NCBI GenBank assembly: GCA_903847605.1
Contig: CAINED010000029.1
Span: 1-64,000, forward strand
Source of the DNA: an uncultured Hyphomicrobiales bacterium
GTDB taxonomy: Bacteria; Pseudomonadota; Alphaproteobacteria; Rhizobiales; Beijerinckiaceae
Reading direction: 5' to 3'
Length of the DNA stretch: 64,000 nucleotides
The notes under the pieces: model-generated
What the model was told of the DNA's origin: nothing
The model's database searches: none
Seen by the model: only the letters and a program-made list of their open reading frames with translations
Position numbers and translations under genes: made by a program
Shown: piece by piece, positions 1 through 64,000 of the stretch
Layout of the letters: every line of letters begins with the position of its first letter
How positions within the stretch are numbered: the stretch's first letter is position 1

Positions 1-74
1 CCCTGCGATACCAAGACATCGACCTGTCGAAGCTTCGCGACAATCTCTTCAGGCTTGTGACGTTTTCTAGGCAT
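1..74 (-). CDS. IS3-family transposase OrfA, N-terminal fragment (runs off the window)
   Basis: The minus-strand frame starting with ATG at 72-74 encodes MPRKRHKPEEIVAKLRQVDV and continues to the window edge. This is the typical start of the OrfA helix-turn-helix protein of IS3-family elements, which binds the terminal repeats and is joined to OrfB by programmed frameshifting to give the active transposase. Only 24 residues are visible, so integrity of the gene cannot be judged. It lies about 65 bases inside the inferred IS end, the usual spacing. Confidence 0.8.
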   Translation of the reverse strand, partial: MPRKRHKPEEIVAKLRQVDVLVSQ

Positions 75-140
75 GGATCAGATCCTCCTCGTTGCCATAA
101 GACATACTTCAAGGTGGACCAATTCAATGGGGGTGGATCA
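1..140 (-). mobile_element. End of an IS3-family insertion sequence (partial)
   Basis: The left edge of the window is one terminus of an insertion sequence. It carries the start of an IS3-type OrfA on the minus strand. The outer end is probably position 140, where the minus strand begins TGATCCACCCCC, resembling IS3-family terminal repeats. The host reading frame on the right (330 down to 141) is intact up to this point, then runs into the IS and stops, which fixes the junction near 140. The rest of the element, including OrfB and the other end, lies outside the window. The exact terminal base is inferred from the change in reading frame. Confidence 0.75.
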
Positions 141-330
141 CAATGGCCCGTGCGTAAAGCGTCAGGAATTCACAGCTTTCTATGCCTTCAGGCTCAGACT
201 GACGGAGGACGACAACTGCCTCGGCATGCTGCTTGGCGTTAATGTGTTTCCGAGCCTCGTCGATGCTGGCAGAAACATTAGCGCGAGACGGAGCAATCGC
301 TACCTGGAATTTTTTTCTCTTTGCTGCCAT
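141..330 (-). pseudogene. N-terminal remnant of a TPR-type protein truncated by the IS
   Basis: An ATG at 328-330, preceded by a good GAGGA ribosome-binding site (complement of 335-340), opens a frame of about 63 codons reaching the IS junction. It then reads a few residues of IS sequence before stopping. The residues (basic MAAKRKK start, then a helical stretch with ARKHINAKQHAEAVVVLRQ) resemble the TPR-like starts of the large glycosyltransferases further along the window. The original gene therefore was probably a polysaccharide-cluster protein, but the remaining part is too short to name a function. The remainder, if still present, lies beyond the IS outside the window. Confidence 0.6.
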
Positions 331-877
331 AATTCCTCGCCCCGCACTTCACGTCGGAAGCCAACACTGGCCACCAAGCCACGCAAGTTCTACTATTATG
401 AAGGTCCCGCCGGGCACAGCAACGATACCCAAGATTCCGGTTGGAGCTGTTGTCTAGATACCTCGCTGACTGCAACAATTTTGCAATCGAACCGGTGGAG
501 CTTGAACAGGCAACGCCATTCGTTGGCACACCTGTACTCCATTTGACACGTGGTTCAAGAGCACTCAACCTGACCAAACCTTTTTTTAGAAATGAGCAGG
601 ATATTTCGTCGCGACGGGGGGGGGGGGGGGCTATATGTCGCATTTCGAAATTATCAGCTTGGATAATCTAGGCTAGAGAGTTCGTCGCATGGCCTTAGCC
701 GGCGCTCAAAGCTCAACGGGTTTCGCGGCTGCCGCCGTCGGAGATTATGTATGCGCGCCCGGTCTTTAACAAATTGAGATAAGCGACAATTCCACAGATG
801 CAGGAAATAGATCGTTCGGATCGGCGGGTGTACTGGCGAGAGACGGCTATAGCGTCGCGGGAGAACTGCCTTTCTTA
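331..877. other. Non-coding, AT-rich spacer between the truncated gene and the lyase-like gene
   Basis: About 550 bases hold no convincing gene. Small frames here have no recognisable protein features and overlap each other on both strands. The stretch must carry the promoter of the disrupted minus-strand gene and that of the plus-strand lyase-like gene, but no clear -35/-10 pair could be picked out. The one conspicuous element is the 15-G run annotated separately. Confidence 0.6.
616..630. repeat. Homopolymer tract of 15 G
   Basis: Fifteen consecutive G residues lie in the intergenic region, about 250 bases upstream of the pectate-lyase-like gene. Tracts this long are unstable during replication and in some bacteria tune expression of surface genes by changing promoter spacing. 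They are also error-prone in sequencing and assembly, so the exact length is uncertain. Confidence 0.85.
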
Positions 878-2134
878 GTGTTTTGGCTACGCAAAATGCT
901 AAAAGATCACGGGAAGACTATTACGGGACTCCTAATGCCTCGTGCAGCAATTATAGGTACAATCGCGCTTTTGGCTACGCTCTCGCTGCGGACTTCGAGT
1001 TTCGCATTCGAGAAGGCTTGTGCAGTGGCGAATGACGGTTGCGTCTATGTCGTTGATCTCTTGCAGCGACGCCAAGGATATGGCGCGCAAAGCAAGGGCG
1101 GAGCGGGTGGTGAAATTGTTACCGTGACATCAGATGCTGATTCAGGGCAGGGTACGTTACGCGCGGCGCTGTCGCGCAAGGGTGGAGCACGCTGGATTCG
1201 ATTCGCTTGGGATATGACGATTAATCTGAAATCGCAATTGCGCGTGCCCTCGAATGTGACGATCGACGGGCGTGGGCACAACGTGAGGATTCGGCAATTT
1301 GGCTTAAGCATCGTAAATGCCGAGCACGTGATAGTCACCAATCTGTCGTTCGATGGTGAGTTTGCGCAATTTTCGCAAGCAATTAATATTGCCAATAGGT
1401 CGCGCCATGTCTGGATCAACCACTTAGACTTGTCACGTTTCAAGGATCGCCTCTTGAACGTGAAGACGGGCTCAACTGATGTTACCATCTCCTGGGTCAA
1501 ATTTCATAACCACAACAAAGTGATGTTGCTAAACAATATTACAAATAAGAATTTATTTGCAGAATTCGAGCGCGACTCCGCGTTACGCGTCACCCTACAC
1601 GGGAATTGGTTTGTGGATACGATCCAGCGCAATCCGCGTGCCCAATTCGGCACGACTCATCTCTACAATAACTTACTAGAGAATTGGGATTTTTACGGAA
1701 TGAGCTTCAGTCTCGAAGCAAAGGCGCTCATAGAGGGAAATATTTTTATAAACAACCCGAAACGTGCTTGTAGCGAACCTGACAAATTGGAGACATCGCA
1801 TGGGGTCGACCGCAATTACTGTCAGGGCATCGGACGTGCGCAATCTCGCGCAATCCTACCAAATGGGTCATCTGACAAGGCGCTCTACGAGGCGACGCGT
1901 GAGCAATTTGGCTATTCGCGGGATTACCGGGCGTTCCTGCGCATTCGTGACAATATTGGGCTCGAGCAATCAAAGATCGAGGACTACCGGCCGGAGGCAG
2001 TTCCTCAGCCGGCATATTGCTATCTATATATGGCGCCAGGGCCGCTTCTTGCTCGTATAATTCGGGAAACTGCGGGGAATACAGTCTCACAGGCGGTTCT
2101 ACTAGGCTTGCAAAGGTGCCCCTCGAACCCTTAG
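878..2134 (+). CDS. Secreted pectate-lyase-like protein (polysaccharide lyase family 1 fold)
   Basis: The protein has an N-terminal signal sequence (hydrophobic IIGTIALLATLSL, likely cleavage after SSFA) and a right-handed beta-helix of the PL1 type. Recognisable PL1 blocks are VTIDGRGHNV, WINHLDLS, VTISWVKFHNHNKVM, VTLHGNWF and RNPRAQFG followed by HLYNN; the last includes the catalytic arginine region. Acidic residues that usually bind calcium (WIDH and DGLIDI in active enzymes) are partly changed here to WINH and DRLLNV, so activity or metal use may differ. The frame opens with GTG at 878. An ATG at 935, immediately before the hydrophobic core, is an equally good start. The AT-rich composition and the polysaccharide genes downstream suggest a transferred module that trims or modifies an exopolysaccharide. 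Confidence 0.8.
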   Translation: MFWLRKMLKDHGKTITGLLMPRAAIIGTIALLATLSLRTSSFAFEKACAVANDGCVYVVDLLQRRQGYGAQSKGGAGGEIVTVTSDADSGQGTLRAALSRKGGARWIRFAWDMTINLKSQLRVPSNVTIDGRGHNVRIRQFGLSIVNAEHVIVTNLSFDGEFAQFSQAINIANRSRHVWINHLDLSRFKDRLLNVKTGSTDVTISWVKFHNHNKVMLLNNITNKNLFAEFERDSALRVTLHGNWFVDTIQRNPRAQFGTTHLYNNLLENWDFYGMSFSLEAKALIEGNIFINNPKRACSEPDKLETSHGVDRNYCQGIGRAQSRAILPNGSSDKALYEATREQFGYSRDYRAFLRIRDNIGLEQSKIEDYRPEAVPQPAYCYLYMAPGPLLARIIRETAGNTVSQAVLLGLQRCPSNP

Positions 2135-2267
2135 CGTCGCATTTGTGCGGGGATGGGCCTACTCGAAACGTTCTGCTTTCATAGGTGAAAGGAAAGTTGA
2201 AATGAATCGACCATGATCAATTCTATCAAATACACGCACGTGCACGATCAACTGGAAGTTAGACGCA

Positions 2268-3881
2268 ATGATTTTTACTACTATAGGAACATGCCGGTTG
2301 GCTCACCCCTTTACCGTGGCGTCAAATGATCAGTTTATTCGAGATCAGACGAACGTGTACGGCTATGTCCATGCCGCGAAGGAGGTTTCACAGCAACTCG
2401 ACTTCATATTTGGGCGACAGCTACCGCCAGAATACGCACCAATGATTGCCGCCGCTGACGAATTTCCGGTCTGGCGCAAGCGTCGATCCATAAATTTGTG
2501 GATCGTTGAGATCTCTTCTTTGAAGCAGGTAGTGCTCGACGGGTATTATTTGCAGATTAACCATATCGCTAGGGTATTTGAGGATAATAAGAACTTTCTC
2601 ACTCAGTTCTGGGAGTACCCTGAGGAGAATATGCGAAAACAACGATCCGCGGCGCTAAAGAATATTGATGGCTACCGAGATCTGGACGATCTTGAAAAAG
2701 AGTTTCTAGAACGGGCTTTTGTAACCATCACATCAGAAGAAGCGCTTGCGCGGGAAATGAAGGACATATTCGGACGACTCGAGGGAAAAGTTGTTTTTGT
2801 CCCGCACGTTAATGTGCCGACGAAATCGGGGAGATATATATCTGCCCGTGTATCACTGCTACAGTATATGCGGAAAATTGCTAGAATTGCCGGTTTCTCA
2901 TTATTCAACCCTGCTGATTATGTGGAGCGATACGGCATTACGAGAGCAATGTTGAATGGAGGAGCCGATCTCAATCACTATTCGAGCGAGTTTATCGAGG
3001 TGCTGGGGCATACTTTCAGAACGACGATACTCGACCCCTACGTCCGCAAAAAGCCATTGGAATTGATTGTGAATGAGGGGCCAGAAAGTTTCTCTTTGCT
3101 GATTGACGATTCGCTTCGTGAAGAGGAGCAATTATCGGCCGAGCACGTGGCTGAGGATGTAAAGTCGATCGAGGTCAATGTGTCTCGTCTCATCGAAATG
3201 GGTAGGCCGGAAGAAGCTGCTCAAATTGTAACGAAAGTTATCCCGGAAGATCGTAGTCCGGCCATGCGTCAACCGCTGGTTCGAGCGCTCCAGAATAAGT
3301 TCAAGCAACTCAGGATGGCGAGGGATGGCCTCTTGGCACTTTCTGTTCTAGATAGCTGGAGACGTCTGGGATACGCAGACGTTAAGCTGGCTAAGGCAAT
3401 CGCTTCGACCGCGCGGGAAGTCCGCAATGAATCGAGATGTTTAATTCAACAAGGCGAATTCGCTAAGGCACTCGCATTGCTAGAGAGCGCCCACGAAATA
3501 TTCCCTGAAAATTCTGTAATTTTGAGGGATTTAGCATTGGCGAATGAGCGTATAGATCAACGCAGAGCCGCTCTACTATGGGCTGAGCTCTATAGTTTTT
3601 CGCATGACGAATTTGACATAAAGCGCGCTTTGAAATTCGCCAGACGCACAAAAGCGTGGGACATTGCTTTACAATTTTTAGGCGTGTTAGCACAAGCGGG
3701 ACCGCTGGATCAAGAGTCAAAGGAGCTTGAAAATTTTGTGGTACGATCTGCCGTCAAGGAGGTTAATAGCCTTCTTAATCCGGAGGATGCAAAACGTGCC
3801 GATAACCTTCGGCAAGCGCTTTTCAGGCATGATCCAAGAATCCCGGCTATTCTATCTTTTGCAAGTGATTTAACGCATTGA
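2268..3881 (+). CDS. SGNH/GSCFA-like protein with C-terminal TPR-like repeats, function unknown
   Basis: The 537-residue protein has two parts. The N-terminal half (to about residue 280) begins with TIGTCRLAHPF, continues with NLWIVEISSLK and VVFVPHVNVP, and ends with DLNHYSSEF. This pattern recalls GSCFA/SGNH-type hydrolases, in which the first block supplies the nucleophile region and the D-x-x-H block completes the site. The C-terminal half is alpha-helical with degenerate TPR-like repeats (for example FAKALALLESAHEIFPEN). There is no signal peptide or membrane segment. The start has a GGAAG sequence about 12 bases upstream. It lies in an AT-rich stretch before a sugar cluster, so it may modify or select a glycan, but this is inference. 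The family assignment is tentative. Confidence 0.5.
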   Translation: MIFTTIGTCRLAHPFTVASNDQFIRDQTNVYGYVHAAKEVSQQLDFIFGRQLPPEYAPMIAAADEFPVWRKRRSINLWIVEISSLKQVVLDGYYLQINHIARVFEDNKNFLTQFWEYPEENMRKQRSAALKNIDGYRDLDDLEKEFLERAFVTITSEEALAREMKDIFGRLEGKVVFVPHVNVPTKSGRYISARVSLLQYMRKIARIAGFSLFNPADYVERYGITRAMLNGGADLNHYSSEFIEVLGHTFRTTILDPYVRKKPLELIVNEGPESFSLLIDDSLREEEQLSAEHVAEDVKSIEVNVSRLIEMGRPEEAAQIVTKVIPEDRSPAMRQPLVRALQNKFKQLRMARDGLLALSVLDSWRRLGYADVKLAKAIASTAREVRNESRCLIQQGEFAKALALLESAHEIFPENSVILRDLALANERIDQRRAALLWAELYSFSHDEFDIKRALKFARRTKAWDIALQFLGVLAQAGPLDQESKELENFVVRSAVKEVNSLLNPEDAKRADNLRQALFRHDPRIPAILSFASDLTH

Positions 3882-4028
3882 ACGACATCGTTGTTGATCG
3901 TACTGAACTACGAGAATCTGGTCAAATAGTTCGGAGTTAAATTATTGACTTTTCGTCAAATCCCGGAATATTGACCTTTGGTTGATGGTAGTGTTCTGCC
4001 GAGAGATCAAATACCAGGTCGGTTGGAA

Positions 4029-4949
4029 ATGTCAAAGAAGTCAAAACGCAAGCAGCATGAAGTTCAGGCGAGCAGAGCCGACGAGAGTCCGGAATACGAT
4101 CCCTTCGACTTGCGGGATTGGGCTCAATTGTATGGGCTATCTGGCCTTGGGCCGACGATGTCAAAGATCGGGGCAACGATGTTTATGCCGCTTTCGCGGC
4201 AGATTGCCGAGTATAGATCTATGACGCCAAAGTTAATGCCGGCTTTGGATCGATTTTTCGATTATGTGCTGCAAGAAATTTCGGATGAACAGTACGCTGA
4301 AGTTCAAGTGCGGCATCTAAACAAGAGTGCAATTCAGAATTTGATCAAATTGGCAAACGAGAATCCGGGCATGCAATGGGCGCCTTGGGAGAAGTATTTG
4401 GCGTTTCCCTTTTGGGTCTCAGCAAAATTCAAATATGCTTTGCAGCTGGGCTTGGATAAAAAGGCGCCGATGGACATTTTGGATTTAGGTGTCGGTCCTG
4501 CACATTTTCCTTTTGTATGCCAATATCTCGGGCACGCATGTTTGGGGATTGACGCGCCACTTGCTCCAACGGTGGCTGGGCTTGATGCTCATATTTATGA
4601 TGATCTTTGCCGCCTGTTTAAAGTCAATCGCGTTAGCAGGAGAATTGAACGGTTGACCCCGCTTAACATCGAAGGCCGGTTTGACTTAGTGACGTCGTTG
4701 ATGACCATTTTTCATTGTCCCTATGAATACCTTCCGGACGGAAGAAGCATCAGGCGTCCATGGTCGGCAGATGAATGGAGGTTCTTTTTGAACCATTTGA
4801 AACAAGATCTCCTGAAGCCCGAGTTCCAAATCCACCTGCAGTTATCCAAGGTAACAACGTCTTCTGAGGTGGATTACTTAAAAGGTTTGTCCAGCAAGTT
4901 CGACCTCGAGCGATTTGTTTTTACTTTGAATCACGAAGCGCAGATTTGA
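4029..4949 (+). CDS. SAM-dependent methyltransferase-like protein
   Basis: The class I methyltransferase nucleotide-binding block is visible as DILDLGVGPAHFPFV, followed by an acidic turn GIDAP that would bind the ribose of S-adenosylmethionine, and RFDLVTSLMTIFH in the position of motif IV. The first 130 residues are helical and not recognised. The frame is open from 3978, but the ATG at 4029, giving a lysine-rich MSKKSKRK start, is the likelier start. The gene is AT-rich like its left neighbour and ends 15 bases before the high-GC epimerase gene. Within a polysaccharide locus it could methylate a sugar or a glycan terminus, but the substrate cannot be told from the sequence. Confidence 0.65.
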   Translation: MSKKSKRKQHEVQASRADESPEYDPFDLRDWAQLYGLSGLGPTMSKIGATMFMPLSRQIAEYRSMTPKLMPALDRFFDYVLQEISDEQYAEVQVRHLNKSAIQNLIKLANENPGMQWAPWEKYLAFPFWVSAKFKYALQLGLDKKAPMDILDLGVGPAHFPFVCQYLGHACLGIDAPLAPTVAGLDAHIYDDLCRLFKVNRVSRRIERLTPLNIEGRFDLVTSLMTIFHCPYEYLPDGRSIRRPWSADEWRFFLNHLKQDLLKPEFQIHLQLSKVTTSSEVDYLKGLSSKFDLERFVFTLNHEAQI

Positions 4950-4964
4950 AACAATGGGGCCGGC

Positions 4965-5966
4965 ATGCTGTATTTAGTTACTGGAACCGCCGGCTTCATC
5001 GGGTTCCACACAGCGCAGCATCTGCTGCAAAAAGGTCACGAGGTCGTCGGGATCGACAGTTTCGTGCCCTATTACGATGTGAAGCTGAAAGAGCGCCGGC
5101 ACGACATTCTCGCTCAACATCAGGGCTTTACGCCCTATGTTATTGATCTTGCGGATGTCGGCGCCGTAACCGATGTGTTTTCCAAGGGTTCGCCGCAGCG
5201 CATCATCCATCTCGCAGCGCAGGCGGGCGTGCGCTATTCGCTGGAATTTCCAGAGACCTATATTTCTTCGAACATCGTCGGGACGTTCAACCTGCTGGAA
5301 CAGGTGCGCAAGCGCAAGATCGAGCATTTTCTGTTCGCTTCGACCTCGTCGGCCTATGGGGCCTCGACGGACTACCCGTTCCGCGAAACCATCCCCGCCG
5401 ACACGCCGCTGACGATCTACTCCGCCACCAAGCGCGGCGGCGAGCACATGTGCCATTCCTACGCCAATCTCTGGGGCCAGCCCTGCACGGCGTTTCGCTT
5501 TTTCAGCGTCTATGGACCCTGGGGCCGGCCGGACATGGCGCTCTTCAAGTTCACGGACAATATCCTGAAGGGGCTGCCGATCGACGTCTATAACTACGGC
5601 AACATGGTGCGCGATTTCACTTACGTGGAAGACATCGTGAAGGCCGTGGTGGCGCTGAGCGACGCCATACCGCAGGCGGGCAAGGCCGTTGGTCCCTTCG
5701 ATTCCATCAGCCCCGTCGCGCCCTACCGTCTGGTGAATATCGGCAATGCCACGCCCGTTCAGCTCAATACGTTCATTGCGGAAATCGAGCGCGCGACGGG
5801 ACGCAAGGCGATCAAGAACCTGATGCCGATGCAACCCGGTGATGTCGAAATGAATTCGGCGGACACGACGCTGCTGCAGGCCCTGACCGGCTTCAAGCCG
5901 AGCGTGCCGGTGTCGCAGGGCATCGACGAGTTCGTGCGCTGGTTCCGCGACTATTACAATGTTTGA
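4965..5966 (+). CDS. NAD-dependent sugar epimerase, UDP-glucuronate 4-epimerase type
   Basis: This is an extended short-chain dehydrogenase of 333 residues. The NAD-binding motif TGTAGFIG sits at residues 6-13, the serine-rich active-site loop STSSAYG near 126-132, and the Y152-xxx-K156 pair in YSATK. The sequence around YYDVKLKERR and FFSVYGPWGRPDMALFKF is characteristic of enzymes converting UDP-glucuronate to UDP-galacturonate (LpsL/CapI group). The product would feed a uronic-acid-containing capsule, exopolysaccharide or LPS core. It is the first clearly high-GC gene after the AT-rich block and is followed by glycosyltransferases. A UDP-glucose 4-epimerase activity is less likely but cannot be excluded. 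Confidence 0.85.
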   Translation: MLYLVTGTAGFIGFHTAQHLLQKGHEVVGIDSFVPYYDVKLKERRHDILAQHQGFTPYVIDLADVGAVTDVFSKGSPQRIIHLAAQAGVRYSLEFPETYISSNIVGTFNLLEQVRKRKIEHFLFASTSSAYGASTDYPFRETIPADTPLTIYSATKRGGEHMCHSYANLWGQPCTAFRFFSVYGPWGRPDMALFKFTDNILKGLPIDVYNYGNMVRDFTYVEDIVKAVVALSDAIPQAGKAVGPFDSISPVAPYRLVNIGNATPVQLNTFIAEIERATGRKAIKNLMPMQPGDVEMNSADTTLLQALTGFKPSVPVSQGIDEFVRWFRDYYNV

Positions 5967-6061
5967 TCTGTTGCGGTCCCGGGCAGGATTTGGTGTAAAG
6001 AGAGAGCCGCGACCCAACGCCTGACAACATTCGGCCTGGCCTTTTCCGGAGCCCTCCCAGC

Positions 6062-9000
6062 GTGGACATTGGCGAACTGAAAACGAAAGCGCTGACTCTT
6101 TCGCAAGCGCGGGATTGGGACAATGCCCTTCGCGCCTGGGAGGAATTGCGCGTCGCTGATCGCCCAACCAACGAGGTCTTGTTCCGCATCGCCGAGGCGC
6201 AATGCGGCCTCGAGAACTTCGACAAGGCGCTGGCTGTCCTCGATCTGCATGACCATCAGTACAAGGTGAGCATGCGCACGACATCCTTGCGCGCGCGCAT
6301 CTGTTCGCAAATGCACGACTACGCATCGGCGCGCGATCTCTGGCGCAAGGTCGCGACCGCACTGCCCGACAATTATCAGGCCTGGGCGCGGCTCGCGGAA
6401 GCTTCGATCGAGCTTGGCGAACGCGCGGCCTCGCGCGTTGCCGTTCAGCGCGCGCTTGCGATCAACGCCAACGACACGTTCGTCTTGCGGCTCCAGAAGC
6501 GGCTCGCGCTACAGGAACGCGAGGCCATACGCCAGGCCAAGCGCGAAGAAGAACTGGAATTGGCGCAGGCCATCGAAGCGGAGAAGGCCAAGGCGGCGGT
6601 CAAGGTTGCCCCGCCGGCAAGGCCGCCGGAAGTTCGCAAACCGGCCCCGCAAAAAAAGAAAGAGGCTTCGCAGGCAAAGTCACGCCGGCGGTACACCGTT
6701 CGCACCGCGTTCAATCTCTCGGATGCTGGGAGATGGAGCGAAGCAGCCGTCGCATGGCTCGATCTTCTCGAACAGCAACCGGACGACGACGAAACGAATT
6801 TGCACGCGTGGGAAGCGCTGCACCGAGCCGGCCGCATAGGCGAAGCAAGGACCGTTCTATCGGCCGGGTTGTTGAAAGCGACGTCGTCGCTGCTTCGTTT
6901 CGAGGACGCCGTCGCGCGCGCGTCGGAATTCGAACTGCCGGATGCGCTCGCTGATGGACTGGAGACGCTTCTGCGCGAGAACGAATGCGCGGAAGCCATC
7001 GGGCTCACCGGCGTTCGCGCAGTCCAGCAGATGGGCAAGCTGGATCAGTCCATCGAAATGCTCGACAGGCTTGTAACTATTCACAAACAATCGCTGCCCG
7101 CGCGATCCGAACTCGTCAAATATCTCTACGACCGGCGCGATTTTGCAGGCCTGGTGCGCAGATCCGAAAAGCTGCTGGAGTTCTGGCCGCCGAAATCCAT
7201 CAATGCGGCCATAGCGACCATTTGTTATCAGCTCGGGCTTGCTTTGCTTTCCGCGCAACGTGTTGCGAAGGCCAGGGAGTTGATCGACACCGCCTGGGAC
7301 GCGCGGCCTGTCGGTCAATTGGCGCTACGCGCAAAGGCCTCTCTTCTCATCAGGGAAGGTCGTATTGCGGATATCGAAGCGGTGGCGCGCGAGGCCTTCC
7401 GGCGCGTGACGCCGCAGCCGTGGCCGTGGCTCGAATGCATTCGTCTGCTGCTTGAAAGCGAATATCTGGAAGAAGCAGTCTCGCTGCTTTCGCGCGCCGT
7501 CGAAGCGATTGGCAAGCATCCCAATGAGTTGCTGGCTTTCGCCGACCGGCTCAATCAGGTCGAAATTCAGGACGAGTTATTCCAGCATCTCGACGGCATG
7601 GAATTCGAACTTTCGGCACAATATGCAGCGGCCTGCCGCATTGCTGCGCAACGCGGCTATCTCGATCTCGCCACGCGCTTTCTCGATCGCTTCCGCGACG
7701 ACAAGACGATGGAAGAACGCGCCGAGCGTCTTGCCCATCGCCTCGAACTGGCGAAGGAGATTGTGCAGCTTGCGCCAAAAATCCCCGACTGGCGCTTCGA
7801 AGACGCTGTGCTCTGGTATCTCGGCGACAAGCTGCGCAACGAGCCGGTGCATGACGATCAGTCAGGACCCATTCTGCTTGTGAATTCCGCCATGGGCGCG
7901 GGCGGAGCGGAACGGCAGATTGCCGTGACGCTTTCCGGCTTCGCCCGCAAATATGGCAATCAGGATCGCTTCAAGCTCGTGTGTTCGCGTCTCACGAATG
8001 CGCCCGAGCGCCGCTTCAATCTCGGGCCTGTAGTCGCGGCCGGGGTCGAAGTCGTCGACCTCATGACGCATAAGGACGCGAGCCAGTTTATCTTTGATCG
8101 CCGGCCCGAATTGCGCGAATATTTCCGCCTGCTGCCGCGCGAGGTCGTCGAGGATATCGGCAAGGCCTATCGTCTGTTCGACGAATTGCGTCCGTCCGTC
8201 GTGCATCTGTGGCAGGACAGGACTTCCGTCGAAGGCGCGCTTGCCGCCATCATGGCAGGCGTGCCGTCGATCGTGATGGTCGCGCGTTCGACGCGTCCAC
8301 TTTCGCGGCGCAGATACCGCGGCTATCTCATGGGCGGTTACACTGCCATTCTGCAGCGTCCGAACGTGATTCTCGCGAACAACAGCATGGCCGGCGCCGC
8401 AGACTACGAGTCCTGGCTCGGTCTGGAGCCCGGCACGGTCAAGGTCATCCACAACGGCTACGATTTCGATGCGATGAAACGCGCTGCGAGTGCGGACGCC
8501 GTCGCCGCGCTGCGGGAAAAATACGGCATTGCTTCAGATACGCCTGTTCTCGGAGGCGTGCTGCGCTTTGCGCCGGTGAAGCGGCCCATGCTCTGGCTCG
8601 ACGTGGCGCGTCTAGTCGCCGACGCCGTACCCGACCTCAAGATCATGCTGCTCGGCGAAGGCCCGCTCGAAAGCGCGATGCGCGATCATGCCGCCAGGCT
8701 GGGGATTGCCGACAGGCTGATCTTTACCGGCTTTGCCGATCCCGCGCCTCATTACCCCCTGATGTCGGCGATCCTCCTCACATCGGAGACGGAGGGCTTG
8801 CCGAACGTGCTTCTCGAAGCGCAGGCTTTTGGGGTTCCGGCGATCTCGACCGATGTCGGCGGCGCGCGCGAAACGGTGATTGAGAATACGACAGGCTTCA
8901 TCGTCGGCAGCGATGTGGCGCAGGCGTTGGCGGACAAGACGATCAGGGCCATTCGCGACGGGGAATGGCGCAGTACAGCGACCGCATTGGCCGGAAATTT

Positions 9001-9082
9001 CGCCCACGAGCGCTTCAGCATCGACGCGATGTTGCAGAAGACCCTCGATCTCTACGACGCCGCCACTTCAAAGTCCCAGTAG
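6062..9082 (+). CDS. Large TPR-glycosyltransferase family 4 fusion protein
   Basis: The 1006-residue protein starts with TPR-like helical repeats (RDWDNALRAWEELRVADRP is a typical unit), contains a charged, Lys/Ala-rich linker around residues 155-210, and returns to helical repeats up to about residue 590. The C-terminal 400 residues form a GT-B glycosyltransferase: the donor-domain entry NSAMGAGGAERQ near 608-619, then LRFAPVKRP, LGEGPL, FTGFAD and the E-x7-E motif in EGLPNVLLEAQ near 910. It would transfer a sugar from a nucleotide donor in the cytoplasm, with the repeats scaffolding a complex. The start is GTG at 6062. Its 3' end overlaps the convergent, similarly built gene by 15 bases. 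Confidence 0.85.
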   Translation: MDIGELKTKALTLSQARDWDNALRAWEELRVADRPTNEVLFRIAEAQCGLENFDKALAVLDLHDHQYKVSMRTTSLRARICSQMHDYASARDLWRKVATALPDNYQAWARLAEASIELGERAASRVAVQRALAINANDTFVLRLQKRLALQEREAIRQAKREEELELAQAIEAEKAKAAVKVAPPARPPEVRKPAPQKKKEASQAKSRRRYTVRTAFNLSDAGRWSEAAVAWLDLLEQQPDDDETNLHAWEALHRAGRIGEARTVLSAGLLKATSSLLRFEDAVARASEFELPDALADGLETLLRENECAEAIGLTGVRAVQQMGKLDQSIEMLDRLVTIHKQSLPARSELVKYLYDRRDFAGLVRRSEKLLEFWPPKSINAAIATICYQLGLALLSAQRVAKARELIDTAWDARPVGQLALRAKASLLIREGRIADIEAVAREAFRRVTPQPWPWLECIRLLLESEYLEEAVSLLSRAVEAIGKHPNELLAFADRLNQVEIQDELFQHLDGMEFELSAQYAAACRIAAQRGYLDLATRFLDRFRDDKTMEERAERLAHRLELAKEIVQLAPKIPDWRFEDAVLWYLGDKLRNEPVHDDQSGPILLVNSAMGAGGAERQIAVTLSGFARKYGNQDRFKLVCSRLTNAPERRFNLGPVVAAGVEVVDLMTHKDASQFIFDRRPELREYFRLLPREVVEDIGKAYRLFDELRPSVVHLWQDRTSVEGALAAIMAGVPSIVMVARSTRPLSRRRYRGYLMGGYTAILQRPNVILANNSMAGAADYESWLGLEPGTVKVIHNGYDFDAMKRAASADAVAALREKYGIASDTPVLGGVLRFAPVKRPMLWLDVARLVADAVPDLKIMLLGEGPLESAMRDHAARLGIADRLIFTGFADPAPHYPLMSAILLTSETEGLPNVLLEAQAFGVPAISTDVGGARETVIENTTGFIVGSDVAQALADKTIRAIRDGEWRSTATALAGNFAHERFSIDAMLQKTLDLYDAATSKSQ

Positions 9083-11587
9083 CTGCCGGAGCCGGGGAAG
9101 ATTGCCCCCGATCGAAAAGCGTTCGGCAATCAGTGCATCGCAGGCATTCCGCGCGGCCCGTGAATGAAAGCGGTCCGCATCCGCGATGGCGTCGAGCAGC
9201 GCCGCAGCAATCGCGCCGGGTTCGTGCGAGCGAACGAGAATTCCCGTAACGCCGTCGATAATGGTCTCGGCGCATCCGCCGGCATCCACCGTGATCACAG
9301 GGCAATGCGCGGCCTGCGCTTCAATCAACGCATTCGGCAGACCTTCGATGGAGGACGTATGCAAGAGGAAGTCGAGGGCACTATAGAAGTCCGCGATCTC
9401 CGGGCCAAGCCTTCCAAGCAGCCTGACGCGCTCGGTCAACAGCGGTGAAGCCGCAACACGCGATGCAAGCTGCTGCATGACCGGACCATCGCCAGCCAAT
9501 GCAAAATAGAGCGGCAGATGCGGGCGAACTTCAATCGTGCGCGTTGCAGCTTCAAGCCATAGCAAGGGCCGTTTCTCGGGCGAGATGCGAAACGCGCCGC
9601 CGATGACAATTGCATCTTGCGGCAGTGAAAAGCGCGCGCGCACATGTTCGCGGTCGCGATGTCGCCCGAAACGTGCGATGTCGAGCGAGTTGTAGAGCAG
9701 GGAGGATTGCCCCGCCGGCCAGCCCATTGTCGAGCGGAACGCGGCGAGCGCCGCCTCGCTGTTGGCGACGAGACGAAGATGATCTGCATCGCGAAAAGCT
9801 TCGACGGCGACGCGAAATTTCTCCGCTTCCCCCAGCTGGCGTTCGGACGACCATTGACGCCAGCTGATCGGCAGGGAGCCCGCGCGCACGACGATGCGGC
9901 GTACGCCCGCCACATGCGCGGCGAGCAGGGCAGCAGGATCAAGGCGCCAGATCATGACCGAACTTGCGCCGCTGTCGGCGACGATTTTCGCAAGCCTGTT
10001 GATGCGGCTCCAGCGGATGGCCTTTCGCGCGAGCGCGCCGGGTGGTCCCTCGGCGAGTCTGACGAAAGGCTCTTCGATCAATTCGCGATCCAGCCCTTCC
10101 GGCGTCAGAAACTGCAGGCGATCGCCCAGATGTTGCAGTTCGCTTTCGAACTCGCCCTTTAGCCCGTGATGCGCAAGGACGACGATTTGTTTCAGCGTCC
10201 CATCGCTTTCGGCGAGCGCACGCACGACCGTCTGCAATTGCCGCTCGGTGCCGCCCATCGCGAGCGTCGTGCCGATGTGCAACACCACCTTGGCGCCAGA
10301 CTCCGGAGCACGCGAGCGGGACGGCCTGACCCTGACGATGTTCTCGTAATAGAAGCGTTGCGCCGCGTAGGGACCGGTGTCCCGGACATGGGCGGGCTGC
10401 GCCTTCCATTCAGCGATCAAATCCTGCAGGTTTTGCGAGGGCGAGGCGTTACCGGCAACGATATCCGCGCAGCTTCGCCAGTCGCCCTGCAGGGCGAGAG
10501 CCTCGGCGAGCGTCGCGGCGGTAGGGTTGCTGACAGTTCCGGCGGGAGTGCCCTTGTAAACGGAATGCGCGGCGCGCGGCATATCCTGCGCCAGCAAAAG
10601 TTCGACGACATGCTCGACAGCGTGTTGATTGACTTTCGAGCAGCGAAGAACCGCGCGCGCCCATCGGCCTTCCATCTTAGCCGGCCATCCACCTGACGAA
10701 TAGCGGAAGCGCAGCCGGTTCAACACGGAGCGCGCTCTGGCGGACAGGCCGTCGATACGCGCTGTCTTGCGCAGGATTTCGCGAATACGCGCGCGGCCCT
10801 TCGTTTCGTCATCGACCTCACGAAGGATGGCGAGAACGGCGTTGAGCGTGACGCTGATCGATGCGGTCAGGCGCAAGGGCGTCGCGAGGTCTTCGAGGCG
10901 GCCATTGAGCAGGATGCAGGCTGCGGCCAGCGCCGAGATCTGCGCCGGTGGATTTTGGGCCGGGTAGCTTTCGATAAACCGCCATGCGTCATCCACGCGG
11001 CCGAGGCCGACGAGCGCGCGAATGCGGATGTGATCGAATCTCGCCTTGCGCGCCGGATCGCCCGATCTGTCGCACCAGTCCAGCGCCTGTTCGAATTCGC
11101 CGGTGGCGCACAACGTATCGGCGATGCGCAGCAATTGCGTCTCGCCGGACCGCGGTGGCGGGGCGCGTTCGATCGCTAACGCCGCCCCGATCCAGTCGCG
11201 CGCCTTGTAGGCGTCCTCCAGCGAATGCGGCGCTCCGGATTCGGCTGGCGGAACCGTGCTGCCATCGCCTGCATCTCGTGCCGCGCGCAAGCGCTCGAGG
11301 TTTGCGAGAACATCTGCATTCTGAAAGACAAGCGCAGAATCGAGGCGCGCGCGCAGCGTCTCGGCATCCGGCGGACCCATCAAAAGAAGGGCCTGCGAAA
11401 CGACATGAGCCAGCCGGACAAGTTCGCGATTGCGGGGAAGCGGCGTTTCTTCCGCTGATGCAAGCCGGCGGAACAGAGCGAAAGCGATTTCGTGTTCGAG
11501 AGACAGCGCTTCGGCGAGAGCATGAATGCGATGGCTCTCGATGCGCCCGGCGGCGCAGGCGATGACGATGCTGTTTATGAATTCCAT
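9068..11587 (-). CDS. Second large TPR-glycosyltransferase family 4 fusion protein
   Basis: This minus-strand gene encodes about 839 residues with the same plan as its convergent neighbour: roughly 420 residues of helical repeats, then a GT4-type GT-B domain. Motifs are TLAMGGTERQLQ, FRISPEKRP, LAGDGP, RLLGRLG and EGLPNALIEAQ, the last holding the E-x7-E residues that bind donor phosphate. The frame is open to a TTG at 11641, but the ATG at 11587 is preferred. The two genes probably arose by duplication and would add different residues of the same polysaccharide. It is the only polysaccharide gene on this strand here, so it needs its own promoter in 11588-11903. Confidence 0.82.
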   Translation of the reverse strand: MEFINSIVIACAAGRIESHRIHALAEALSLEHEIAFALFRRLASAEETPLPRNRELVRLAHVVSQALLLMGPPDAETLRARLDSALVFQNADVLANLERLRAARDAGDGSTVPPAESGAPHSLEDAYKARDWIGAALAIERAPPPRSGETQLLRIADTLCATGEFEQALDWCDRSGDPARKARFDHIRIRALVGLGRVDDAWRFIESYPAQNPPAQISALAAACILLNGRLEDLATPLRLTASISVTLNAVLAILREVDDETKGRARIREILRKTARIDGLSARARSVLNRLRFRYSSGGWPAKMEGRWARAVLRCSKVNQHAVEHVVELLLAQDMPRAAHSVYKGTPAGTVSNPTAATLAEALALQGDWRSCADIVAGNASPSQNLQDLIAEWKAQPAHVRDTGPYAAQRFYYENIVRVRPSRSRAPESGAKVVLHIGTTLAMGGTERQLQTVVRALAESDGTLKQIVVLAHHGLKGEFESELQHLGDRLQFLTPEGLDRELIEEPFVRLAEGPPGALARKAIRWSRINRLAKIVADSGASSVMIWRLDPAALLAAHVAGVRRIVVRAGSLPISWRQWSSERQLGEAEKFRVAVEAFRDADHLRLVANSEAALAAFRSTMGWPAGQSSLLYNSLDIARFGRHRDREHVRARFSLPQDAIVIGGAFRISPEKRPLLWLEAATRTIEVRPHLPLYFALAGDGPVMQQLASRVAASPLLTERVRLLGRLGPEIADFYSALDFLLHTSSIEGLPNALIEAQAAHCPVITVDAGGCAETIIDGVTGILVRSHEPGAIAAALLDAIADADRFHSRAARNACDALIAERFSIGGNLPRLRQLLGL

Positions 11588-11903
11588 CGGACGCCCGCTA
11601 CCACCACGTTCCGCCAGGAGCAAAATGTAACTGTTAGCCAATTGACACGCGCCACTCAGGTTTGGGAACGAAAGAACGTTTGAACGTCAATCTCTTGCCA
11701 CGCGCGCGCGGGTAACATCCATATAAGCAAACGCGAGAAATGCAACTATAGGTTGAATTGTTCGCGCTGTCGCAACGATTAACTCATCATGTTGGGATGA
11801 AATTCAAGTTTTAATCGATTTGGAAGCGCTTCTCGCCGCGCTCGCGATTGTTTTCGCAAAACTTCAGCATATAGATTCGGCATGTGGGGCCGTGAGTTGC
11901 GTA

Positions 11904-13070
11904 ATGGCTAGCGTTAAAGAACCGAAAGTCGCGAAGGTGCCGAAGGGCGGCCTGGTAGCAAGCGCGCCCGCTTCAGTCCGTCTCATTTTCCCGACGATGC
12001 TCCGGCCGGACCTCGCACGTGAACTGATCGCTTCCGTGCGCCGGTTCCATCCCGACATCCCCATCACGCTGGCCGAACAGACCGACGGGGAGGGCGAGCT
12101 TCGCGAGATCGAGGACGGGAATGTCACGCGCATGATCGTGCCCTTCGATACGGGGCTTGGCGCGACACGGAACATTCTCGTCAAGTCGATCAAGGAAAAG
12201 TATTTCATCCTCGCCGACGACGATTTCGTCATCACCGAAAAGCTGCCCCTCGAAAAGGCGTTGCGCTTCATGGAGGCGCAGGAGGACGCGGTATTTCTCG
12301 GCGGGCATGTGACGGACATCGTCTATCGCAAGGATGGGTCCACGGTGTGCAAGGACGACCGCCGCGACAGCAATATCGCCATCGACACGACCGGCAAGGG
12401 CGTGGTGCTCCTGCCGCGCGAGTTCGTCGGCGGCCCTCAGATCGAATTCGAGGGTGAAAAATTCCTGCAGTGCGACTATGTCGCGAACTGGGGCATAGGC
12501 CGCACCGGATTTTTCCGCGAGACGGGCTTTGCCTGGTCCGAAGAAATCAAGATCGGTATCGAGCATCTCGACTTTTTCCTGCGACTGAAGACGCAACATC
12601 CGCAGGCCCGCGTTTATTTCTGGGAAAATCTGCGGGTGGAACATCACCGCCATCGCATCGTCGACGAAAACTATCTGCAATATCGCCGGCGGCCGGAATT
12701 CGTGAACGATTACGAAAAAATCTCCGGCTTCAGATATCAGTTCGATCCCACGCTGTCGCGAGTGCAATTCTTTCGCGACTATCCCGGCCAGGTTTTTCTG
12801 CCGGGCTCCGAGCGAGGCCGCGCCATGGCCGAACGCGAACGCTTCAATAAGCTTCACGGCGCGTACGTTTCTTTGCGTGATAAGCTTGTATCGGAAAAGC
12901 AGCGTCATACCGAATTGCGGCTAAGCCTCGCGGCCGACCGCCGCAGCCGGCTCCTGAACGAAAGGCGGCGCTTACAGGGCGTCGCTACTACGCCGGGCGC
13001 CACGGGAAAGAGTCTCGGATTCGGCGAAGCCGAACAGGAAGCGCTCGACGATCGCGACGATCACAACTGA
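11904..13070 (+). CDS. GT-A glycosyltransferase (family 2-like) with DxD motif
   Basis: The protein begins with a short basic tail and then a GT-A core: LIFPTMLRPDLARELIASV, GLGATRNILV and YFILADDDFVIT, where the DDD is the metal/nucleotide-sugar-binding DxD. The pattern resembles family 2-type enzymes related to beta-1,4-N-acetylgalactosaminyltransferases, but the sugar cannot be assigned. The C-terminal 120 residues are charged and helical, perhaps a coiled coil. The frame opens upstream at a TTG (11820); the ATG at 11904 (MASVKEPK) is the more credible start, since the residues upstream do not fit a signal peptide. About 260 bases separate it from the divergent gene, room for a shared promoter region. 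Confidence 0.72.
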   Translation: MASVKEPKVAKVPKGGLVASAPASVRLIFPTMLRPDLARELIASVRRFHPDIPITLAEQTDGEGELREIEDGNVTRMIVPFDTGLGATRNILVKSIKEKYFILADDDFVITEKLPLEKALRFMEAQEDAVFLGGHVTDIVYRKDGSTVCKDDRRDSNIAIDTTGKGVVLLPREFVGGPQIEFEGEKFLQCDYVANWGIGRTGFFRETGFAWSEEIKIGIEHLDFFLRLKTQHPQARVYFWENLRVEHHRHRIVDENYLQYRRRPEFVNDYEKISGFRYQFDPTLSRVQFFRDYPGQVFLPGSERGRAMAERERFNKLHGAYVSLRDKLVSEKQRHTELRLSLAADRRSRLLNERRRLQGVATTPGATGKSLGFGEAEQEALDDRDDHN

Positions 13071-13095
13071 TCGTCAGCGCCATGCCACCACAGCG

Positions 13096-14157
13096 ATGAC
13101 CGGGCCGCACAAAATCCTGTTCTATTATCGCTTCCTCGGGCTGGGCGGCGTCGAATCGGTTCTGCTCAATCGCATCGAGGCCTTGAAGGTGGCAGGACTG
13201 GACGCGGAATACTGGTACTCGGATACATATTGCGCGGATCCGGCACTGGTGAGCGATGCGCCATACGTCCGCATGGTCGCCAGAGAGCAAGTCGCGCAGG
13301 CAGCGCTCGCTGGCGAATTCGATCGCATTGTCGTTCTCGATAATCCCTTTGTGTTGCGGCAGATATTGAGAACGAAAAGCCACGCCCGGATCTTCGCGGA
13401 AACACATGTTCCACTGCCCTGGAAGATGCGGCAATTTTATCGTGACATGGACAATCCCGGGGTTGCGGCCGTGATCGTGCCGTCGCCCTATAACAAGGAA
13501 CGGCTGATCGAAGAGCTCGGCATCGCCAGCGAGCGGATTACTGTCGTACGAAACATCGTGCCGGTCGACGCTGCGCTTGTTCAGCACACACAGCCGCAGG
13601 CTCCGCAGTTGCTGTGGGTTGGCCGTCTCGAGAATGAAAAAGGCCCCGACCTCTTTATCTCTCTGGCGCGCAAGCTTTCCGAATCCGGGATCGATGCTCG
13701 CTTCATCATGGTTGGAAACGATCCCGATTACGAGGGCCGAGTGGGCGAATTACGGGAGTTTGCGGGGGGCGCCGCGTTGGATATCAGTTTTATTCCGGCG
13801 GTCGCCCGCGCGGACATGCAGAAAATGTACAAGGACGCGGCGGCTTCCGGAGGCGCTTATGTCTGCACCTCCAGATTCGAATCCGCGCCGATGACCATAC
13901 TGGAAGCGATGGCCTGCGGATGTCCGGTCGTGGCCTCGAACGCGGGCGGCATACCTCTCATGATCGAGAACCGTGTCGACGGGGAATTGTACGATACCGA
14001 GACTCTCGACGACGCCGTGGCATGTATCCGGCGCGTCCTCTCTTCTTCCGATCACAGAAGCAATATGACCGCTGCGGCCCGGCAGAGGGTTGGGCGCGAT
14101 CACTCGGCCTCCGCAACAGTCGCCGCATTTCGAAATTTGTTCGGCTGTGAGGCATGA
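13096..14157 (+). CDS. Glycosyltransferase family 4 protein
   Basis: The 353-residue protein has a GT-B fold. The acceptor domain opens with ILFYYRFLGLGGVESVLL, the glycine-rich loop typical of GT4 enzymes. The donor domain contains LLWVGRLENEKGPDLFI and the E-x7-E motif in ESAPMTILEAMACGCPVV, followed by ASNAGGIP. It would act on lipid-linked or nascent glycans at the cytoplasmic face. There is no transmembrane segment. It starts 25 bases after the upstream glycosyltransferase gene, without an obvious ribosome-binding site, suggesting co-transcription. Donor and acceptor are unknown. Confidence 0.87.
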   Translation: MTGPHKILFYYRFLGLGGVESVLLNRIEALKVAGLDAEYWYSDTYCADPALVSDAPYVRMVAREQVAQAALAGEFDRIVVLDNPFVLRQILRTKSHARIFAETHVPLPWKMRQFYRDMDNPGVAAVIVPSPYNKERLIEELGIASERITVVRNIVPVDAALVQHTQPQAPQLLWVGRLENEKGPDLFISLARKLSESGIDARFIMVGNDPDYEGRVGELREFAGGAALDISFIPAVARADMQKMYKDAAASGGAYVCTSRFESAPMTILEAMACGCPVVASNAGGIPLMIENRVDGELYDTETLDDAVACIRRVLSSSDHRSNMTAAARQRVGRDHSASATVAAFRNLFGCEA

Positions 14158-14267
14158 TAGGCCGAACGCCTTAAGTCCCGGCGCTTTTGACGAGACAGCG
14201 GATCGTGTAATTTCGCCGCGCGCAGATTGCCGAACGCGTACCCGAACAAAGCCGGAAGTATTCATCA

Positions 14268-15107
14268 ATGACCAAAGTCAGCGTCGTCATTCCCGTTCAC
14301 AACAAGGCCAATTACATCGGAGCATGTCTTGAATCCGTGCTGTCTCAATCCGGCATCGAACTTGATGTCGTTTGCGTGGAGGATTGCTCCACGGATGGGT
14401 CACTGGAGGTCGTCGAGGACTTCGCGGCGCGCGACAGTCGAATCAAACTGCTCCGGAACGAGCGAAACCTCGGCGCTGGAGTGAGCCGCAATATCGGAAT
14501 CGGCGCGGCGACGGGGGAGTTTCTTCAGTTCACGGATGCCGACGATATCGTCGAAACTGGCGCGCTGAATCTGATGGTGGACCTCGCTCGGCAAAATCAG
14601 GCCGATGTCGTGAGAGGGACGCTTCTGAAATTTGTTGCCGGCATTAAGGAGCCCTGGCCGGACGAGGAGATTTCGGTCAATCGCTGCGGCGCGCTGCTCG
14701 ATCTGCCAGAGCTCTGGATCCCCTGGTTCCATCCGTGCTTTCTGATTTCGCGCGAATTGGTGCATGCAAATCGTCTGCGATATCCGGATCTGGTTGCCGG
14801 CGAAGATCCGGTGTTTCTCGCGCAAGTGCTGACGCTGGCGCGCAAGATCTGTATCGTCACCGATCCCGTCTATTCATACCGGCGCGACGAGCGCAGGCCG
14901 CCGTCGTCCGAACGGAAACTGCGCGATTTCCTGAAGCATATCGAGATGGTGAAGGCGACCTATCTGCCGGCTCATGCAAGATGCTGGGAGAAGTACGGGC
15001 CTTTCGCGCTCGGCGATCTCGAAATTCTCACACGCAAATCGCGTGTTGCGCCTGAGATCAAGGAAGAGATAACTAGGGGTATCGAAAGCCTGCGCGAGAC
15101 GGCGTGA
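14268..15107 (+). CDS. Glycosyltransferase family 2 protein
   Basis: This is a canonical GT-A inverting transferase of 279 residues. It begins with VSVVIPVHNKANYIGACLES, has the nucleotide-binding VEDCSTDGS at residues 38-46, NLGAGVSRNIGI near 67-78 and the metal-binding DAD at 90-92 in FTDADD. The acid/base region is likely around AGEDPVFLAQ. No membrane helices are present. It follows the GT4 gene by 110 bases on the same strand and probably belongs to the same transcript. Its role is to add one sugar to the polysaccharide; specificity is unknown. Confidence 0.88.
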   Translation: MTKVSVVIPVHNKANYIGACLESVLSQSGIELDVVCVEDCSTDGSLEVVEDFAARDSRIKLLRNERNLGAGVSRNIGIGAATGEFLQFTDADDIVETGALNLMVDLARQNQADVVRGTLLKFVAGIKEPWPDEEISVNRCGALLDLPELWIPWFHPCFLISRELVHANRLRYPDLVAGEDPVFLAQVLTLARKICIVTDPVYSYRRDERRPPSSERKLRDFLKHIEMVKATYLPAHARCWEKYGPFALGDLEILTRKSRVAPEIKEEITRGIESLRETA

Positions 15108-15147
15108 CGCCGGGCGAAGGCAGCGCTTTTCGACCGGAACAACAGGC

Positions 15148-17232
15148 ATGGACCCGGCAAACCCCGCTTTGAACGATCTTCCTGTTCGCTCCGGTGGCAG
15201 AATATTGATCGTTGGCGGAACGGTTGCAAATTCCGTTTATTTTCTCCCGGCCGTCCTGAATTTTTTGCCTGATAGCGTCGATCTCCTGGGGATTCGAAAA
15301 GCGCACGAAGATCATTTCCGTGCGCAATTGCCCGGTTGCGTCTTCCTCTCAAATGAAAGCCGGATCGAACTCGACGCCTACGACCTGATCGTTCTCGATC
15401 TGTCATTGTCGCAGATGGCGGTCGCGCTCACGCAGTGGATTCAGCACAAATGGGCTTACATGCTGAAGGCAGGCGGCTGCATTCTCACCTATGGGTTGAA
15501 TGCGCGCGCGACGACGGACGCCAAGATCCCGCAGGATTTGCGCAGCCTTTTCGCGGCGGGCGGCCACTGGCATGCGCCATCCAGCGAAGATGGCGCCTTG
15601 CTGCCATGGTTTCGTTATCTCTCCCGTGTTTCGCGTAATCCGGCGGGCGGCAATCTCTCGTGGGAGGCGCTGACATTCGTCGCGCCGCAGGAGCGTCGCG
15701 ACCTCCTATCCTCATTGGCTCCCGCTGCACGGACATGGGGTGAACTCGTCGAGAGCTCGCCCTTTGTCGACTACGCGGTCAAGCAGGGGGCGTTCGCGAT
15801 TGCGCATGAAGCGTTGATGTCGCTCTTCAACAGCAGAGATATTCGCGGATATCGGAAGGCCGCGAAATCCCTGAGCGGAAAGTTGCCCGCTGCGCTATCG
15901 GCCTATCACAGGCTCAATGTCAGCCGTTACGCCGGCGAGATCCTCGAAGGCGGGGCGTGGAAAGACGCCAGGGCGGTTGATATCAACGCAACGCCATGGC
16001 TAGGCAACGGATTTCATCATCTGTTGCTCGATCAGGCCGTGCGGCAAAGGGATTGCGTCGCCATCGAGGACATCGTCGCGCGCCATTTCGCGGGGCGATG
16101 GGGGACCATTGGCGATGCGGCGCTGTTCGGCGTCGCAAGGCTTTATCTTGAGGAAGGCCTTTTTGCCGAGGGCGCCGAAATCATTCGAGCCGCGCTGCAA
16201 GACAGGCCTGACTGGTATTATCTGAAATTCGGCGATCTGCTTCGACGCCTTTCAGACGCCGGTTCTCAATTACCCGGCATTGCGCCGCTTCCTGCCGGTT
16301 GGCGCGCGGTGACGAAAGCGCTGCAGGTTTCGCTCTCGAGTGAAACGCAAGCGCTGCCTTCCGAGTTGCGAACCGCGCTGGCATCGCTTGCCGCTTTGAA
16401 TGATGCAATGGCCGCAGCATCTTCCGTGCGGGATTGTATCGATCTGCGCTCTCATCGCGAACAGGGCGAGTTCATTTTGCGCTGGATCGAGGATGCGCTT
16501 GGCGAGAAGCGCCCGGGCCTGCTCTTGCGTCTTGGCGATGGCGAAGCTTATGCCTTGTCGGGCGCGGACACGGACATGCCGGGCGAGGTCGCCGACGCTG
16601 ACAACCTGCGCCGCGAATGGATCTGGTGGGGCGAAGCGCCGCCGCCACAGGCGAGAGCTGCGATCAAAGCCGGCGTTCGCGAATGCATGGCGCAGGCCGA
16701 TATCATGGGACTGCCCACGGTTTATCGCCTCCTGCGCGATCTCGATGCCGATCCGCGCCGTTTCGGCGAATCCGCGTCGCAGCGCGGTCTTTCCATCGTG
16801 ATGTCGCATGCGGTTTTGCCTGCAAATGTCGGCATCGTCACGGAAGAGCGCTGCCATCAAAGTCTGTTCGGCATGGAAAATCTGCGGCGTCTTTCGCGCA
16901 GCGCGCAGTCTGTGGTGTGGGTGACGAGCTGGCCGCTCGACAGGCTCAGGCTCGATGCAGGCGTACCCGAATCGGTCATTCATGTTCCGCCCGGCGTTCA
17001 GATCGAGGAACATGCCGATGCCGCCGACAGGCCGTTCTGGCGGCATTACCAGGCAAAGCTCGACGCGTTGACCTCGCTCGCGAGGCCCGGCGCGCTCGTG
17101 CTCGTCGCCGGCGGCATCATTGGAAAGCTGTTTCTGTCGCGTGCGAAAGCCTGCGGCGCTGTTGCGCTCGATATCGGTTCGATGGCCGATTACATTGCAG
17201 GATACAGGACGCGATCGACCTATGATCTCTGA
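15148..17232 (+). CDS. Large protein with a C-terminal GT-D type (DUF1792-like) glycosyltransferase domain
   Basis: The 694-residue protein has three parts. The first 150 residues contain a Rossmann-like region (RILIVGGTVANSVYF, YDLIVLDLSLS). The middle (about 190-430) is helical. The C-terminal 250 residues carry LLLRLGDGEAY near 458-468, the D-x-E signature of the GT-D fold described for DUF1792 enzymes, plus ALVLVAGGIIGK and the closing VALDIGSMADYIAG typical of the family. It is therefore probably an extra glycosyltransferase extending the same polysaccharide. The ATG lies 40 bases after the GT2 stop, so it is likely the last gene of the operon. The N-terminal fusion partner is not recognised. 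Confidence 0.7.
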   Translation: MDPANPALNDLPVRSGGRILIVGGTVANSVYFLPAVLNFLPDSVDLLGIRKAHEDHFRAQLPGCVFLSNESRIELDAYDLIVLDLSLSQMAVALTQWIQHKWAYMLKAGGCILTYGLNARATTDAKIPQDLRSLFAAGGHWHAPSSEDGALLPWFRYLSRVSRNPAGGNLSWEALTFVAPQERRDLLSSLAPAARTWGELVESSPFVDYAVKQGAFAIAHEALMSLFNSRDIRGYRKAAKSLSGKLPAALSAYHRLNVSRYAGEILEGGAWKDARAVDINATPWLGNGFHHLLLDQAVRQRDCVAIEDIVARHFAGRWGTIGDAALFGVARLYLEEGLFAEGAEIIRAALQDRPDWYYLKFGDLLRRLSDAGSQLPGIAPLPAGWRAVTKALQVSLSSETQALPSELRTALASLAALNDAMAAASSVRDCIDLRSHREQGEFILRWIEDALGEKRPGLLLRLGDGEAYALSGADTDMPGEVADADNLRREWIWWGEAPPPQARAAIKAGVRECMAQADIMGLPTVYRLLRDLDADPRRFGESASQRGLSIVMSHAVLPANVGIVTEERCHQSLFGMENLRRLSRSAQSVVWVTSWPLDRLRLDAGVPESVIHVPPGVQIEEHADAADRPFWRHYQAKLDALTSLARPGALVLVAGGIIGKLFLSRAKACGAVALDIGSMADYIAGYRTRSTYDL

Positions 17233-17310
17233 GCCTTCGCATATTGCATGAGGCGGCGCGCGCATATAGGTCACGGCGTCAATCCGGACTTTCTTCTCCA
17301 GTGAGCCATC

Positions 17311-18342
17311 ATGACTTCCAGAATCGAAATGGGCCTCGACACGTTCGGCGATGTCACATGGGCCGCAGATGGCGAACTCGCCTCGCAGGCGCAAGTCATC
17401 CGCGATGTCGTCGAGCAGGGCGTTCTCGCCGATCAGGCGGGCATAGACTTCATCGGCCTTGGCGAACATCACCGTGCGGATTTCGCAATTTCATCGCCCG
17501 AGATGGTGCTTGCCGCCATCGCGTCGCGTACCAAAAACATTCGCCTCGGTTCCGCCGTCACGGTCCTGAGTTCGGACGAGCCTGTGCGCGTCTTCCAGCG
17601 CTATTCGACATTGAACGCGGTCTCGAACGGGCGCGCCGAAATCATCCTGGGGCGCGGCTCCTTCATCGAATCCTTTCCGCTCTTCGGTTACGACCTCAAG
17701 GACTATGAAAAGCTGTTCGAGGAAAAGCTCGATCTCTTCGTGGCGCTGGTGTGCGATGAGGCCGTGACCTGGCGCGGCACCGTGCGTGCGCCGCTTTCGA
17801 AGCAGCGCGTGTTTCCCTCGATCGAGGGTGGACCATTGAAAACCTGGGTCGGCGTCGGCGGCAGTCCGGAATCCGTGGTGCGCGCGGTTCACTACGATCT
17901 GCCGTTGATGCTGGCGATCATCGGCGGCGATCCCGCGCGTTTCAAGCCCTTCGCGGATCTCTATCGCCGCGCCTTCAAGGAGACAGGAAAGTCCCAACAA
18001 CCCATCGGCGTTCATTCGCACGGCTATATCGCCGCCACCGATGAACTGGCGCGCGAAGAGTACTGGCCCGACTACAAGGGCATGCGCGACCGCATTGGCG
18101 CCGAGCGCGGTTGGGGGCCGTTCACGCCAGCCGAATTCGAGCGCGAGATCGCTCAGGGCTCGCTCTATGTCGGATCGCCCGAAACAGTCGCCGCCAAGAT
18201 CGTCCGCACGGTCAACACGCTGGGCCTTGACCGCTTCGAGATGAAATACAGCGCCGGCCGCCTGCCGCATGTGAAGATGATGCGCTGCATCGAGCTTTAC
18301 GGCACGAAGGTCGTCCCGCTCGTGCGGGAGATGCTGACCTGA
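17311..18342 (+). CDS. LLM-class (luciferase-like) flavin-dependent oxidoreductase
   Basis: The protein is 343 residues long, the usual size of the bacterial luciferase-like monooxygenase family, with a TIM-barrel fold. Signatures are FIGLGEHH near residue 50, IASRTKNIRLGSAVTVL, and GRGSFIESFPLFGYDL, then GVGGSPESVVRA in the C-terminal half. Such enzymes use reduced FMN (or F420) to oxidise small organic substrates. It stands at the left border of the catabolic island, in front of an FAD hydroxylase, so it may perform an early oxygenation; the substrate is unknown. No flavin reductase gene is adjacent, so a general reductase would have to supply FMNH2. Confidence 0.85.
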   Translation: MTSRIEMGLDTFGDVTWAADGELASQAQVIRDVVEQGVLADQAGIDFIGLGEHHRADFAISSPEMVLAAIASRTKNIRLGSAVTVLSSDEPVRVFQRYSTLNAVSNGRAEIILGRGSFIESFPLFGYDLKDYEKLFEEKLDLFVALVCDEAVTWRGTVRAPLSKQRVFPSIEGGPLKTWVGVGGSPESVVRAVHYDLPLMLAIIGGDPARFKPFADLYRRAFKETGKSQQPIGVHSHGYIAATDELAREEYWPDYKGMRDRIGAERGWGPFTPAEFEREIAQGSLYVGSPETVAAKIVRTVNTLGLDRFEMKYSAGRLPHVKMMRCIELYGTKVVPLVREMLT

Positions 18343-18386
18343 TCCCTCGGGTGCGGCGGGATAGACCATTGCCAGCAGCGCAATTA

Positions 18387-18396
18387 GTTGTCTTAT
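18387..18396 (+). promoter_or_regulatory. Candidate GntR operator copy 1 (GTTGTCTTAT)
   Basis: The ten bases GTTGTCTTAT occur 29 bases before the FAD hydroxylase start and recur exactly just upstream of the GntR gene at 22681. The sequence after it (TTATCAGACAG) gives an imperfect palindrome. Shared placement in front of two transcription units of the same island suggests a binding site for the GntR-type regulator. This is inference. Confidence 0.45.
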
Positions 18397-18424
18397 TTAT
18401 CAGACAGGAATTTTGCGCGGGGCG

Positions 18425-19648
18425 ATGGCGGCGATGACAGCACTTTCGGCTTCCGGCGACTGCGATGTCGCCATTTCGGGCGCGGGGCCGGTCGGCCTAT
18501 GTCTTGCGATGCTGCTGGGCGAGGCGGGCCTTTCCGTCAGGATGTTCGAGACCGATCCTGCGGTGTCCGAGGATTTGCGCGCTTCCACCTTCCATTCGCC
18601 GACGATGGATTTGCTCGAAACGTCCGGCGTCACGGCCGAGCTTCTGGAACGCGGTCTCGTTTGTCCGTCATGGCAAATCAGGCTGCATCCCTCGGGCGAC
18701 CGCGCCGTCTTCGATCTTTCGGTCCTGTCGGGCGACACGAAACATCCCTATCGCCTGCAATGCGAACAGTGGAAGCTGTCGCAGGCCTTGTTGAGGCGCG
18801 TGCAGAAATTAAAGAACGTCGAGATCAATTTCTCGTCCGAAGTGCTTGAAGTCGCCGACAGCGGCGATCACGCCGAGATGACGGTCCGCATCGGCGAGAC
18901 GCGCGAAGTCTTTCGCTCGCGCATTGCCGTCGGCGCCGACGGCGCGCGCAGCATCGTGCGCAAGTCGATGAACCTGCCCTTCGACGGCGAAACCTACCCT
19001 GAAACCACGGTGCTCGTGACGACGCTGTTTCCTTTCGAGGATCATCTCGAAGGCCTTTCCAACGTGACTTACTGCTGGAAGGAGGGCGGCAATTTCAGCC
19101 TGCTGAAAGTGCCGGGCCGCTGGCGCGCTTCGATCTATCCGCGCGAGGATTTACCGATCGAGGATCAACTGACGGAAGACGCCATCGAGGCGAGCCTGCA
19201 GGTGATCGTGCCGCGCAAGGAGCGCTACGAAGTGCTGGACAAGCGGCCCTATCGCGTTCACCAGCGCATCGTGCCGAAATACAATAGCGGCCGGCTTGTG
19301 CTCGCCGGCGATGCGGCGCATCTCAACAGTCCCTCGGGCGGCATGGGTCTCAACGGCGGCATTCACGACGCCTTCGAACTCGCCGCCGCGTTGAAGGATA
19401 TCCTGCAGAAGAATACTTCGCTCGCGCGGCTCGATCTCTACGACCGCCGCCGCCGTCCCGTCGCGCGCGACCAGATCATCGCGCAGGCCGACCGCAATCG
19501 CGCGCGCATGCGCGAGAAGGACCCGGACAAGCGCATCGAAATGCTGCGCGAATTGCAGGCGATCGTGTCGAACAAGGAAAGGCTCTACGCCTATCTCCTG
19601 AAGTCATCGATGATCGAAGGCTTCAGGCAATCGCAGGGGATCACCTGA
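18425..19648 (+). CDS. FAD-dependent aromatic hydroxylase (PHBH/UbiH-like)
   Basis: The family's three flavin fingerprints are present: the N-terminal dinucleotide site ISGAGPVGL, the GADGARS motif after about 165 residues, and LVLAGDAAHLNSPSGGMG near 300, which contacts the FAD ribityl phosphate. Group A hydroxylases of this kind use NAD(P)H and O2 to put a hydroxyl on an activated aromatic or heteroaromatic ring. NicC of nicotinate degradation is one example. The frame is open from TTG 18413; ATG 18425 (MAAMTALS) is a better start. It precedes the maleate-isomerase-like gene by 40 bases, indicating one operon under the candidate GntR site. Confidence 0.87.
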   Translation: MAAMTALSASGDCDVAISGAGPVGLCLAMLLGEAGLSVRMFETDPAVSEDLRASTFHSPTMDLLETSGVTAELLERGLVCPSWQIRLHPSGDRAVFDLSVLSGDTKHPYRLQCEQWKLSQALLRRVQKLKNVEINFSSEVLEVADSGDHAEMTVRIGETREVFRSRIAVGADGARSIVRKSMNLPFDGETYPETTVLVTTLFPFEDHLEGLSNVTYCWKEGGNFSLLKVPGRWRASIYPREDLPIEDQLTEDAIEASLQVIVPRKERYEVLDKRPYRVHQRIVPKYNSGRLVLAGDAAHLNSPSGGMGLNGGIHDAFELAAALKDILQKNTSLARLDLYDRRRRPVARDQIIAQADRNRARMREKDPDKRIEMLRELQAIVSNKERLYAYLLKSSMIEGFRQSQGIT

Positions 19649-19688
19649 GGGATGGCCGGCGCGTAAACGAATTAGCAGGGAGAAGCAG

Positions 19689-20471
19689 ATGTCCGTCGAA
19701 TATGCAGCGCGTGGCCTTATCGGCGTTCTGACGCCGCAGGCGAATACGACGGTCGAGCCGGAATATAACATTCTCACGCCGCCCGGCTATGCGTGGATCA
19801 ATGCACGCATGACGAGCCGTTTCGGCACGATCGAGGAACGTCTCGTCGATTATTTCGGCAATGTTCATTCCTTCCTGCCGCAGTTTGCGAATGCGCCGAT
19901 CCAGTCGATCGCCTTTGCCTGCACGGGCACGTCTTACCTCGCCGGGGTGAAGGACGAGGACCGCGTTCTCAAGGAGATCGAGGAGAAGACCGGCCTGCCG
20001 GCCATGAGCGCAGCGACGTCCGTCTGCAAGGCGCTCAACGTGCTCGGCGCGAAAAAGATCGGGCTCGTTTCGCCCTATGCGGGCAGTCTCGACAAGGCCT
20101 GTCCGCCCTATTGGGAGGAGCGGGGATTCAAGGTTGCGGCCAAGCGCAACGCGGAATGGACGGGCGAGAATTTTCACCCCATCTATTCGCTGAATTCCGA
20201 TGCGGCGCAGGCCTGTCTCGACAAGATGCACGACGACGATCTCGACGCCATCGTGATGCTGGGCACGGGCATGCCGACGCTATCGCCGATTGCGCGCACG
20301 CCCTATGTCGGCCGCGCGCCGGTCATGTCCTGCATGCTCGCTATCGTCTGGGCGAGCGTCGCGGCGGCGGGAGGCTACGAGCCGGACAAGCGCGATCTGC
20401 TCGACTGGATCGAAGGCAAGCATTGGAAAGAACGTATGCACGCCTGGGAGAAGGCGTCAGTGAAGCGGTGA
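19689..20471 (+). CDS. Maleate isomerase / arylmalonate decarboxylase-like protein with one catalytic Cys
   Basis: The 260-residue protein belongs to the Asp/Glu racemase superfamily branch containing maleate cis-trans isomerase. Conserved features are LTPQANTTVEPEY (N19), AFACTGTSYLAG (first catalytic Cys, C78) and VSPYAGSLDKA (Y130). The second cysteine, which in maleate isomerases sits in an SCTNLRT-like motif, is a glycine here (G192 in MLGTGMPTL). Arylmalonate decarboxylase has the mirror arrangement, Gly at the first and Cys at the second position. The enzyme is thus likely to be a decarboxylase, isomerase or racemase with altered stereochemistry, not a standard maleate isomerase. It follows the FAD hydroxylase on the same strand. 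Confidence 0.75.
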   Translation: MSVEYAARGLIGVLTPQANTTVEPEYNILTPPGYAWINARMTSRFGTIEERLVDYFGNVHSFLPQFANAPIQSIAFACTGTSYLAGVKDEDRVLKEIEEKTGLPAMSAATSVCKALNVLGAKKIGLVSPYAGSLDKACPPYWEERGFKVAAKRNAEWTGENFHPIYSLNSDAAQACLDKMHDDDLDAIVMLGTGMPTLSPIARTPYVGRAPVMSCMLAIVWASVAAAGGYEPDKRDLLDWIEGKHWKERMHAWEKASVKR

Positions 20472-20498
20472 GGATTGGCAAGTGCGAGCCAATTCAGC

Positions 20499-20602
20499 CC
20501 TCATGCCGAGTGGCGAGCGAAGCTCGCGTATCGAAGCACGAGGGCGGCGCGCGCAAACCTCGTCCTTCGATACGCCGCCTTCGGCGGCTACTCGGGATGA
20601 GG
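20499..20602. repeat. Long inverted repeat, two 45-base arms (REP-like), between convergent genes
   Basis: Arm 1 (20499-20543) and arm 2 (20558-20602) are near-perfect inverted copies separated by 14 bases. Each arm contains its own short palindrome (GCGAGCGAAGCTCGC in arm 1, GCCGCCTTCGGCGGC in arm 2). It lies exactly between the convergent ends of the isomerase-like gene and leuD, where it could end transcription from both sides. Elements of this look occur as interspersed palindromic repeats in alphaproteobacteria. Confidence 0.8.
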
Positions 20603-20609
20603 TTTGTGT

Positions 20610-21224
20610 TTACCGCTTCGGCAGCGCCCACGTATTTTCGCTTTCGTACTTTGTCGCAAAAGCAGCAATTTCGCCTGCGTGCGCGCGCGTCATGTCGACA
20701 TCGTCCCAGCCATTGATCAATCGCGCTTTCCATTGCATGGGCACATCAAAACTCACGCTGAGATTTCCGGCGACGATGGTTTGCTGGGCGAGGTCGACGC
20801 GCACGGGCAGGCCGGCGAGAACATGAGCGCTTTGCAGGAGCGCATCGGCATCCGCTTCCGACACCGCCGCCGGCAATACGCCATTGCGGATGGAATTGGA
20901 GGCGAAGATGTCGCCGAAAGACGGCGCGATCACGCAAGTGACGCCATAGTCGGCCAGCGCATAGACGGCGGGCTCGCGCGAGGAGCCGCAGCCGAAATTG
21001 CGTTTTGCGATCACGATACGCGCATTGCTGTAGCGCGGATCGTTGAGTGCGAAGTCGCGCGCCTTGCCGTCCTCATCGAAGCGGAAATCGTAGAGCAGAT
21101 ATTGCCCGTAGCCGCCCTCGCTGCGCGGCCGCTTCATGAAGCGCGCCGATATGATCTGGTCCGTATCTATGTTGGCGAGCGGCAGTGGGCAGGCCGCTCC
21201 TTCGAGTGTCCTGAAAGGTTTCAT
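20610..21224 (-). CDS. leuD: 3-isopropylmalate dehydratase-type hydro-lyase, small subunit
   Basis: The 204-residue protein shows the LeuD swivelling domain: NIDTDQIISARFMKR near the start, FGCGSSREPAVYAL in the middle (the serine loop at the active site) and VIAPSFGDIFASNSIRNG. It combines with the large subunit encoded immediately upstream to hydrate or isomerise a hydroxy-dicarboxylic acid. Its ATG overlaps the stop of the large-subunit gene (ATGA), indicating coupled translation. The context is catabolic (a lyase, an isomerase-like enzyme, a GntR regulator), so it may process an alkyl-maleate/malate and not leucine precursors. The sequence alone cannot separate the two. Homologues include LeuD and dimethylmaleate hydratase small subunits. 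Confidence 0.85.
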   Translation of the reverse strand: MKPFRTLEGAACPLPLANIDTDQIISARFMKRPRSEGGYGQYLLYDFRFDEDGKARDFALNDPRYSNARIVIAKRNFGCGSSREPAVYALADYGVTCVIAPSFGDIFASNSIRNGVLPAAVSEADADALLQSAHVLAGLPVRVDLAQQTIVAGNLSVSFDVPMQWKARLINGWDDVDMTRAHAGEIAAFATKYESENTWALPKR

Positions 21225-22636
21225 GGCTTGCGTCCCGCGAGCAGGGGGCGAACGTCCGTGAGGCGCCCTGTGAGCGCAGCGGCGGCAGCCATGGCGGGCG
21301 AAACGAGATGCGTGCGCGCGCCCGGTCCCTGTCGTCCCTTGAAATTGCGGTTCGATGTCGAAGCGCAGCGCTGGCCGGGCTCGACGATGTCGCCGTTCAT
21401 GCCGACGCACATCGAGCAGCCCGAGGCTTCCCACGAGAGACCGGCTTCCACGAAAACTTTGTCCAGTCCTTCCTGTTCCGCCTGTTGCTTGATGAGCATG
21501 GAGCCGGGCGAAACGAGGCCGGGGACGACAGCCCGCCGACCGGCGAGCACGGCTGCGGCGGCGCGCAGGTCCTCGATGCGGCTGTTGGTGCAGGAGCCGA
21601 TGAAGACGCGGTCGATGGAGATATCGCTCATGGCCATTTTGGGCCGCAGGCCCATATATTCGAGCGCAGCGCGGACGCCCTGCGCTTTCGTTTCATCTTC
21701 GATGTCTGCAGGATCGGGCAAGCGCGCGCCGATGGGCAGCGCCTGTTCGGGGCTCGTGCCCCATGTCGCGGTGGGAGTCATCGCCGCGGCGTCGAAGGCC
21801 ATTTCCGCGTTGAAGACGGCGTCTTCGTCGGATGGCAGCTTTCGCCATTCTTCGACAGCGCGCTCGAACAACTCGCCGTGCGGCGCATGAGGACGCCCTT
21901 CGATATAAGCAAACGTCTTTTCATCGGGTGCGACGATGCCGAGGCGCGATCCCGCCTCGATGGAGAGATTGCACAGCGTCATGCGCGCCTCGATGGAGAG
22001 CGCACGCACGGCATCCCCGGCATATTCGATGGCGTGTCCGGTCGCGCCGCCGCTGCCAAGGCCCGCGATGACATTCAGCGCGAGATCTTTCGCACTCACG
22101 CCTTCGGGCAGTTGGCCGCTGACACTGACACGCATCTTCTTCGGCCGCTTCTGCCAGATCGTCTGCGTCATCAGCACATGCGCCACCTCGGAAGCGCCGA
22201 TGCCGAAAGCGTAAGCGCCGAGCGCGCCATGGGTCGAGGTATGGCTGTCGCCGCAGACGATGAGGAGGCCGGGGAGCGTCAGCCCCTGTTCGGGCATGAC
22301 GACATGCACGATGCCTTGCTGCGCATCGTCGAGACCGAACAGGCTGACCCGATGGCGCGCCGTATTCTGCTCGAGAAGATCGATCATGTTGCGGATTTCG
22401 GCGGAAGCGCCGCGGCTCTCGCGCTGGCGCGTCGGCACGTAGTGATCGGCGATGCCGAATGTCAGATCGGGCCGCGCAACCTCGGCCTTGCGTGCGGCGA
22501 CCTGGCCGAATCCGTGGTTCGACCCCTCATGCACGTAGTGCCGGTCGATCCAGAGGAGGGTGTCTCCGTCCTCGCGTTCGAGAATGGCGTGGGCGTTCCA
22601 GATTTTCTCGATGATGGTGAGCGGCCGCGCAGCCAA
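21221..22636 (-). CDS. leuC: 3-isopropylmalate dehydratase-type hydro-lyase, large [4Fe-4S] subunit
   Basis: About 471 residues of the aconitase superfamily, standard length for LeuC. Visible motifs are IEKIWNAHAIL, VCGDSHTSTHGALGAYAFGI, FIGSCTNSRIEDLR and CSMCVGMNGD; the cysteines in the last two bind the [4Fe-4S] cluster that activates substrate. The frame opens at GTG 22648, but a GGAGGA ribosome-binding site overlapping it favours TTG at 22636. It is the first gene of a leuC-leuD pair diverging from the GntR gene, with the candidate operator in the 50-base gap. Either leucine biosynthesis or hydration of a substituted maleate in the neighbouring pathway is possible; the context favours the latter. 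Confidence 0.87.
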   Translation of the reverse strand: MAARPLTIIEKIWNAHAILEREDGDTLLWIDRHYVHEGSNHGFGQVAARKAEVARPDLTFGIADHYVPTRQRESRGASAEIRNMIDLLEQNTARHRVSLFGLDDAQQGIVHVVMPEQGLTLPGLLIVCGDSHTSTHGALGAYAFGIGASEVAHVLMTQTIWQKRPKKMRVSVSGQLPEGVSAKDLALNVIAGLGSGGATGHAIEYAGDAVRALSIEARMTLCNLSIEAGSRLGIVAPDEKTFAYIEGRPHAPHGELFERAVEEWRKLPSDEDAVFNAEMAFDAAAMTPTATWGTSPEQALPIGARLPDPADIEDETKAQGVRAALEYMGLRPKMAMSDISIDRVFIGSCTNSRIEDLRAAAAVLAGRRAVVPGLVSPGSMLIKQQAEQEGLDKVFVEAGLSWEASGCSMCVGMNGDIVEPGQRCASTSNRNFKGRQGPGARTHLVSPAMAAAAALTGRLTDVRPLLAGRKP

Positions 22637-22680
22637 GCCTTCCTCCACAAGCCGCCTATAGGCTTACTTGACGATGTGTC

Positions 22681-22690
22681 GTTGTCTTAT
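22681..22690 (+). promoter_or_regulatory. Candidate GntR operator copy 2 (GTTGTCTTAT) in the leuC/GntR divergent promoter
   Basis: The ten-base word also found upstream of the FAD hydroxylase sits here between the leuC-type gene and the divergent regulator gene, directly before the regulator's ATG. The following bases (AAGCTATAC) continue an AT-rich half-palindrome. A repressor bound here would control both the hydro-lyase operon and its own operon. Confidence 0.5.
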
Positions 22691-22701
22691 AAGCTATACA
22701 T

Positions 22702-23511
22702 ATGTCCGTTCATTCGCCAGACAAAGAAAGCGCCAGTTTTTCGATGGCCGGACCCGATCTTTCCAAGACGCGCATGGTCTATCTGGGCCTGCGAGACCGC
22801 ATCAATAGCGGCGCTTTCGGCAAGGCGGGCGGGCTTCCCGGGGAGCAGGCGCTTGCCGCCGAATACGGCGTTTCGCGCGTTACGTTGCGGCGCGCGCTGG
22901 CGGCGCTTGCTGCCGACGGATTGATCGACCGGCGTCGCGGCGCGGGCACGTTCCTCAACGAAAGTGGCGCGCCGAAGCCGGTCGTATCCGATCTCACCGA
23001 TGTTCTCGCCCATCTGGTGGAGATGGGGCGCAGCACGAAAGTGTGTTTGCTCGATTGCGTCATGGTCGATCCGTCGCCGATGATCGCGAGCGCACTGAAG
23101 CTCACGCCGGGCGTGCGCACGCAGCTTTCGCGCCGCATGCGTCTCATCGACGGAGAGCCGTTCTCGTTCCTCGTCGCCCACGTGCCCGAACGGCTCGCCA
23201 ATACCTATTCGGTCGACGAACTTTCGCGCGAGCCATTGCTCTCCTTGCTCGAGCGCGCATCGGCGACGGTCGACAGCGCCGTGCAGGAAATCGGCGCGGA
23301 ACTCGCCGCGCCCGATGTTGCGGCGGCGCTTGGTGTCGAAGCTGGCGCGCCACTCCTCACGATGACGCGAGTGACCTTCGATGTGAACGGCGAGGGCATC
23401 GAGCATCTGCGCGCGCTTTACCGCCCCGATCGTTATTCGATCCGGATGGATTTGCGGCGTATTCACAAGGGCGGCAAGCGTCGCTGGATGCCGGAGGCGA
23501 AATGGCAGTGA
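22702..23511 (+). CDS. GntR-family transcriptional regulator (HutC/UbiC-type ligand domain)
   Basis: The N-terminal winged helix is clear: VYLGLRDRINSGAFG, then LPGEQALAAEYGVSRVTLRR, the recognition helix, and ADGLIDRRRGAGTF for the wing. The C-terminal 160 residues match the UTRA/HutC ligand-binding domain (RRMRLIDGEPFSFLVAHVP, LLTMTRVTFDVNGEGIEHL), which binds a pathway metabolite. The start at 22702 has no ribosome-binding site and abuts the candidate operator; ATG 22744 (MAGPDLSKTRM) is a possible true start. Its stop overlaps the lyase gene, placing regulator, lyase and hydrolase on one transcript. It likely represses the island until a dicarboxylic acid inducer appears. Confidence 0.87.
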   Translation: MSVHSPDKESASFSMAGPDLSKTRMVYLGLRDRINSGAFGKAGGLPGEQALAAEYGVSRVTLRRALAALAADGLIDRRRGAGTFLNESGAPKPVVSDLTDVLAHLVEMGRSTKVCLLDCVMVDPSPMIASALKLTPGVRTQLSRRMRLIDGEPFSFLVAHVPERLANTYSVDELSREPLLSLLERASATVDSAVQEIGAELAAPDVAAALGVEAGAPLLTMTRVTFDVNGEGIEHLRALYRPDRYSIRMDLRRIHKGGKRRWMPEAKWQ

Positions 23512-24377
23512 CATCGCTGTGCGAGAGAATAGCGAAGCCGTCCATTGTCGTCGCGCCCGGCGTCTATGATGCACTCACCGCTTCCATTGCTGAAAGCTGC
23601 GGTTTCGAGGCGCTCTATCTGTCTGGCGCGGGCATTGCCTATACGAAGCTCGGACGGCCGGATATCGGCCTCGTTTCGATGAGCGAAGTGGCGGATACGC
23701 TGACGCATATCTGCGAGCGCGTGAGGACGCCTGTCATCGTCGATGCCGATACGGGCTATGGCAATGCGCTGAACGTGCAACGCACCGTCAAACTGTTCGA
23801 GAAGGCCGGAGCTTCGGCCATCCAGCTCGAGGACCAGACCTTTCCCAAGCGGTGCGGGCATCTCAACGGCAAAATGCTCGTCGACGCCAGGGAAATGGCG
23901 GGCAAGATTCGTGCGGCGGTCGATGCGCGCGCCAGCGATAACACGCTGATCATCGCACGCACGGATGCGGTTGCTGTCGACGGGTTCGAAGCGGCCGTCG
24001 AGCGCGCCAACATGTTTCTCGAAGCGGGCGCTGATATTCTCTTCATCGAAGCGCCGCGCTCGCAATCGCAACTGGGCGAGATCACCTCAAAGTTTGCAGG
24101 TCGCGCCCCGCTTATGGCCAATATGGTGGAAGGCGGGGCGACGCCTGTGCTGCCAGCGCAGCAGTTGGAAAGGCTCGGCTTCCGTCTCGTTATCTTTCCG
24201 GGCGGCATCGTTCGCGCGCTTGCGCGTACAGCCACGGATTTTTATACGGCGCTGAAGCGCGATGGGACCAGCGACGCCATGCGCAACAGCATGTATGATT
24301 TCGACGGGCTCAACGAACTCCTGGGAACTGCGGGCATCCTTGCGCATGGCAAGTCCTACGAGGACGGCGCGCCGTGA
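23502..24377 (+). CDS. Isocitrate lyase/PEP mutase superfamily lyase (2,3-dimethylmalate lyase-like)
   Basis: The 291-residue protein is a TIM-barrel of the isocitrate lyase/PEP mutase superfamily. Catalytic landmarks are YLSGAGIAYTKLG, the metal-binding DADTGYG (D81, D83), the QLEDQ segment and KRCGH at 116-120, whose Cys is the acid in C-C lyases (methylisocitrate, dimethylmalate lyases) and is normally absent from phosphonate mutases. It should split a substituted malate into pyruvate or another keto acid plus a small acid. The gene overlaps the GntR stop by ten bases and the following gene by four. Pairing with a LeuCD-type hydratase is the arrangement expected for alkylmaleate to alkylmalate to cleavage products. 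Confidence 0.83.
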   Translation: MAVTSLCERIAKPSIVVAPGVYDALTASIAESCGFEALYLSGAGIAYTKLGRPDIGLVSMSEVADTLTHICERVRTPVIVDADTGYGNALNVQRTVKLFEKAGASAIQLEDQTFPKRCGHLNGKMLVDAREMAGKIRAAVDARASDNTLIIARTDAVAVDGFEAAVERANMFLEAGADILFIEAPRSQSQLGEITSKFAGRAPLMANMVEGGATPVLPAQQLERLGFRLVIFPGGIVRALARTATDFYTALKRDGTSDAMRNSMYDFDGLNELLGTAGILAHGKSYEDGAP

Positions 24378-24988
24378 CGTCGCAGGCTCCTTTCGATGCG
24401 GCGCGCACGGCGCTTGTGATCGTCGACCTGCAGAATGATTTTCTGCATCCTGACGGCGCCTATGCGCGCGGCGGATTGAAGAACGACGACATTGCAGCCT
24501 TGCCCGCGAGATTGAAACCGTTGGCTGAAGCCCTGCGCCAGCGCGGCGGCTGGATTGTTTCGACCCATTTTACGCTCGTGCCCGGGCGTGGCGGGGAGCC
24601 GATCATCTCGCCGCACTTGCTGCAATTGCGGCCCTTTCTGCGCAAAGGCGACTTCGCGCCTGATACGTGGGGCCATGCCCTTGTCGACGAACTTGCGCCT
24701 GCCGATCTCAGCGTCGAGAAGGTCGCCTATTCCGCCTTCTACATGACGCGTCTCGAATGGCTATTGAGAAAATGCAGAATCGAGAGGCTGATCGTAGGTG
24801 GCATTGTCACCAATGGCGGTGTCGCATCGACAGTGCGCGATGCGCATGTGCGCGATATCGACGTGACGGTTCTAGAAGACGGGTGTGCGACGTTTTCGCG
24901 CGAGATGCATCGCGTCTCGATCGAGGCGCTGCGGCCGGTCGCCCGCATTGCTTCGGTGGAAGAGATGCTGCGCGAAGTCGCGCCGTGA
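24374..24988 (+). CDS. Isochorismatase-like hydrolase lacking the catalytic cysteine
   Basis: This 204-residue alpha/beta protein belongs to the isochorismatase-like hydrolase family. The catalytic Asp is D18 (VIVDLQNDF) and the Lys is K116 (VEKVAYSAF). The usual nucleophilic Cys of amidases in the family (TN-x-CVxST) is replaced by glycine at residue 149 in VTNGGVAST. True isochorismatases such as EntB and PhzD also have Gly there and hydrolyse vinyl ethers without a covalent intermediate. So this enzyme is unlikely to be a NicF-type amidase and may cleave an enol ether or another non-amide bond. It starts with a GTG overlapping the lyase stop (GTGA). Confidence 0.8.
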   Translation: MTSQAPFDAARTALVIVDLQNDFLHPDGAYARGGLKNDDIAALPARLKPLAEALRQRGGWIVSTHFTLVPGRGGEPIISPHLLQLRPFLRKGDFAPDTWGHALVDELAPADLSVEKVAYSAFYMTRLEWLLRKCRIERLIVGGIVTNGGVASTVRDAHVRDIDVTVLEDGCATFSREMHRVSIEALRPVARIASVEEMLREVAP

Positions 24989-25017
24989 CGCGTCCTGACG
25001 CTAAGATTGAATCATCA

Positions 25018-26031
25018 TTACTGCCAGGTCGCGAAAGCCATGCCGCTGCCGGTGCCGGCTTCAGAGCGATAGCAGGGCACATAGTCGAGCAGGTCCATTT
25101 CCAGATTTGTCTCGGAAATGATGCCCGCCAGCACGATCCAGTTCTTGATTTCCGACGTGCCGGAACGGAAGTGAATATCGGGCTCGTTGCAGAGCGTTTT
25201 CCAGTCGCGCGCCTTCATCGCGTCGAGCAGACGGCGGTCCATCGCCTCGTCGATGACGAAATGCGTCACGCCGCCCGAACCCGCAACAGCGACGCGTTCC
25301 TTGCCAGGCCATGACTTGATCGCGCGGGCGATGGCGCGGCCGAGATCGAAACAGCGCTGCGGCGTCGGCTGGTTCGGCGGATAATAAGTGTTGACCGCTG
25401 CCGGGATGAGCGGAATGGGTTTCGAGTTCAGCACGCGGCGATAGATGAAGCCGTGCGAGTGGCCGAGCTGGCGCATGACGCCATTGTCGTTCGGCTGTTC
25501 GCCGAGCGCGGTGATATCGAAATTGTCGTTGACGCAGCCCTTGATGATATGCGCGGCGAGATCTTGCGGGCAGGGATAAATCTCGTCCGTCGGCGGATGA
25601 TAGATCTGCATGGCGTAGCCATTGCCCTGCGAAATCTTGTCTTGCTTTTCTTCGTCGGTCAGCGTGCGGTTGAACACTTCCTTGCCGTGGAAGATGGAGA
25701 AGGCCGGCTGGATGTCGTTCTTGAACCATTCGTGGTGATCGTCTCCAACGATCAGCAGCGCATCGGGATTGCAGGCGATCACGCGGCGGCCGACTTCGTC
25801 GAGTTCCTTCTGGCAGCGCGCGTGACGTTCGCGGCGCACCTCGATGGTGTTCTGCTTCTCGTAACCGTCGTTCTTGCGCAGTTCGTAAAGCTGTTCGAAA
25901 TTATAGGTCCCTGCGCCGAGGACGAGTTCGGGATTGCGGCGGTCGACATTGGCGCGCAGATCCCATTGTTCCGGCGGCGTCGCCAACAGCGGTCCATGCG
26001 ACGTGCCAAATCCCATGACGATCTCGGCCAT
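25018..26031 (-). CDS. Class III (LigB-type) extradiol dioxygenase-like protein
   Basis: The 337-residue protein matches the catalytic subunit family of protocatechuate 4,5-dioxygenase and gallate dioxygenase. The N-terminal MGFGTSHGPLL supplies a probable iron ligand (H12). LIVGDDHHEWF (H99/H100) and LGHSHGFIYRR give further conserved histidines, and VAGSGGVTHFVID is the usual C-terminal block. These Fe(II) enzymes open rings between or beside two hydroxyls. The start ATG at 26031 begins the conserved MAEIVMGFG sequence; a slightly upstream frame extension is not needed. It is the last gene of the minus-strand operon, about 150 bases after the alpha/beta hydrolase, with a small palindrome in the gap. 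Confidence 0.85.
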   Translation of the reverse strand: MAEIVMGFGTSHGPLLATPPEQWDLRANVDRRNPELVLGAGTYNFEQLYELRKNDGYEKQNTIEVRRERHARCQKELDEVGRRVIACNPDALLIVGDDHHEWFKNDIQPAFSIFHGKEVFNRTLTDEEKQDKISQGNGYAMQIYHPPTDEIYPCPQDLAAHIIKGCVNDNFDITALGEQPNDNGVMRQLGHSHGFIYRRVLNSKPIPLIPAAVNTYYPPNQPTPQRCFDLGRAIARAIKSWPGKERVAVAGSGGVTHFVIDEAMDRRLLDAMKARDWKTLCNEPDIHFRSGTSEIKNWIVLAGIISETNLEMDLLDYVPCYRSEAGTGSGMAFATWQ

Positions 26032-26134
26032 TCGGGCTCTCCCCAAGCTATTTTTCAATTACATCGTGTCCGCCAGCGCGGAAGTGGCGGCACAATGATA
26101 TGGATTTTTGTGCAAGGCAAGACGGAGCTTCGAT

Positions 26135-26151
26135 ATTGGAATCAATCCAAT
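26135..26151. promoter_or_regulatory. Palindrome upstream of the LigB-type dioxygenase gene
   Basis: ATTGGA and TCCAAT, six-base arms separated by five bases, lie about 105 bases upstream of the dioxygenase start on the minus strand. The gap of 147 bases between this gene and the alpha/beta hydrolase is the longest in the operon, so a separate promoter or operator is possible. No repeat of the site was noticed elsewhere in the window. Confidence 0.3.
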
Positions 26152-26178
26152 TCCAGCATTGCCGCCATCGCCGGAAGG

Positions 26179-27432
26179 TCAGATCGACAGTGTGGGATAG
26201 CGCTCGCGCAGCCAGCCACCGATACATTTACCGACATCGTCTCTAACGGGTTTTTCGCCCGCGGTCACAGCGAGGCCGTGATGGTTGCCCCGGAAAGCGG
26301 CAACCTCTTTGTCCGATGCGGAAATCAGCGCCATGGTGCGTTCGATATCGGAAGGAAAGACAGCCGCGTCGCCGGTATAATTGATGACAAGCGCGGGCTG
26401 TTCTATGGCGGCGGCCGTGAGTTCCAGCGCCGCGCGCGAAGAAATGCCGGACCATGTCGAGAGCCAGCTTTCCGGCGTGCAGAGCCGCGCAAAACCGACC
26501 GAACCATAGTTTGAAGCATAGGGATCGTTGCCCCAGAGCGAACCGTATTTGCGATCCGATGGTTCGATGGACAAATCCCAGCAGCGCAAATCCGCATCGG
26601 TGCGCCAGATCTCCATGATCTGCTGAAATGAACCGCGAACGCGATCCTGCTGGTTGCCGCTGTCCGCGCCTCGCTTGCGCGCCGCCATGCGCTCGGCGAT
26701 CAGGTCCTTGGCAATTCTGTCGAGGCGTTCGACGCGCGCGCGCTGTCCCTCGCGGAAACGGGCGATGAAGTCCACGGAATATTTCGAGGGCTGCGGCGGT
26801 TCGTTGAATCCGTTGGCGGGATTCATGAAGTCGAGCGCGGGATCGCTCTTCAGCGGATCGCCTTCATCGGCTACAGCGGGATCAATACAGTTTTGCAGCA
26901 GTTTGCCCTGGCCGGGGTGAGGGGAAACCAGAATAATGCCGTCGGCTGCGGGCATGTCGGCCTTGGCAAGGGCGGTCGGCCGTCCGCCCGGGGTGCGCGC
27001 GAGACGTTTGTCTGGCGCGAGCAAGGATTGCTGATTGTAGAAGCAATAGAGGCCTGCGCCGCCGGAATTGCCGAGCAGTACAATTTTTTCAAATCCTGCT
27101 TCGCGCAGAAACACCATGGCGGCGGCGACATCGAGAATGACGGATTCGTGTTCGAGGCGCAGATCGTTGCCGACGCTGCGCGAGGCTTGCGTCCATGCCG
27201 CGCATCCCGCCGCGAGAATATGCGGAATGAGATAATGCGTCGCGAGGAATTCGCGCGGGTGCATGATGCAGACGACGGTCTTCTCGCCGCCACGCGCGAA
27301 CAGGAATCCGTTGGTCGCGGCGTTGTCGACCGTGCGCAGCGGCTTGACGATGGTCTTGCAATCGTCGGGCAGCGCCTCGGATGTCCAGGCCGCATTGCGG
27401 AAACCGGCTGTCGGAGCGGCTTTTTCTGTCAT
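26179..27432 (-). CDS. Alpha/beta hydrolase
   Basis: The 417-residue protein has an alpha/beta-hydrolase core with the nucleophile elbow GNSGGAG (G-x-S-x-G) in IVLLGNSGGAGLYCFYNQ and a C-terminal HHGLAV that would supply the histidine. A large insertion (about residues 150-280) probably forms a lid. There is no signal peptide, so it acts in the cytoplasm. The ATG at 27432 starts MTEKAAP. It lies 17 bases after the FAD hydroxylase stop in the minus-strand operon, so it likely hydrolyses a product of the ring-opening step or an ester or amide form of the substrate. Assigning a precise reaction is not possible. Confidence 0.78.
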   Translation of the reverse strand: MTEKAAPTAGFRNAAWTSEALPDDCKTIVKPLRTVDNAATNGFLFARGGEKTVVCIMHPREFLATHYLIPHILAAGCAAWTQASRSVGNDLRLEHESVILDVAAAMVFLREAGFEKIVLLGNSGGAGLYCFYNQQSLLAPDKRLARTPGGRPTALAKADMPAADGIILVSPHPGQGKLLQNCIDPAVADEGDPLKSDPALDFMNPANGFNEPPQPSKYSVDFIARFREGQRARVERLDRIAKDLIAERMAARKRGADSGNQQDRVRGSFQQIMEIWRTDADLRCWDLSIEPSDRKYGSLWGNDPYASNYGSVGFARLCTPESWLSTWSGISSRAALELTAAAIEQPALVINYTGDAAVFPSDIERTMALISASDKEVAAFRGNHHGLAVTAGEKPVRDDVGKCIGGWLRERYPTLSI

Positions 27433-27449
27433 GGCTGGACCTGTAAAAT

Positions 27450-28577
27450 TCAGTCTGCGTGAGCGCGATATTGCGCCATGAATTGCGGACACTCGCGCTC
27501 GAGACGTTCGGGCGTCATGATGCCCGTGCGCATCATGTAATCCCATGCGAAATCGAGCGGATGCATCTGCATTTTCGATCTCATGTCTTCATACCAGGCG
27601 ATGCTGCGTTCTGCCGCGCGATTGAGCTTGTCCCGGACGGGTTCGCGTTCGCGCTGGTAGCGCGCGAAGGCCGCTGAGATGTCGGTCCCTTCGGCTTCCA
27701 AAGCGCGCCACAGGGCAATGGAGTCCTCGATGGCGAGGCGCGTACCCGAACCGATGGACGGATGGGCCGTGCGCAAGGCGTCGCCGATCAGCACGATATT
27801 CTCATGATGCCACCTGCTGTTCTTGATGATGCGATAGTGACGCCAAAGCGAGCGATTGTCGACGAGCGGCAGTCCGCCGAGCGGTTCGGCGAAAATCACT
27901 TCCGACGACTTGCGCCGCTCGTCATCGTTCATGGCGCCGAAGCCCGAGGAGCGCCATGTCGCAGCATCCATCTCCGCCACGAAAGTGCTCATGTCAGGCG
28001 TATAACGATAGTGATGGCCGCAAAAAGCGCCGCCATTATTTTCGATGAACGTCAGCGTATGCGCGGGGTAGGGGCGTTTCACGCCATACCATGCGAAGTA
28101 GTTTTTAAGGTCGACAATCTCGGTTCCAAACGCTTGCGGAAAGGCATCGCGTACGATCGAGTTCGCGCCATCTGCGCCGACGAAGACATCGCATTCGCGC
28201 GCCAATGATGGATCGCCGACACGCTGGCGATAGTCGATCTTCACGCCGATTGACGCGCAGAGCTTCTGTAATTGCTCCAGCAGAACGAGGCGGCTGATGG
28301 CGGAATAGGAACTGCCGTCGATGACGATGCGCTGGCCGTTCAGCACAATATGTTGGTCCGACCACGTCTGCATATGCTTGAGAAGATGTTCGACGATGGC
28401 GGGATCCGCGTCGGACAGAAAGCTCAGCGCGCGGCCCGACAATACGACGCCGAAGCCGAAGGTGTCGTCGGGGGCGTTCTGCTCGATAACGGTGATGTCG
28501 CGGGACGGCTGCGACTTCTTCATCAGATAAGCGAAGTAAAGTCCTGCGGGGCCTGCGCCCGATATGACGATGCGCAT
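27450..28577 (-). CDS. FAD-dependent aromatic hydroxylase, salicylyl-CoA 5-hydroxylase N-domain type
   Basis: The protein (375 residues) starts with the FAD fingerprint ISGAGPAGLYFAYLMKK and TVIEQNAPDDTFGFGVVLS, which is very like the N-terminal half of bifunctional salicylyl-CoA 5-hydroxylases. VGADGANSIVRDA and IVLIGDALRTAHPSIGSG supply the other flavin motifs. Here the domain stands alone, without the OYE-like C-terminal domain of those fusions. It would hydroxylate an aromatic acid or its CoA ester with NAD(P)H and O2. Its stop lies 17 bases before the hydrolase ATG, and its ATG 15 bases after the TetR gene, all on one minus-strand transcript. Confidence 0.87.
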   Translation of the reverse strand: MRIVISGAGPAGLYFAYLMKKSQPSRDITVIEQNAPDDTFGFGVVLSGRALSFLSDADPAIVEHLLKHMQTWSDQHIVLNGQRIVIDGSSYSAISRLVLLEQLQKLCASIGVKIDYRQRVGDPSLARECDVFVGADGANSIVRDAFPQAFGTEIVDLKNYFAWYGVKRPYPAHTLTFIENNGGAFCGHHYRYTPDMSTFVAEMDAATWRSSGFGAMNDDERRKSSEVIFAEPLGGLPLVDNRSLWRHYRIIKNSRWHHENIVLIGDALRTAHPSIGSGTRLAIEDSIALWRALEAEGTDISAAFARYQREREPVRDKLNRAAERSIAWYEDMRSKMQMHPLDFAWDYMMRTGIMTPERLERECPQFMAQYRAHAD

Positions 28578-28592
28578 GAGTTTCTCCCGAAG

Positions 28593-29321
28593 TCAGGCGC
28601 GCTGGCCGCGCGGCTTGCTACTGGTTTTGCCGGAAATGGCCTGTTCGAGATGGGCGATGTCGTCGCGAACGATCGCAAGCCACGCCTGCGGATCGATTGC
28701 TTCGCCTGCAACGCCGCGCGCCGGACGTTCGACCATGGCGACACATAATTCCGCGATTTTGTCCGCCGCCTGTTCCTCGCCGATGCGTCCTTCGGGGCGA
28801 AACCATTCGATGGTCCAGTTGCACATGCCGAAGATGCAGAGCGCCGTGAAGGCCGGATCGATCGCGCGGAAGCAACCTGTTTCGACGCCGTTGCGGAGAA
28901 TGCCGGCGACGCGGTCGAGCAGGTCGCGCTTGCCCGTGCGCTGGAGATCGCGGATATGCGCGGGCAGATTGCGTTCCTCGCGCAGCAGCACGGCGAAAAG
29001 TTCGGGGCGGTGCAGGATGGCGAGCGCATGGGCGCGCACGACATCCTTCAGCACGTTGCGCGGATCGCTGCCTGCGGATGCCGATGCGATACGTTCGGTC
29101 TCGCGCGCCGAATGCAGCGTCACTTCCTCGACAAGCGCTGCGAGAATCTGATGCTTGTTCTCGAAGTGATGATAGAGCGCGGGGCGGCTGAGGCCCACCG
29201 CGGTCGCAATGTCCTGCATGCTCGTGTCGGCAAAGCCGCGTTCGCGAAAAAGCTTCGCAGCGCCGGCGACAATGGGTTCCCGCACGCCGATGCGGACCTG
29301 GGTGCGGCCTTGTTTCGACAT
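28593..29321 (-). CDS. TetR-family transcriptional regulator
   Basis: The first 60 residues form a typical TetR DNA-binding domain: IVAGAAKLFRERGFADTSM, DIATAVGLSRPALYHHFENK and HQILAALVEE. The remaining 180 residues are helical, including the effector-binding and dimerisation region. It lies inside the operon it probably controls, between the 90-residue protein and the FAD hydroxylase. The only long leader in the operon is upstream of the VOC gene, where a repeated palindrome at 30265-30297 is a good operator candidate. The ligand is probably an aromatic acid or its CoA ester. Confidence 0.9.
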   Translation of the reverse strand: MSKQGRTQVRIGVREPIVAGAAKLFRERGFADTSMQDIATAVGLSRPALYHHFENKHQILAALVEEVTLHSARETERIASASAGSDPRNVLKDVVRAHALAILHRPELFAVLLREERNLPAHIRDLQRTGKRDLLDRVAGILRNGVETGCFRAIDPAFTALCIFGMCNWTIEWFRPEGRIGEEQAADKIAELCVAMVERPARGVAGEAIDPQAWLAIVRDDIAHLEQAISGKTSSKPRGQRA

Positions 29322-29332
29322 ATCGTTCCCCG

Positions 29333-29605
29333 TCAGGCGTGCGGAAGGATCGGCTCGTTTGTGGCGACGAGGGTCAGTCGCAGCGAATCGAAACGCGCAA
29401 TCTTGCCGTCGAGACCTGCGGTGAGGCAGCCATACCAGACGGCTTCCGTCAGACCGGTATCTGCGCGCTCGATATCGAGACGATCCTCAAAGGCGATGAA
29501 CCTGTAGCAACCGATCTTCTTTTCTTCGCGCGCTTTGCCGGTGCGCAATGCGGCGGCCGCGAGCGGCGCGAATTCCGGCACGTCGAGGAGATAGAAGCCG
29601 CTCAT
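29333..29605 (-). CDS. Small conserved-looking protein of unknown function (90 residues)
   Basis: A 90-residue frame starts with ATG overlapping the stop of the VOC gene (ATGA) and ends 12 bases before the TetR gene, so it is translationally embedded in the operon and likely real. The sequence has no transmembrane segment, no cysteine motif beyond isolated residues, and begins MSGFYLLDVPEFAPL. It could be a partner subunit of the VOC enzyme. I do not recognise the family. Confidence 0.6.
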   Translation of the reverse strand: MSGFYLLDVPEFAPLAAAALRTGKAREEKKIGCYRFIAFEDRLDIERADTGLTEAVWYGCLTAGLDGKIARFDSLRLTLVATNEPILPHA

Positions 29606-30225
29606 GATGCTTCACTCTCGGCCAGCGCATCGCGATATTTTTCGACATAGCGCGCCTTGGTGCGCCAGAGTTGTTCGATATCGGTCCAGTGGCCGGTGGC
29701 GTCGAGTTCGAGCGCCGCGTCGATAGTAAGTTCGGCATCCGTCGCATCGGGCCGTTCGACATCGCGCAGGCGGCGCGAGATCTCGATGGGATAAAAGTTC
29801 GGATCGCGGAAGTAGATCGATTCGAGAATCTCGTGCCGCACCGACTGGCTCACGGTCACGCCCTGCATTTCCAGGCGCTTCTGCCATGCCAGTAGTTCTT
29901 CTTCCGTATCGACGCTCCAGGCGGTGTGGTTCGCCATCGCCATGTAACCGCGGGGCACCACGAGTTCGGGCGGCTGCTTCGTGCCGACGTAATAGAAGAA
30001 GGCGATCAGCGCGCCTTTGCCGGCGTCAAAAAAGAAGTGGATGAAGTCGGCATGCTGCTCCTTCTCGCGGCCCCAGCCTTTGGCGGTGATCGCGTGGACC
30101 AGCGGCAGGCCGAGAATGTCGCGATAGAAGTGCACGGTTTCGCGCAGCTTCCACGTGGGCCGCGCGGTGTGATCGACGCCGTGCAGCACGGGCGCCGGAA
30201 GCGTAGCGGCAGGACTCGCGGGCAT
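29602..30225 (-). CDS. VOC-superfamily metalloenzyme, type I extradiol dioxygenase-like
   Basis: The 207-residue protein has the vicinal-oxygen-chelate fold. A metal triad of the type I extradiol kind is visible: His19 (HGVDHTARP), His100 (AMANHTAWS) and Glu148 (DPNFYPIEIS). LRETVHFYRDILGLPLV is the classic VOC helix-strand. The last 50 residues form a helical tail. It could be a ring-cleaving dioxygenase, but isomerases and lyases share this triad. It is the first gene of the minus-strand operon; its stop overlaps the following small gene. The upstream region holds the likely TetR-controlled promoter. Confidence 0.8.
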   Translation of the reverse strand: MPASPAATLPAPVLHGVDHTARPTWKLRETVHFYRDILGLPLVHAITAKGWGREKEQHADFIHFFFDAGKGALIAFFYYVGTKQPPELVVPRGYMAMANHTAWSVDTEEELLAWQKRLEMQGVTVSQSVRHEILESIYFRDPNFYPIEISRRLRDVERPDATDAELTIDAALELDATGHWTDIEQLWRTKARYVEKYRDALAESEAS

Positions 30226-30264
30226 GGCGGGCTCCCCTTGCAGCGAGGTTTCTCACTCGCCTTT

Positions 30265-30297
30265 ACATAAATGTCAGAATATCAACATTCATGACAG
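30265..30297. promoter_or_regulatory. Candidate TetR operator: two palindromic sites 20 bases apart
   Basis: ACATAAATGTCAG (30265-30277) and ACATTCATGACAG (30285-30297) are direct repeats with a 20-base period, two helical turns. The first contains a perfect ACAT-ATGT palindrome, the second a CAT-ATG one. They lie 40-72 bases upstream of the VOC gene, the head of the operon encoding a TetR regulator, and just after the tusA stop. Confidence 0.5.
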
Positions 30298-30303
30298 AGT
30301 CAA

Positions 30304-30534
30304 TCAGGATGGGGATTTTTCGATCCTGAAGACGAAGCGTGTGCCGTCACGCTCCTGCTCCAGCAGTCGGTCGCCAGTTTCACGCAGAAGATTGGGTATA
30401 TCGATCGACGACATGGGGTCGGTGGCGATCACCTCGAGCCGATCTCCCGGCTGCATATCCCGCAACGCTCTTTGCGTGCGCAGCACGGGCAAAGGGCATT
30501 TGAGGCCCGAGAGATCGAGGATCGTCGTTTTCAT
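30304..30534 (-). CDS. TusA-family sulfur-transfer protein
   Basis: This 76-residue protein is a full-length TusA-like domain. The signature LDLSGLKCPLPVLRTQRAL contains the CPxP motif with the sulfur-carrying cysteine C13. It moves persulfide sulfur between proteins, for example for tRNA thiolation, molybdenum enzymes or sulfur oxidation. Here it lies near molybdenum-cofactor and formate dehydrogenase genes, so delivering sulfur to that enzyme is attractive but unproven. It is divergent from the WD40-cytochrome gene and points toward the catabolic operon; it may share the 100-base region with the former. Confidence 0.88.
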   Translation of the reverse strand: MKTTILDLSGLKCPLPVLRTQRALRDMQPGDRLEVIATDPMSSIDIPNLLRETGDRLLEQERDGTRFVFRIEKSPS

Positions 30535-30645
30535 GCGCCTTGCGGGTTGAGAACGGGATTGCGAAAACCAATTTCGTGAGAGCGTTCACTGTGCGCCCGC
30601 ACGGCTTTCGTCAAGTTTCGTCACGCCCTTCGCCCGGAGATTTGC

Positions 30646-31935
30646 GTGCTGCACGTTTTGAAACTCGTTTTGCTTCCCATTTTGATCTGGTCATCATGCG
30701 CGTTCGCGCAGGGCGATCTGCGCGGCCATGGCGGCCCAGTGCGCGCGCTGTCGATCACGCCGGATGGCAAGTTCGCGTTGAGCGGGAGTTTCGATCAGTC
30801 GGCCATCCTGTGGTCGCTCGATACGGGCCGGGCGCTGCGCATCCTGCGCGCGCACGAGGGCTCGGTGAATGCCGTACTCGCGTTACCGGACAAACTTTTC
30901 ACGGGCGGCGAAGACGGGCGCGTTTTGCTGTGGAATTTCGGGAGCGATGCTCCGTCCGTCAGTACGAAGCTGCATGACGCGCCCGTGTCCTCGCTGGCCA
31001 TGTCGCGCGATGGCGGCTTGTTCGCCAGCGCGGGCTGGGATGGTCTCGTGCAGGTGTGGATGCAGCCTTTTGCGGATAATGCGCGGCGTTTTACGGGGCA
31101 CAGCGGCATCGTCAACGCCGTCGCATTTTTGCCGGACGGCATGTCCGTCGTCAGCGGCGGCTACGATGCGACCGTGCGCATCTGGCCGCTGAACGGCGGC
31201 ACGCCCGTCGTGGTCACGCTGCCTTCGCCGGTGAGCAGTCTGGTCGTTGCGAGGGACGGCATGATCGCAGCGGGCTGCGCGGATGGTTCGGTTGTTCTGC
31301 TTGCAGGCGACGGAAATATTCTGGCGACAATTGCCGCGACGGAAACGCCGGTCACATCGTTGGCCGCCAGCCCGGATGGGTCGATGCTTGCGGCCGGAAG
31401 CCCGCGCGGCGCTGTATCCGTCATCGACACAAATGCGCGGCGCGTCCGCTTTACGCTGAACGGTCCGGGCCTGCCGGTCTGGTCGCTCGCCTTCACACCG
31501 GATGGGCGGCATATCCTCTCCGGCGGCGCGGACCGCATCGTGCGGCGTTGGGATGCGCGCAGCGGCGAGCATATCGGCGCGATTTCCGATGCCGGCGCGG
31601 ACGACGAATTGGGCGCGCTGAAGGACATGCGTGGCGCGGAAGTCTTCAAAGCCTGCGCCGTCTGCCATACCCTGCGGCCGGACGGGGCAGGGCGCGCCGG
31701 ACCGACGCTTTACAGTCTCTTCGGACGCAAGGCCGGCAGCGTGCCCGGCTATGCCTATTCCGACGCCTTCCGAAAACTCGATCTGATCTGGACGGAGGAG
31801 ACCGTGTCGCGCCTCTTCGAGATCGGTCCGCAGGCCTATACGCCGGGCACCAAAATGCCGGAGCAGACCGTGGGGAATGCGGAGGAACGCCGCGCCCTGA
31901 TCGAATTTCTGAAAGCGGCGACTGCGCCGAAATAA
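30646..31935 (+). CDS. Exported WD40-repeat protein fused to a cytochrome c domain
   Basis: A signal peptide (VLKLVLLPILIWSSCAFA) is followed by about six to seven WD40-type repeats (units such as GHGGPVRALSITPDGKFAL and GHSGIVNAVAFLPDG), predicted to form a periplasmic beta-propeller. The last 110 residues are a class I cytochrome c with heme site CAVCH near residue 336 and a probable Met ligand in GTKMPEQ. The start is GTG at 30646. Such a fusion would combine a protein- or substrate-binding propeller with electron transfer. The neighbours (TusA, MoeA, FDH) suggest a link to periplasmic formate or sulfur-compound oxidation. Confidence 0.85.
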   Translation: MLHVLKLVLLPILIWSSCAFAQGDLRGHGGPVRALSITPDGKFALSGSFDQSAILWSLDTGRALRILRAHEGSVNAVLALPDKLFTGGEDGRVLLWNFGSDAPSVSTKLHDAPVSSLAMSRDGGLFASAGWDGLVQVWMQPFADNARRFTGHSGIVNAVAFLPDGMSVVSGGYDATVRIWPLNGGTPVVVTLPSPVSSLVVARDGMIAAGCADGSVVLLAGDGNILATIAATETPVTSLAASPDGSMLAAGSPRGAVSVIDTNARRVRFTLNGPGLPVWSLAFTPDGRHILSGGADRIVRRWDARSGEHIGAISDAGADDELGALKDMRGAEVFKACAVCHTLRPDGAGRAGPTLYSLFGRKAGSVPGYAYSDAFRKLDLIWTEETVSRLFEIGPQAYTPGTKMPEQTVGNAEERRALIEFLKAATAPK

Positions 31936-31959
31936 TTGCGGGCATTTGATCCGCATCCG

Positions 31960-31983
31960 CTCCAGCGTATTTGTCCGCTGGAG
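31960..31983. terminator. Hairpin after the WD40-cytochrome gene
   Basis: Perfect eight-base arms CTCCAGCG and CGCTGGAG enclose an eight-base loop, 24 bases after the stop codon. There is no strong T tract after it, so it may be a weak terminator or an RNA-stabilising stem. Confidence 0.4.
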
Positions 31984-32038
31984 ATTGCGTTGCGATTTAT
32001 GCTAGGGATCAGCAGGGAAATCGAGGAGTAGGGCCATT

Positions 32039-32194
32039 ATGAAAGCGTTTCTCGCCGCAGTGGTTTTCGCCGTGATCGTGGCTGCCGCCGCGCCGTTCCT
32101 GCTGCCGGGAATGCAGAAGGATTCGTCCTCCGCCTTCACGACGGCGGGCGTGCGTCTCGACGATCCCGGCTCCAACCTGATCGGCAAGAACTGA
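32039..32194 (+). CDS. Small secreted or membrane-anchored protein (51 residues)
   Basis: A 51-codon frame starts with ATG at 32039, preceded by a GGAG-containing ribosome-binding site (GAGGAGTAGGGCC), and ends at 32194, directly against the stop of moeA on the other strand. The N-terminal half is hydrophobic (AFLAAVVFAVIVAAAA) and can serve as a signal anchor. The tail contains VRLDDPGSNLIGK. Codon choice and composition match the region. It is too short for automatic calling at common cut-offs. The function is unknown; a link to the FDH or cytochrome system is only positional. Confidence 0.6.
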   Translation: MKAFLAAVVFAVIVAAAAPFLLPGMQKDSSSAFTTAGVRLDDPGSNLIGKN

Positions 32195-33451
32195 TCAAAA
32201 CAGGCAGGCGTAGGGCAGGAAACCGACGCTTGCACCGGGTTCGATGCGCGTGATGTCTTCGCGCAGTTCGACAAGCCCATCCGTCTCCACGAGCGATGAC
32301 AGCAGACCCGCGCCCTCGCGTGGGAAGCGCACGGCTTCGATGACGCCATCGCCGGCGCGGCGCAAAGTGGCGCGCGCATATTCGCGGCGGCCTTCTTTCT
32401 TTTTATAGTTGAAAGCGGCGCGTACCGGCAGCGGTGTCACAGGGGCAGGCGCCGATCCCATCAGCGCCAGTACGGCGGGCCGGACGACATAGACCTGCGT
32501 AATGAAACTCGCGGCGGGGTTTCCTGGAAGGCCGATAAACGGCGTGCCGTCGATGACGCCCATCGCAACGGGGCGGCCGGGCTTGATAGCGATGCGCCAG
32601 AATGTCAGCGAACCGCAGTCCTCCAGCGCGCCTTTCACATGATCGGCTTCGCCAGTCGAGACTCCGCCTGACGTGACGATGAGATCGTGATCGCACGCAG
32701 CGCTCCTGAGCGCGGCCGCAAGCGACGCGCGCTCGTCTCTGAGGATGCCGAGATCGGCGACATCGCAGCCGAGCCGTTGCAGCATCGCCATCAGCATGAA
32801 GCGGTTGGAATCGTAGATTCGCGGCGGCTTCTGCTCCTCGCCGGGCGAGACGAGTTCGTTGCCTGTCGAAAAGACCGCGACACGCAGGCGTTTTGCGACA
32901 TCGAGAGCGGTCTTGCCGAGCGCTGCCGCGAGCGCGACATGCTGCGGGGCTAGTCGCGCGCCAGCGGGAATGGCGATGCTGCCTTTCTCGATATCTTCGC
33001 CGGCGGGGCGAACATTTGCGCCGATCTTCAAACCGGACGGAAGTTCGACAAGGCCCTCCGCGCCGACGACGACATCCTCCTGCATGAAGACGGTGTCGTA
33101 ACCTTCAGGCATTTGCGCGCCGGTGAAGATGCGGATAGCCGTTGCATCGCTCGGCGCAATGGCGGCATCCGCGCCCGCTTCGATACGACCGGACACGCCA
33201 AGTCGCGTCACATCATGCGCGTGCAATTGCGCATGCCTGACCGCGTATCCATCGACGGCGGAATTGGTGAATGGCGGCAGAGCGATCGGCGCGACGAGAT
33301 CGCGCGCGAGAATGCGCCCGTCCGCCTGCATGATTGGAACGCTTTCGCTTGCGCCGATCGGCGTGATGCGGCTTGCGATCAGCGCGAGAGCTTCGTCGAC
33401 GGACATCATGCGTCCGCCGAAGGCAAAGCAATCGTCGCTCAGTTGCGCCAT
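32195..33451 (-). CDS. moeA: Molybdopterin molybdotransferase MoeA
   Basis: The 418-residue protein is MoeA, which inserts molybdate into adenylylated molybdopterin, an essential step of Mo cofactor formation. Conserved segments are SVDEALALIASRI, LPPFTNSAVDGYAV, IFTGAQMPEGYDTV, TSGGVSTGEADHVK and GLPGNPAASF; the last two belong to the MogA-like nucleotide-binding domain. Length is normal for the family. It lies 10 bases after mobB on the minus strand and forms a cofactor operon separated from the FDH genes by a terminator. Its end abuts the small gene on the other strand. Confidence 0.95.
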   Translation of the reverse strand: MAQLSDDCFAFGGRMMSVDEALALIASRITPIGASESVPIMQADGRILARDLVAPIALPPFTNSAVDGYAVRHAQLHAHDVTRLGVSGRIEAGADAAIAPSDATAIRIFTGAQMPEGYDTVFMQEDVVVGAEGLVELPSGLKIGANVRPAGEDIEKGSIAIPAGARLAPQHVALAAALGKTALDVAKRLRVAVFSTGNELVSPGEEQKPPRIYDSNRFMLMAMLQRLGCDVADLGILRDERASLAAALRSAACDHDLIVTSGGVSTGEADHVKGALEDCGSLTFWRIAIKPGRPVAMGVIDGTPFIGLPGNPAASFITQVYVVRPAVLALMGSAPAPVTPLPVRAAFNYKKKEGRREYARATLRRAGDGVIEAVRFPREGAGLLSSLVETDGLVELREDITRIEPGASVGFLPYACLF

Positions 33452-33461
33452 GAAAGCCTCG

Positions 33462-33995
33462 TCAAACCGAGCCTGCGGGCATCATTCCAAAAAGCGAGCC
33501 CGCATCGACGGCATATTCAAGCATGAGATCTGCAACCGCTTCGGCATCGTCGAGTCTGACGACCGGCAGGCGCGTCCCCACGACATCGACATCGCTGGCG
33601 ATCGCGACCACATCGCGATCGCCCGCATGGATGAAGGGTTTGCCGTTGGCGCTGCGGTGAATCTCGATCTTCGGATGCGCGCCGGTCTTGAAACCTTCGA
33701 CGATAACGAGATCGACATTGCTCAATTTGCCCAGAAGTTCGGTGAGGCTCCATTCGGCCTCGTCGCGCAATTCGTGCATCAGAGCCCAGCGATTGGCGGA
33801 TGCGACCAAAACCTCCTGCGCGCCGGCAACACGGTGTTCGTAAGAATCCTTGCCGGGCGTGTCGATGTCGAATTTGTGGTGCGCGTGCTTGATCGTGGAG
33901 ACGCTGACGCCGCGCGCAGTCAGCGCGGGGATCACGCGCTTGAGCAGCGTGGTTTTTCCCGCGCCGCTCCATCCGGCAAGACCGATCACTCGCAT
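33462..33995 (-). CDS. mobB: Molybdopterin-guanine dinucleotide biosynthesis adaptor MobB
   Basis: A P-loop GTPase of 177 residues: GWSGAGKTTLLKRVI at the start is the Walker A sequence, followed by TIKHAHHKFDIDTPGKDS and DLVIVEGFKTGAHPKIE, hallmarks of MobB. It assists MobA in forming the bis-MGD cofactor required by the formate dehydrogenase upstream. The frame is open from 34031, but the ATG at 33995 gives the usual MRVIGLAG start. The moeA gene follows after ten bases. Both cofactor genes follow the structural FDH genes on the same strand. Confidence 0.93.
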   Translation of the reverse strand: MRVIGLAGWSGAGKTTLLKRVIPALTARGVSVSTIKHAHHKFDIDTPGKDSYEHRVAGAQEVLVASANRWALMHELRDEAEWSLTELLGKLSNVDLVIVEGFKTGAHPKIEIHRSANGKPFIHAGDRDVVAIASDVDVVGTRLPVVRLDDAEAVADLMLEYAVDAGSLFGMMPAGSV

Positions 33996-34030
33996 GCGCT
34001 GCTTCCGCTCTATCCCCGCGGGACAGTCCA

Positions 34031-34063
34031 AATGAAATTGCCCGGCCTAGATAAGCCGGGCAA
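34031..34063 (-). terminator. Rho-independent terminator after the FDH gamma gene
   Basis: On the minus strand a perfect nine-base stem (34038-34046 paired with 34055-34063, arms TTGCCCGGC/GCCGGGCAA) with an eight-base loop is followed by TTTCATT. It lies 26 bases after the gamma subunit stop and 36 bases before the mobB start. It would end the FDH transcript or attenuate read-through into mobB-moeA. Confidence 0.7.
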
Positions 34064-34088
34064 CCGATTTGTCCAACCCTGAACGAAG

Positions 34089-35084
34089 CTATTCCGCCGC
34101 CACCGCGCCGGTCGGGGCCTTGCCTGCCTTCTTGCGCTCTTCCTCGAGCCAGAGCGAGTGATGTTCGCGCGCCCAGTTCTCGTCCACCTCGCCCGTGCCC
34201 ATCGCGTCGAAAGCGCCTTCCATGCCGATGGAGCCAATGTAGATGTGCGCAATCATCACCGCGATGAAGAGCATGGCGACGACGCCGTGCAGGCGGGACT
34301 GGAACTGCAACTCGCCGATGCTCTCCGATGGGAAGAGCAGGTGCCAGCCGGAGATCGACATCAGCGCGCCGCCGATGACGACAATCCAGAAAATGCCTTT
34401 CTGGCCGGCGTTGAAGCGTTTGGACGGAGGGTGAACGCCCTTTTTCAGGATGCCTCCGCCGGCCTTGATCCAGTCGAGATCCAGCTTGTTGGGGATGTTG
34501 TCCTTCACCCAGATGAGGAACATCAGCACGACGCCGGCCATGAACGGGAAGGCCAGATAGTTATGCGCAAACTTTCCCGCGGCACTGAGAGAGGCGAAGG
34601 CGTTCTCGCCCAATAGCGGTGCGATCAGCGCCTTGCCGAAGGTGATATTGAGGCCCGACAGCGCGAGGATGATGAAGCAGCTTGCCGTGACCCAGTGAAC
34701 GAAGCGGTCGAAGCTCGCAAAGCGTGTCACTGTGCGGCCCGAAAAACCATGCTCGACGCGAATGCGTCCGCGCACGACCAGGAATATCGCGAGCAGAAGA
34801 ATCATGCCGAGAATGGCAATCGCGCCCGTTGTGGCGAGCGGACCGCGGCGGAAGTCCTGCCAGTCTCGCCCTTCGGGCTGGATCAGATTGGCCGAGCGCT
34901 GATCGGGGATGGATACGCGGCCGCTGACCGTGCCGCCCGGCTTCAACGCGTCGAGCAATTGCTGCTCTTTCACGGATTGGTCAGTCGGACGGAAAGTCTG
35001 CTGCGCAACCGCCGGCTGGAACATCACGAAGATAGCGACCACGGCGGCCGCGAACGCGGCTGTCAGGCGGGAGAATTTTGGCAT
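34089..35084 (-). CDS. fdhC: Formate dehydrogenase gamma subunit (cytochrome b556)
   Basis: This 331-residue membrane protein carries an N-terminal signal-like segment (FAAAVVAIFVMFQPAVA), a periplasmic stretch of about 65 residues, then helices GAIAILGMILLLAIFLVV, FVHWVTASCFIILALSGL, FAHNYLAFPFMAGVVLMF, IFWIVVIGGALMSISGW and MLFIAVMIAHIYIGS. Histidines in FVHW, FAHN, RLHG and AHIYIG are the expected heme b ligands. It anchors FDH and passes electrons to quinone. The sequence EEERKKAGKAPTGAVAAE forms a charged C-terminal tail. It is the last gene of the FDH structural operon. The family call is secure; the gene symbol follows common use for this type. Confidence 0.9.
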   Translation of the reverse strand: MPKFSRLTAAFAAAVVAIFVMFQPAVAQQTFRPTDQSVKEQQLLDALKPGGTVSGRVSIPDQRSANLIQPEGRDWQDFRRGPLATTGAIAILGMILLLAIFLVVRGRIRVEHGFSGRTVTRFASFDRFVHWVTASCFIILALSGLNITFGKALIAPLLGENAFASLSAAGKFAHNYLAFPFMAGVVLMFLIWVKDNIPNKLDLDWIKAGGGILKKGVHPPSKRFNAGQKGIFWIVVIGGALMSISGWHLLFPSESIGELQFQSRLHGVVAMLFIAVMIAHIYIGSIGMEGAFDAMGTGEVDENWAREHHSLWLEEERKKAGKAPTGAVAAE

Positions 35085-35151
35085 GGACGCGTTTCCCTTT
35101 TCTGCGTCGCTTTGATCAACAGGCAGCGCTGTCGTGCGCCGCCTGCCAGCA

Positions 35152-35748
35152 TCAGATGGCGATGGTTTCCTTGTAGGCCGTCTTCCAGCCCCAGGCGCCC
35201 GAACCGTAACCGCGCTTCATCACGCGTTCCTTGTAGATCTCGGCGATGATCGCGCCGTCGCCGGCAAGCAGCGCCTTGGTCGAGCACATTTCAGCGCAGA
35301 TCGGCAGCTTGCCTTCTGCAAGACGGTTGGCGCCGTACTTGATGTATTCGGCCTGACTGAGGTCGGCTTCGGGGCCGCCCGCGCAATACGTGCACTTGTC
35401 CATCTTGCCGCGCGAACCGAAGCTCGCGAGCTTGGGATATTGCGGCGCGCCGAAGGGGCAGGCGTAGAAGCAATAGCCGCAGCCGATGCAGGTGTCCTTG
35501 TTGTGAAGCACCACGGCGTCCGCCGTCGTGTAGAAGCAGTTCACCGGACAGACCGCCGCACAGGGCGCATCCGTGCAGTGCATGCAGGCCATCGAGACAG
35601 AGCGTTCGCCGGGCTTGCCGTCGTTGATCGTGACGACGCGGCGGCGATTGATGCCCCAGGGAACATCGTGCTCGTTCTTGCATGCGGTGACGCAGGCGTT
35701 GCATTCGATGCAGCGGTCCGCGTCGCAGAGGAATTTCATACGTGCCAT
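35152..35748 (-). CDS. fdhB: Formate dehydrogenase beta subunit (four [4Fe-4S] clusters)
   Basis: A 198-residue electron-transfer subunit with four cysteine groups: CIECNACVTACK, CMHCTDAPCAAVCPVNC, CIGCGYCFYACPFG and CTYC with CAEMCSTKA, enough for four [4Fe-4S] clusters. It links the molybdenum site of the alpha subunit to heme b of the gamma subunit. It is shorter than the enterobacterial FdnH type, having no C-terminal membrane helix, as is usual for the alphaproteobacterial FDH3-type enzymes. It lies 15 bases after the alpha gene stop. Confidence 0.93.
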   Translation of the reverse strand: MARMKFLCDADRCIECNACVTACKNEHDVPWGINRRRVVTINDGKPGERSVSMACMHCTDAPCAAVCPVNCFYTTADAVVLHNKDTCIGCGYCFYACPFGAPQYPKLASFGSRGKMDKCTYCAGGPEADLSQAEYIKYGANRLAEGKLPICAEMCSTKALLAGDGAIIAEIYKERVMKRGYGSGAWGWKTAYKETIAI

Positions 35749-35763
35749 GTGTGCGTTCTCCCC

Positions 35764-38742
35764 TTACGCCGCGCGGATCTGGCAGAGCGTGACCTTGCCT
35801 TCATGCATGCCGGTCACGGGATCGTAGCCATAGGTTGTAACCGTGTTGACGCTTTCGCCCAGCACGATCGGATCGGAGCCCTTCGGATAGTTCCCGCGCT
35901 GATCGACGCCCTGGAACCAGCCTGCGAAGTGGAAGGGCATGAAGGCCACGCCCTTGCCGACGCGCTCCGTCACAAGCGCCTTCACGCGCGCCTTCGAGTT
36001 GCCTTCGGGGCCTGTGACCCAGACCCATCCGCCTTCCTTGATGCCGCGCTCGGCGGCATCGGCGGGATTGATCTCGACGAACATGTCCTGCTGCAATTCG
36101 GCAAGCCACTTGTTGGAGCGGGTTTCTTCGCCGCCGCCTTCGTATTCGACGAGGCGTCCCGAAGTCAGGATGATCGGGAACTGCTTGGCGATGCCCTTTT
36201 CGACCGCCGTCTTCTGCAGCGTGTGGCCGATGTTCGCCATGCGGAAATGGCGGTAATCGGCCTGCGCCGGATATTTGGCGACGAGATCGGGCCGCGCCGT
36301 ATAGATCGGTTCGCGATGGATCGGCACTGGATCGGGGAGGTTGTAGGCCACGGCGCGGGCCTTGCCGTTGCCATAGGCCATCACGCCCTTTTCCATGGTG
36401 ACGCGAATGATGCCGCCGGAAAGATCGACGGCCCAGCCGACGGCGTCGGCATTGTTGCCGCCCTGCTTCTCGATCTGCGCCTTTTCAGCTTCCGTCAGCA
36501 GGCTGTCCCAGCCGAGCTTCTTGAGCACGCCATAGGTGAATTCGGGATAGCCGTCGGTGATCTCCGAGCCCTGGCTGTAGGAGCCTTCCGCCAGCAGGTT
36601 CACCTTCTCGCTGGTGCCGTCGGGCTTCTTCACTTCCTGCACGACGCCGAAGCGCGCACGGAATGTGCCGCCGCCGTCCTTCACATGCAGGTTGGTATTA
36701 TAGAGCGTGTGCGTGCCAGGATGCTTGAGTTCCGGCTTGCCCCAGCACGGCCAGGGCAGGCCGTAATAGTCGCCGCCGACTTCCGGCGTGTCCTTGGTCG
36801 AGCGCAGCGTCACAATGTCGAACTTGCCCTGGTTCTTCATGTGCGCCTTGATGCGCTCAGGCGATTGGCCGGAATAGCCAGTCGAGAAGCCGCCGCGATT
36901 GATTTCGCGCAGCAGGTCTTCGGCGAGCGGCACATTGTTCTCGACCTTGATGTTCTTGAACATCTGTTCTGCAAAGCCGAGCTTCTTGGAGAGCAGGTAA
37001 ATCGCTTCGTAGTCGTTCTTCGACTCGAACGCAGGTTTCACGAACTGCTCGCCCCACTGGAGCGAGCGGTTCGACGCCGTGCGCGAACCGTCCATCTCGA
37101 AGCTGGTACAGATCGGCAAGAGATAAGTGCCGTTCTTGCGCGCGGAGATGGCCGCGAATGTGGTCGGATGCGGATCGGCGACCACAAGCAGATCGAGCGC
37201 CTCGAGGCCCTTCACCATGTCGGGCATGCGCGGGATCGTGTTGCCGCCGTGGCCGAAGACGACCATCGCCTTCACATTGTCGCGCTGATCGAGCGCGTCG
37301 GCAGGCTGGCTCACCGCATCGAACCAGCGGGTCGACGGGATGCCCGGCAGTTCCATGTTCTGCTTCTTCGTGCGCGCTGGACGGCCGGCCTTCGCCGGCA
37401 CATCGTCGAAGCGCGCCTGCAGATAGTCGTAATCGACTTCCCAAACGCGCGCCCAGTGACGCCACGCGCCTTCGACGAGGCCGTAGTAGAGCGGCAGCGT
37501 GCCGATATCGAGGCCGAGGTCGGTCGCGCCCTGCACGTTGGTATGGCCGCGGAAGATGTTTGCGCCCGTGCCGTAAGCGCCGACATTGCCGGTCGCCAGC
37601 AAGAGGTTGCAATAGGCGCGGACGTTGGCCGTGCCGACCGTGTGCTGCGTGCCGCCCATGCACCAGATGAAGGTGGAGGGCTTCTGCTTGGCGAAGGTCT
37701 CGGCGACCTTTTTGAGCTGTTCGCCGGGAATGCCGGTCACGCGCTCACATTCCTCAGGCGTCCATTTCGCGACTTCCGCGCGGATCTGGTCCATGCCGGC
37801 GACGCGCTGGGATATGAACTGCTTGTCTTCCCAGCCGTTGGCGAAGATGTGATGCAACAGGCCCCAGATCACCGCAATGTCTGTGCCGCCGCGGAAGCGC
37901 ACATATTCGGTTGCGTGCGCGGCCGTGCGGGTGAAGCGCGGATCGAAGACGATCACATTGGCGCGGTTCTGTTCCTTGCCGGTCAGAATATGTTGCAGCG
38001 ACACGGGATGGGCTTCCGCCGCATTCGATCCCATGAAGATGATCGTCTTGGCGTTGCGGATGTCGTTGTAGCTGTTGGTCTGCGCGCCATAGCCCCATGT
38101 GTTGGCGACGCCCGCGACCGTTGTCGAGTGACATATGCGCGCCTGATGGTCGACGCTGTTCGTGCCCCAGAAGGCCGCGAACTTGCGGAAGAGATAGGCG
38201 GCTTCGTTGGTGAATTTCGCCGAGCCGAGAAGATAGACCGAGTCGGCGCCCGACTTCTCGCGGATCGCGTTCATCTTGTCGCCGATCTCGTTGATCGCGA
38301 CGTCCCAGGAAATGCGCTTCCACTCGCCGTTTTCGAGTTTCAGCGGATATTTGAGGCGGCGGTCGCCATGCACGAGTTCGCGCGAGGATGCGCCTTTGGC
38401 GCAATGGGTGCCGCGGTTGATCGGGCTGTCCCATGCGGGCTCCTGGCCAACCCATACGCCGTTCTGCATTTCGCCGATGACCGAGCAGCCGACGGAGCAG
38501 TGCGTGCACATGTTGAGCTTGCGCTCGATCGGCTTGCCATGATCGACATTCGGCAGGGTCGCGGCGCGCACGCTGCCGAAACTGATCGAGCCGAGCGCAG
38601 CGGCGCCGCCGGCGACGAGGCCCGAGCGGCGCAGGAATGAACGGCGGTCCATCACGCCCGAAGCGAGGCCCGCGGCGACCGCCTGCAGGCGCGACTTCGA
38701 ACGGCTTTCGAAGGAGTGGCCTTCTTTTCTTTTCACGAGCAT
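35764..38742 (-). CDS. fdhA: Formate dehydrogenase alpha subunit, Cys-type, Tat-exported, bis-MGD
   Basis: A 992-residue molybdopterin oxidoreductase. The twin-arginine signal RRSFLRRSG lies near residues 33-41. The [4Fe-4S] site is C79, C82, C86 and C114 (CTHCSVGC, GTHCAKG). The molybdenum ligand is Cys204 in ARICHSTTVAG, where E. coli FdnG has selenocysteine; no in-frame UGA is present. The enzyme oxidises formate to CO2 in the periplasm. Further blocks ANTWGYGAQTNSYND and GSNAAEAHPV belong to the cofactor domains. It is followed by the beta and gamma genes. In this type of organism it may serve respiration on formate or detoxification of formate from C1 breakdown. Confidence 0.96.
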   Translation of the reverse strand: MLVKRKEGHSFESRSKSRLQAVAAGLASGVMDRRSFLRRSGLVAGGAAALGSISFGSVRAATLPNVDHGKPIERKLNMCTHCSVGCSVIGEMQNGVWVGQEPAWDSPINRGTHCAKGASSRELVHGDRRLKYPLKLENGEWKRISWDVAINEIGDKMNAIREKSGADSVYLLGSAKFTNEAAYLFRKFAAFWGTNSVDHQARICHSTTVAGVANTWGYGAQTNSYNDIRNAKTIIFMGSNAAEAHPVSLQHILTGKEQNRANVIVFDPRFTRTAAHATEYVRFRGGTDIAVIWGLLHHIFANGWEDKQFISQRVAGMDQIRAEVAKWTPEECERVTGIPGEQLKKVAETFAKQKPSTFIWCMGGTQHTVGTANVRAYCNLLLATGNVGAYGTGANIFRGHTNVQGATDLGLDIGTLPLYYGLVEGAWRHWARVWEVDYDYLQARFDDVPAKAGRPARTKKQNMELPGIPSTRWFDAVSQPADALDQRDNVKAMVVFGHGGNTIPRMPDMVKGLEALDLLVVADPHPTTFAAISARKNGTYLLPICTSFEMDGSRTASNRSLQWGEQFVKPAFESKNDYEAIYLLSKKLGFAEQMFKNIKVENNVPLAEDLLREINRGGFSTGYSGQSPERIKAHMKNQGKFDIVTLRSTKDTPEVGGDYYGLPWPCWGKPELKHPGTHTLYNTNLHVKDGGGTFRARFGVVQEVKKPDGTSEKVNLLAEGSYSQGSEITDGYPEFTYGVLKKLGWDSLLTEAEKAQIEKQGGNNADAVGWAVDLSGGIIRVTMEKGVMAYGNGKARAVAYNLPDPVPIHREPIYTARPDLVAKYPAQADYRHFRMANIGHTLQKTAVEKGIAKQFPIILTSGRLVEYEGGGEETRSNKWLAELQQDMFVEINPADAAERGIKEGGWVWVTGPEGNSKARVKALVTERVGKGVAFMPFHFAGWFQGVDQRGNYPKGSDPIVLGESVNTVTTYGYDPVTGMHEGKVTLCQIRAA

Positions 38743-38754
38743 GGGTCTTGCTCC

Positions 38755-38961
38755 TCAGTACCGGTTCGTGCGGTAGAAAGTCTTGACGTGGTCGGTTTCC
38801 TTGTAGCGCGCCTTGGTGCGCTCGCTCTGGTTCTCCGTGGCCGCCGCGGGCGTCGCGACGATCGGCGCTGTCACGGCAACTGCGGCCGCTGCGGAAGCGC
38901 CGCCGAGGCTTTTGAAAAAGCTGCGCCGGTCGACGTCCTTCTTCTCCGGTTTGCTGCTCAT
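38755..38961 (-). CDS. FDH-associated Tat-target small protein
   Basis: A 68-residue protein with a twin-arginine motif (DRRSFFKSLGG) and a short hydrophobic stretch ending in ATPAAAT, followed by a 25-residue charged tail (KARYKETDHVKTFYR). This matches the short Tat-target proteins that precede fdhA in alphaproteobacterial clusters. It may be a partner exported with the alpha subunit. The frame is open much further upstream, but the ATG at 38961 (MSSKPEKK) is the natural start, with a GGAG-like sequence before it; ATG at 39006 is an alternative. It ends 13 bases before fdhA. Confidence 0.87.
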   Translation of the reverse strand: MSSKPEKKDVDRRSFFKSLGGASAAAAVAVTAPIVATPAAATENQSERTKARYKETDHVKTFYRTNRY

Positions 38962-39014
38962 GACAGGCTCCTTCTCCTCATTCGCAAATTCTCTGCGTGT
39001 GTTCATTTTCAGCC

Positions 39015-39827
39015 TTAGGCCGCCGCCTCGCTGGAGGTTTCCTGGGGCAAGGCGAAGGCTTCGGATTCCAGTTCGAAGAACAGCCGGCCGTAGAGGCCGA
39101 CGGCGCGATAGAAGTCCGCGCGTTTCACTGTCTCTAGATCGGTGAAAAAGCGCAGAACCCAAGGCTTCAGATGCGCTTCGAAGAACTGCTTTTGCGTCGC
39201 AAGATCGCCGTCTGCAAAATCGCCCCGCGCCATGCCGGCCAGCACGTCGCAGAGAATGGCGATATGATCCTCGGGCTCCGCGCGCTCGCCCGCGCGTTCG
39301 ATACCGAGTTTGTCGAGATCGGCGCGGATGCGCGCAAGAGGACGCTCCATCAGGAAGCCGGTCAGATACCAGGAGGCGTAGGGCAGCAGTTCGCCGCGCC
39401 CGACGCCGATGAAGAGATCGAAATATTCGCGGGTGACCGAGGTCTCGTCGGCTTTCGTGGCTGCTTCTGCCAGCGCCACGCGGGCGAGACCCATTTCCGT
39501 GGAATCGCCACGAAGCGTTGCGAGCTTTTTCAGCAGGGCGGCGTCCGGCGCCTGCCCGAGCAGCACTGCGAGGAGGGAATATTCGCTCGCGCGCAGCAGG
39601 TCGATCTCGTCGACTTTCGGCTGGGCTCCGGCCTGTGATTCCGTGGAAAAAAGGTCGGGGCGAAGCTGGCTGCGCGGCACGCCGGTCAGGGTCTCGATCG
39701 CGGCGACACGGTCCGCGGGCACGCGGGTCCAGCCTGAAACCGAGGGCTGGGCAATGCCGAGCGCACGCGCAAGCGCTGCTACGCCGCCGGCGGCGTCGAT
39801 CGCCTTCTGCAAACCCTGTTCGCGCAT
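39015..39827 (-). CDS. HTH-TorD fusion: FDH maturation chaperone with N-terminal YdaS-like helix-turn-helix
   Basis: The 270-residue protein has an N-terminal Cro/YdaS-type helix-turn-helix (AIDAAGGVAALARALGIAQP then SVSGW and RVPADRVAAIETLTG) joined by a linker near residue 65 to a TorD/DmsD-type chaperone. The latter shows LLRASEYSLLAVLLG, REYFDLFIGVGRGELLPYAS and the helical C-terminal half. The chaperone guards the Tat-dependent FDH alpha subunit during cofactor insertion. The HTH suggests a second role as an autoregulator linking enzyme assembly to transcription. The ATG at 39827 is preferred over an upstream alternative. It heads the FDH structural operon. Confidence 0.88.
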   Translation of the reverse strand: MREQGLQKAIDAAGGVAALARALGIAQPSVSGWTRVPADRVAAIETLTGVPRSQLRPDLFSTESQAGAQPKVDEIDLLRASEYSLLAVLLGQAPDAALLKKLATLRGDSTEMGLARVALAEAATKADETSVTREYFDLFIGVGRGELLPYASWYLTGFLMERPLARIRADLDKLGIERAGERAEPEDHIAILCDVLAGMARGDFADGDLATQKQFFEAHLKPWVLRFFTDLETVKRADFYRAVGLYGRLFFELESEAFALPQETSSEAAA

Positions 39828-39954
39828 TATCCCCTCAGCCCGTTTGTGCGTTGTTCCCCCGGCACACACGGACATGACGGAAACTGGCTCAGACTTAGTT
39901 CAATTTCAAGCGGTCGATAGGTCTCGCCTATGCCGACAATCCCGGTCGTGGGCG

Positions 39955-40650
39955 CTATTTCGGAGTCGCGCGCCCATGGCGGCCCGCAGTTTTGTGCAGT
40001 GCCGCGTGGGCCGGACGCTCTGCGGCGATGCTGGCGTGGGCATGGCTGATGTTGCCGCCTACGGACGGGGAGTCCGCAACCCGTTCAATTGTATCGCTTT
40101 TCGTTGACAGGCGAACGGTTTGCATCTCGACCATCACAGGTTTCGAAGGCAGCCCGTCCGGCTCCGGCTCCCGTATTTCGCTCGCAATTGCAGCAGCTTG
40201 ACTATTCACATTGTCAGCCGGCCCTTCGACTAAAGTATGATCCCCCGCCTGCGCAGAAAACATGCGGATTGCCGCTTCGGCAGCCTTGTATCCGGCTTCC
40301 AGTGGGCCATAGCCCGGCGCATTGCCGCCTTCGTTCCAGTCCCAGGCGTATTCCGTGGCGGGGCCCACATAGTCGCGGATGGCCGTATCGAGCTCCCACA
40401 TGCGCTTGAGCGCGGCGTTGCGCAGGTCCGCGGGTACGAGCCTGTGCATAAACGGCCGGATGTCCGTCTGCGCGGTGATGTCGTCGAGGGAGGGAAGGGA
40501 TGCGAGGTCGAAGGGGGACTCGTCGGCGGCTTCTTCTTCGCCAGTCTTGGCAGCGCCATCCGGCACTTCGGACGGCCGGGCTTCGGCCCTTGCGATTTCC
40601 GCCTTCCGCCGCGCCCAGCGGGACAGGAAGTTTTCGTCGCTTGCGGTCAT
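39955..40650 (-). CDS. DUF3306 family protein, FDH-associated
   Basis: A 231-residue acidic protein beginning with ENFLSRWARRKAEIARAEA, the DUF3306 signature, followed by LPSLDDITAQTDIRPFMH and DLRNAALKRMWELDTAIRDYVG. The family always travels with formate dehydrogenase and DUF3305 genes. It has no signal peptide or metal motif, so an assembly or regulatory role is usual guesswork. The 100 C-terminal residues are low-complexity and weakly conserved-looking. The start is ATG at 40650. A 130-base gap with a possible promoter separates it from the chaperone gene. It is split from DUF3305 by an inserted transporter module. Confidence 0.82.
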   Translation of the reverse strand: MTASDENFLSRWARRKAEIARAEARPSEVPDGAAKTGEEEAADESPFDLASLPSLDDITAQTDIRPFMHRLVPADLRNAALKRMWELDTAIRDYVGPATEYAWDWNEGGNAPGYGPLEAGYKAAEAAIRMFSAQAGDHTLVEGPADNVNSQAAAIASEIREPEPDGLPSKPVMVEMQTVRLSTKSDTIERVADSPSVGGNISHAHASIAAERPAHAALHKTAGRHGRATPK

Positions 40651-40733
40651 GTCACCCTCCGCGGCCAATATGGGCGTGGCCGGGCGGAAGTAAAGCAACA
40701 GCCAGCTCAAGGACCAGACGGTTGCGTGCGAGG

Positions 40734-40752
40734 CAGGCGGCAGGCCCGCCTG
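40734..40752. terminator. Hairpin after the TRAP transporter operon
   Basis: CAGGCGG and CCGCCTG, perfect seven-base arms with a five-base loop, lie 37 bases after the dctM-type stop on the minus strand. No T tract follows. It may terminate the inserted TRAP operon before DUF3306. Confidence 0.35.
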
Positions 40753-40788
40753 TCAAAAGCATCGGCGGGGAACATCTGCGTCTGGTTT

Positions 40789-42063
40789 TCAGCGAATATA
40801 ATGGGTGAGAAACAGGGACAGCCATGGGACGTAAGTAATCAACATCAAAACGCCGACACTGAGCAGTATGAAAGGCCCGACGCCCGCGTATATGACCGAG
40901 ACCGGTTGGCGAAACACCGCCTGCACTACGAAGATGTTCACGCCGAAGGGCGGCGTGAACATGCCGATGCTGAGATTGGTGGTCATGATAATCCCAAAAT
41001 GAATGGGATCGACACCGATGGCGACGGCAATCGGCAAGAGCACCGGCGTGAACAGAAGCAGCGCCGAGGCCGTGTCGAGGAGGCAGCCGACGAGCAGCAG
41101 GAAAATATTGATGGCGAACAGGATGGCCCACGGCGGAAGGCTGATGTCGCGAAAGAACGACGTCATCGCGGGCCCGGCGCCGCTTGTCGTCAGCAGCCAT
41201 GAAAAGACGCCGGCGGCTGCGATGATCAACATGAGTTGCGCCGTCGTGAAGGCAGCCTGCGCCGCCACCTCAAGGAATTCCGCAAACGTGACTTCGCGAT
41301 AGACGGCCATCGAGATCAGGATGGCATAGGCGGCGGACACGCCGGCGGCCTCCGTCGGCGAGAACACGCCCGAATAGATGCCGCCGAGTATCACGACGGG
41401 CATGCCGAGCGCCCAGATCGCATCGCGCGTCGCCGCGCCGAAACGCGCCAGCGTCAGCGCTTCGCCGCGATCCACATTGGAACTCGATGCGGCGAACCAG
41501 ACATAAAGACCGAAGGCCAATGCAAACAGCAGGCCCGGGATTATGCCGGCGGCAAACAGCTTGACCGCCGATTGTTCGGCGATCGCGGCGAAGATGATGA
41601 TGGCCACCGAGGGTGGAATGACATTGTCGATGACGCCGGACGAACTCATCAGGCCGGCGCAGAATCGCCGGTCGTAGCCGGCCTTCAGCATGGGCTCGAA
41701 CGTGATGCGTCCCACGGCTGCAATCGTCGCGGGGGCCGAGCCGGAAATCGAGCCGAAAACCGCCATGCTACCAACGGTGGTCAGCGGCAGCGACGCCTTG
41801 CTGCGGCCGAGAATGCAACGCGTCCAGTCGACAAGGCGACGCGCGATTCCACCGCGGCCCATCATTTCGCCCGTAAAGATGAAAAAGGGAATCGCCAGCA
41901 AAGTGAAATTGTCGAGACTGCCGAAGAAGACCTGATGCAGCGCCGCAAGCGGGATCGGCGTGAAGAGCGCGAGCGCCGCGGCCGTCGTCACCAGCAGGAT
42001 GACGATGACGGGGAAGCCAGCGGCCAGAAGCGCCAGCGGCAGGCAAATGACGAGGAGGGTCAA
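40789..42063 (-). CDS. TRAP transporter large permease (DctM type)
   Basis: The 424-residue protein is very hydrophobic with about twelve membrane spans, as in DctM/TRAP large permeases. Typical motifs include FTGEMMGRGGIARRLVDW, AVFGSISGSAPATIAAVG and MSSSGVIDNVIPPS, then NLSIGMFTPPFGVNIFV near the C terminus. It forms the sodium-driven channel for an organic anion bound by the periplasmic DctP-type protein. It begins with TTG at 42063, 20 bases after the small-permease stop. It completes a three-gene TRAP operon on the minus strand. Confidence 0.92.
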   Translation of the reverse strand: MTLLVICLPLALLAAGFPVIVILLVTTAAALALFTPIPLAALHQVFFGSLDNFTLLAIPFFIFTGEMMGRGGIARRLVDWTRCILGRSKASLPLTTVGSMAVFGSISGSAPATIAAVGRITFEPMLKAGYDRRFCAGLMSSSGVIDNVIPPSVAIIIFAAIAEQSAVKLFAAGIIPGLLFALAFGLYVWFAASSSNVDRGEALTLARFGAATRDAIWALGMPVVILGGIYSGVFSPTEAAGVSAAYAILISMAVYREVTFAEFLEVAAQAAFTTAQLMLIIAAAGVFSWLLTTSGAGPAMTSFFRDISLPPWAILFAINIFLLLVGCLLDTASALLLFTPVLLPIAVAIGVDPIHFGIIMTTNLSIGMFTPPFGVNIFVVQAVFRQPVSVIYAGVGPFILLSVGVLMLITYVPWLSLFLTHYIR

Positions 42064-42082
42064 GACACCGTTTCCATGCGGT

Positions 42083-42592
42083 TCACACGGCCGATTTCAG
42101 GCGAGCTTCGATATCGGGAGCGGGCGGCGGTCCGCGTTCGAGCGCGGCGCGCACGACGACGGCAAGCGCGGCAAGCGCGAAGCCTGTCGCCAGCGCCGCA
42201 TGGGGGATCGTCATGGGCAGGCCGATGGCGACGGACACCTGCCCGGTCGTTGCGAACAGGGCGATGGCGCGCGATGCTAGCCAGGCCATCAAGGCGAATA
42301 TTGCGACGGTTGCCGCGGTCGACGACCAGAACAGGAGGCCGCGCCAAGCCGGCGGCGCGCGTTCGACGAAAAGATCCATGTTCAAATGCGCGTGGCGGAA
42401 GGCGATGGCGACACCCGCCAGCGCCGCCGACCAAAGAGCAAGAAAGACCATGGCCTCGTCCGCCCAATAGAGCGAGAAGCGAAAGAGATACCGCGCGATC
42501 ACATTGGCGATGTTGACGCCGAGCGAAGCCAGCAGCAGCAATCCCGCGATCATCCGCGGAATCCTGAAGAACAGTGTTTCTGCCGCCAGCAT
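42083..42592 (-). CDS. TRAP transporter small permease (DctQ type)
   Basis: A 169-residue protein with four predicted membrane helices (MIAGLLLLASLGVNIANVIA, MVFLALWSAALAGVAIAF and two more), the size and layout of DctQ. YLFRFSLYWADEAMVFLALW and FRHAHLNMDLF are the conserved family blocks. It pairs with the large permease encoded next. It lies 22 bases after the solute-binding protein gene, all on the minus strand. Substrate cannot be inferred from it. Confidence 0.9.
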   Translation of the reverse strand: MLAAETLFFRIPRMIAGLLLLASLGVNIANVIARYLFRFSLYWADEAMVFLALWSAALAGVAIAFRHAHLNMDLFVERAPPAWRGLLFWSSTAATVAIFALMAWLASRAIALFATTGQVSVAIGLPMTIPHAALATGFALAALAVVVRAALERGPPPAPDIEARLKSAV

Positions 42593-42614
42593 GTCGGTGA
42601 CCTGTCAGTCCGTC

Positions 42615-43610
42615 TCAATATTTCGCGGCCACCGCACGGACGTTATCGAGCATCGCCTTGATCGCGGGCTGAGTTTTGGTCACGTCGTCGGCGACGGTCC
42701 GCAACAGGCCAATCACCTTGGCGCGTTCGGCTTCGGGCATCACGTAGATTTCGCCGCCGTCGGCTTTCCAGCGATCGACCATTCCGCGATGGAAATTGTT
42801 CGACCATTCCTGCGCGCGCACCTGCGTGCGCGCGCCCGCTTCGACAACCGCCGTGCGCAAGTCCGCCGGCAGTCCGTCGAGAAATTTCTGGCTGACCATC
42901 GCGACCGGGATCAGGATCGTATCGTTGACGACGGTCGCGACTTTGGAGACGTCGTAATATTTGAACGCATGCAGAACCGACAGCGCGGAGCGCGTGCCGT
43001 CGATGACACCGCGTTGCAACGCGGGCATCACTTCGTTGAGTGGCATGGGCGCGGCCGATGCGCCGAGGCGCGCCATCGCTTCGCGTTCGATCGGCGTCGC
43101 GTTGACGCGGATCTTCTTGCCCTTGAAATCTTCCAGCGTACGGATCGGCGTGCGTGCGAGATAATCGTGGGCGGCAAGCGCGAACATCCCGAGCCCCGTC
43201 ATGCCCTTGCCGTCGAGCATGCGCAGGACTTCCTTGTTCAGCGCCGGATCGGCCACCGTGCGCGCCGCGTGGGCCCGGTCGCGAAACAAAGTCGGCGCGC
43301 TGAAGACGCCGAAGCGAGGCTCAAGACCGACGAAGAAATCGGCCGGCCCGAAGCAAGCTTCGACGGTGCCAAGCTGCAGGCCCTCGATCTGACGCGGAAT
43401 GGCGCCGAGCTGGCTGGCCGGGAAGGCCTGAACCACGATGCGCCCGCCTGTCGCCTTTTCGATCTCTTCCTTGAATATCAAGATGAATTGATGCTGGTCG
43501 TCATTCGCCGTGGCGGTGCCGAACTTCATGGTGACTGTCTGGGCGGAAGCGGTCGCCCCCAGAGCCGATAGTGCGAATGCCAGAACCCCCGCGCGAAAAA
43601 TCGCCGCCAT
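42615..43610 (-). CDS. TRAP transporter solute-binding protein (DctP type)
   Basis: A 331-residue periplasmic binding protein with signal peptide AGVLAFALSALGATASA. Family features are FKEEIEKATGGRIVVQAFPA, QLGAIPRQIEGLQLGTVE, RTPIRTLEDFKGKKIRVNAT and MPALQRGVIDGTRSAL. The arginine in KKIRVNAT is the conserved carboxylate-binding residue, so a mono- or dicarboxylic or aromatic acid is likely bound. The frame is open upstream to 43919, but ATG at 43610 starts the signal peptide. It is the first gene of the TRAP operon. The next upstream feature is a broken toxin gene. Confidence 0.92.
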   Translation of the reverse strand: MAAIFRAGVLAFALSALGATASAQTVTMKFGTATANDDQHQFILIFKEEIEKATGGRIVVQAFPASQLGAIPRQIEGLQLGTVEACFGPADFFVGLEPRFGVFSAPTLFRDRAHAARTVADPALNKEVLRMLDGKGMTGLGMFALAAHDYLARTPIRTLEDFKGKKIRVNATPIEREAMARLGASAAPMPLNEVMPALQRGVIDGTRSALSVLHAFKYYDVSKVATVVNDTILIPVAMVSQKFLDGLPADLRTAVVEAGARTQVRAQEWSNNFHRGMVDRWKADGGEIYVMPEAERAKVIGLLRTVADDVTKTQPAIKAMLDNVRAVAAKY

Positions 43611-43729
43611 GATCCGTCCTCCCCTCGAATGTGTCGCGCCCCCTCCGGCGCGGCGGCATTTAAGCGCTTCGCATTGTCCGCGACAAGGCGCGGACGGAAA
43701 ATGCGCGCTGCACGCAGATGAGTCACCCG

Positions 43730-43848
43730 GATCGCGGCACGATCCTGGTGCGCTTGGCTCTGATGCAGGAGATGAATTGCGAGATGTTCTTCGCGCCAGA
43801 GGCACGAATAACGGATGATTAAGCCGGCGGTGGCTTGGGAAATGCCAC
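43730..43848 (-). pseudogene. Remnant of a PemK/MazF-type toxin gene with a frameshift
   Basis: Four bases after the antitoxin stop a GTG (43848) opens the frame VAFPKPPPA and then hits TAA at 43821-43819. If one base is added in the run around 43824-43829, the frame continues as GLIIRYSCLWREEHLA and later HQDRAAI, matching the N-terminal PGLVIRYSYLW and KDRPxAI blocks of PemK-like toxins that follow such antitoxins. Beyond about 43730 the resemblance fades. The gene is therefore a frameshifted, truncated relic. The family match is from memory of the motif, not from a search. Confidence 0.5.
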
Positions 43849-43851
43849 GGA

Positions 43852-44115
43852 TCAACGGTCCAGTTCGTCGTCGAACTTCCGTGCCTCCTCGGGCGGACGG
43901 GCTTTTTCCAGCGCCGCAATGTCCTCGTCCGTAAAGTCGGCGAGACCCAGGACTTCGCGGTCGCGCCGCTTGAGCCGACGATATTCTTCGTCGGAAATCA
44001 GGACGCAACTGTCGCGCCCGTTGCGCGTCACGGCGACCGGACGGCGCTGCGCGAGGTCCTGATAACGACCGATATTACGCTGGAATTCGGCGGCGGTAAC
44101 CTTGAGCAAGTCCAC
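43852..44115 (-). CDS. Phd/YefM-type antitoxin
   Basis: The 87-residue protein shows the Phd/YefM DNA-binding fold: VTAAEFQRNIGRYQDLAQRR followed by PVAVTRNGRDSCVLISDEEY and RRLKRRDREVL. The acidic C-terminal tail (DEDIAALEKARPPEEARKF) would wrap the toxin. It starts with GTG at 44115. The companion toxin gene immediately downstream is broken, so this is an orphan antitoxin that may persist as a repressor. It sits at the end of the inserted TRAP segment, next to the DUF3305 gene. Confidence 0.85.
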   Translation of the reverse strand: MDLLKVTAAEFQRNIGRYQDLAQRRPVAVTRNGRDSCVLISDEEYRRLKRRDREVLGLADFTDEDIAALEKARPPEEARKFDDELDR

Positions 44116-44180
44116 GGCTCAATTCCTCGTTTGCATGAACTGCATAAAATACAGATGTGACGTGCCATATTCGATATATC

Positions 44181-44690
44181 TCAAGCGCCGTCCCGTCCTC
44201 TCATCCGCGCGCCCGGATTCTTCCTCGGGTCGGGGCCGCTCTTGTCGCGTTTACGCTTGATGAAAGCGCGCTCGACGTGAAACTCGTCGACGAAGGCGGC
44301 GACCCAAGCCGCGACATCCGGCGGCATCGGCACGTTGGCGACGATGTCTGAGCCCGCTTCGAGCAGGGTTTCGCCCTCGGTCGGATCGGCAGTGACTTGC
44401 ACCAGTTCCATGTCGCCGGTTTCCGTCTGTTTTCGCAGGGCGACCCAGACCTGCGGCTTCCCGTCGATGAGATTGTCGCGGTAGTTGGCGGTTTCCGAGG
44501 GGTAAAGCTCCAGGCGTGCCGGGCCCGCATAGAACAGTTCCGACTCTCCGGCCATGCCGAGTTTCGCTCCGGGCGCAGCGGCAGGCACGTCCGGCAGTAT
44601 GGCTTCCGGCGACCAGACATGATCGACCCAGGCGTGATCGACTTTCGAGCGCCGCAGGACGACGCCGACTTCGCGTGAGGCCCCGCTCAT
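44181..44690 (-). CDS. DUF3305 family protein, FDH-associated
   Basis: A 169-residue protein with the DUF3305 pattern VGVVLRRSKVDHAWVDHVWS, LGMAGESELFYAGPARLELY and YRDNLIDGKPQVWVALRK. The C-terminal tail is strongly basic (IKRKRDKSGPDPRKNPGARM). Its ATG overlaps the stop of the DUF6352 gene (ATGA), showing it belongs to the same transcript. DUF3305 is found only beside formate dehydrogenases; its molecular role is not known. Normally DUF3306 follows directly; here the TRAP and antitoxin genes intervene. Confidence 0.85.
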   Translation of the reverse strand: MSGASREVGVVLRRSKVDHAWVDHVWSPEAILPDVPAAAPGAKLGMAGESELFYAGPARLELYPSETANYRDNLIDGKPQVWVALRKQTETGDMELVQVTADPTEGETLLEAGSDIVANVPMPPDVAAWVAAFVDEFHVERAFIKRKRDKSGPDPRKNPGARMRGRDGA

Positions 44691-45739
44691 TGCACCCTCC
44701 CGCGTCCGCCTGATTTCAGCGGCAGGCCGGCAACGAGATTTTGCGGCTTCATGCGCACTACCTTGTCCGCGCCCATTCCCAAAAGAAGCCAGACCGGCTT
44801 GCCCCGCACCTTGTCGGCGACCAGCGACTGGTTGGCAAAGTCGAGCCGGAACAAGGCGACGATCCCGGCGACATCGTCCGGCGAAATCGCCTCGCCGCGC
44901 CAGATGGCGTTGCCGATCCGCGTGCCCTCGGCGTCGAGGCCGACGAACCAGCGCCAGTCCCGGTCTTCCATTTTCGCGACGGGTTCGACGCTGACGCGGG
45001 CGCCGGTCAGATGCTGCACCCACGCCGCGATGGCTCGCGCAAGACCGGCCCGCGCCGCCGGGTTCGAGCCGATATTCATCACCATGGAATTGGCGTCGGA
45101 CCGCGACCAGTAGGTCCAGGCGTTGGCGTCGTCCATCACGTCGAGATTTTCGCCGGGCTCGCCGCCGAGCATCATCGTCAGTGGCGACACGTGCCGGAGG
45201 GCTTCCTGCTCGCGCGCCTGTTCCTCGACGATTTCGAGGTCGGCCAGCAGCAAAGCGCCGTCGCGCAGGCTCGCCTTCTGCGCCCGGAAAAAGAGTTCGC
45301 CGGCGCGCAGGACGTAAGGGTCCGTACAGCCGTCGAGCGCGTTGCGCAGAATGATATGCGCCATCTGGTCGAGGAAGAGCGGCGGCAGGTCGACACGCCC
45401 GCCGGAAAACAGGGCGATGTAGGCGTCCTCGATCGTCCCGGCGCTGACGAGGAGGTCGCGGTAGCGCAGGAAATAGTCCCAGTTCTCGCGCGCGTCGGCA
45501 TCGGCCAGAGCGGCGATTTCCGGCTTTCCGACCTTCCGCAGCGGGTCCGCGCGCAGCGCGGCATAGAGCGCGCGCTCGGCGTGGCAGGCCTCCTCCGGCG
45601 GGGCGAGTTCGGGCCGGGCGAGATAGGCGAGCAGCAGTTCAGGCGTCACGGCGAGGAGGCCCTGCGGCGTCCGGCGCGCCAGATGGTGCCCTGACGAAAC
45701 CCAGAACTCGCGCGTGATGTCGGTGGAGTGCGAACTCAT
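44687..45739 (-). CDS. DUF6352 family protein, FDH-associated
   Basis: A 350-residue protein starting with ITREFWVSSGHHLARR, with LLLAYLARPELAPPEEACH and YFLRYRDLLVSAGTIEDAY in the first half and ANAWTYWSRSDANSMVMN in the middle. This arrangement is that of DUF6352, recurrent in alphaproteobacterial FDH clusters. It has no signal peptide or clear catalytic motif. It overlaps both neighbours by four bases (start over the DUF6505 stop, stop over the DUF3305 start), so the set is translated in a coupled way. The function is unknown. Confidence 0.8.
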   Translation of the reverse strand: MSSHSTDITREFWVSSGHHLARRTPQGLLAVTPELLLAYLARPELAPPEEACHAERALYAALRADPLRKVGKPEIAALADADARENWDYFLRYRDLLVSAGTIEDAYIALFSGGRVDLPPLFLDQMAHIILRNALDGCTDPYVLRAGELFFRAQKASLRDGALLLADLEIVEEQAREQEALRHVSPLTMMLGGEPGENLDVMDDANAWTYWSRSDANSMVMNIGSNPAARAGLARAIAAWVQHLTGARVSVEPVAKMEDRDWRWFVGLDAEGTRIGNAIWRGEAISPDDVAGIVALFRLDFANQSLVADKVRGKPVWLLLGMGADKVVRMKPQNLVAGLPLKSGGRGRVQ

Positions 45740-46302
45740 TTCGATGAGTCTTTGCTGATGGTTAGAAGATCGATCTCATCTTCATGTTTAGAGTCATCTT
45801 CCACTTCGTGAAAGGTGAAGGCGCGCGCGAAGGCATGCAGGGCGTCCTGATTTTCGTCGCGCTCGCGCGGACGCAGGGTGCGAAACTGTTCGCGCAACGC
45901 GCCATCCTCGCCGATGCTGCGCTGGACGGCAACGAGCGTCCCCACGGGGTGATCGCAGAGCGATTGCGCGTAGCGAAGTTCCTCGCCGGCCGCTTCGCTG
46001 GCGACCTCCGGATTGGGCGCCCCCAATCTTCCGAGGAAGCCGCGCGCCAGCGTCTCGCGGGCTGCGGCGAATTCGTCTTCGGTCGCTTCGGAGACGGTCG
46101 CCAGCGTCGAGAAGCCAAGGCTGGAGATGCCCAGGAATCCCGAGCGAAGGGCATGGCGCTGCTTGGAGCTGAGTTCGCCGGGATCGCTGTCGAGAAACAG
46201 AAAGGAGCCCGAAACAGCCCATTCGCCCGCCTCGGCGGCGCGTTCGAAGATGAACGTGTCGGACGGGTCGAGCCTGATCGTGCGCAGGAGTTTCATGCTC
46301 AC
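45736..46302 (-). CDS. DUF6505 family protein, FDH-associated
   Basis: A 188-residue cytoplasmic protein with LLRTIRLDPSDTFIFERAA and FLFLDSDPGELSSKQRHALR, features of DUF6505 proteins of FDH loci. The frame starts with GTG at 46302 that overlaps the stop of the upstream ligase-like gene (GTGA); ATG two codons later (46296) is possible. An acidic C-terminus (VEDDSKHEDEIDLL) follows. Nothing catalytic is recognised. It is placed between the ligase-like gene and DUF6352 in an overlapping string, which argues for a common assembly function. Confidence 0.78.
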   Translation of the reverse strand: MSMKLLRTIRLDPSDTFIFERAAEAGEWAVSGSFLFLDSDPGELSSKQRHALRSGFLGISSLGFSTLATVSEATEDEFAAARETLARGFLGRLGAPNPEVASEAAGEELRYAQSLCDHPVGTLVAVQRSIGEDGALREQFRTLRPRERDENQDALHAFARAFTFHEVEDDSKHEDEIDLLTISKDSSK

Positions 46303-47039
46303 CTGCTTGCAGGCATGTTCTGGGCGGGATCGAACCAGGCGGCGGCGTTCAGGCCGTCCAGCAGGCTGAGCCGTTCCGGCGCGCGTGCCGCAGGCAGGCT
46401 CGCCAGCAGGTCGCCGTTGGCGTCGATGATGCGCCGCTCGGCTGCGACCTTTTTCGGCAGGCGGGCCAGAAAATCTTCGCCGACGGCGCGGAAGCCCTGT
46501 TCGTTCCAGCGGTCGAAGGCCGTCATCAGGTGGCGGGCGAAACTTTCCACGATGAGGTCGCCGTCGATCAGTTCGAAGCCTTCCGCCACGAGCGTCGTTG
46601 CGCCGGGCGCGAAGCCGGGATCGGCGTGGGTCATGTCGGCCGCCCTGAGCATCGCCCCGAAGACCAGCCAGTCCGGGACATCGGTTTCGGCGCAGTCCTG
46701 CGGCCAGGCCAGTCTTGCGCCGCCGAGCAGGCCGCCGTCGAGCAGGATCGCATCCGGCCAGCGGAAGGCGATGTCGCGTTCGGGCGGGATGTGGACGGCG
46801 AGTGCGTCGGCCAGCGCGTTCATGCCGGCGAAGAAGGCGCGGCGCGCGCCGGCGAGGGGTTCGTCCGGCTCCAGGACCACGGCGAATTCGATGAGATCGT
46901 AGCGCGCCACGCGCACCAGCGTCGCCGCGCCGGCTTTCGCCGCGATCGACACGGCATGGCCGAAGGCGTCGCCGCTTTCGCGCAGGCGGACCTGCGTGAA
47001 GCCGGGGGGCAGATCGAGTTCGCGGTCGGACAAGGGCAT
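46299..47039 (-). CDS. Biotin/lipoate-protein-ligase-fold protein, FDH-associated
   Basis: A 246-residue protein resembling the biotin/lipoate ligase family in its N-terminal half: YDLIEFAVVLEPDEPLAGAR, IPPERDIAFRWPDAILLDGG and LGGARLAWPQ, where FRWPD and the glycine-rich turn align with the ligand-binding loop. The C-terminal part (RLSLLDGLNAAAWF) resembles the extra domain of this subgroup. Members encoded with DUF6505 and DUF6352 occur in FDH clusters; ligase activity is unproven. ATG at 47039 is chosen over a longer frame. It is the first gene of the accessory operon, diverging from the 4Fe-4S gene. Confidence 0.75.
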   Translation of the reverse strand: MPLSDRELDLPPGFTQVRLRESGDAFGHAVSIAAKAGAATLVRVARYDLIEFAVVLEPDEPLAGARRAFFAGMNALADALAVHIPPERDIAFRWPDAILLDGGLLGGARLAWPQDCAETDVPDWLVFGAMLRAADMTHADPGFAPGATTLVAEGFELIDGDLIVESFARHLMTAFDRWNEQGFRAVGEDFLARLPKKVAAERRIIDANGDLLASLPAARAPERLSLLDGLNAAAWFDPAQNMPASR

Positions 47040-47134
47040 TTCGGCGCTGTTTGATTTCCGGGACTGGTTCCTATTTAGGTTCTGCGCCGCCCGCGGTCGA
47101 GTACCGGGACTTTTTCGGGCTGGCGGAGGGGAAT

Positions 47135-49183
47135 ATGGCCGCTTCCGCATCCACGCTTTTTGTCTGCTCCTGCGAGCGGACGATGCCACTCGCCCCGTCG
47201 ACCGCGGGCGAGGCCATCGGCGCGCGTGTCATGGAAGGCCACCAGTTCTGCGGCGCGGAACTCGACCGGGTGCGCGCCGCGCTCGGGAGGGATGGCGACG
47301 TCGTGATCGCCTGCACGGCACAGGCGCCGCTCTTCCTGGAAGTGGCGGAGGAGGAGGGACGCGAGACCGCGCCGACCTTCGTCAACATTCGCGAGATGGC
47401 GGGCTGGTCGGATCAGGCGGCGAGCGCCGGCCCAAAGATGGCCGCGCTGATCGCTGCCGCGGCCGAACCCATGCCGCCGGTTTCAATCGTGACCCTCGAA
47501 AGCAAGGGTGTCGCGCTGATCTACGGCCGTGACGACCTTGCCATCGAGGCCGGGCGCAAGCTCGCGGACCGGCTCGACATCACCGTTCTCATCGCAGACG
47601 CGCGCGACGTGACGCCCCCGCGCAGCGCCGAGTTTCCGGTATTTCGGGGACGTGTGCGCAACGCGAAAGGTCATCTCGGCAAGTTCGAGCTGACAATCGA
47701 CGATTTCGCGCTGCCCGCGCCGTCTTCGCGTTCGAAACTCGTCTTCGGCGAGGCACGCAACGGCGCTGTCTCCAATTGCGATGTCGTGCTGGATCTTTCC
47801 GGCGGGGCACCGCTGTTCCCGGCCGCCGATTTGCGCCCCGGTTACGTGCGCGCCGACCCCGGCGATCCCGCCGACGTCGAGCGCGCTATCGCGGCGGTGG
47901 GCGGGCTGTCCGGCACGTTCGACAAGCCGCGTTACGTGAATTTCGAGGCGAGCCTCTGCGCCCATTCGCGCTCCGGCATTACCGGCTGCACCCGCTGCCT
48001 CGATCTTTGTCCCACGGGCGCGATTACCCCCGCCGGCGATCACGTCGCCATAGATCCGGCAGTCTGCGCGGGTTGCGGGCAATGCGCGGCATCCTGCCCG
48101 ACCGGTGCTGTCAGTTACGCCCTGCCGCCGGCCGATGCGCTGATGCGGCGGCTGCGGGCGCTGATGCAGGCCTATTGCAATGCCGGCGGCGTCGACGCGC
48201 ATGTGCTGTTTCACGATGGCGAACATGGCGAAGAGATCATCGTGGCGCTGGCGCGGTTCGGCGCGGGCCTGCCGGCGAATGTGCTGCCCGTGCGTGTCAA
48301 CGAAGTGACGCAGGTCGGGCCGGAAGCGATCGCCGCGCTCTTCGCCTATGGCGCGGCCAATGTCAGCCTTCTCGCGCGGGCAAAGCCGAAACACGACATG
48401 CTGGGAACGCAGCGTATCGTCGATGCCTCGAACCGGATCATGGAAGGTCTGGGTTTCGGCGCAGGGTTGGTCAGGGTGATCGAGACCGACGATCCCGATG
48501 CCTTGCGCGCGACGCTCGACGGCTCGGCTAAGGGCAAGGCGACTGACAAGCCCGCCGCTTTCGTCGCGCGCGGCGGCAAGCGCGGCGTGCTGGAAACGGC
48601 GTTGCGCGAACTCCACCGCGCCGCACCCGCGCCCGTTCCCGTCATCGCGCTCGACAAGGGCTCGCCCTTCGGCGGCGTTAATCTCGACGTCGAGGGCTGC
48701 ACGCTGTGCCTGTCCTGCGTCACCGCCTGTCCGTCCGGCGCGCTGTCCGACAATCCGGAAAAGCCGATGCTGCGCTTCACGGAAAGCCTTTGCGTGCAGT
48801 GCGGGCTCTGTCAGTCGACCTGTCCGGAGAAGGTCATCCGGATCGAGCCGCGCGTCGATTTCGACGCGTGGAACGCGGGCACGAAGACGCTCAAGGAAGA
48901 AGAGCCGTTCTGCTGCATTACATGCGGCAAGCCGTTCGGCGCGAAGAGTTCGGTCGAGCGCGTGATTGCGAAACTCGAAGCGAAACACTGGATGTTTTCC
49001 GGCGCCAATGCGCACCGGCTTGACATCGTGCGCATGTGCGAGGACTGCCGCGTCGAGAAAGCTGTCAATGAAAGTTTCGATCCCCATGCCGCGCCGCCGC
49101 GTCCGCCCGTCATGACGACAGAGGATTATCTGCGCGCCCGCGAACAGAAGAAGACGCCGTTCGGCGAGGATGAGCGGTCGTGA
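47135..49183 (+). CDS. Multi-[4Fe-4S] ferredoxin-like protein, FDH-associated
   Basis: A 682-residue iron-sulfur protein. Two double ferredoxin modules are visible: [15 protein letters not shown] with [16 protein letters not shown] (about 305-350), and [17 protein letters not shown] with [16 protein letters not shown] (about 520-570). A further [10 protein letters not shown] and MCEDCR pair near the C terminus may bind another metal site. The N-terminal part carries FVCSCERTM and other cysteines. ATG at 47135 is preceded by a strong GGAGGGG ribosome-binding site; an upstream frame extension is unlikely. It probably carries electrons between FDH and other redox proteins. It overlaps mobA by four bases. 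Confidence 0.88.
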
Positions 49184-49812
49184 GCATCGAGCGGCCCGTC
49201 ACCGGCGTCATTCTCGCCGGCGGACTCGCCCGGCGCATGGGCGGCGGCGACAAGCCGTTGCGCACGATCGGCAACCGAACGATCCTCGACCGCGTGATCG
49301 ATTGCGTTGCGCCGCAGGTGCGCGCGCTCGTCATCAATGCGAACGGCGATCCCGCGCGCTTTGCGCAATGGCCGCTGCCGGTCGTCGCCGATTCCATCGA
49401 GGGATTTGCGGGTCCGCTGGCAGGCGTGGTCGCCGCACTGGACTGGTCGGCGCAACATCATCCGGACATCACGCATGTTCTGAGCGTCGCTGCCGATTGT
49501 CCGTTTCTGCCCGGCGATCTCGCGCTGCGCTTGTGGGATGCGATGACTGGGAACGGCGCGCGGCTCGCTGTCGCGGCGTCGGCGGGGCAGGCGCATCCGG
49601 TGATCGGATTATGGGATGTGGCGCTGCGTGAAGAGTTGCGGCATGCGCTCACGGTCGAGAACCTGCGCAAAATCGACAAGTGGACCGCGCGTTATCAGCT
49701 CGTGGAAGTCACCTGGTCCGCCGCGCTGATCGATCCGTTCTTCAACGCCAACACGCCTGAGGATATCGAGCTTGCGGAACGACTGATTGGCGAAGCGGAA
49801 GAAGAAAATTAG
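49180..49812 (+). CDS. mobA: Molybdenum cofactor guanylyltransferase MobA
   Basis: A 210-residue nucleotidyltransferase with [18 protein letters not shown] at the start, the GTP/Mg-binding loop, and AADCPFLP and NANTPEDI further on, all typical of MobA. It attaches GMP to molybdopterin, giving the bis-MGD cofactor of the FDH alpha subunit. It begins with GTG at 49180 overlapping the stop of the ferredoxin-like gene (GTGA). No fdhD gene is seen next to it in this window. The stop codon is followed at once by a repeat that separates it from the Fnr-type gene. Confidence 0.93.
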
Positions 49813-49906
49813 GTCATCCCGGCCGGAGCGAAGCGGAGAGCCGGGATCGTTCGGAAACTTTTTTCAATCAAAGCGATCCCGGATCGCCTTCGGCGTCCGG
49901 GATGAC
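49813..49906. repeat. Inverted repeat with GTCATCCCGG/CCGGGATGAC arms between convergent genes
   Basis: Arm 1 (49813-49849) begins GTCATCCCGG and arm 2 (49874-49906) ends CCGGGATGAC; both arms contain their own palindrome (CCGGCCGG..., GATCGCCTTCGGCG). The element sits right after the mobA stop and before the fnr-type stop, so it probably terminates both transcripts. This class of palindromic repeat is common in alphaproteobacterial genomes. Confidence 0.8.
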
Positions 49907-49920
49907 AACCCTGCCGCAGA

Positions 49921-50694
49921 TCACAGTTCGCCCAGAATCCGCAGCTTCTCTTCGTTCAGCAGGCGAACGCCATCGGGCGTGATAACGATCAGCTTCTGCT
50001 TGGCGAACTTGCTGAGCGTGCGGCTGACGGTTTCGATTGTCAGCCCGAGATAGTCGGCGATATCCTGCCGCGTCATCGCCAGCGGAATATGCGCGACGAC
50101 ATGTTCGATGCGCGCGAGACGGTCGCGCAGATTGATCAGGAAGGACGCGACCTTTCCGTCAGCATTCTTGCGGCCGAGGATGACCATGTGATCCTGCGCG
50201 TGGGTCAGTTCGCTCGCGGTCAGCGCCTGCATGCGGCGCATCAGGGTCGGCTTGGCTGCGAGGAAGTCCACGAAGGCGTTGCGCTGGAAACGGCAGGCGT
50301 TGACCTGATTGATCGCCTCCGCGCTGAAGACGATATTTTCGCCGAGATCGAGGCCGAGGAAATCGCCGGGGACCGCAAAGCCGATGATCTGGCGCTGGCC
50401 ATCGGGAAGGGTGCGCGAAAGGCGCACCATGCCGCCGGTGATGTTGAAAACGGTGTCGCTGGTTTCGCCCTCGCGCTGCAGCACGCTACGCGGGGAATAG
50501 CAGAGCGGGCGGGAGAGGTGCTCGATCTCGCTCAGTTCGCTCATGTCGAGCGCGCTGCAGATGCTGAGCATGCGCACATTGCAGCTTTCGCACCGATGGT
50601 GTTCGAGCGCGAGGGGACCACCGGGCAGCGGGCAGTGGGATTGCAGTTGGATGCCGCCGTCCTCCCTGGGTTTGGAGGCGAGTTTTTCCGGCAT
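49921..50694 (-). CDS. Crp/Fnr-family oxygen-responsive regulator (FnrN/FnrL type)
   Basis: The 257-residue protein has cysteines arranged C35-x2-C38-x7-C46 with a fourth at C134 (QVNACRF), the FnrN/FnrL pattern for an oxygen-labile [4Fe-4S] cluster. The cyclic-nucleotide-type beta barrel follows (FNITGGMVRLSRTLPDGQ, FAVPGDFLGLDL). The C-terminal winged helix contains TRQDIADYLGLTIETVSRTL, whose E-x-x-S-R residues recognise TTGAT half-sites. ATG at 50694 is chosen since upstream frame has no features. It controls genes for low oxygen, and the boxes upstream suggest autoregulation plus control of the divergent usp gene. Confidence 0.9.
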   Translation of the reverse strand: MPEKLASKPREDGGIQLQSHCPLPGGPLALEHHRCESCNVRMLSICSALDMSELSEIEHLSRPLCYSPRSVLQREGETSDTVFNITGGMVRLSRTLPDGQRQIIGFAVPGDFLGLDLGENIVFSAEAINQVNACRFQRNAFVDFLAAKPTLMRRMQALTASELTHAQDHMVILGRKNADGKVASFLINLRDRLARIEHVVAHIPLAMTRQDIADYLGLTIETVSRTLSKFAKQKLIVITPDGVRLLNEEKLRILGEL

Positions 50695-50724
50695 TTGACG
50701 GCTCCTGTGTGGCGCAGCTTTTTT

Positions 50725-50738
50725 TTGACCTCGATCAT
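50725..50738. promoter_or_regulatory. FNR-box-like site upstream of the Fnr-type gene
   Basis: TTGACCTCGATCAT matches the FNR consensus TTGAT-N4-ATCAA at eight of ten positions. It lies 31 bases upstream of the regulator's ATG on the minus strand, in a position fitting negative autoregulation. Confidence 0.55.
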
Positions 50739-50891
50739 ATTTGCCGTGGATCAAGGCGCGGGCGACAACGAACTTGGCGTGACAATATATACGGTGACCC
50801 GGCCATACAAGCTTAACAACGGCAAAAACGCTGTGAATGCTACGATTTAACCCAAATGGGTGATGCGCCCCCTCGGAGAGGCCGTAACCCG

Positions 50892-50905
50892 TTGACATGA
50901 CGCAA
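50892..50905. promoter_or_regulatory. FNR-box-like site upstream of the universal stress gene
   Basis: TTGACATGACGCAA matches TTGAT-N4-ATCAA at seven of ten positions. It sits about 65 bases upstream of the usp ATG, the distance expected for activation from around -40 by an Fnr-type protein if the leader is about 25 bases long. Confidence 0.5.
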
Positions 50906-50969
50906 TGCCGGCCGTCCTACTGAACGCTAGAAACGCTTCGAAAGCGCCGCTTAAGCCCGGGAGGTCCAC

Positions 50970-51395
50970 ATGTTCAGAACCATACTCGTCCCCGTCGATC
51001 TTGCTGAGCCCGACATGGCCGTGAAAGCCATCAAGGCGGCAGTTGCACTCGCCGAAAACTCCGGTGGCGCCCTGCGTCTCGTGAACGTGCAGCAACTTCT
51101 GCCAGCGACCTACATGGATTACGCGCCTGCGGATTTCGACTTGAAGCAGCAGGAATGGGCGCAGGGCGAGATGAAGTCGATGGCCGCCAAGGTCCCCCTC
51201 CCGGAGGGACGCGTGAGTTCCGTCGTGCGCCTGGGCGGCATCTATCCCGAAATTCTGGCGGAAGCCGAGGCGTGGGGCGCCGATCTCATCGTGATCGGTT
51301 CGCATCGCCCGGCGATGTCGACCTATCTTTTGGGATCGAACGCAAAGACCGTGGTGCGCCACGCGAAATGTTCCGTGCTGGTCGTGCGCGACTGA
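50970..51395 (+). CDS. Universal stress protein (UspA family)
   Basis: A 141-residue single-domain UspA protein: FRTILVPVDLAEPDMAVKAI at the start and ADLIVIGSHRPAMSTYLLGS at the nucleotide-binding loop, followed by AKTVVRHAKCSVLVVRD. The G-2x-G-9x-G-S/T motif is imperfect (Arg in place of the second Gly), so ATP binding may be weak. A strong GGGAGG ribosome-binding site precedes the ATG. It diverges from the Fnr-type gene, and the FNR-like site in the gap suggests induction under low oxygen, as seen for usp genes in other proteobacteria. Confidence 0.9.
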   Translation: MFRTILVPVDLAEPDMAVKAIKAAVALAENSGGALRLVNVQQLLPATYMDYAPADFDLKQQEWAQGEMKSMAAKVPLPEGRVSSVVRLGGIYPEILAEAEAWGADLIVIGSHRPAMSTYLLGSNAKTVVRHAKCSVLVVRD

Positions 51396-51397
51396 AT

Positions 51398-52240
51398 TCA
51401 GGCGGCTTCGAAAGCAAGCTGCCCGGTGCGGATTGCAGGAAGGCCGTAGCGTCGCAGGATGGCGCGTAATGCGTCGTCCGGCGCGCCTCCGCTCGTGAAG
51501 AAGGCCGCGCCTTCGCCGTGATCACCGGATTGCGCGTGGATGAAACCGCGCTCGGAAAGCACGTGATCCGTGCGCCGCGCGATGGCTGGCGCGGGATCGA
51601 TGAATTCCACGGGCCAGCCGACCTTTGAGCCCGCGAGCTGAATGAAATGCGGCAGCAGCAAAGGATAGTGCGTGCAGGCGAGGACGACCGTGTCGGTGCG
51701 CGCGCCAGCCTGTTCCACGAAGCACGGCGCGAGTTCGCGCGCAAGTTCGTCAACTTCAGGCGCAATGCCGCGCATAAAAGCTTCGGCGATGGCTGCGAGA
51801 CTTTGGCTCCCGACCAGGTTGACCTGGCAATGGGAGGCATGTTCGCGAATGAGCGCCTGCGTGTAATCGCGCGCGACCGTGCCCGGTGTCGCCAGTATTG
51901 TGATGAGTCGCGAGCGTGATTTTTCCGCTGCCGGTTTTATGGCGGGCACGGTGCCGACGAACGGCAATTGCGGCCAGCGGGCGCGAAGATGCGGCAGCAC
52001 GAGAGTTGAGGCCGTGTTGCAGGCGATGACTACGATGTCAGGCGCGAATTCTTCGGCGAGACGGGCGATGACATTCATGACGCGCGCGACGACCAGGTCT
52101 TCGCTCAGGCGGCCATAGGGAAAGGCGGCGTCGTCGGCAGCGTATAGAAAATGCGCATGCGGGCGCAGGCGCAATATCTCGTCGTGGACCGTGAGTCCGC
52201 CGAGGCCGGAATCGAAGACGAGAATTTTGGGCGCGCGCAT
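51398..52240 (-). CDS. murI: Glutamate racemase
   Basis: A 280-residue enzyme that converts L- to D-glutamate for peptidoglycan. The two catalytic cysteines are in VIACNTASTLVLP and VLACTHYPLLLP, with FDSGLGGLTVHDEI at the start and YAADDAAFPYG as the loop usually written PYG. The frame is open far upstream, but the ATG at 52240 begins the conserved region. The stop lies three bases from the usp stop on the other strand. Nothing unusual is seen. Confidence 0.93.
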   Translation of the reverse strand: MRAPKILVFDSGLGGLTVHDEILRLRPHAHFLYAADDAAFPYGRLSEDLVVARVMNVIARLAEEFAPDIVVIACNTASTLVLPHLRARWPQLPFVGTVPAIKPAAEKSRSRLITILATPGTVARDYTQALIREHASHCQVNLVGSQSLAAIAEAFMRGIAPEVDELARELAPCFVEQAGARTDTVVLACTHYPLLLPHFIQLAGSKVGWPVEFIDPAPAIARRTDHVLSERGFIHAQSGDHGEGAAFFTSGGAPDDALRAILRRYGLPAIRTGQLAFEAA

Positions 52241-52296
52241 GATGAGGCTGAGACTGTCTCCCTGCGTCTTATGACAATCGGCAAATTTTGGCGATC

Positions 52297-53022
52297 TTAT
52301 TCCTTGATCCCCCACCCTTTCGCTATGTCGAGAATGCGGGAGGCCGTCAGCGCTGGATCGCTGCGCACGACATCGTGCATGGCGTCGAATTCGCTGTATT
52401 CCCATTGCGGATCGTCGCGCACCTGACGCGCGAGCATCTGGAAGGCCGAGCCCTTGTAGGCGGCGCAGAGGACATAATGGCGTTTCGGCCATGTGCGTTG
52501 TTCCGGCGAGCGCACGGAGACGAATTTCTCGGTCATGCAGCCGATGGGCTGGGGCGTGAAGAGCGAGCCCCACTTGGCGACAGGGGCGTCGCCGCGGGAT
52601 GGGATGTTGGGGCGCGGCACGGACTTGCCGCCATCATGCGCCTGCGCGACCTTCCATTGCGCCTCGGCCTGTTCAGGCCCGACGATATCCCAGAGCGACT
52701 GGTTCGATTGCGGCAGGAAGGCGTCGACATAGACCATGCCGGCGATGCGCTCGATCTCGCGGTCGGCCGCGCCGGTGATGACCATGCCGCCATAGCTATG
52801 GCCGACGATGAGAACGTTCTGGAGTTCCTCGTAGCGCATGAGACCCGCGATATCGGCGATATGCGTGTCGAGCGTCACGCGCTCGGGCGGAACGTGATTG
52901 CGCTCCGCCAGTCCCGTCAGCGTCGGCGCATAAACGTCATAGCCTTGCTTGCGCAGGATGCGCGCGGCGTCGCGCCATGACCATGCGCCGGTCCAGGCGC
53001 CGTGAACGAGAACGATCGGCAT
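52297..53022 (-). CDS. Alpha/beta hydrolase (esterase-like, EstC/salicylate-esterase group)
   Basis: A 241-residue hydrolase of the alpha/beta fold with oxyanion-hole segment LVHGAWTGAWSW, the nucleophile elbow VGHSYGG, and an aspartate/histidine pair likely near DDPQWE and FDAMHDV. The sequence is of the plant-like esterase/hydroxynitrile-lyase group that also includes bacterial carboxylesterases. There is no signal peptide. It lies between murI and a secreted protein gene on the minus strand, and no operon partner explains its substrate. Confidence 0.85.
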   Translation of the reverse strand: MPIVLVHGAWTGAWSWRDAARILRKQGYDVYAPTLTGLAERNHVPPERVTLDTHIADIAGLMRYEELQNVLIVGHSYGGMVITGAADREIERIAGMVYVDAFLPQSNQSLWDIVGPEQAEAQWKVAQAHDGGKSVPRPNIPSRGDAPVAKWGSLFTPQPIGCMTEKFVSVRSPEQRTWPKRHYVLCAAYKGSAFQMLARQVRDDPQWEYSEFDAMHDVVRSDPALTASRILDIAKGWGIKE

Positions 53023-53045
53023 AGTTCCTCCCTGATCTTGTTGGT

Positions 53046-54050
53046 TCAGCGGTTTTCGGTGGGACGCATGATGAGAACGTGGAAATCTTCGGTCGGCGTA
53101 AAATTCTGCCGGCGGATTTCGAATTGTGTCGCGGATATCTTCTTCACGCCCTGCCCGCAGAAGCTGACGACATTTTTGGGCGCGCCCTTGTCGATGACAA
53201 GGCGGAAGTCACGGATGGGTCCGGCCCAGTTCGCGCCGGTCCTGAGAATGTAGGAAATGCGCTGCTCTGTGAACGGCGCGCCGAATTCCAGTTTGGCGGC
53301 GGCGCGGGTGCGGCTCATTGTGTTGAGAAAATCACGATCCATGCAGTATTTCTGCTGGTAGGTCTTGAACCAGTCTTCCTTCACCTGGCCCGGCCAGCCG
53401 AGCGACGTGCCGGCGCTCTCGCCGGTTGCAGGCTTGTAGCTGTGTTCGACCCGCGTTTCGGCATTCGCCGGAAACGTCTGCTCCCAGTACCAGGTGGTCT
53501 TGAGCGTCCAGCGCGGCGTCGGATGTTTTTCCATCCCCTTGCCCTGATCGTATTCCATGATCTCGACGATCTCGAGCTTTTCCAGTTCTTCCCACTTCGA
53601 ACGCGGCAGCTTTTCGATCTCCTTGCCGGTGGATTCCAGATGCGGCGCGAGCGGAATGTTCAGCGAGCGCAGGAGCGCGGTGTGGTCGACATTGTTCACG
53701 AAAACCTTCTGCTCGACCTTTGCAACGACCGGCTTGCCGTTCACGAGGGTGCGGAAGGCGAGGATGTTTTCCGGCTCCTCGGTGGGAATGGAGAGCGGCT
53801 CTTCGCTACCGGTGACATCGGGCATGGGGAAAGCGACGTGGATCGTCACGTCGCGGCTGGCGCGATTGAAGAACACGTAATTCACGCGCACCTGCCCGGC
53901 GGAAATGAAGAGGTCCTCGCTGCGCATTTCGATGTCGTCGTTGCGCGTCAGGACGAGGCCGCCCGCCCCGAGTTCGGCCGAAGAATCGTTGGCGAGAAGG
54001 GGAGCCGCGGAAAGCGCGGAGAGGGCGAGAGCGCAAAGGAACGGACGCAT
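53046..54050 (-). CDS. Secreted DUF4424 family protein
   Basis: A 334-residue protein with signal peptide RPFLCALALSALSAAPLLA and mature start NDSSAELGAGGLVLTRND, characteristic of DUF4424. Next are IEMRSEDLFISAGQVRVNY and a beta-rich body ending in FEIRRQNFTPTEDFHVLIM. It is predicted to be periplasmic or surface associated. The ATG at 54050 starts the signal peptide; the longer frame is not needed. Its function is not known. It diverges from another secreted protein gene over about 130 bases. Confidence 0.85.
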   Translation of the reverse strand: MRPFLCALALSALSAAPLLANDSSAELGAGGLVLTRNDDIEMRSEDLFISAGQVRVNYVFFNRASRDVTIHVAFPMPDVTGSEEPLSIPTEEPENILAFRTLVNGKPVVAKVEQKVFVNNVDHTALLRSLNIPLAPHLESTGKEIEKLPRSKWEELEKLEIVEIMEYDQGKGMEKHPTPRWTLKTTWYWEQTFPANAETRVEHSYKPATGESAGTSLGWPGQVKEDWFKTYQQKYCMDRDFLNTMSRTRAAAKLEFGAPFTEQRISYILRTGANWAGPIRDFRLVIDKGAPKNVVSFCGQGVKKISATQFEIRRQNFTPTEDFHVLIMRPTENR

Positions 54051-54182
54051 GGGAATCCCTTGAATTTGCGGGTTAAGTCTAGCACGGCTTTCGCTTCGTT
54101 CTGCAATCGCTAATCTGGTGTGAAAGCGCACGGCCGTTCCGGGACTGGGACATTAGATCGGTTCAATCATCTGAGGCAGAAA

Positions 54183-54824
54183 ATGATCCGTATATCCATC
54201 AAGGCGCTGGCGTTCGCGGCTTTGGCTATCGCTTCGGGCGGACCGGTCCATTCGCAAGGCGCAACTCCTGCACAGGCAAACCGCGATTACATGCAGCGGG
54301 TGCTGGAAAGACTGCCGGGGGCCAATCCTGTCAACGTCTGTTTCGCGCGCCGGTATGACGCTGCTCATCTCGCCCGGTACCCCAAGCAAAAGGTGACGCA
54401 GATGATTTTTCTGCTGCATGCTTTTGAAATCGCGGGGGACAATGGCGCGGCCTATCCGATCGTCATTGGCGTAACGCTGCGCGGCAGGAAAGGGGTCTAT
54501 AATTCGGACGGCTCTTGTGGAGTCTCGCGAGATGAGAGCGGGGGAGCCATTCAACATCTGCGTTGCGGCATCGATGGCGACGGCGGCAGTTTCAACGTCG
54601 AACTGGCAAATGGCGACAAATCTTTGCTGGTGCGTCTGGAACGCGGCATCAGCATCAACCGGCCGGGCACGAACGAGAATCCCGATGAGCCGCCCGTCGA
54701 GCGGGACGGGCTGAAGGCGGGAACCGATGACAAAGTGTTTCGTATCGACCGTGTCTCCACTGAGGAATGCGCGAGACTGTTCCCCGACAGGAAGGCTTTT
54801 CGCGAATATCTGGAAATGCATTGA
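54183..54824 (+). CDS. Secreted protein of unknown function
   Basis: A 213-residue protein beginning with a signal sequence (IRISIKALAFAALAIASGGP, cleavage near VHSQ). The mature part has four or more cysteines (VNVCFARRYD, DGSCGVSR, HLRCGID, EECARLF) that could form disulfides in the periplasm. I do not recognise a family. ATG at 54183 is chosen for the signal sequence. The gene diverges from DUF4424; no other gene nearby has a related role. It has normal composition for the region and reads as a real gene. Confidence 0.65.
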   Translation: MIRISIKALAFAALAIASGGPVHSQGATPAQANRDYMQRVLERLPGANPVNVCFARRYDAAHLARYPKQKVTQMIFLLHAFEIAGDNGAAYPIVIGVTLRGRKGVYNSDGSCGVSRDESGGAIQHLRCGIDGDGGSFNVELANGDKSLLVRLERGISINRPGTNENPDEPPVERDGLKAGTDDKVFRIDRVSTEECARLFPDRKAFREYLEMH

Positions 54825-54938
54825 TGCGGTGCCCGTAGCTGGCCGGACGCGCGTCGCCGCTTGCGCACTTGCAGGCGCGGCGCTACGCCTGATGCGACCG
54901 TAGCGCATCGCTGGCGCGGCGGTATTTGCGGGGCCGGC

Positions 54939-55964
54939 ATGAGCAGCATCTCGAACAGCTACAAGAACAAATCCTGGCATCTCGTCTCGCGGCCGACGCG
55001 CGAGCAGCTGGCGGGTCCGCAAAATTTCACGCTCGTCGAAGGCGAGATGGCCGAACCAGCCGAGGGGCAGGTTCTGATCCGTCATCTCTTCCTGTCTCTC
55101 GATCCCTATATGCGCGGCCGCATGAACGACGGCAAAAGTTACGCCGCGCCGCAGAATCTGAACGAGACAATGGTGGGCGGCACGGTCGGCGAAATCGTGG
55201 CCTCGCGCCATCCGAAGTTCCGGGAAGGCGATCGCGTCGTCGGCATGGGCGGCTGGCAGCTTTATGCGCTGAGCGACGGTACGGGCCTGCGCAAGCTGCC
55301 GGCGAACGACAGCATTCCGGTCGAGGCTTATATCGGTCCGGCGGGCATGCCGGGCATCACGGCCTGGGTCGGCACGACGCAGATCATCAAGCCGAAGGCG
55401 GGCGAAACCTATGTCGTCTCGGCCGCCACGGGCGCGGTCGGCACGGTGGCGGGACAACTCGCAAAGATGGCGGGGGCGCGCGTCGTCGGAATTGCCGGCG
55501 GCGCGGACAAGTGCCGCTATGCCGTGGAGACGCTCGGGCTCGATGCCTGCGTCGATCATCGCGCGGCGGATTTCGAACGGCAATTGGCCGGGGCAACGCC
55601 CGATGGCATCGACGGTCTCTTCGAAAATGTCGGCGGCGATCCCTTCAAATTCGCGCTGCGGCGCATCAACTTTCATTCGCGCATCGCACTCTGCGGTCTC
55701 GTCGCCTCGGGCTATGACGGCACGCCGACGACGCTGGAAGACATGCGCATGGTGCTGAATGCGCGCTGCCTCATCCAGGGTTTCATCGTCACGGATTATC
55801 TGCCGCTCTGGCCGCAGGCGATTTCCGAACTCAGCGGCCAGCTCGCGAGCGGGCGCATCAAGTGGCGTACCAGCGTCGCGGAGGGCATCGAAGGCGCCCC
55901 TGAGGCATTCTTCTCGATGCTGAAGGGCGGCAATTTCGGCAAGCAGCTGGTGCGGCTGACATGA
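54939..55964 (+). CDS. NADP-dependent oxidoreductase, CurA/leukotriene B4 dehydrogenase type (MDR)
   Basis: A 341-residue medium-chain reductase. It starts with NKSWHLVSRPT and LFLSLDPYMRGRMNDGKSYA, the DPYMRGRM block of the CurA/PTGR group, then AATGAVGTVAGQLAKMAG (NADP-binding) and GIDGLFENVGGDPF. It reduces or oxidises alpha,beta-unsaturated carbonyls without zinc; catalytic zinc ligands are absent. The ATG at 54939 begins MSSISNSYK. It is followed by the acyl-CoA dehydrogenase pair after about 140 bases, so it may handle an unsaturated intermediate of the same pathway. Confidence 0.87.
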   Translation: MSSISNSYKNKSWHLVSRPTREQLAGPQNFTLVEGEMAEPAEGQVLIRHLFLSLDPYMRGRMNDGKSYAAPQNLNETMVGGTVGEIVASRHPKFREGDRVVGMGGWQLYALSDGTGLRKLPANDSIPVEAYIGPAGMPGITAWVGTTQIIKPKAGETYVVSAATGAVGTVAGQLAKMAGARVVGIAGGADKCRYAVETLGLDACVDHRAADFERQLAGATPDGIDGLFENVGGDPFKFALRRINFHSRIALCGLVASGYDGTPTTLEDMRMVLNARCLIQGFIVTDYLPLWPQAISELSGQLASGRIKWRTSVAEGIEGAPEAFFSMLKGGNFGKQLVRLT

Positions 55965-56105
55965 ATTGAATGCGCCTTCCGGCATTGCTGCCATGCCGTT
56001 CTTAGACGCTGGAAAACAATTGACCTCAACAATCGAACCGCGCAAACCTGAAGGCAACGGTTCGGCTGCCCAGGCAGCCGCCATGACATCCGGAGGACCC
56101 GCCCC

Positions 56106-57287
56106 ATGGACCTGAAATACCCCGAGCGCGCGGCGCGCTTCGCCGACGAAGTGCGCGCCTTCGTGCGCAAGGAATTGCCTGCGGAAATCAGAGACAAGGT
56201 GCAGCGGCGGCAGAAGATCACGCCGGAAGACCAGCGCACGTGGCAGCGCAAACTCTGCGACAAGGGCTGGGCCTGTCCGTCATGGCCCAAGGAGTATGGC
56301 GGCCCCGGCTTCGATGTCATGGAGAGGATGATCTTCGACAACATCTGTTCGGAAGAAGGCGCGCCCTCGGCGCTGCCCTTCGGCGAACTAATGATTTCGC
56401 CAGTGCTCTTCGCCGTCGGCTCGCCGGAACAGAAGGCGCAATTGCTGCCGAAAATCCGCACGCTCGAATACTGGTTCTGTCAGGGTTTTTCGGAGCCGGG
56501 CTCGGGCTCTGACCTGGCCTCGCTGCGCACGCGCGCCGTGCAGGATGGCGACGACTGGGTCATCAACGGCCAGAAGATGTGGACGAGCGGCGCACATAAC
56601 GCCAACTGGATATTCATGCTCGTACGTACGAATACCGAGGTGAAGCAGCAGGAAGGCATTTCGATGTTTGTCTTCCCGATGTCGACGCCCGGCATCACCG
56701 TGCGCCCCATCGTCACGATGGACGGCGAGCATCACACCAACGAGACCTTCTTCGATAACGTGCGTGTGCCCAAGACGGCGCTGATCGGCGAAGTGAACAA
56801 GGGCTGGACCTATGCGAAACTGCTGCTCGGACACGAGCGCACGTCCATTGCACGCATCGGCCAGTCGAAGCGCGAGTTGCGCCGCCTGAAGGCGCTGGCG
56901 AGCGAGATCAATATCACCGGCGCGCCGCTGATGGATCACACGCCCTTCCGCGATCGGGTGGCGGCGGTCGAGATCGAACTGCTCGCGCTCGAAATCACGG
57001 CGCTGCGCGCTATCGCCAAGGGCGGTTCGCCCGGCGTCGAGGCGAACCTTCTCAAGGTGAAGGGTTCGGAAATCCAGCAGAAGCTGACCGAACTCTTCAT
57101 GGATGCTGCCGGGCCCTATGGCCTGCCGTTCGATCCCGATCGCGGATTGCATGACGGCAACGAGCCCATCGGCTTCGACGAAGCTGCGTCGCTCGGCCCG
57201 AACTATCTGATGACGCGCGTCGTGACGATCTATGGCGGATCGAACGAAATCCAGCGCAACATCGTTTCGAAAACTCTGGGGCTCTGA
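56106..57287 (+). CDS. Acyl-CoA dehydrogenase, first of a pair
   Basis: A 393-residue flavoprotein with the ACAD pattern CQGFSEPGSGSDLASLRTRA, VINGQKMWTSGAHNANWIF and VTIYGGSNEIQRNIVSKTLG. The usual catalytic glutamate of the medium-chain type at YEGTxxIQ is glycine here (YGGSNEIQ), as in many subunits whose base lies elsewhere; the conserved LGHERTSIARIG helix may supply it. A GGAGG ribosome-binding site precedes ATG 56106. The next gene is a shorter, divergent acyl-CoA dehydrogenase six bases on, so the two may form a heteromeric enzyme like the ChsE1/ChsE2 or FadE28/29 pairs. Confidence 0.87.
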   Translation: MDLKYPERAARFADEVRAFVRKELPAEIRDKVQRRQKITPEDQRTWQRKLCDKGWACPSWPKEYGGPGFDVMERMIFDNICSEEGAPSALPFGELMISPVLFAVGSPEQKAQLLPKIRTLEYWFCQGFSEPGSGSDLASLRTRAVQDGDDWVINGQKMWTSGAHNANWIFMLVRTNTEVKQQEGISMFVFPMSTPGITVRPIVTMDGEHHTNETFFDNVRVPKTALIGEVNKGWTYAKLLLGHERTSIARIGQSKRELRRLKALASEINITGAPLMDHTPFRDRVAAVEIELLALEITALRAIAKGGSPGVEANLLKVKGSEIQQKLTELFMDAAGPYGLPFDPDRGLHDGNEPIGFDEAASLGPNYLMTRVVTIYGGSNEIQRNIVSKTLGL

Positions 57288-57293
57288 GACATC

Positions 57294-58424
57294 ATGGACT
57301 TCACGCTGACGGAAACCCAGTCGCTGCTCAAGGATACGGCCGAACGGCTGGTGCGCGAAAAATATACGTTCGACGAACGCAAGAAGATCGTCGCTGCGGA
57401 TGAAAGCTATTCAAAGGCGCTCTGGGATGAGTTCGCGTCGCTCGGCCTTCTCGGCGTCGAGATCGACGAAGACTGCGGCGGCATTGGCGGCTCCTTTGCC
57501 GATCTCGCCATTGTGCTCGAAGCTTTTGGGCGCGGTCTCGTGGTCGAGCCCTATCTCTCGACGGTCGTGATTGGCGTGGGCCTCATCAATACGGCGGACA
57601 AGGGCGATCGGCGCAAGGATCTGCTGACGCAGGTCGCGGCGGGCACGCTGACTTTGGCGCTTGCGCATGGCGAACCGAAATCACGCTATAGCCTCGAACA
57701 TGTGGAGACGCGTGCGCGCAAGGACGGCGGCGACTATGTCATCAATGGCGCGAAGGCTGTCGTGATCGGCGGCGATAGCGCGGACAAGCTGATCGTCTCG
57801 GCGCGGACCGATGGCAATGCGACCGATCGGAATGGCGTGACGCTGTTCCTCGTCGATGGCAATGCCGCCGGCATTCACAAGCGCGCCTATCGCAACATGG
57901 ATGACCGGGGTGCCGCCGAAATCACTTTCGAGAATGTGCGCGTGCCCGAAAGCGCTGTGCTCGGCCCTGTGGGCGGGGCGTTGCCGCTGATCGAAGCCGC
58001 CAACGATCGCGGCGCTGCGGCGCTTTGCTGCGAGGCCGCCGGCGCGATGAAGGCCGTCAATGAGATCACGCTGGAATATTTGAAGACGCGCAATCAGTTC
58101 GGCCGCCCAATCGGCAAGTTCCAGGTGTTGCAACACCGCATGGCCGACATGGCGATGGCGGAAGAGCAGGCGCGCTCGATGGTTTATCTCGCCGTCGATT
58201 TCGCCAACGAGCCCGATGCCGCCGAACGTGCACAAGCGATCTCCGCCGCCAAGGTGCAGATCTCGCATTCCGGTCAGATCGTCGGGCGCGGCGCGGTGCA
58301 ACTGCATGGGGGCATCGGCATGACCATCGAACTGGTCGTCGGCCATTACATGCGCCGTCTCACGAGCATTGAAAAAATGTTCGGCGATATCGACTGGCAT
58401 ATCGGCCGCTTCGCGGCAGCCTGA
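57294..58424 (+). CDS. Acyl-CoA dehydrogenase, second of a pair
   Basis: A 376-residue acyl-CoA dehydrogenase-fold protein. FTLTETQSLLKDTAERLVRE, EIDEDCGGIGGSFADLAIV and LKTRNQFGRPIGKFQVLQHR are typical, and the C-terminal QLHGGIGMTIE carries the substrate-side loop of the second-subunit type. The fatty-acid-binding and FAD sites are therefore likely shared with the gene just upstream (six-base gap). Substrates would be bulky acyl-CoAs such as isoprenoid- or steroid-like side chains; this is inferred from the pairing. The downstream SDR-like gene starts two bases after its stop. Confidence 0.87.
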   Translation: MDFTLTETQSLLKDTAERLVREKYTFDERKKIVAADESYSKALWDEFASLGLLGVEIDEDCGGIGGSFADLAIVLEAFGRGLVVEPYLSTVVIGVGLINTADKGDRRKDLLTQVAAGTLTLALAHGEPKSRYSLEHVETRARKDGGDYVINGAKAVVIGGDSADKLIVSARTDGNATDRNGVTLFLVDGNAAGIHKRAYRNMDDRGAAEITFENVRVPESAVLGPVGGALPLIEAANDRGAAALCCEAAGAMKAVNEITLEYLKTRNQFGRPIGKFQVLQHRMADMAMAEEQARSMVYLAVDFANEPDAAERAQAISAAKVQISHSGQIVGRGAVQLHGGIGMTIELVVGHYMRRLTSIEKMFGDIDWHIGRFAAA

Positions 58425-58425
58425 A

Positions 58426-59199
58426 GTGGCTGCCTCGCGCCGGATCGTCATTGCTGGCGGAACCGGCGCGCTCGGCGGTTTGAGCGCAGATTTTCTTGCG
58501 AAGCGTGGCGATGTCGAAGCGCTCGCGCTGTCGCGTAGCGGCAATGCGGCCGGCGATGTCCATGGCGTCGCCGCCGATTTGCTGAGCGGCGAAAACCTCG
58601 ACAACGCTCTGGCCGGCGCAGATGCGGTGATCTGGTGCGCGCATGATCGCGCGGCGCATGAGAACGATGCGAAGGCCATGCGCAATTTGCTCGCCGCGTG
58701 CGCGAAAGCCGGTGTCCAAAATCTCGTTTATGCCGGCATCGTCGGCATCGAGACGTCGCTGGTTTCGCCCTATTACGCGGGAAAATTGAGGGAAGAGCAG
58801 GTCATCGAAGCGTCGGGCGTTCCGCATACGATCCTGCGCGCGGCGCAATTCCACGATCTCGTGCTGACGGTGCTGCAGGCCTGCGATGACGGATCGCGCT
58901 ACCTTGTCCCGCATCCCCTCAAGCTGCGCCCTGTCGCCATCGGCCCGGTCGCGCAGCAGCTTGCCGATCTCGCCTTGCAGCCGCCGCTGGGACGCGCGCC
59001 GGATATTGCGGGACCGGAAGACCGGGAGCTGGCGGATTTCGCGCGCATCTTCTGCCGCGTCACCGGCAGCGCGAAGTCTGTGTTCGAAACCAGTGAAATT
59101 CCGTCGCGCTGGGCGAGCCTGCAGACTCTGACGCACGGGCCGGCCGAACGCGCAGGTCCGACATTCGAAAAGTGGTTGCGGCAACGGCAAGAGGATTAG
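58426..59199 (+). CDS. NAD(P)-binding protein, atypical SDR (NmrA-like)
   Basis: A 257-residue Rossmann-fold protein with VIAGGTGALGGLSADFLAKR, the GGTGxxG nucleotide loop, then WCAHDRAAHEND and NLVYAGIVGIET. No YxxxK catalytic pair of classical SDRs stands out; it resembles the NmrA/atypical SDR group that reduces or senses NAD(P). The frame begins with a GTG at 58426, one base after the acyl-CoA dehydrogenase stop codon, so the longer start within that gene is not needed. It belongs to the acyl-CoA operon; the substrate is unknown. Confidence 0.75.
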   Translation: MAASRRIVIAGGTGALGGLSADFLAKRGDVEALALSRSGNAAGDVHGVAADLLSGENLDNALAGADAVIWCAHDRAAHENDAKAMRNLLAACAKAGVQNLVYAGIVGIETSLVSPYYAGKLREEQVIEASGVPHTILRAAQFHDLVLTVLQACDDGSRYLVPHPLKLRPVAIGPVAQQLADLALQPPLGRAPDIAGPEDRELADFARIFCRVTGSAKSVFETSEIPSRWASLQTLTHGPAERAGPTFEKWLRQRQED

Positions 59200-59337
59200 C
59201 GGTACTCGGGGTTATGCGTGGCTGCTGCCCACACTTCCCACCCCGTTCTCCCACGCAAATTTTTCGCAGCGCAGCACGAAATATTTGCCAAATTCGAGCG
59301 CTGAAGCGAATTTTTCGCGCAGCGTGCCGATTGCTAG

Positions 59338-59361
59338 GGCAGGGGCATCTTGACCCCTGCC
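59338..59361. other. Stem-loop in the leader of the aminotransferase gene
   Basis: GGCAGGGG and CCCCTGCC, perfect eight-base arms with an eight-base loop, lie about 60 bases before the aminotransferase ATG. No T tract follows. It could be the end of the upstream operon or a leader structure. The surrounding 220 bases (59200-59419) hold no other gene. Confidence 0.4.
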
Positions 59362-59419
59362 GCTTTGGTCACCAAGGATTCCCGGCAACAGCAGTCCAAG
59401 AGGAAACTGAGGCCTCGCC

Positions 59420-60559
59420 ATGAACCGCAAGATCACCGATCCCTTTCTCCCGCCGGAACGTCTCCTTTTGGGCCCTGGCCCATCGCCGGTTGCGCCGGAA
59501 GTGCTGGCGGCCATGGCGCATCCGACCATCGGCCATCTCGATCCCGCCTTCATCGGCCTGATGGACGAGTTGAAGGCGATGCTGCAGACGATGTTCAACA
59601 CGAAGAACGAGGCCACTTTCACGGTCGCGGGGCCGGGCAGCGTCGGCATGGACGCCTGCATCCTCAACATGATCGAACCCGGCGACAAGATTCTGATCGC
59701 GCGCAACGGCGTCTTCGGCATGCGCATGAGCGAAGTCGCCTCGCGCGGCGGCGCGACCGTCGTGCCGCTCGATTTCGAATGGGGGACGCCGGTGGATCCG
59801 GCTGCCGTCGACGCGGCGCTCGCTAAGGACAAGGACATCAAGTTCCTCGCTTTCGTGCATGCGGAAACCTCGACTGGCGTGTTGTCCGACGCACAGGCGC
59901 TGGGCGCAGTCGCGAAGAAGCACAACGTCTTCTCGATCATGGATTGCGTGACCAGCGTCGGCGGCGTTCCCGTCGAGATGGATGCATGGAGCATCGACGT
60001 TCTCTACACCGGCACGCAAAAGTGCCTGAGCTGTCCGCCGGGCCTGTCGCCGGTGTCGTTCAATCAGCGCGCGATCGATCACATCAAGGCGCGCAAGACC
60101 AAGGTTCTCTCGTGGTTCCTCGATGTCACGCAGGTGATGGCCTATTGGGGCGGCGAGGGCGCGCGGGCCTATCACCACACCGCGCCGATCAATGCGCTCT
60201 ACGGCTTGCATGAAGCCTTGCGCCGCGTCCTCGTCGAAGGGCTCGATGCGGCTTTCGCGCGCCATCGCAAGGCGCATCAGTATCTCGTTGCAGGCTTGCA
60301 GAAGCGTGGCATGGAAATGCTTGTCGCCGAGTCCTATCGCCTGCCGCAACTCAACGCGGTGAAGATCCCCGCTGGCGCCGACGACGCGAAGGTGCGCCGT
60401 TCGTTGTTGCTCGATCACGGCATCGAAATCGGCGCAGGCCTCGGCCCGCTCGCGGGCAAGGTGTGGCGCATCGGTTTGATGGGCGAAGGCGCGCGCGTCG
60501 AAAGCGTGGATCGCCTGCTTGCGGCGCTCGACAAGGTGCTGGTGAAAGAGCCGGCCTAA
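59420..60559 (+). CDS. Class V aminotransferase, alanine/serine-glyoxylate type
   Basis: A 379-residue PLP enzyme. LLLGPGPSPVAPEVLAAMAH and AGPGSVGMDACILNMIEPGD are the N-terminal signatures of AGXT-type enzymes; VHAETSTGVLSD and MDCVTSVGGVPVEMDAW bind the cofactor, and the PLP lysine is in YTGTQKCLSCPPG. It would transaminate glyoxylate with alanine or serine, so it may dispose of glyoxylate or enter the serine cycle if this organism uses C1 compounds. A purine-ureide (ureidoglycine) aminotransferase is another possibility. A terminator follows after 26 bases, so it is a single transcription unit. Confidence 0.87.
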   Translation: MNRKITDPFLPPERLLLGPGPSPVAPEVLAAMAHPTIGHLDPAFIGLMDELKAMLQTMFNTKNEATFTVAGPGSVGMDACILNMIEPGDKILIARNGVFGMRMSEVASRGGATVVPLDFEWGTPVDPAAVDAALAKDKDIKFLAFVHAETSTGVLSDAQALGAVAKKHNVFSIMDCVTSVGGVPVEMDAWSIDVLYTGTQKCLSCPPGLSPVSFNQRAIDHIKARKTKVLSWFLDVTQVMAYWGGEGARAYHHTAPINALYGLHEALRRVLVEGLDAAFARHRKAHQYLVAGLQKRGMEMLVAESYRLPQLNAVKIPAGADDAKVRRSLLLDHGIEIGAGLGPLAGKVWRIGLMGEGARVESVDRLLAALDKVLVKEPA

Positions 60560-60585
60560 TTCGAAGCCATTTACAAATTGAAAGC

Positions 60586-60620
60586 GCCTTCCGGAGATGT
60601 CCGGAAGGCACTTCTTTTTT
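60586..60620 (+). terminator. Rho-independent terminator after the aminotransferase gene
   Basis: Perfect ten-base stem GCCTTCCGGA/TCCGGAAGGC (60586-60595 and 60600-60609) with a four-base loop, followed by ACTTCTTTTTT. It lies 26 bases after the stop of the plus-strand gene and just before the stop of the minus-strand OB-fold gene. Confidence 0.9.
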
Positions 60621-60634
60621 GCTATATGATGGCT

Positions 60635-61060
60635 TCAGGCCTTCTGCCACATGAGCATGTGGAAGCCGTCCGGCAGCGGATGCCAGTAGGGCTTTACCTT
60701 CAGGCCGATCTTCATCTCTTCCAGCGAAATGCCGACCGTATCGCCCATGATCTGCACGCCTTCCGGCAACGTGACGACGGCAAGAAAGAAGGGTTCATGC
60801 CCCTGGAAGGGCGGGCGCGCGCGGCGCACGATGGTGAAGGAATAGACTTCGCCCTCGCCTTTGACCTCGCGCCATTCGAGATGGCTGGCGCGGCCCGTGA
60901 AGCGACTCGTCGCGCGCGGGAACCACTGATACATGCCGACCTGCTTGTCGTATTGCACCAGCAGTTTCTTCTCCTTCGTGCCGTTCCAGTAGGGCAGGGA
61001 GAAGGTGCGGTAGGCCGGCGCCTGACGTTCGATGTGAAGTGTGTCGTTGATGGTGGCCAT
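60635..61060 (-). CDS. OB-fold (DUF35) protein partner of the thiolase, Zn-ribbon cysteines missing
   Basis: A 141-residue protein of the DUF35 family. The OB-fold half is clear: GEVYSFTIVRRARPPFQGHE and FFLAVVTLPEGVQIMGDTV. The N-terminal rubredoxin-like zinc ribbon, normally with two CxxC pairs, reads LLVQYDKQVGMYQWFPRAT without cysteine, so metal binding is probably lost. Such proteins bind acyl-CoA with a thiolase-like partner. It follows the thiolase-like gene (stop eight bases upstream), an arrangement also seen in ChsH2/Ltp2 aldolase systems. The role is probably channelling an acyl-CoA to the thiolase-like partner. Confidence 0.82.
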   Translation of the reverse strand: MATINDTLHIERQAPAYRTFSLPYWNGTKEKKLLVQYDKQVGMYQWFPRATSRFTGRASHLEWREVKGEGEVYSFTIVRRARPPFQGHEPFFLAVVTLPEGVQIMGDTVGISLEEMKIGLKVKPYWHPLPDGFHMLMWQKA

Positions 61061-61068
61061 TCTTCACC

Positions 61069-62241
61069 TTATCCGTTCGGAGTAAGAACCATGACGACGG
61101 ACGTATTCCAGTTGCGCGCATAGGGAATGCCGCCGATACCCGTCACCATTGCATTGGAAGTGTCTTTCACCTGGCGCTTGCCGCCTTCGCCCATGAGCTG
61201 GCGCACGGCTTCGACGAGGTTCGTTCCGCCACCGGCGAGACCAACCTGACCGGCGGAGATCTGGCCGCCGCCGGTGTTCAGCGGCAGGTCGCCGTTGAAG
61301 TTGAAGTCGTGCTCGCGGATGTAGTCGCAGCCTTGCCCCTTCTTGCAGAAGCCGATCATCTCGAACTGCAGCATCATGGCGATGATGAAGTCGTCATAGG
61401 GATGGAAGGACTTGATGTCCTTCGCGGTGAGCCCAGCCTGCTTCAGTGCACGTTCGCCGGCAGGCATGTGGCCGGTATTCGTGACATCTACGATGTTTTC
61501 CGAAAACTGATAGCTGGTCTTCTCGCCGTAGCCGATGGGGAATACGGCTTTCTTGAAGCCCTTCTTCTCGGCGTTCTTCTTGCTGGTGATGAGGAGACCG
61601 CTCGCGCCGTCGCAAACCATCACGCTGTCGAGCAGGCGAATAGGATCGGCGATCATGCGTGAGTTGATGTAGTCGTCGATGGTGATGGGTGTGCGCAGTT
61701 TCTCGCAGGCGAGATCGTTCAGCACCGCGCCGTTGCGCTGCGCCACCGCGAGCTTTCCGAGCATGCGATAGTCGAGCCCGAACTGGTGCTCGTAGCGGTT
61801 GGTGATGAAGCCGAAGGAGGTCGGCGGTCCGAGCAGGCCGAGGGGCGCGGTCCATTCCTGCTGATAGTGGCGCGGGCGCGAATTGTTCTCGCGACCTTGC
61901 GTATCGGCAAAGAGGCAGAACACGGTTTCGCAGAGGCCTGCGTCGATGGCTATGGCCGCACGGGCGAGCGCGCCCGTCGGCGAGCAGCCGCCGATATCGA
62001 CGGTGTTGCAGAAATTCACCTCCAGCGCGAGCTGGTCGGAGGTCGCCTGGGCCCAGAAGCAGTTGCCTGCGCCCGTTTGCGACGAGGACAGGATCAACCC
62101 GTCGATCTCGCCCTTTTCCATGCCGGTCTTGTTCAGCAGTTCCTCGAGGATGTCCGCGCCCAGAGCCCAGACATCCTTGTCGCTTTTCGTGACGATTTTC
62201 GTCTCCGCGTAAGCGACGATTGCGGTGTCGCGCATCGCCAT
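61069..62241 (-). CDS. Thiolase-like protein (SCP-x/Ltp2 group), probable C-C lyase or acyltransferase
   Basis: A 390-residue thiolase-fold protein. It opens with TAIVAYAETKIVTKSDKDVW, contains NTVDIGGCSPTGALARAA (possible nucleophile Cys) and FHPYDDFIIAMMLQFEMIGF, then NTGGGQISAGQVGLAGGGTN. In classical thiolases the last block has GHP with a catalytic histidine; here it is AGQVG, so the normal mechanism is impaired. Lipid-transfer proteins of the Ltp2 kind that act as aldolases show similar losses. It precedes the DUF35 gene and follows the enoyl-CoA hydratase, suggesting hydration followed by retro-aldol cleavage of a branched acyl-CoA. Confidence 0.8.
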   Translation of the reverse strand: MAMRDTAIVAYAETKIVTKSDKDVWALGADILEELLNKTGMEKGEIDGLILSSSQTGAGNCFWAQATSDQLALEVNFCNTVDIGGCSPTGALARAAIAIDAGLCETVFCLFADTQGRENNSRPRHYQQEWTAPLGLLGPPTSFGFITNRYEHQFGLDYRMLGKLAVAQRNGAVLNDLACEKLRTPITIDDYINSRMIADPIRLLDSVMVCDGASGLLITSKKNAEKKGFKKAVFPIGYGEKTSYQFSENIVDVTNTGHMPAGERALKQAGLTAKDIKSFHPYDDFIIAMMLQFEMIGFCKKGQGCDYIREHDFNFNGDLPLNTGGGQISAGQVGLAGGGTNLVEAVRQLMGEGGKRQVKDTSNAMVTGIGGIPYARNWNTSVVMVLTPNG

Positions 62242-62274
62242 GTTTCGCTCCCTTGATCTTTCGGAATTTTGGAA

Positions 62275-62299
62275 CGGCGCAGCCCGTCGTGCTGCGCCG
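62275..62299. terminator. Hairpin between the enoyl-CoA hydratase and thiolase genes
   Basis: Perfect nine-base arms CGGCGCAGC and GCTGCGCCG with a seven-base loop lie in the 68-base gap. On the minus strand the sequence after it (TTCCAAAATTCC) is only weakly T-rich, so attenuation or mRNA processing is as likely as termination. Confidence 0.4.
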
Positions 62300-62309
62300 C
62301 CGTTCGTCG

Positions 62310-63131
62310 TCAGCTCTTGACCGAGATCGTCTCGCCGCCGTCGCCCGACTTGCCGGGCTCGACGAGTTTGTCGGCGCGATGCTCGACGAAGGCTTTCAGG
62401 CCATCGTAGCTGCGTTGGCTGCTGACCGCCTGGCTGATCAATGTTTCCATGAACAGGCCGTCGTTATGCGACATGTCGTTGACGCGGTTGAGGCAGGACG
62501 ACACGGCCCAGTTCGTCAGCGGCGCATTCTTGGCGATGCGGCGGGCCAGCGACTTGGCGCGTTCGAGCGACTCGCCCTTGGGCGTCACGTACTGGCAGAG
62601 GCCGAAGCGCTCGCCTTCCTGCGCCGTCAGCACGCGGCCGGTCAGCATCAGGTCCGCCATGCGCGCAAAGCCCATCAGGCGCTGGATGCGCACCGAGCCG
62701 CCGCCGCCGACGAAGATGCCGCGCTGGCCCTCGGGCAGGGCGAAGAAGGTCGATTCATCGGCGACGCGGATATGGGCCGCCGACGCGATTTCGAGGCCGC
62801 CGCCGATGGTCGCACCCTTGAGCGCCGCGATGAAGGGGATGTAGCCGCGCGCCATCGAATCGAGCGTCGGATGCCACAGGCCGCGCCGGCGCAGACGCAC
62901 CTCGGAATCGGCGTTTATCCACTGCATCGCCTCGGCAAGATCGAGGCCGGCGCAGAAGTGATCGCCGTGACCGAAGATGATGCCGCATTTGGCTTCCTGA
63001 TTGGCGCGCAGAATGAGAGGCGCCACCGCCTTGTGAAGGCCCTCGTTCATGCAATTGCGCTTGTCCGGCCGGTTGAGGCCGATAAGGGCGATTTCGCCGT
63101 CAAGCTCGTAGGTTGCCAATTCTTCAGCCAT
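62310..63131 (-). CDS. Enoyl-CoA hydratase/isomerase (crotonase family)
   Basis: A 273-residue crotonase-fold protein: IALIGLNRPDKRNCMNEGLH, FCAGLDLAEAM (oxyanion loop) and KGATIGGGLEIASAAHIRVA, then FALPEGQRGIFVGGGGSVRI. Of the two catalytic glutamates of hydratases, one is retained in LPEGQRG; the position corresponding to the other (in GGGLEIA) is also acidic. It would hydrate an enoyl-CoA before the thiolase-like step. The gene is first on the minus strand, diverging from the acyl-CoA synthetase gene, with an inverted repeat in the promoter gap. Confidence 0.88.
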   Translation of the reverse strand: MAEELATYELDGEIALIGLNRPDKRNCMNEGLHKAVAPLILRANQEAKCGIIFGHGDHFCAGLDLAEAMQWINADSEVRLRRRGLWHPTLDSMARGYIPFIAALKGATIGGGLEIASAAHIRVADESTFFALPEGQRGIFVGGGGSVRIQRLMGFARMADLMLTGRVLTAQEGERFGLCQYVTPKGESLERAKSLARRIAKNAPLTNWAVSSCLNRVNDMSHNDGLFMETLISQAVSSQRSYDGLKAFVEHRADKLVEPGKSGDGGETISVKS

Positions 63132-63223
63132 GGGGTCTCCTCTGATAGCCGGCCGGTTGATTATGTCGAACGGCTATTTGCCCGTACCGAGCATTTTCAG
63201 CAATTCGATTTTGCATTCGCATC

Positions 63224-63249
63224 TGACAAGCTGTTATTCTGTCTTGTCA
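63224..63249. promoter_or_regulatory. Candidate operator between divergent acyl-CoA genes
   Basis: TGACAAG and CTTGTCA, perfect seven-base arms with a 12-base spacer, lie in the 224-base divergent promoter region of the enoyl-CoA hydratase and acyl-CoA synthetase genes. The layout suits a dimeric repressor of the TetR/FadR kind controlling both. No matching regulator gene is in the window. Confidence 0.5.
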
Positions 63250-63311
63250 ACTGGGCGGCGGGCAATCCATGCGATCACGGCATGGCCGCTGCGCCGAATT
63301 TAGATATGAAT

Positions 63312-63333
63312 GCGTTTCCATGGGAGGAAACGC
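63312..63333 (+). promoter_or_regulatory. Leader hairpin carrying part of the ribosome-binding site
   Basis: GCGTTTCC and GGAAACGC, perfect eight-base arms, enclose the loop ATGGGA, seven bases before the first ATG (63341). The Shine-Dalgarno-like GGGAGGA is partly in the loop and partly in the stem, so folding could mask or display it. Confidence 0.45.
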
Positions 63334-63355
63334 GAACACGATGTTTGGGGGTTTG

Positions 63356-64000
63356 ATGTCCGGTACGGCAGGGTCACAGGCTGCGCGCGGCGCGGCGGCA
63401 GTGGAATATTTCGTGCGTCCGAAGTCAGTCGCGATTATCGGGCTTTCGTCCAAGCCCGGCTCCGCCGGCATGAACGCTCTCACAAATCTCACGAACAACA
63501 ATTTCGCAGGCGACATCTACCTCGTCGGCCGCAGCGGGGGCGAGGTGAACGGGCGCAAGGTCTTCACCGAAATCGACGAACTGCCCGAGGGTGTCGATCT
63601 CGCGATCTTCACGCTTCCCGTCGTCGGCGTGAAAGACGCGCTGGAAGGCTGTGTGCGCCGCAAGGTGAAGGCTGTCGTCTGCTTTGCATCGGGCTTTGCC
63701 GAGATCGGCGAGCGCGAGAAGCAGGACGAGATCGCGAAGATCGCCAGCGACGGCGGCGTCGCCCTGCTGGGTCCGAACTGCCTCGGATACAGCAACATCG
63801 TCGACGGATTTTCCGCGGGCTTCGTCAGCACGCAAACGATCGCCAAACTCGGCAAGACCAGCGATCCCAAGACGGCGATCCTGTCGCAGTCGGGCGGCAT
63901 GATGGCGCATATCAAGTCGGGACTCGAACTGCGCGACCTGCCCGTTTCCTACACCATCTCCACCGGCAACGAGGCCGGCGTCGGACTGCCCGATTTCGTC
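63356..64000 (+). CDS. Acyl-CoA synthetase, NDP-forming type, N-terminal CoA-binding part (runs off the window)
   Basis: An open frame of 215 codons continues past the window end. It encodes the CoA-binding Rossmann domain of ADP/NDP-forming acyl-CoA synthetases: FVRPKSVAIIGLSSKPGSAG, NALTNLTNNNFAGDIYLVG, VALLGPNCLGYSN and AILSQSGGMMAHI. The full protein usually has about 700 residues with a later ATP-grasp domain and a His-phosphate loop, which cannot be seen here. The ATG at 63356 is used; another in-frame ATG at 63341 is possible. It would activate the acid whose CoA ester the neighbouring dehydrogenase, hydratase and thiolase-like genes degrade. Confidence 0.85.
   Translation, partial: MSGTAGSQAARGAAAVEYFVRPKSVAIIGLSSKPGSAGMNALTNLTNNNFAGDIYLVGRSGGEVNGRKVFTEIDELPEGVDLAIFTLPVVGVKDALEGCVRRKVKAVVCFASGFAEIGEREKQDEIAKIASDGGVALLGPNCLGYSNIVDGFSAGFVSTQTIAKLGKTSDPKTAILSQSGGMMAHIKSGLELRDLPVSYTISTGNEAGVGLPDFV

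Follow-up and report, generated by a model that had tools for sequence, protein, structure and literature searches.

We describe an island of 14 genes (11 enzymes, two regulators and one small unknown) that fills positions 17311-30225, about 13 kb, of the window, i.e., the whole 64,000-nucleotide stretch of DNA that was analyzed. The island may be one catabolic locus for an aromatic or N-heteroaromatic compound, with an upper and a lower part that make up a candidate route, and we give this reading a probability of roughly 45%. The best reading of the sequence is a putative aerobic ring-compound pathway that would end in the hydration of an alkyl-maleate and cleavage by a lyase.

Gene content and candidate route

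The families named in the first-pass annotation were confirmed, and the genes are as follows.

17311..18342, +, LLM: FMN-dependent luciferase-like monooxygenase, Atu2307/SP_0267 family (TIGR03858, 514 bits, cut-off 462)
18413..19648, +, FAD1: flavin monooxygenase, HspB/PnpA nearest (FAD_binding_3, E 4.5e-57)
19689..20471, +, MalIso: arylmalonate decarboxylase (AMDase)/maleate isomerase-like protein (PF17645, E 1.5e-13)
20610..21224, -, LeuD: LeuD-like hydratase small subunit (TIGR00171, 174 bits, cut-off 116)
21221..22648, -, LeuC: LeuC-like hydratase large subunit (TIGR00170, 621 bits, cut-off 560)
22702..23511, +, GntR: GntR-UTRA regulator (PF07702 and PF00392)
23502..24377, +, lyase: ICL/PEP-mutase superfamily lyase with KRCGH (PF13714, E 7.2e-48)
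24374..24988, +, ISC: isochorismatase-like protein (PF00857, E 1.5e-39)
25018..26031, -, LigB: putative LigB-type (class III) extradiol dioxygenase, DDH present (PF02900, E 1.3e-22; inner ATG used as start)
26179..27432, -, ABH: large alpha/beta hydrolase, GNSGG nucleophile elbow (27-sequence alignment, PDB profile search)
27450..28577, -, FAD2: flavin monooxygenase, VioD-like (NF006101, 334 bits over residues 1-371, cut-off 1078)
28593..29321, -, TetR: TetR regulator (PF17932 and PF00440)
29333..29605, -, sm90: 90-aa small partner of VOC (in-frame part of VOC ORFs in Burkholderiales)
29602..30225, -, VOC: metalloenzyme with the type I extradiol dioxygenase residue set (conserved residues, PDB profile matches)

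The island had been described as two-armed, a description that simplifies four gene runs, namely LLM-FAD1-MalIso (+), LeuC-LeuD (-), GntR-ICL-ISC (+) and VOC-sm90-TetR-FAD2-ABH-LigB (-). We refer to FAD1, MalIso, LeuCD, GntR, the ICL-family lyase and ISC as the left part, and to VOC with its small partner sm90, TetR, FAD2, ABH and LigB as the right part. The lyase starts at an ATG at 23502, after GGAGG, and overlaps the GntR stop. Promoter- and terminator-like sites are no more frequent in the island than in shuffled sequence, and a search near the GntR/LeuC gap found no inverted repeat.

In the upper part of the candidate route, ring carbons would be hydroxylated by FAD2 and FAD1, ring opening would fall to VOC+sm90 as a type I extradiol enzyme, to LigB as a class III one, or to both, and ABH may hydrolyze the ring-opened product to a C4 dicarboxylate that bears an alkyl group, or to a precursor of it. 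In the lower part, LeuCD would hydrate a cis-alkylbutenedioate to an alkylmalate. We infer that cleavage of this alkylmalate is the end step, in which the ICL-family lyase would release a 2-oxoacid and a carboxylic acid. Non-canonical steps would fall to MalIso and ISC, as each is missing cysteine that characterized isomerases or amidases of the same family rely on. GntR and TetR would regulate the locus.

Recurrence of the two parts

Among congeners, FAD1, MalIso, LeuD, LeuC and ISC stand in the same order as in the window at 7/9 mapped FAD1 loci, with the lyase at 6/9 (the FAD1 contigs of G657, G652, G637 and G647, the last being L184, are not among the nine), and this repeated gene order places the left-part arrangement beyond chance. 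In G649 and G651, both parts share one locus and follow the window's order, with VOC, sm90, TetR, ABH and LigB present and GntR, the lyase and FAD2 absent. The expectation that the two arms co-occur elsewhere was thus borne out, also because a full-length FAD1 orthologue is carried by 5/6 ABH-carrying congeners versus 11/36 congeners overall (hypergeometric p 0.006, which serves as a guide only, since the 36 genomes are related). The LigB proteins of G649 and G651, which are close relatives, are 96% identical to each other and 35-36% identical to that of the window. These differences, and the fact that just three of the loci seen (window, G649 and G651) combine both parts, count against the one-locus reading. 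In its favor, the window's own genome has, on another contig, a second AMDase/FAD1/ICL/LeuC/LeuD/isochorismatase-family set.

A plausible competitor, which we place well short of even odds, is that the island houses two adjacent but separate pathways: the right part would cleave the ring of an aryl acid by a gentisate-like route and the left part would act on another compound, so that their co-location reflects co-selection. The left part occurs without an ABH match (E 1e-30) in G660, G656 and G650, and the two parts have different regulators (GntR versus TetR). Conversely, the right part, LigB apart, recurs on its own, together with a CoA ligase and in many cases a thioesterase; in stretches of Variovorax, Tistrella and Cupriavidus it stands without FAD1 or LeuCD and is accompanied by an Asp/Glu-racemase-family gene. 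In a class-level sample of 384 genomes besides the window's own, FAD1 (E 1e-85) and strong ABH (the eight best genomes) overlap once, with 0.3 expected (p 0.26), which is chance level, and FAD1 and all ABH (E 1e-30) overlap three times, with 1.2 expected (p 0.1). The FAD1-ABH link therefore rests on the genus and not on the class. ISC (E 1e-60) overlaps with FAD1 in 4 genomes (0.9 expected, p 0.009), with strong ABH in 4, of which three belong to a single genus (0.5 expected, p 0.0008), and with all ABH in 7 (2.1 expected, p 0.002). What speaks against two separate pathways is the joint locus in G649 and G651, the presence of FAD1 in most ABH carriers of the genus, and LLM, whose homologues are found near FAD1 in G644 (66%) and adjoining ABH in G523 (70%).

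Outside the congeners, the lyase, ISC and LeuCD occur on plasmids of other Alphaproteobacteria, mostly adjoining hydantoinase-family genes. In Roseomonas, Azospirillum, Neorhizobium and Sulfitobacter, GntR joins this set and HyuA/HyuB adjoin ISC and/or the lyase; HyuB is also annotated near ISC on Tistrella pTM2. As no ring dioxygenase is annotated near the LeuCD/lyase unit in the examined stretches with HyuAB, this unit may act on an imide- or hydantoin-like ring that has been opened by hydrolysis. The left part of the island could then be a variant of such a system, in which relatives open the ring with ATP-dependent HyuAB before LeuCD and the lyase act on an alkyl-dicarboxylate, and the window uses FAD1 instead. 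In congener G642, HyuA and HyuB separate ISC from the lyase. We nevertheless consider this variant rather improbable: the island is without HyuAB, wherever else a congener locus has both ISC and the lyase, the two adjoin each other with no space for HyuAB, the lyase stretch of Tistrella pTM1 has no annotated HyuAB, and ISC is without the amidase Cys.

The island provides a conserved and testable candidate catabolic locus, and two modules of it recur: ISC/ICL/LeuCD, with HyuAB in most cases, and VOC+sm90/FAD2/ABH. Our searches of the open-access literature, judged by titles and the starts of abstracts, yielded no publication on this gene set or on either module.

Active sites and family assignments

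The altered active sites proposed in the first-pass annotation are borne out in ISC and MalIso but not in VOC, LigB, ABH or the lyase, where the expected residues of catalytic and metal-ligand type are present, with roles that we take to be those of their families. A nucleophilic Cys is required in the maleamate amidase of the isochorismatase-like family. ISC has Gly at this position (TNGGVAST) in the window, in 7/7 congener loci and in 5/5 other close homologues; 26 further loci, one of which duplicates a plasmid stretch already counted, have 25 Gly, 1 Ala and 0 Cys, so that the catalytic Cys is found in 0/37 ISC loci beyond the window. The label 'cysteine hydrolase' is probably wrong for genes of this type. 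For MalIso, the best PDB match is the maleate isomerase 4fq5 (45 bits). NicE-type maleate isomerases have a catalytic pair of Cys; the MalIso of the window keeps Cys78 and has Thr193 at the second position. The same Thr is found in 15/15 orthologues of at least 32% identity, and the first position is Thr in 4/15 (a count that omits three rows of 25-27% identity, two of which keep both Cys). The repeated loss of catalytic cysteines makes for a specific prediction of unusual chemistry.

The VOC residues H19, H63, H100, H131, Y138 and E148 are invariant in 16/16 homologues and include the His, His, Glu metal triad and the catalytic His/Tyr of type I extradiol enzymes, although the window protein carries F in place of the G or P of the signature. 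Searched against the PDB, the VOC profile matches best a 'Glyoxalase' (9u42, E 5e-45), with dioxygenases, including catechol and biphenyldiol dioxygenases, at E 8.6e-10 or less significant and FosB-type transferases between, so VOC is a candidate dioxygenase. In 3/4 Burkholderiales loci, sm90 matches in frame within VOC ORFs of 287-293 aa, as the C-terminal part of a fusion. It has no match in Pfam, NCBIfam or PHROGs, and the mean pLDDT of its predicted structure (42.5) is too low for a fold comparison. LigB has the SH, DDH and DE positions, which suggests the His, His, Glu iron ligands of class III enzymes. Its second His is present in the window, G649, G651 and G640 (L013) and is Gln in 7/11 aligned homologues. 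This His is not specific to the island, as DDHHE is also found in L014 and L015, the latter on a contig without other island genes. LigB relatives at E 1e-30 are found in 3/248 other genomes of an order-level sample.

The NF006101 match of FAD2 covers only the N-terminal half of a salicylyl-CoA 5-hydroxylase, and its PDB match is VioD (8gqr, 154 bits). ABH has no Pfam or NCBIfam match within limits (DUF3530, at E 0.097, is below its cut-off); a profile of 27 homologues, all 27 of which have the GxSxG serine S123, matches alpha/beta hydrolases in the PDB (best E 1.3e-7). The most novel version of the preferred reading is an undescribed aerobic route from a ring compound to an alkyl-maleate, with catabolic LeuCD hydration and ICL-family lyase cleavage, in which new chemistry would be done by an isochorismatase fold that lacks its Cys and by a maleate-isomerase fold that lacks its Cys pair, and VOC+sm90 would act as a new two-subunit extradiol-type dioxygenase. 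This version is put forward tentatively, and we find it somewhat doubtful in its entirety.

The lyase belongs to the dimethylmalate/methylisocitrate lyase superfamily, having the PF13714 fold and a KRCGH that fits (K/R)(K/R)CGH. It scores 295 bits with the PrpB model, below the cut-off of 354, and its PDB scores for methylisocitrate lyase (203 bits) and dimethylmalate lyase (191 bits) allow no choice between the two. LeuD is of the bacterial LeuD type and not of the DmdB type, as it reaches 65 bits with the LeuD/DmdB model TIGR02087 (cut-off 109). The proposed pairing of LeuCD with the ICL-family lyase stands, the genes being members of one recurrent unit and LeuC not being the best-scoring leuC of the genome. 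The database records examined label such genes leuC/leuD, 'cysteine hydrolase', 'oxaloacetate decarboxylase' and 'aspartate/glutamate racemase'. A leucine-synthesis label for LeuCD is doubtful.

FAD1 has HspB (7da9, 183 bits) and PnpA (6ain, 180 bits) as its best PDB matches, the next being at 88 bits, and the HspB pathway yields 2,5-dihydroxypyridine (PMC5343071). This is what could favor the aerobic nicotinate or 2,5-dihydroxypyridine pathway (NicCXDFE or its nicotine VPP equivalent). The resemblance to nicotinate breakdown noted at first is not supported, and nicotinate degradation appears unlikely from the gene sequences, to the point that we give this pathway very little weight: no island gene matches a NicX-type family in Pfam or NCBIfam (libraries in which the presence of a NicX model is unconfirmed), ISC is without the nucleophilic Cys, MalIso is missing at least one Cys of its pair, and LeuCD fits the LeuCD models and falls short of the DmdB-type one. 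Least probable of all is a chance gathering of housekeeping enzymes (leucine synthesis, methylcitrate cycle), since LeuC and LeuD do score above the LeuCD equivalog-domain cut-offs but gene order recurs in congeners, and another leuC of the genome (C66) scores better, at 776 bits, and is placed by the tree apart from the island LeuC, which clusters with plasmid-operon LeuCs (support 99/96).

Comparison with known systems

The nicotinate and variant pyridine/pyrrolidine (VPP) nicotine pathways use the HspB/NicC, NicX, NicD, NicF and NicE families. The island shares with them an HspB/PnpA-group FAD hydroxylase, an alpha/beta hydrolase, an isochorismatase fold and a maleate-isomerase fold in one cluster; HspB and PnpA catalyze para-hydroxylation with loss of a ring substituent, and FAD1 is like them by sequence. 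It differs in having putative extradiol-type dioxygenases in place of a NicX-type match, in the cysteines of ISC and MalIso, and in the added LeuCD and lyase. In the nicotinate fermentation of Eubacterium barkeri, dimethylmaleate hydratase (DmdAB) acts with dimethylmalate lyase. The coupling of a LeuCD-like hydratase with an ICL-family lyase is the same in the island, whereas its LeuD is of the bacterial type. Riboflavin/lumichrome breakdown, a possible source of dimethylmaleate, was considered and dropped because the enzymes described for it are different (P450, Rieske dioxygenase and xanthine oxidase; PMC12746152).

Salicylyl-CoA/gentisate-type operons are a further system for comparison. 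FAD2 resembles salicylyl-CoA 5-hydroxylase, and the FAD2 of relatives is accompanied by a CoA ligase, often a thioesterase, and a racemase-family gene; the island has no CoA ligase or thioesterase, and its candidate ring cleaver is VOC+sm90. For the HyuAB-ISC-ICL-LeuCD plasmid operons, we found no description in the open-access literature. Those of Azospirillum, Roseomonas, Neorhizobium and Sulfitobacter have HyuAB, transporter and extra FAD oxidoreductase genes that are missing from the island, but the island shares with them GntR and homologues of the lyase (61-66%), of ISC with its Gly (58-73%) and of LeuC (62-68%).

Layout of the locus

The island at 17311-30225 is real: a conserved catabolic locus, some of whose components are unusual. 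It lies on contig C29, bases 1-64000 of which form the window, in a source genome of 5.34 Mb in 92 contigs. Of its 14 genes, 11 encode enzymes, two encode regulators and one encodes a small unknown protein, the same count as in the first-pass annotation. The genes are arranged in four runs.

Gene runs of the island
Run 1, plus strand: luciferase-like monooxygenase (LLM), flavin monooxygenase FAD1, maleate-isomerase/AMDase-like protein (MalIso)
Run 2, minus strand: LeuC, LeuD
Run 3, plus strand, gene ends overlapping: GntR, lyase of the ICL/PEP-mutase superfamily, isochorismatase-like protein (ISC)
Run 4, minus strand: VOC metalloenzyme, 90-amino-acid protein (sm90), TetR, flavin monooxygenase FAD2, alpha/beta hydrolase (ABH), class III extradiol-type LigB

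The lyase gene starts at an ATG at 23502, with GGAGG just ahead of it. Glycosyltransferase genes form the left flank, and TusA, a WD40 protein, MoeA and formate-dehydrogenase-type genes form the right flank. The WD40-repeat protein (30646-31935) adjoins the island; likewise, in the same-genus genome (congener) G647, VOC-sm90-FAD2-ABH adjoins a WD40 gene (L200, 3270-4670), with VOC next to it. The GC content is 0.47-0.53 in the first 6,000 bases of the window versus 0.58-0.68 elsewhere in it, and this left end is possibly acquired DNA.

The left part and its plasmid relatives

Mapping by tblastn covered nine FAD1 loci of congeners. MalIso, LeuD, LeuC and ISC are ordered as in the window in seven of them (G649, G651, G660, G656, G640, G642, and G650), and the lyase is present in six (G660, G656, G640, G642, G650, and G658). 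The exceptions are G644, which has only FAD1 and LLM on a contig starting about 1.3 kb from FAD1, and G658, where FAD1, GntR, MalIso and the lyase are present and LeuCD and ISC were not found within the 20-kb stretch. In G660, ABC transporter ATPase and permease genes separate MalIso from FAD1, whose far side is flanked by a gene for an NMT1/THI5-type binding protein; G656, G642 and G650 have two ORFs in the same gap that are close to this pair in size. Among the 27 FAD1 homologues of at least 280 bits in a wider set of mapped loci, 12 have within 1.5 kb a gene of the racemase family, matched with MalIso or Rac2 as the query, so this pairing is common but not general.

The window's own genome carries a second set (L030, G000:C21:156000-175999, at 5323-13369), consisting of AMDase-family, TctC-type binding protein, FAD1, lyase, LeuC, LeuD and isochorismatase-family genes. 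Its FAD1 and lyase are each 42-43% identical to their island counterparts, and its isochorismatase-family protein keeps the Cys discussed below. L030 also carries a gene resembling polysaccharide deacetylases (Pfam E 0.0002, slightly short of the cut-off).

On named plasmids of Roseomonas, Azospirillum, Neorhizobium and Sulfitobacter, GntR, the lyase (61-66% identity), ISC (58-73%) and LeuC (62-68%) recur with hydantoinase/oxoprolinase genes, accompanied by branched-chain amino acid-type ABC transporters in the first three genera and by MmgE/PrpD genes in Roseomonas and Neorhizobium. Tistrella plasmid pTM1 has the lyase set with no annotated HyuAB, and pTM2 has a HyuB-ISC-LeuCD set. A recurrent plasmid operon (L141, L142, L143, L145, and L146) combines hydantoinase genes, a Cys-less isochorismatase-like protein, an ICL-family lyase and LeuCD, with acyl-CoA dehydrogenase and CoA-transferase genes replacing the lyase in L146; we found no description of it in the open-access literature searched. 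The window's locus is linked to these operons by G642, in which HyuA and HyuB sit between ISC and the lyase (L202, 1717-7047). In the LeuC tree, the window LeuC clusters with seven congener LeuCs (support 100/97), and this cluster is nested in 13 rows of the LeuCD/lyase/ISC module (99/96). The genome's best-scoring leuC and the C21 copy fall outside the module clade.

Known amidases of the isochorismatase-like fold use a Cys. This position in ISC is Gly in all seven congener loci and all five other close homologues, and in 26 further loci from a class search it is Gly in 25, Ala in one and Cys in none (one of the 26 is a repeat of Tistrella pTM2). In these loci the Cys is retained by members of the fold that are less closely related. 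It is also missing from isochorismatases such as EntB and PhzD, and therefore ISC may hydrolyze its substrate without a covalent Cys intermediate. The second Cys position of MalIso is Thr in 15/15 orthologues and the first is Thr in 4/15, counting those of at least 32% identity and excluding three rows of 25-27%, two of which keep both Cys. The lyase carries KRCGH.

The right part and loci holding both parts

Thirteen loci with an ABH of at least 45% identity were mapped, two of which (L013 and L121) are truncated where their contigs stop. VOC, FAD2 and sm90 are each found in 11. A thioesterase match occurs in eight and a CoA-ligase match of at least 300 bits in ten, of which those in L066 (the query source), L123 and L124 are by origin closely related to the query, L123 and L124 being from a genus that appears to include L066. 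The VOC ORF has 287-293 amino acids in Burkholderiales versus 184-195 in five alphaproteobacterial loci, and in 3/4 Burkholderiales loci the sm90 match falls within the C-terminal part of the long ORF; this makes sm90 a probable VOC enzyme subunit. Six metal- or catalytic-type VOC residues are invariant (16/16), as is ABH serine 123 (27/27). In G640, sm90-FAD2-ABH-LigB is followed by an MFS-like gene and another LLM, both named from reading translations. The window's genome has four more LigB-like paralogues (L018-L021, on contigs C72, C21, C48, and C76), all with Gln at the second His position of the island LigB.

Both parts occur together in G649 and G651, where FAD1, MalIso, LeuD, LeuC, ISC, LigB, ABH, TetR and VOC/sm90 follow the window's order; GntR, the lyase and FAD2 are missing from the locus, and LigB and VOC/sm90 are inverted. 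Identity between their LigB and the window's is only 35-36%, yet the two share a DDH motif that is missing in 7/11 aligned homologues and is also carried by the LigBs of L014 and L015. Lyase homologues (61-62%) lie elsewhere in both genomes; that of G649 (G649:C1:4126670-4127521) has one in-frame TGA according to the search tool, which may reflect a damaged gene or an error in sequencing. For FAD2, the best homologues in the two genomes reach 41-42%. On Tistrella pTM1 the right part lies at about 427-434 kb, with a GntR/lyase set at about 445-458 kb. About 5.5 kb separates VOC+ABH from ICL+LeuC, both as more distant pairs, in G456 and G622.

ABH orthologues (E below 1e-120) are present in 6/36 congeners (G640, G647, G649, G651, G637, and G642, the last a partial copy at a contig end), and full-length FAD1 orthologues (at least 62% identity) in 11/36. 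Five congeners have both (hypergeometric p 0.006), and when two more genomes with partial FAD1 matches are counted, all six ABH carriers have FAD1 (p 0.0009); as the genomes are related, both values are a guide only. Across the class, FAD1 and ABH co-occur at chance level, and this keeps alive the main rival reading, that the island holds two routes side by side and not one pathway.

Proposed route and known pathways

Read as one pathway, the enzyme families jointly suggest a route of hydroxylation, ring opening, hydrolysis, hydration and cleavage. FAD1, FAD2 and perhaps LLM would hydroxylate the ring, VOC with sm90 and/or LigB would open it, and ABH would act as the hydrolase. LeuCD would then hydrate, and the lyase cleave, an alkyl-substituted C4 dicarboxylate. 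The first-pass annotation had proposed a two-armed catabolic island resembling nicotinate-type ring breakdown; its gene observation is confirmed, and its interpretation is supported in part only. No paper on this gene set was found in the open-access library searched, which lacks most subscription papers.

Nicotinate degradation itself fails on two tested features. The dioxygenase NicX is not among the Pfam and NCBIfam matches of the island genes, although it is uncertain whether these libraries include a NicX model. The lyase scores do not separate methylisocitrate lyase from dimethylmalate lyase. By the model used, the island LeuD is not of the type of the dimethylmaleate hydratase subunit DmdB.
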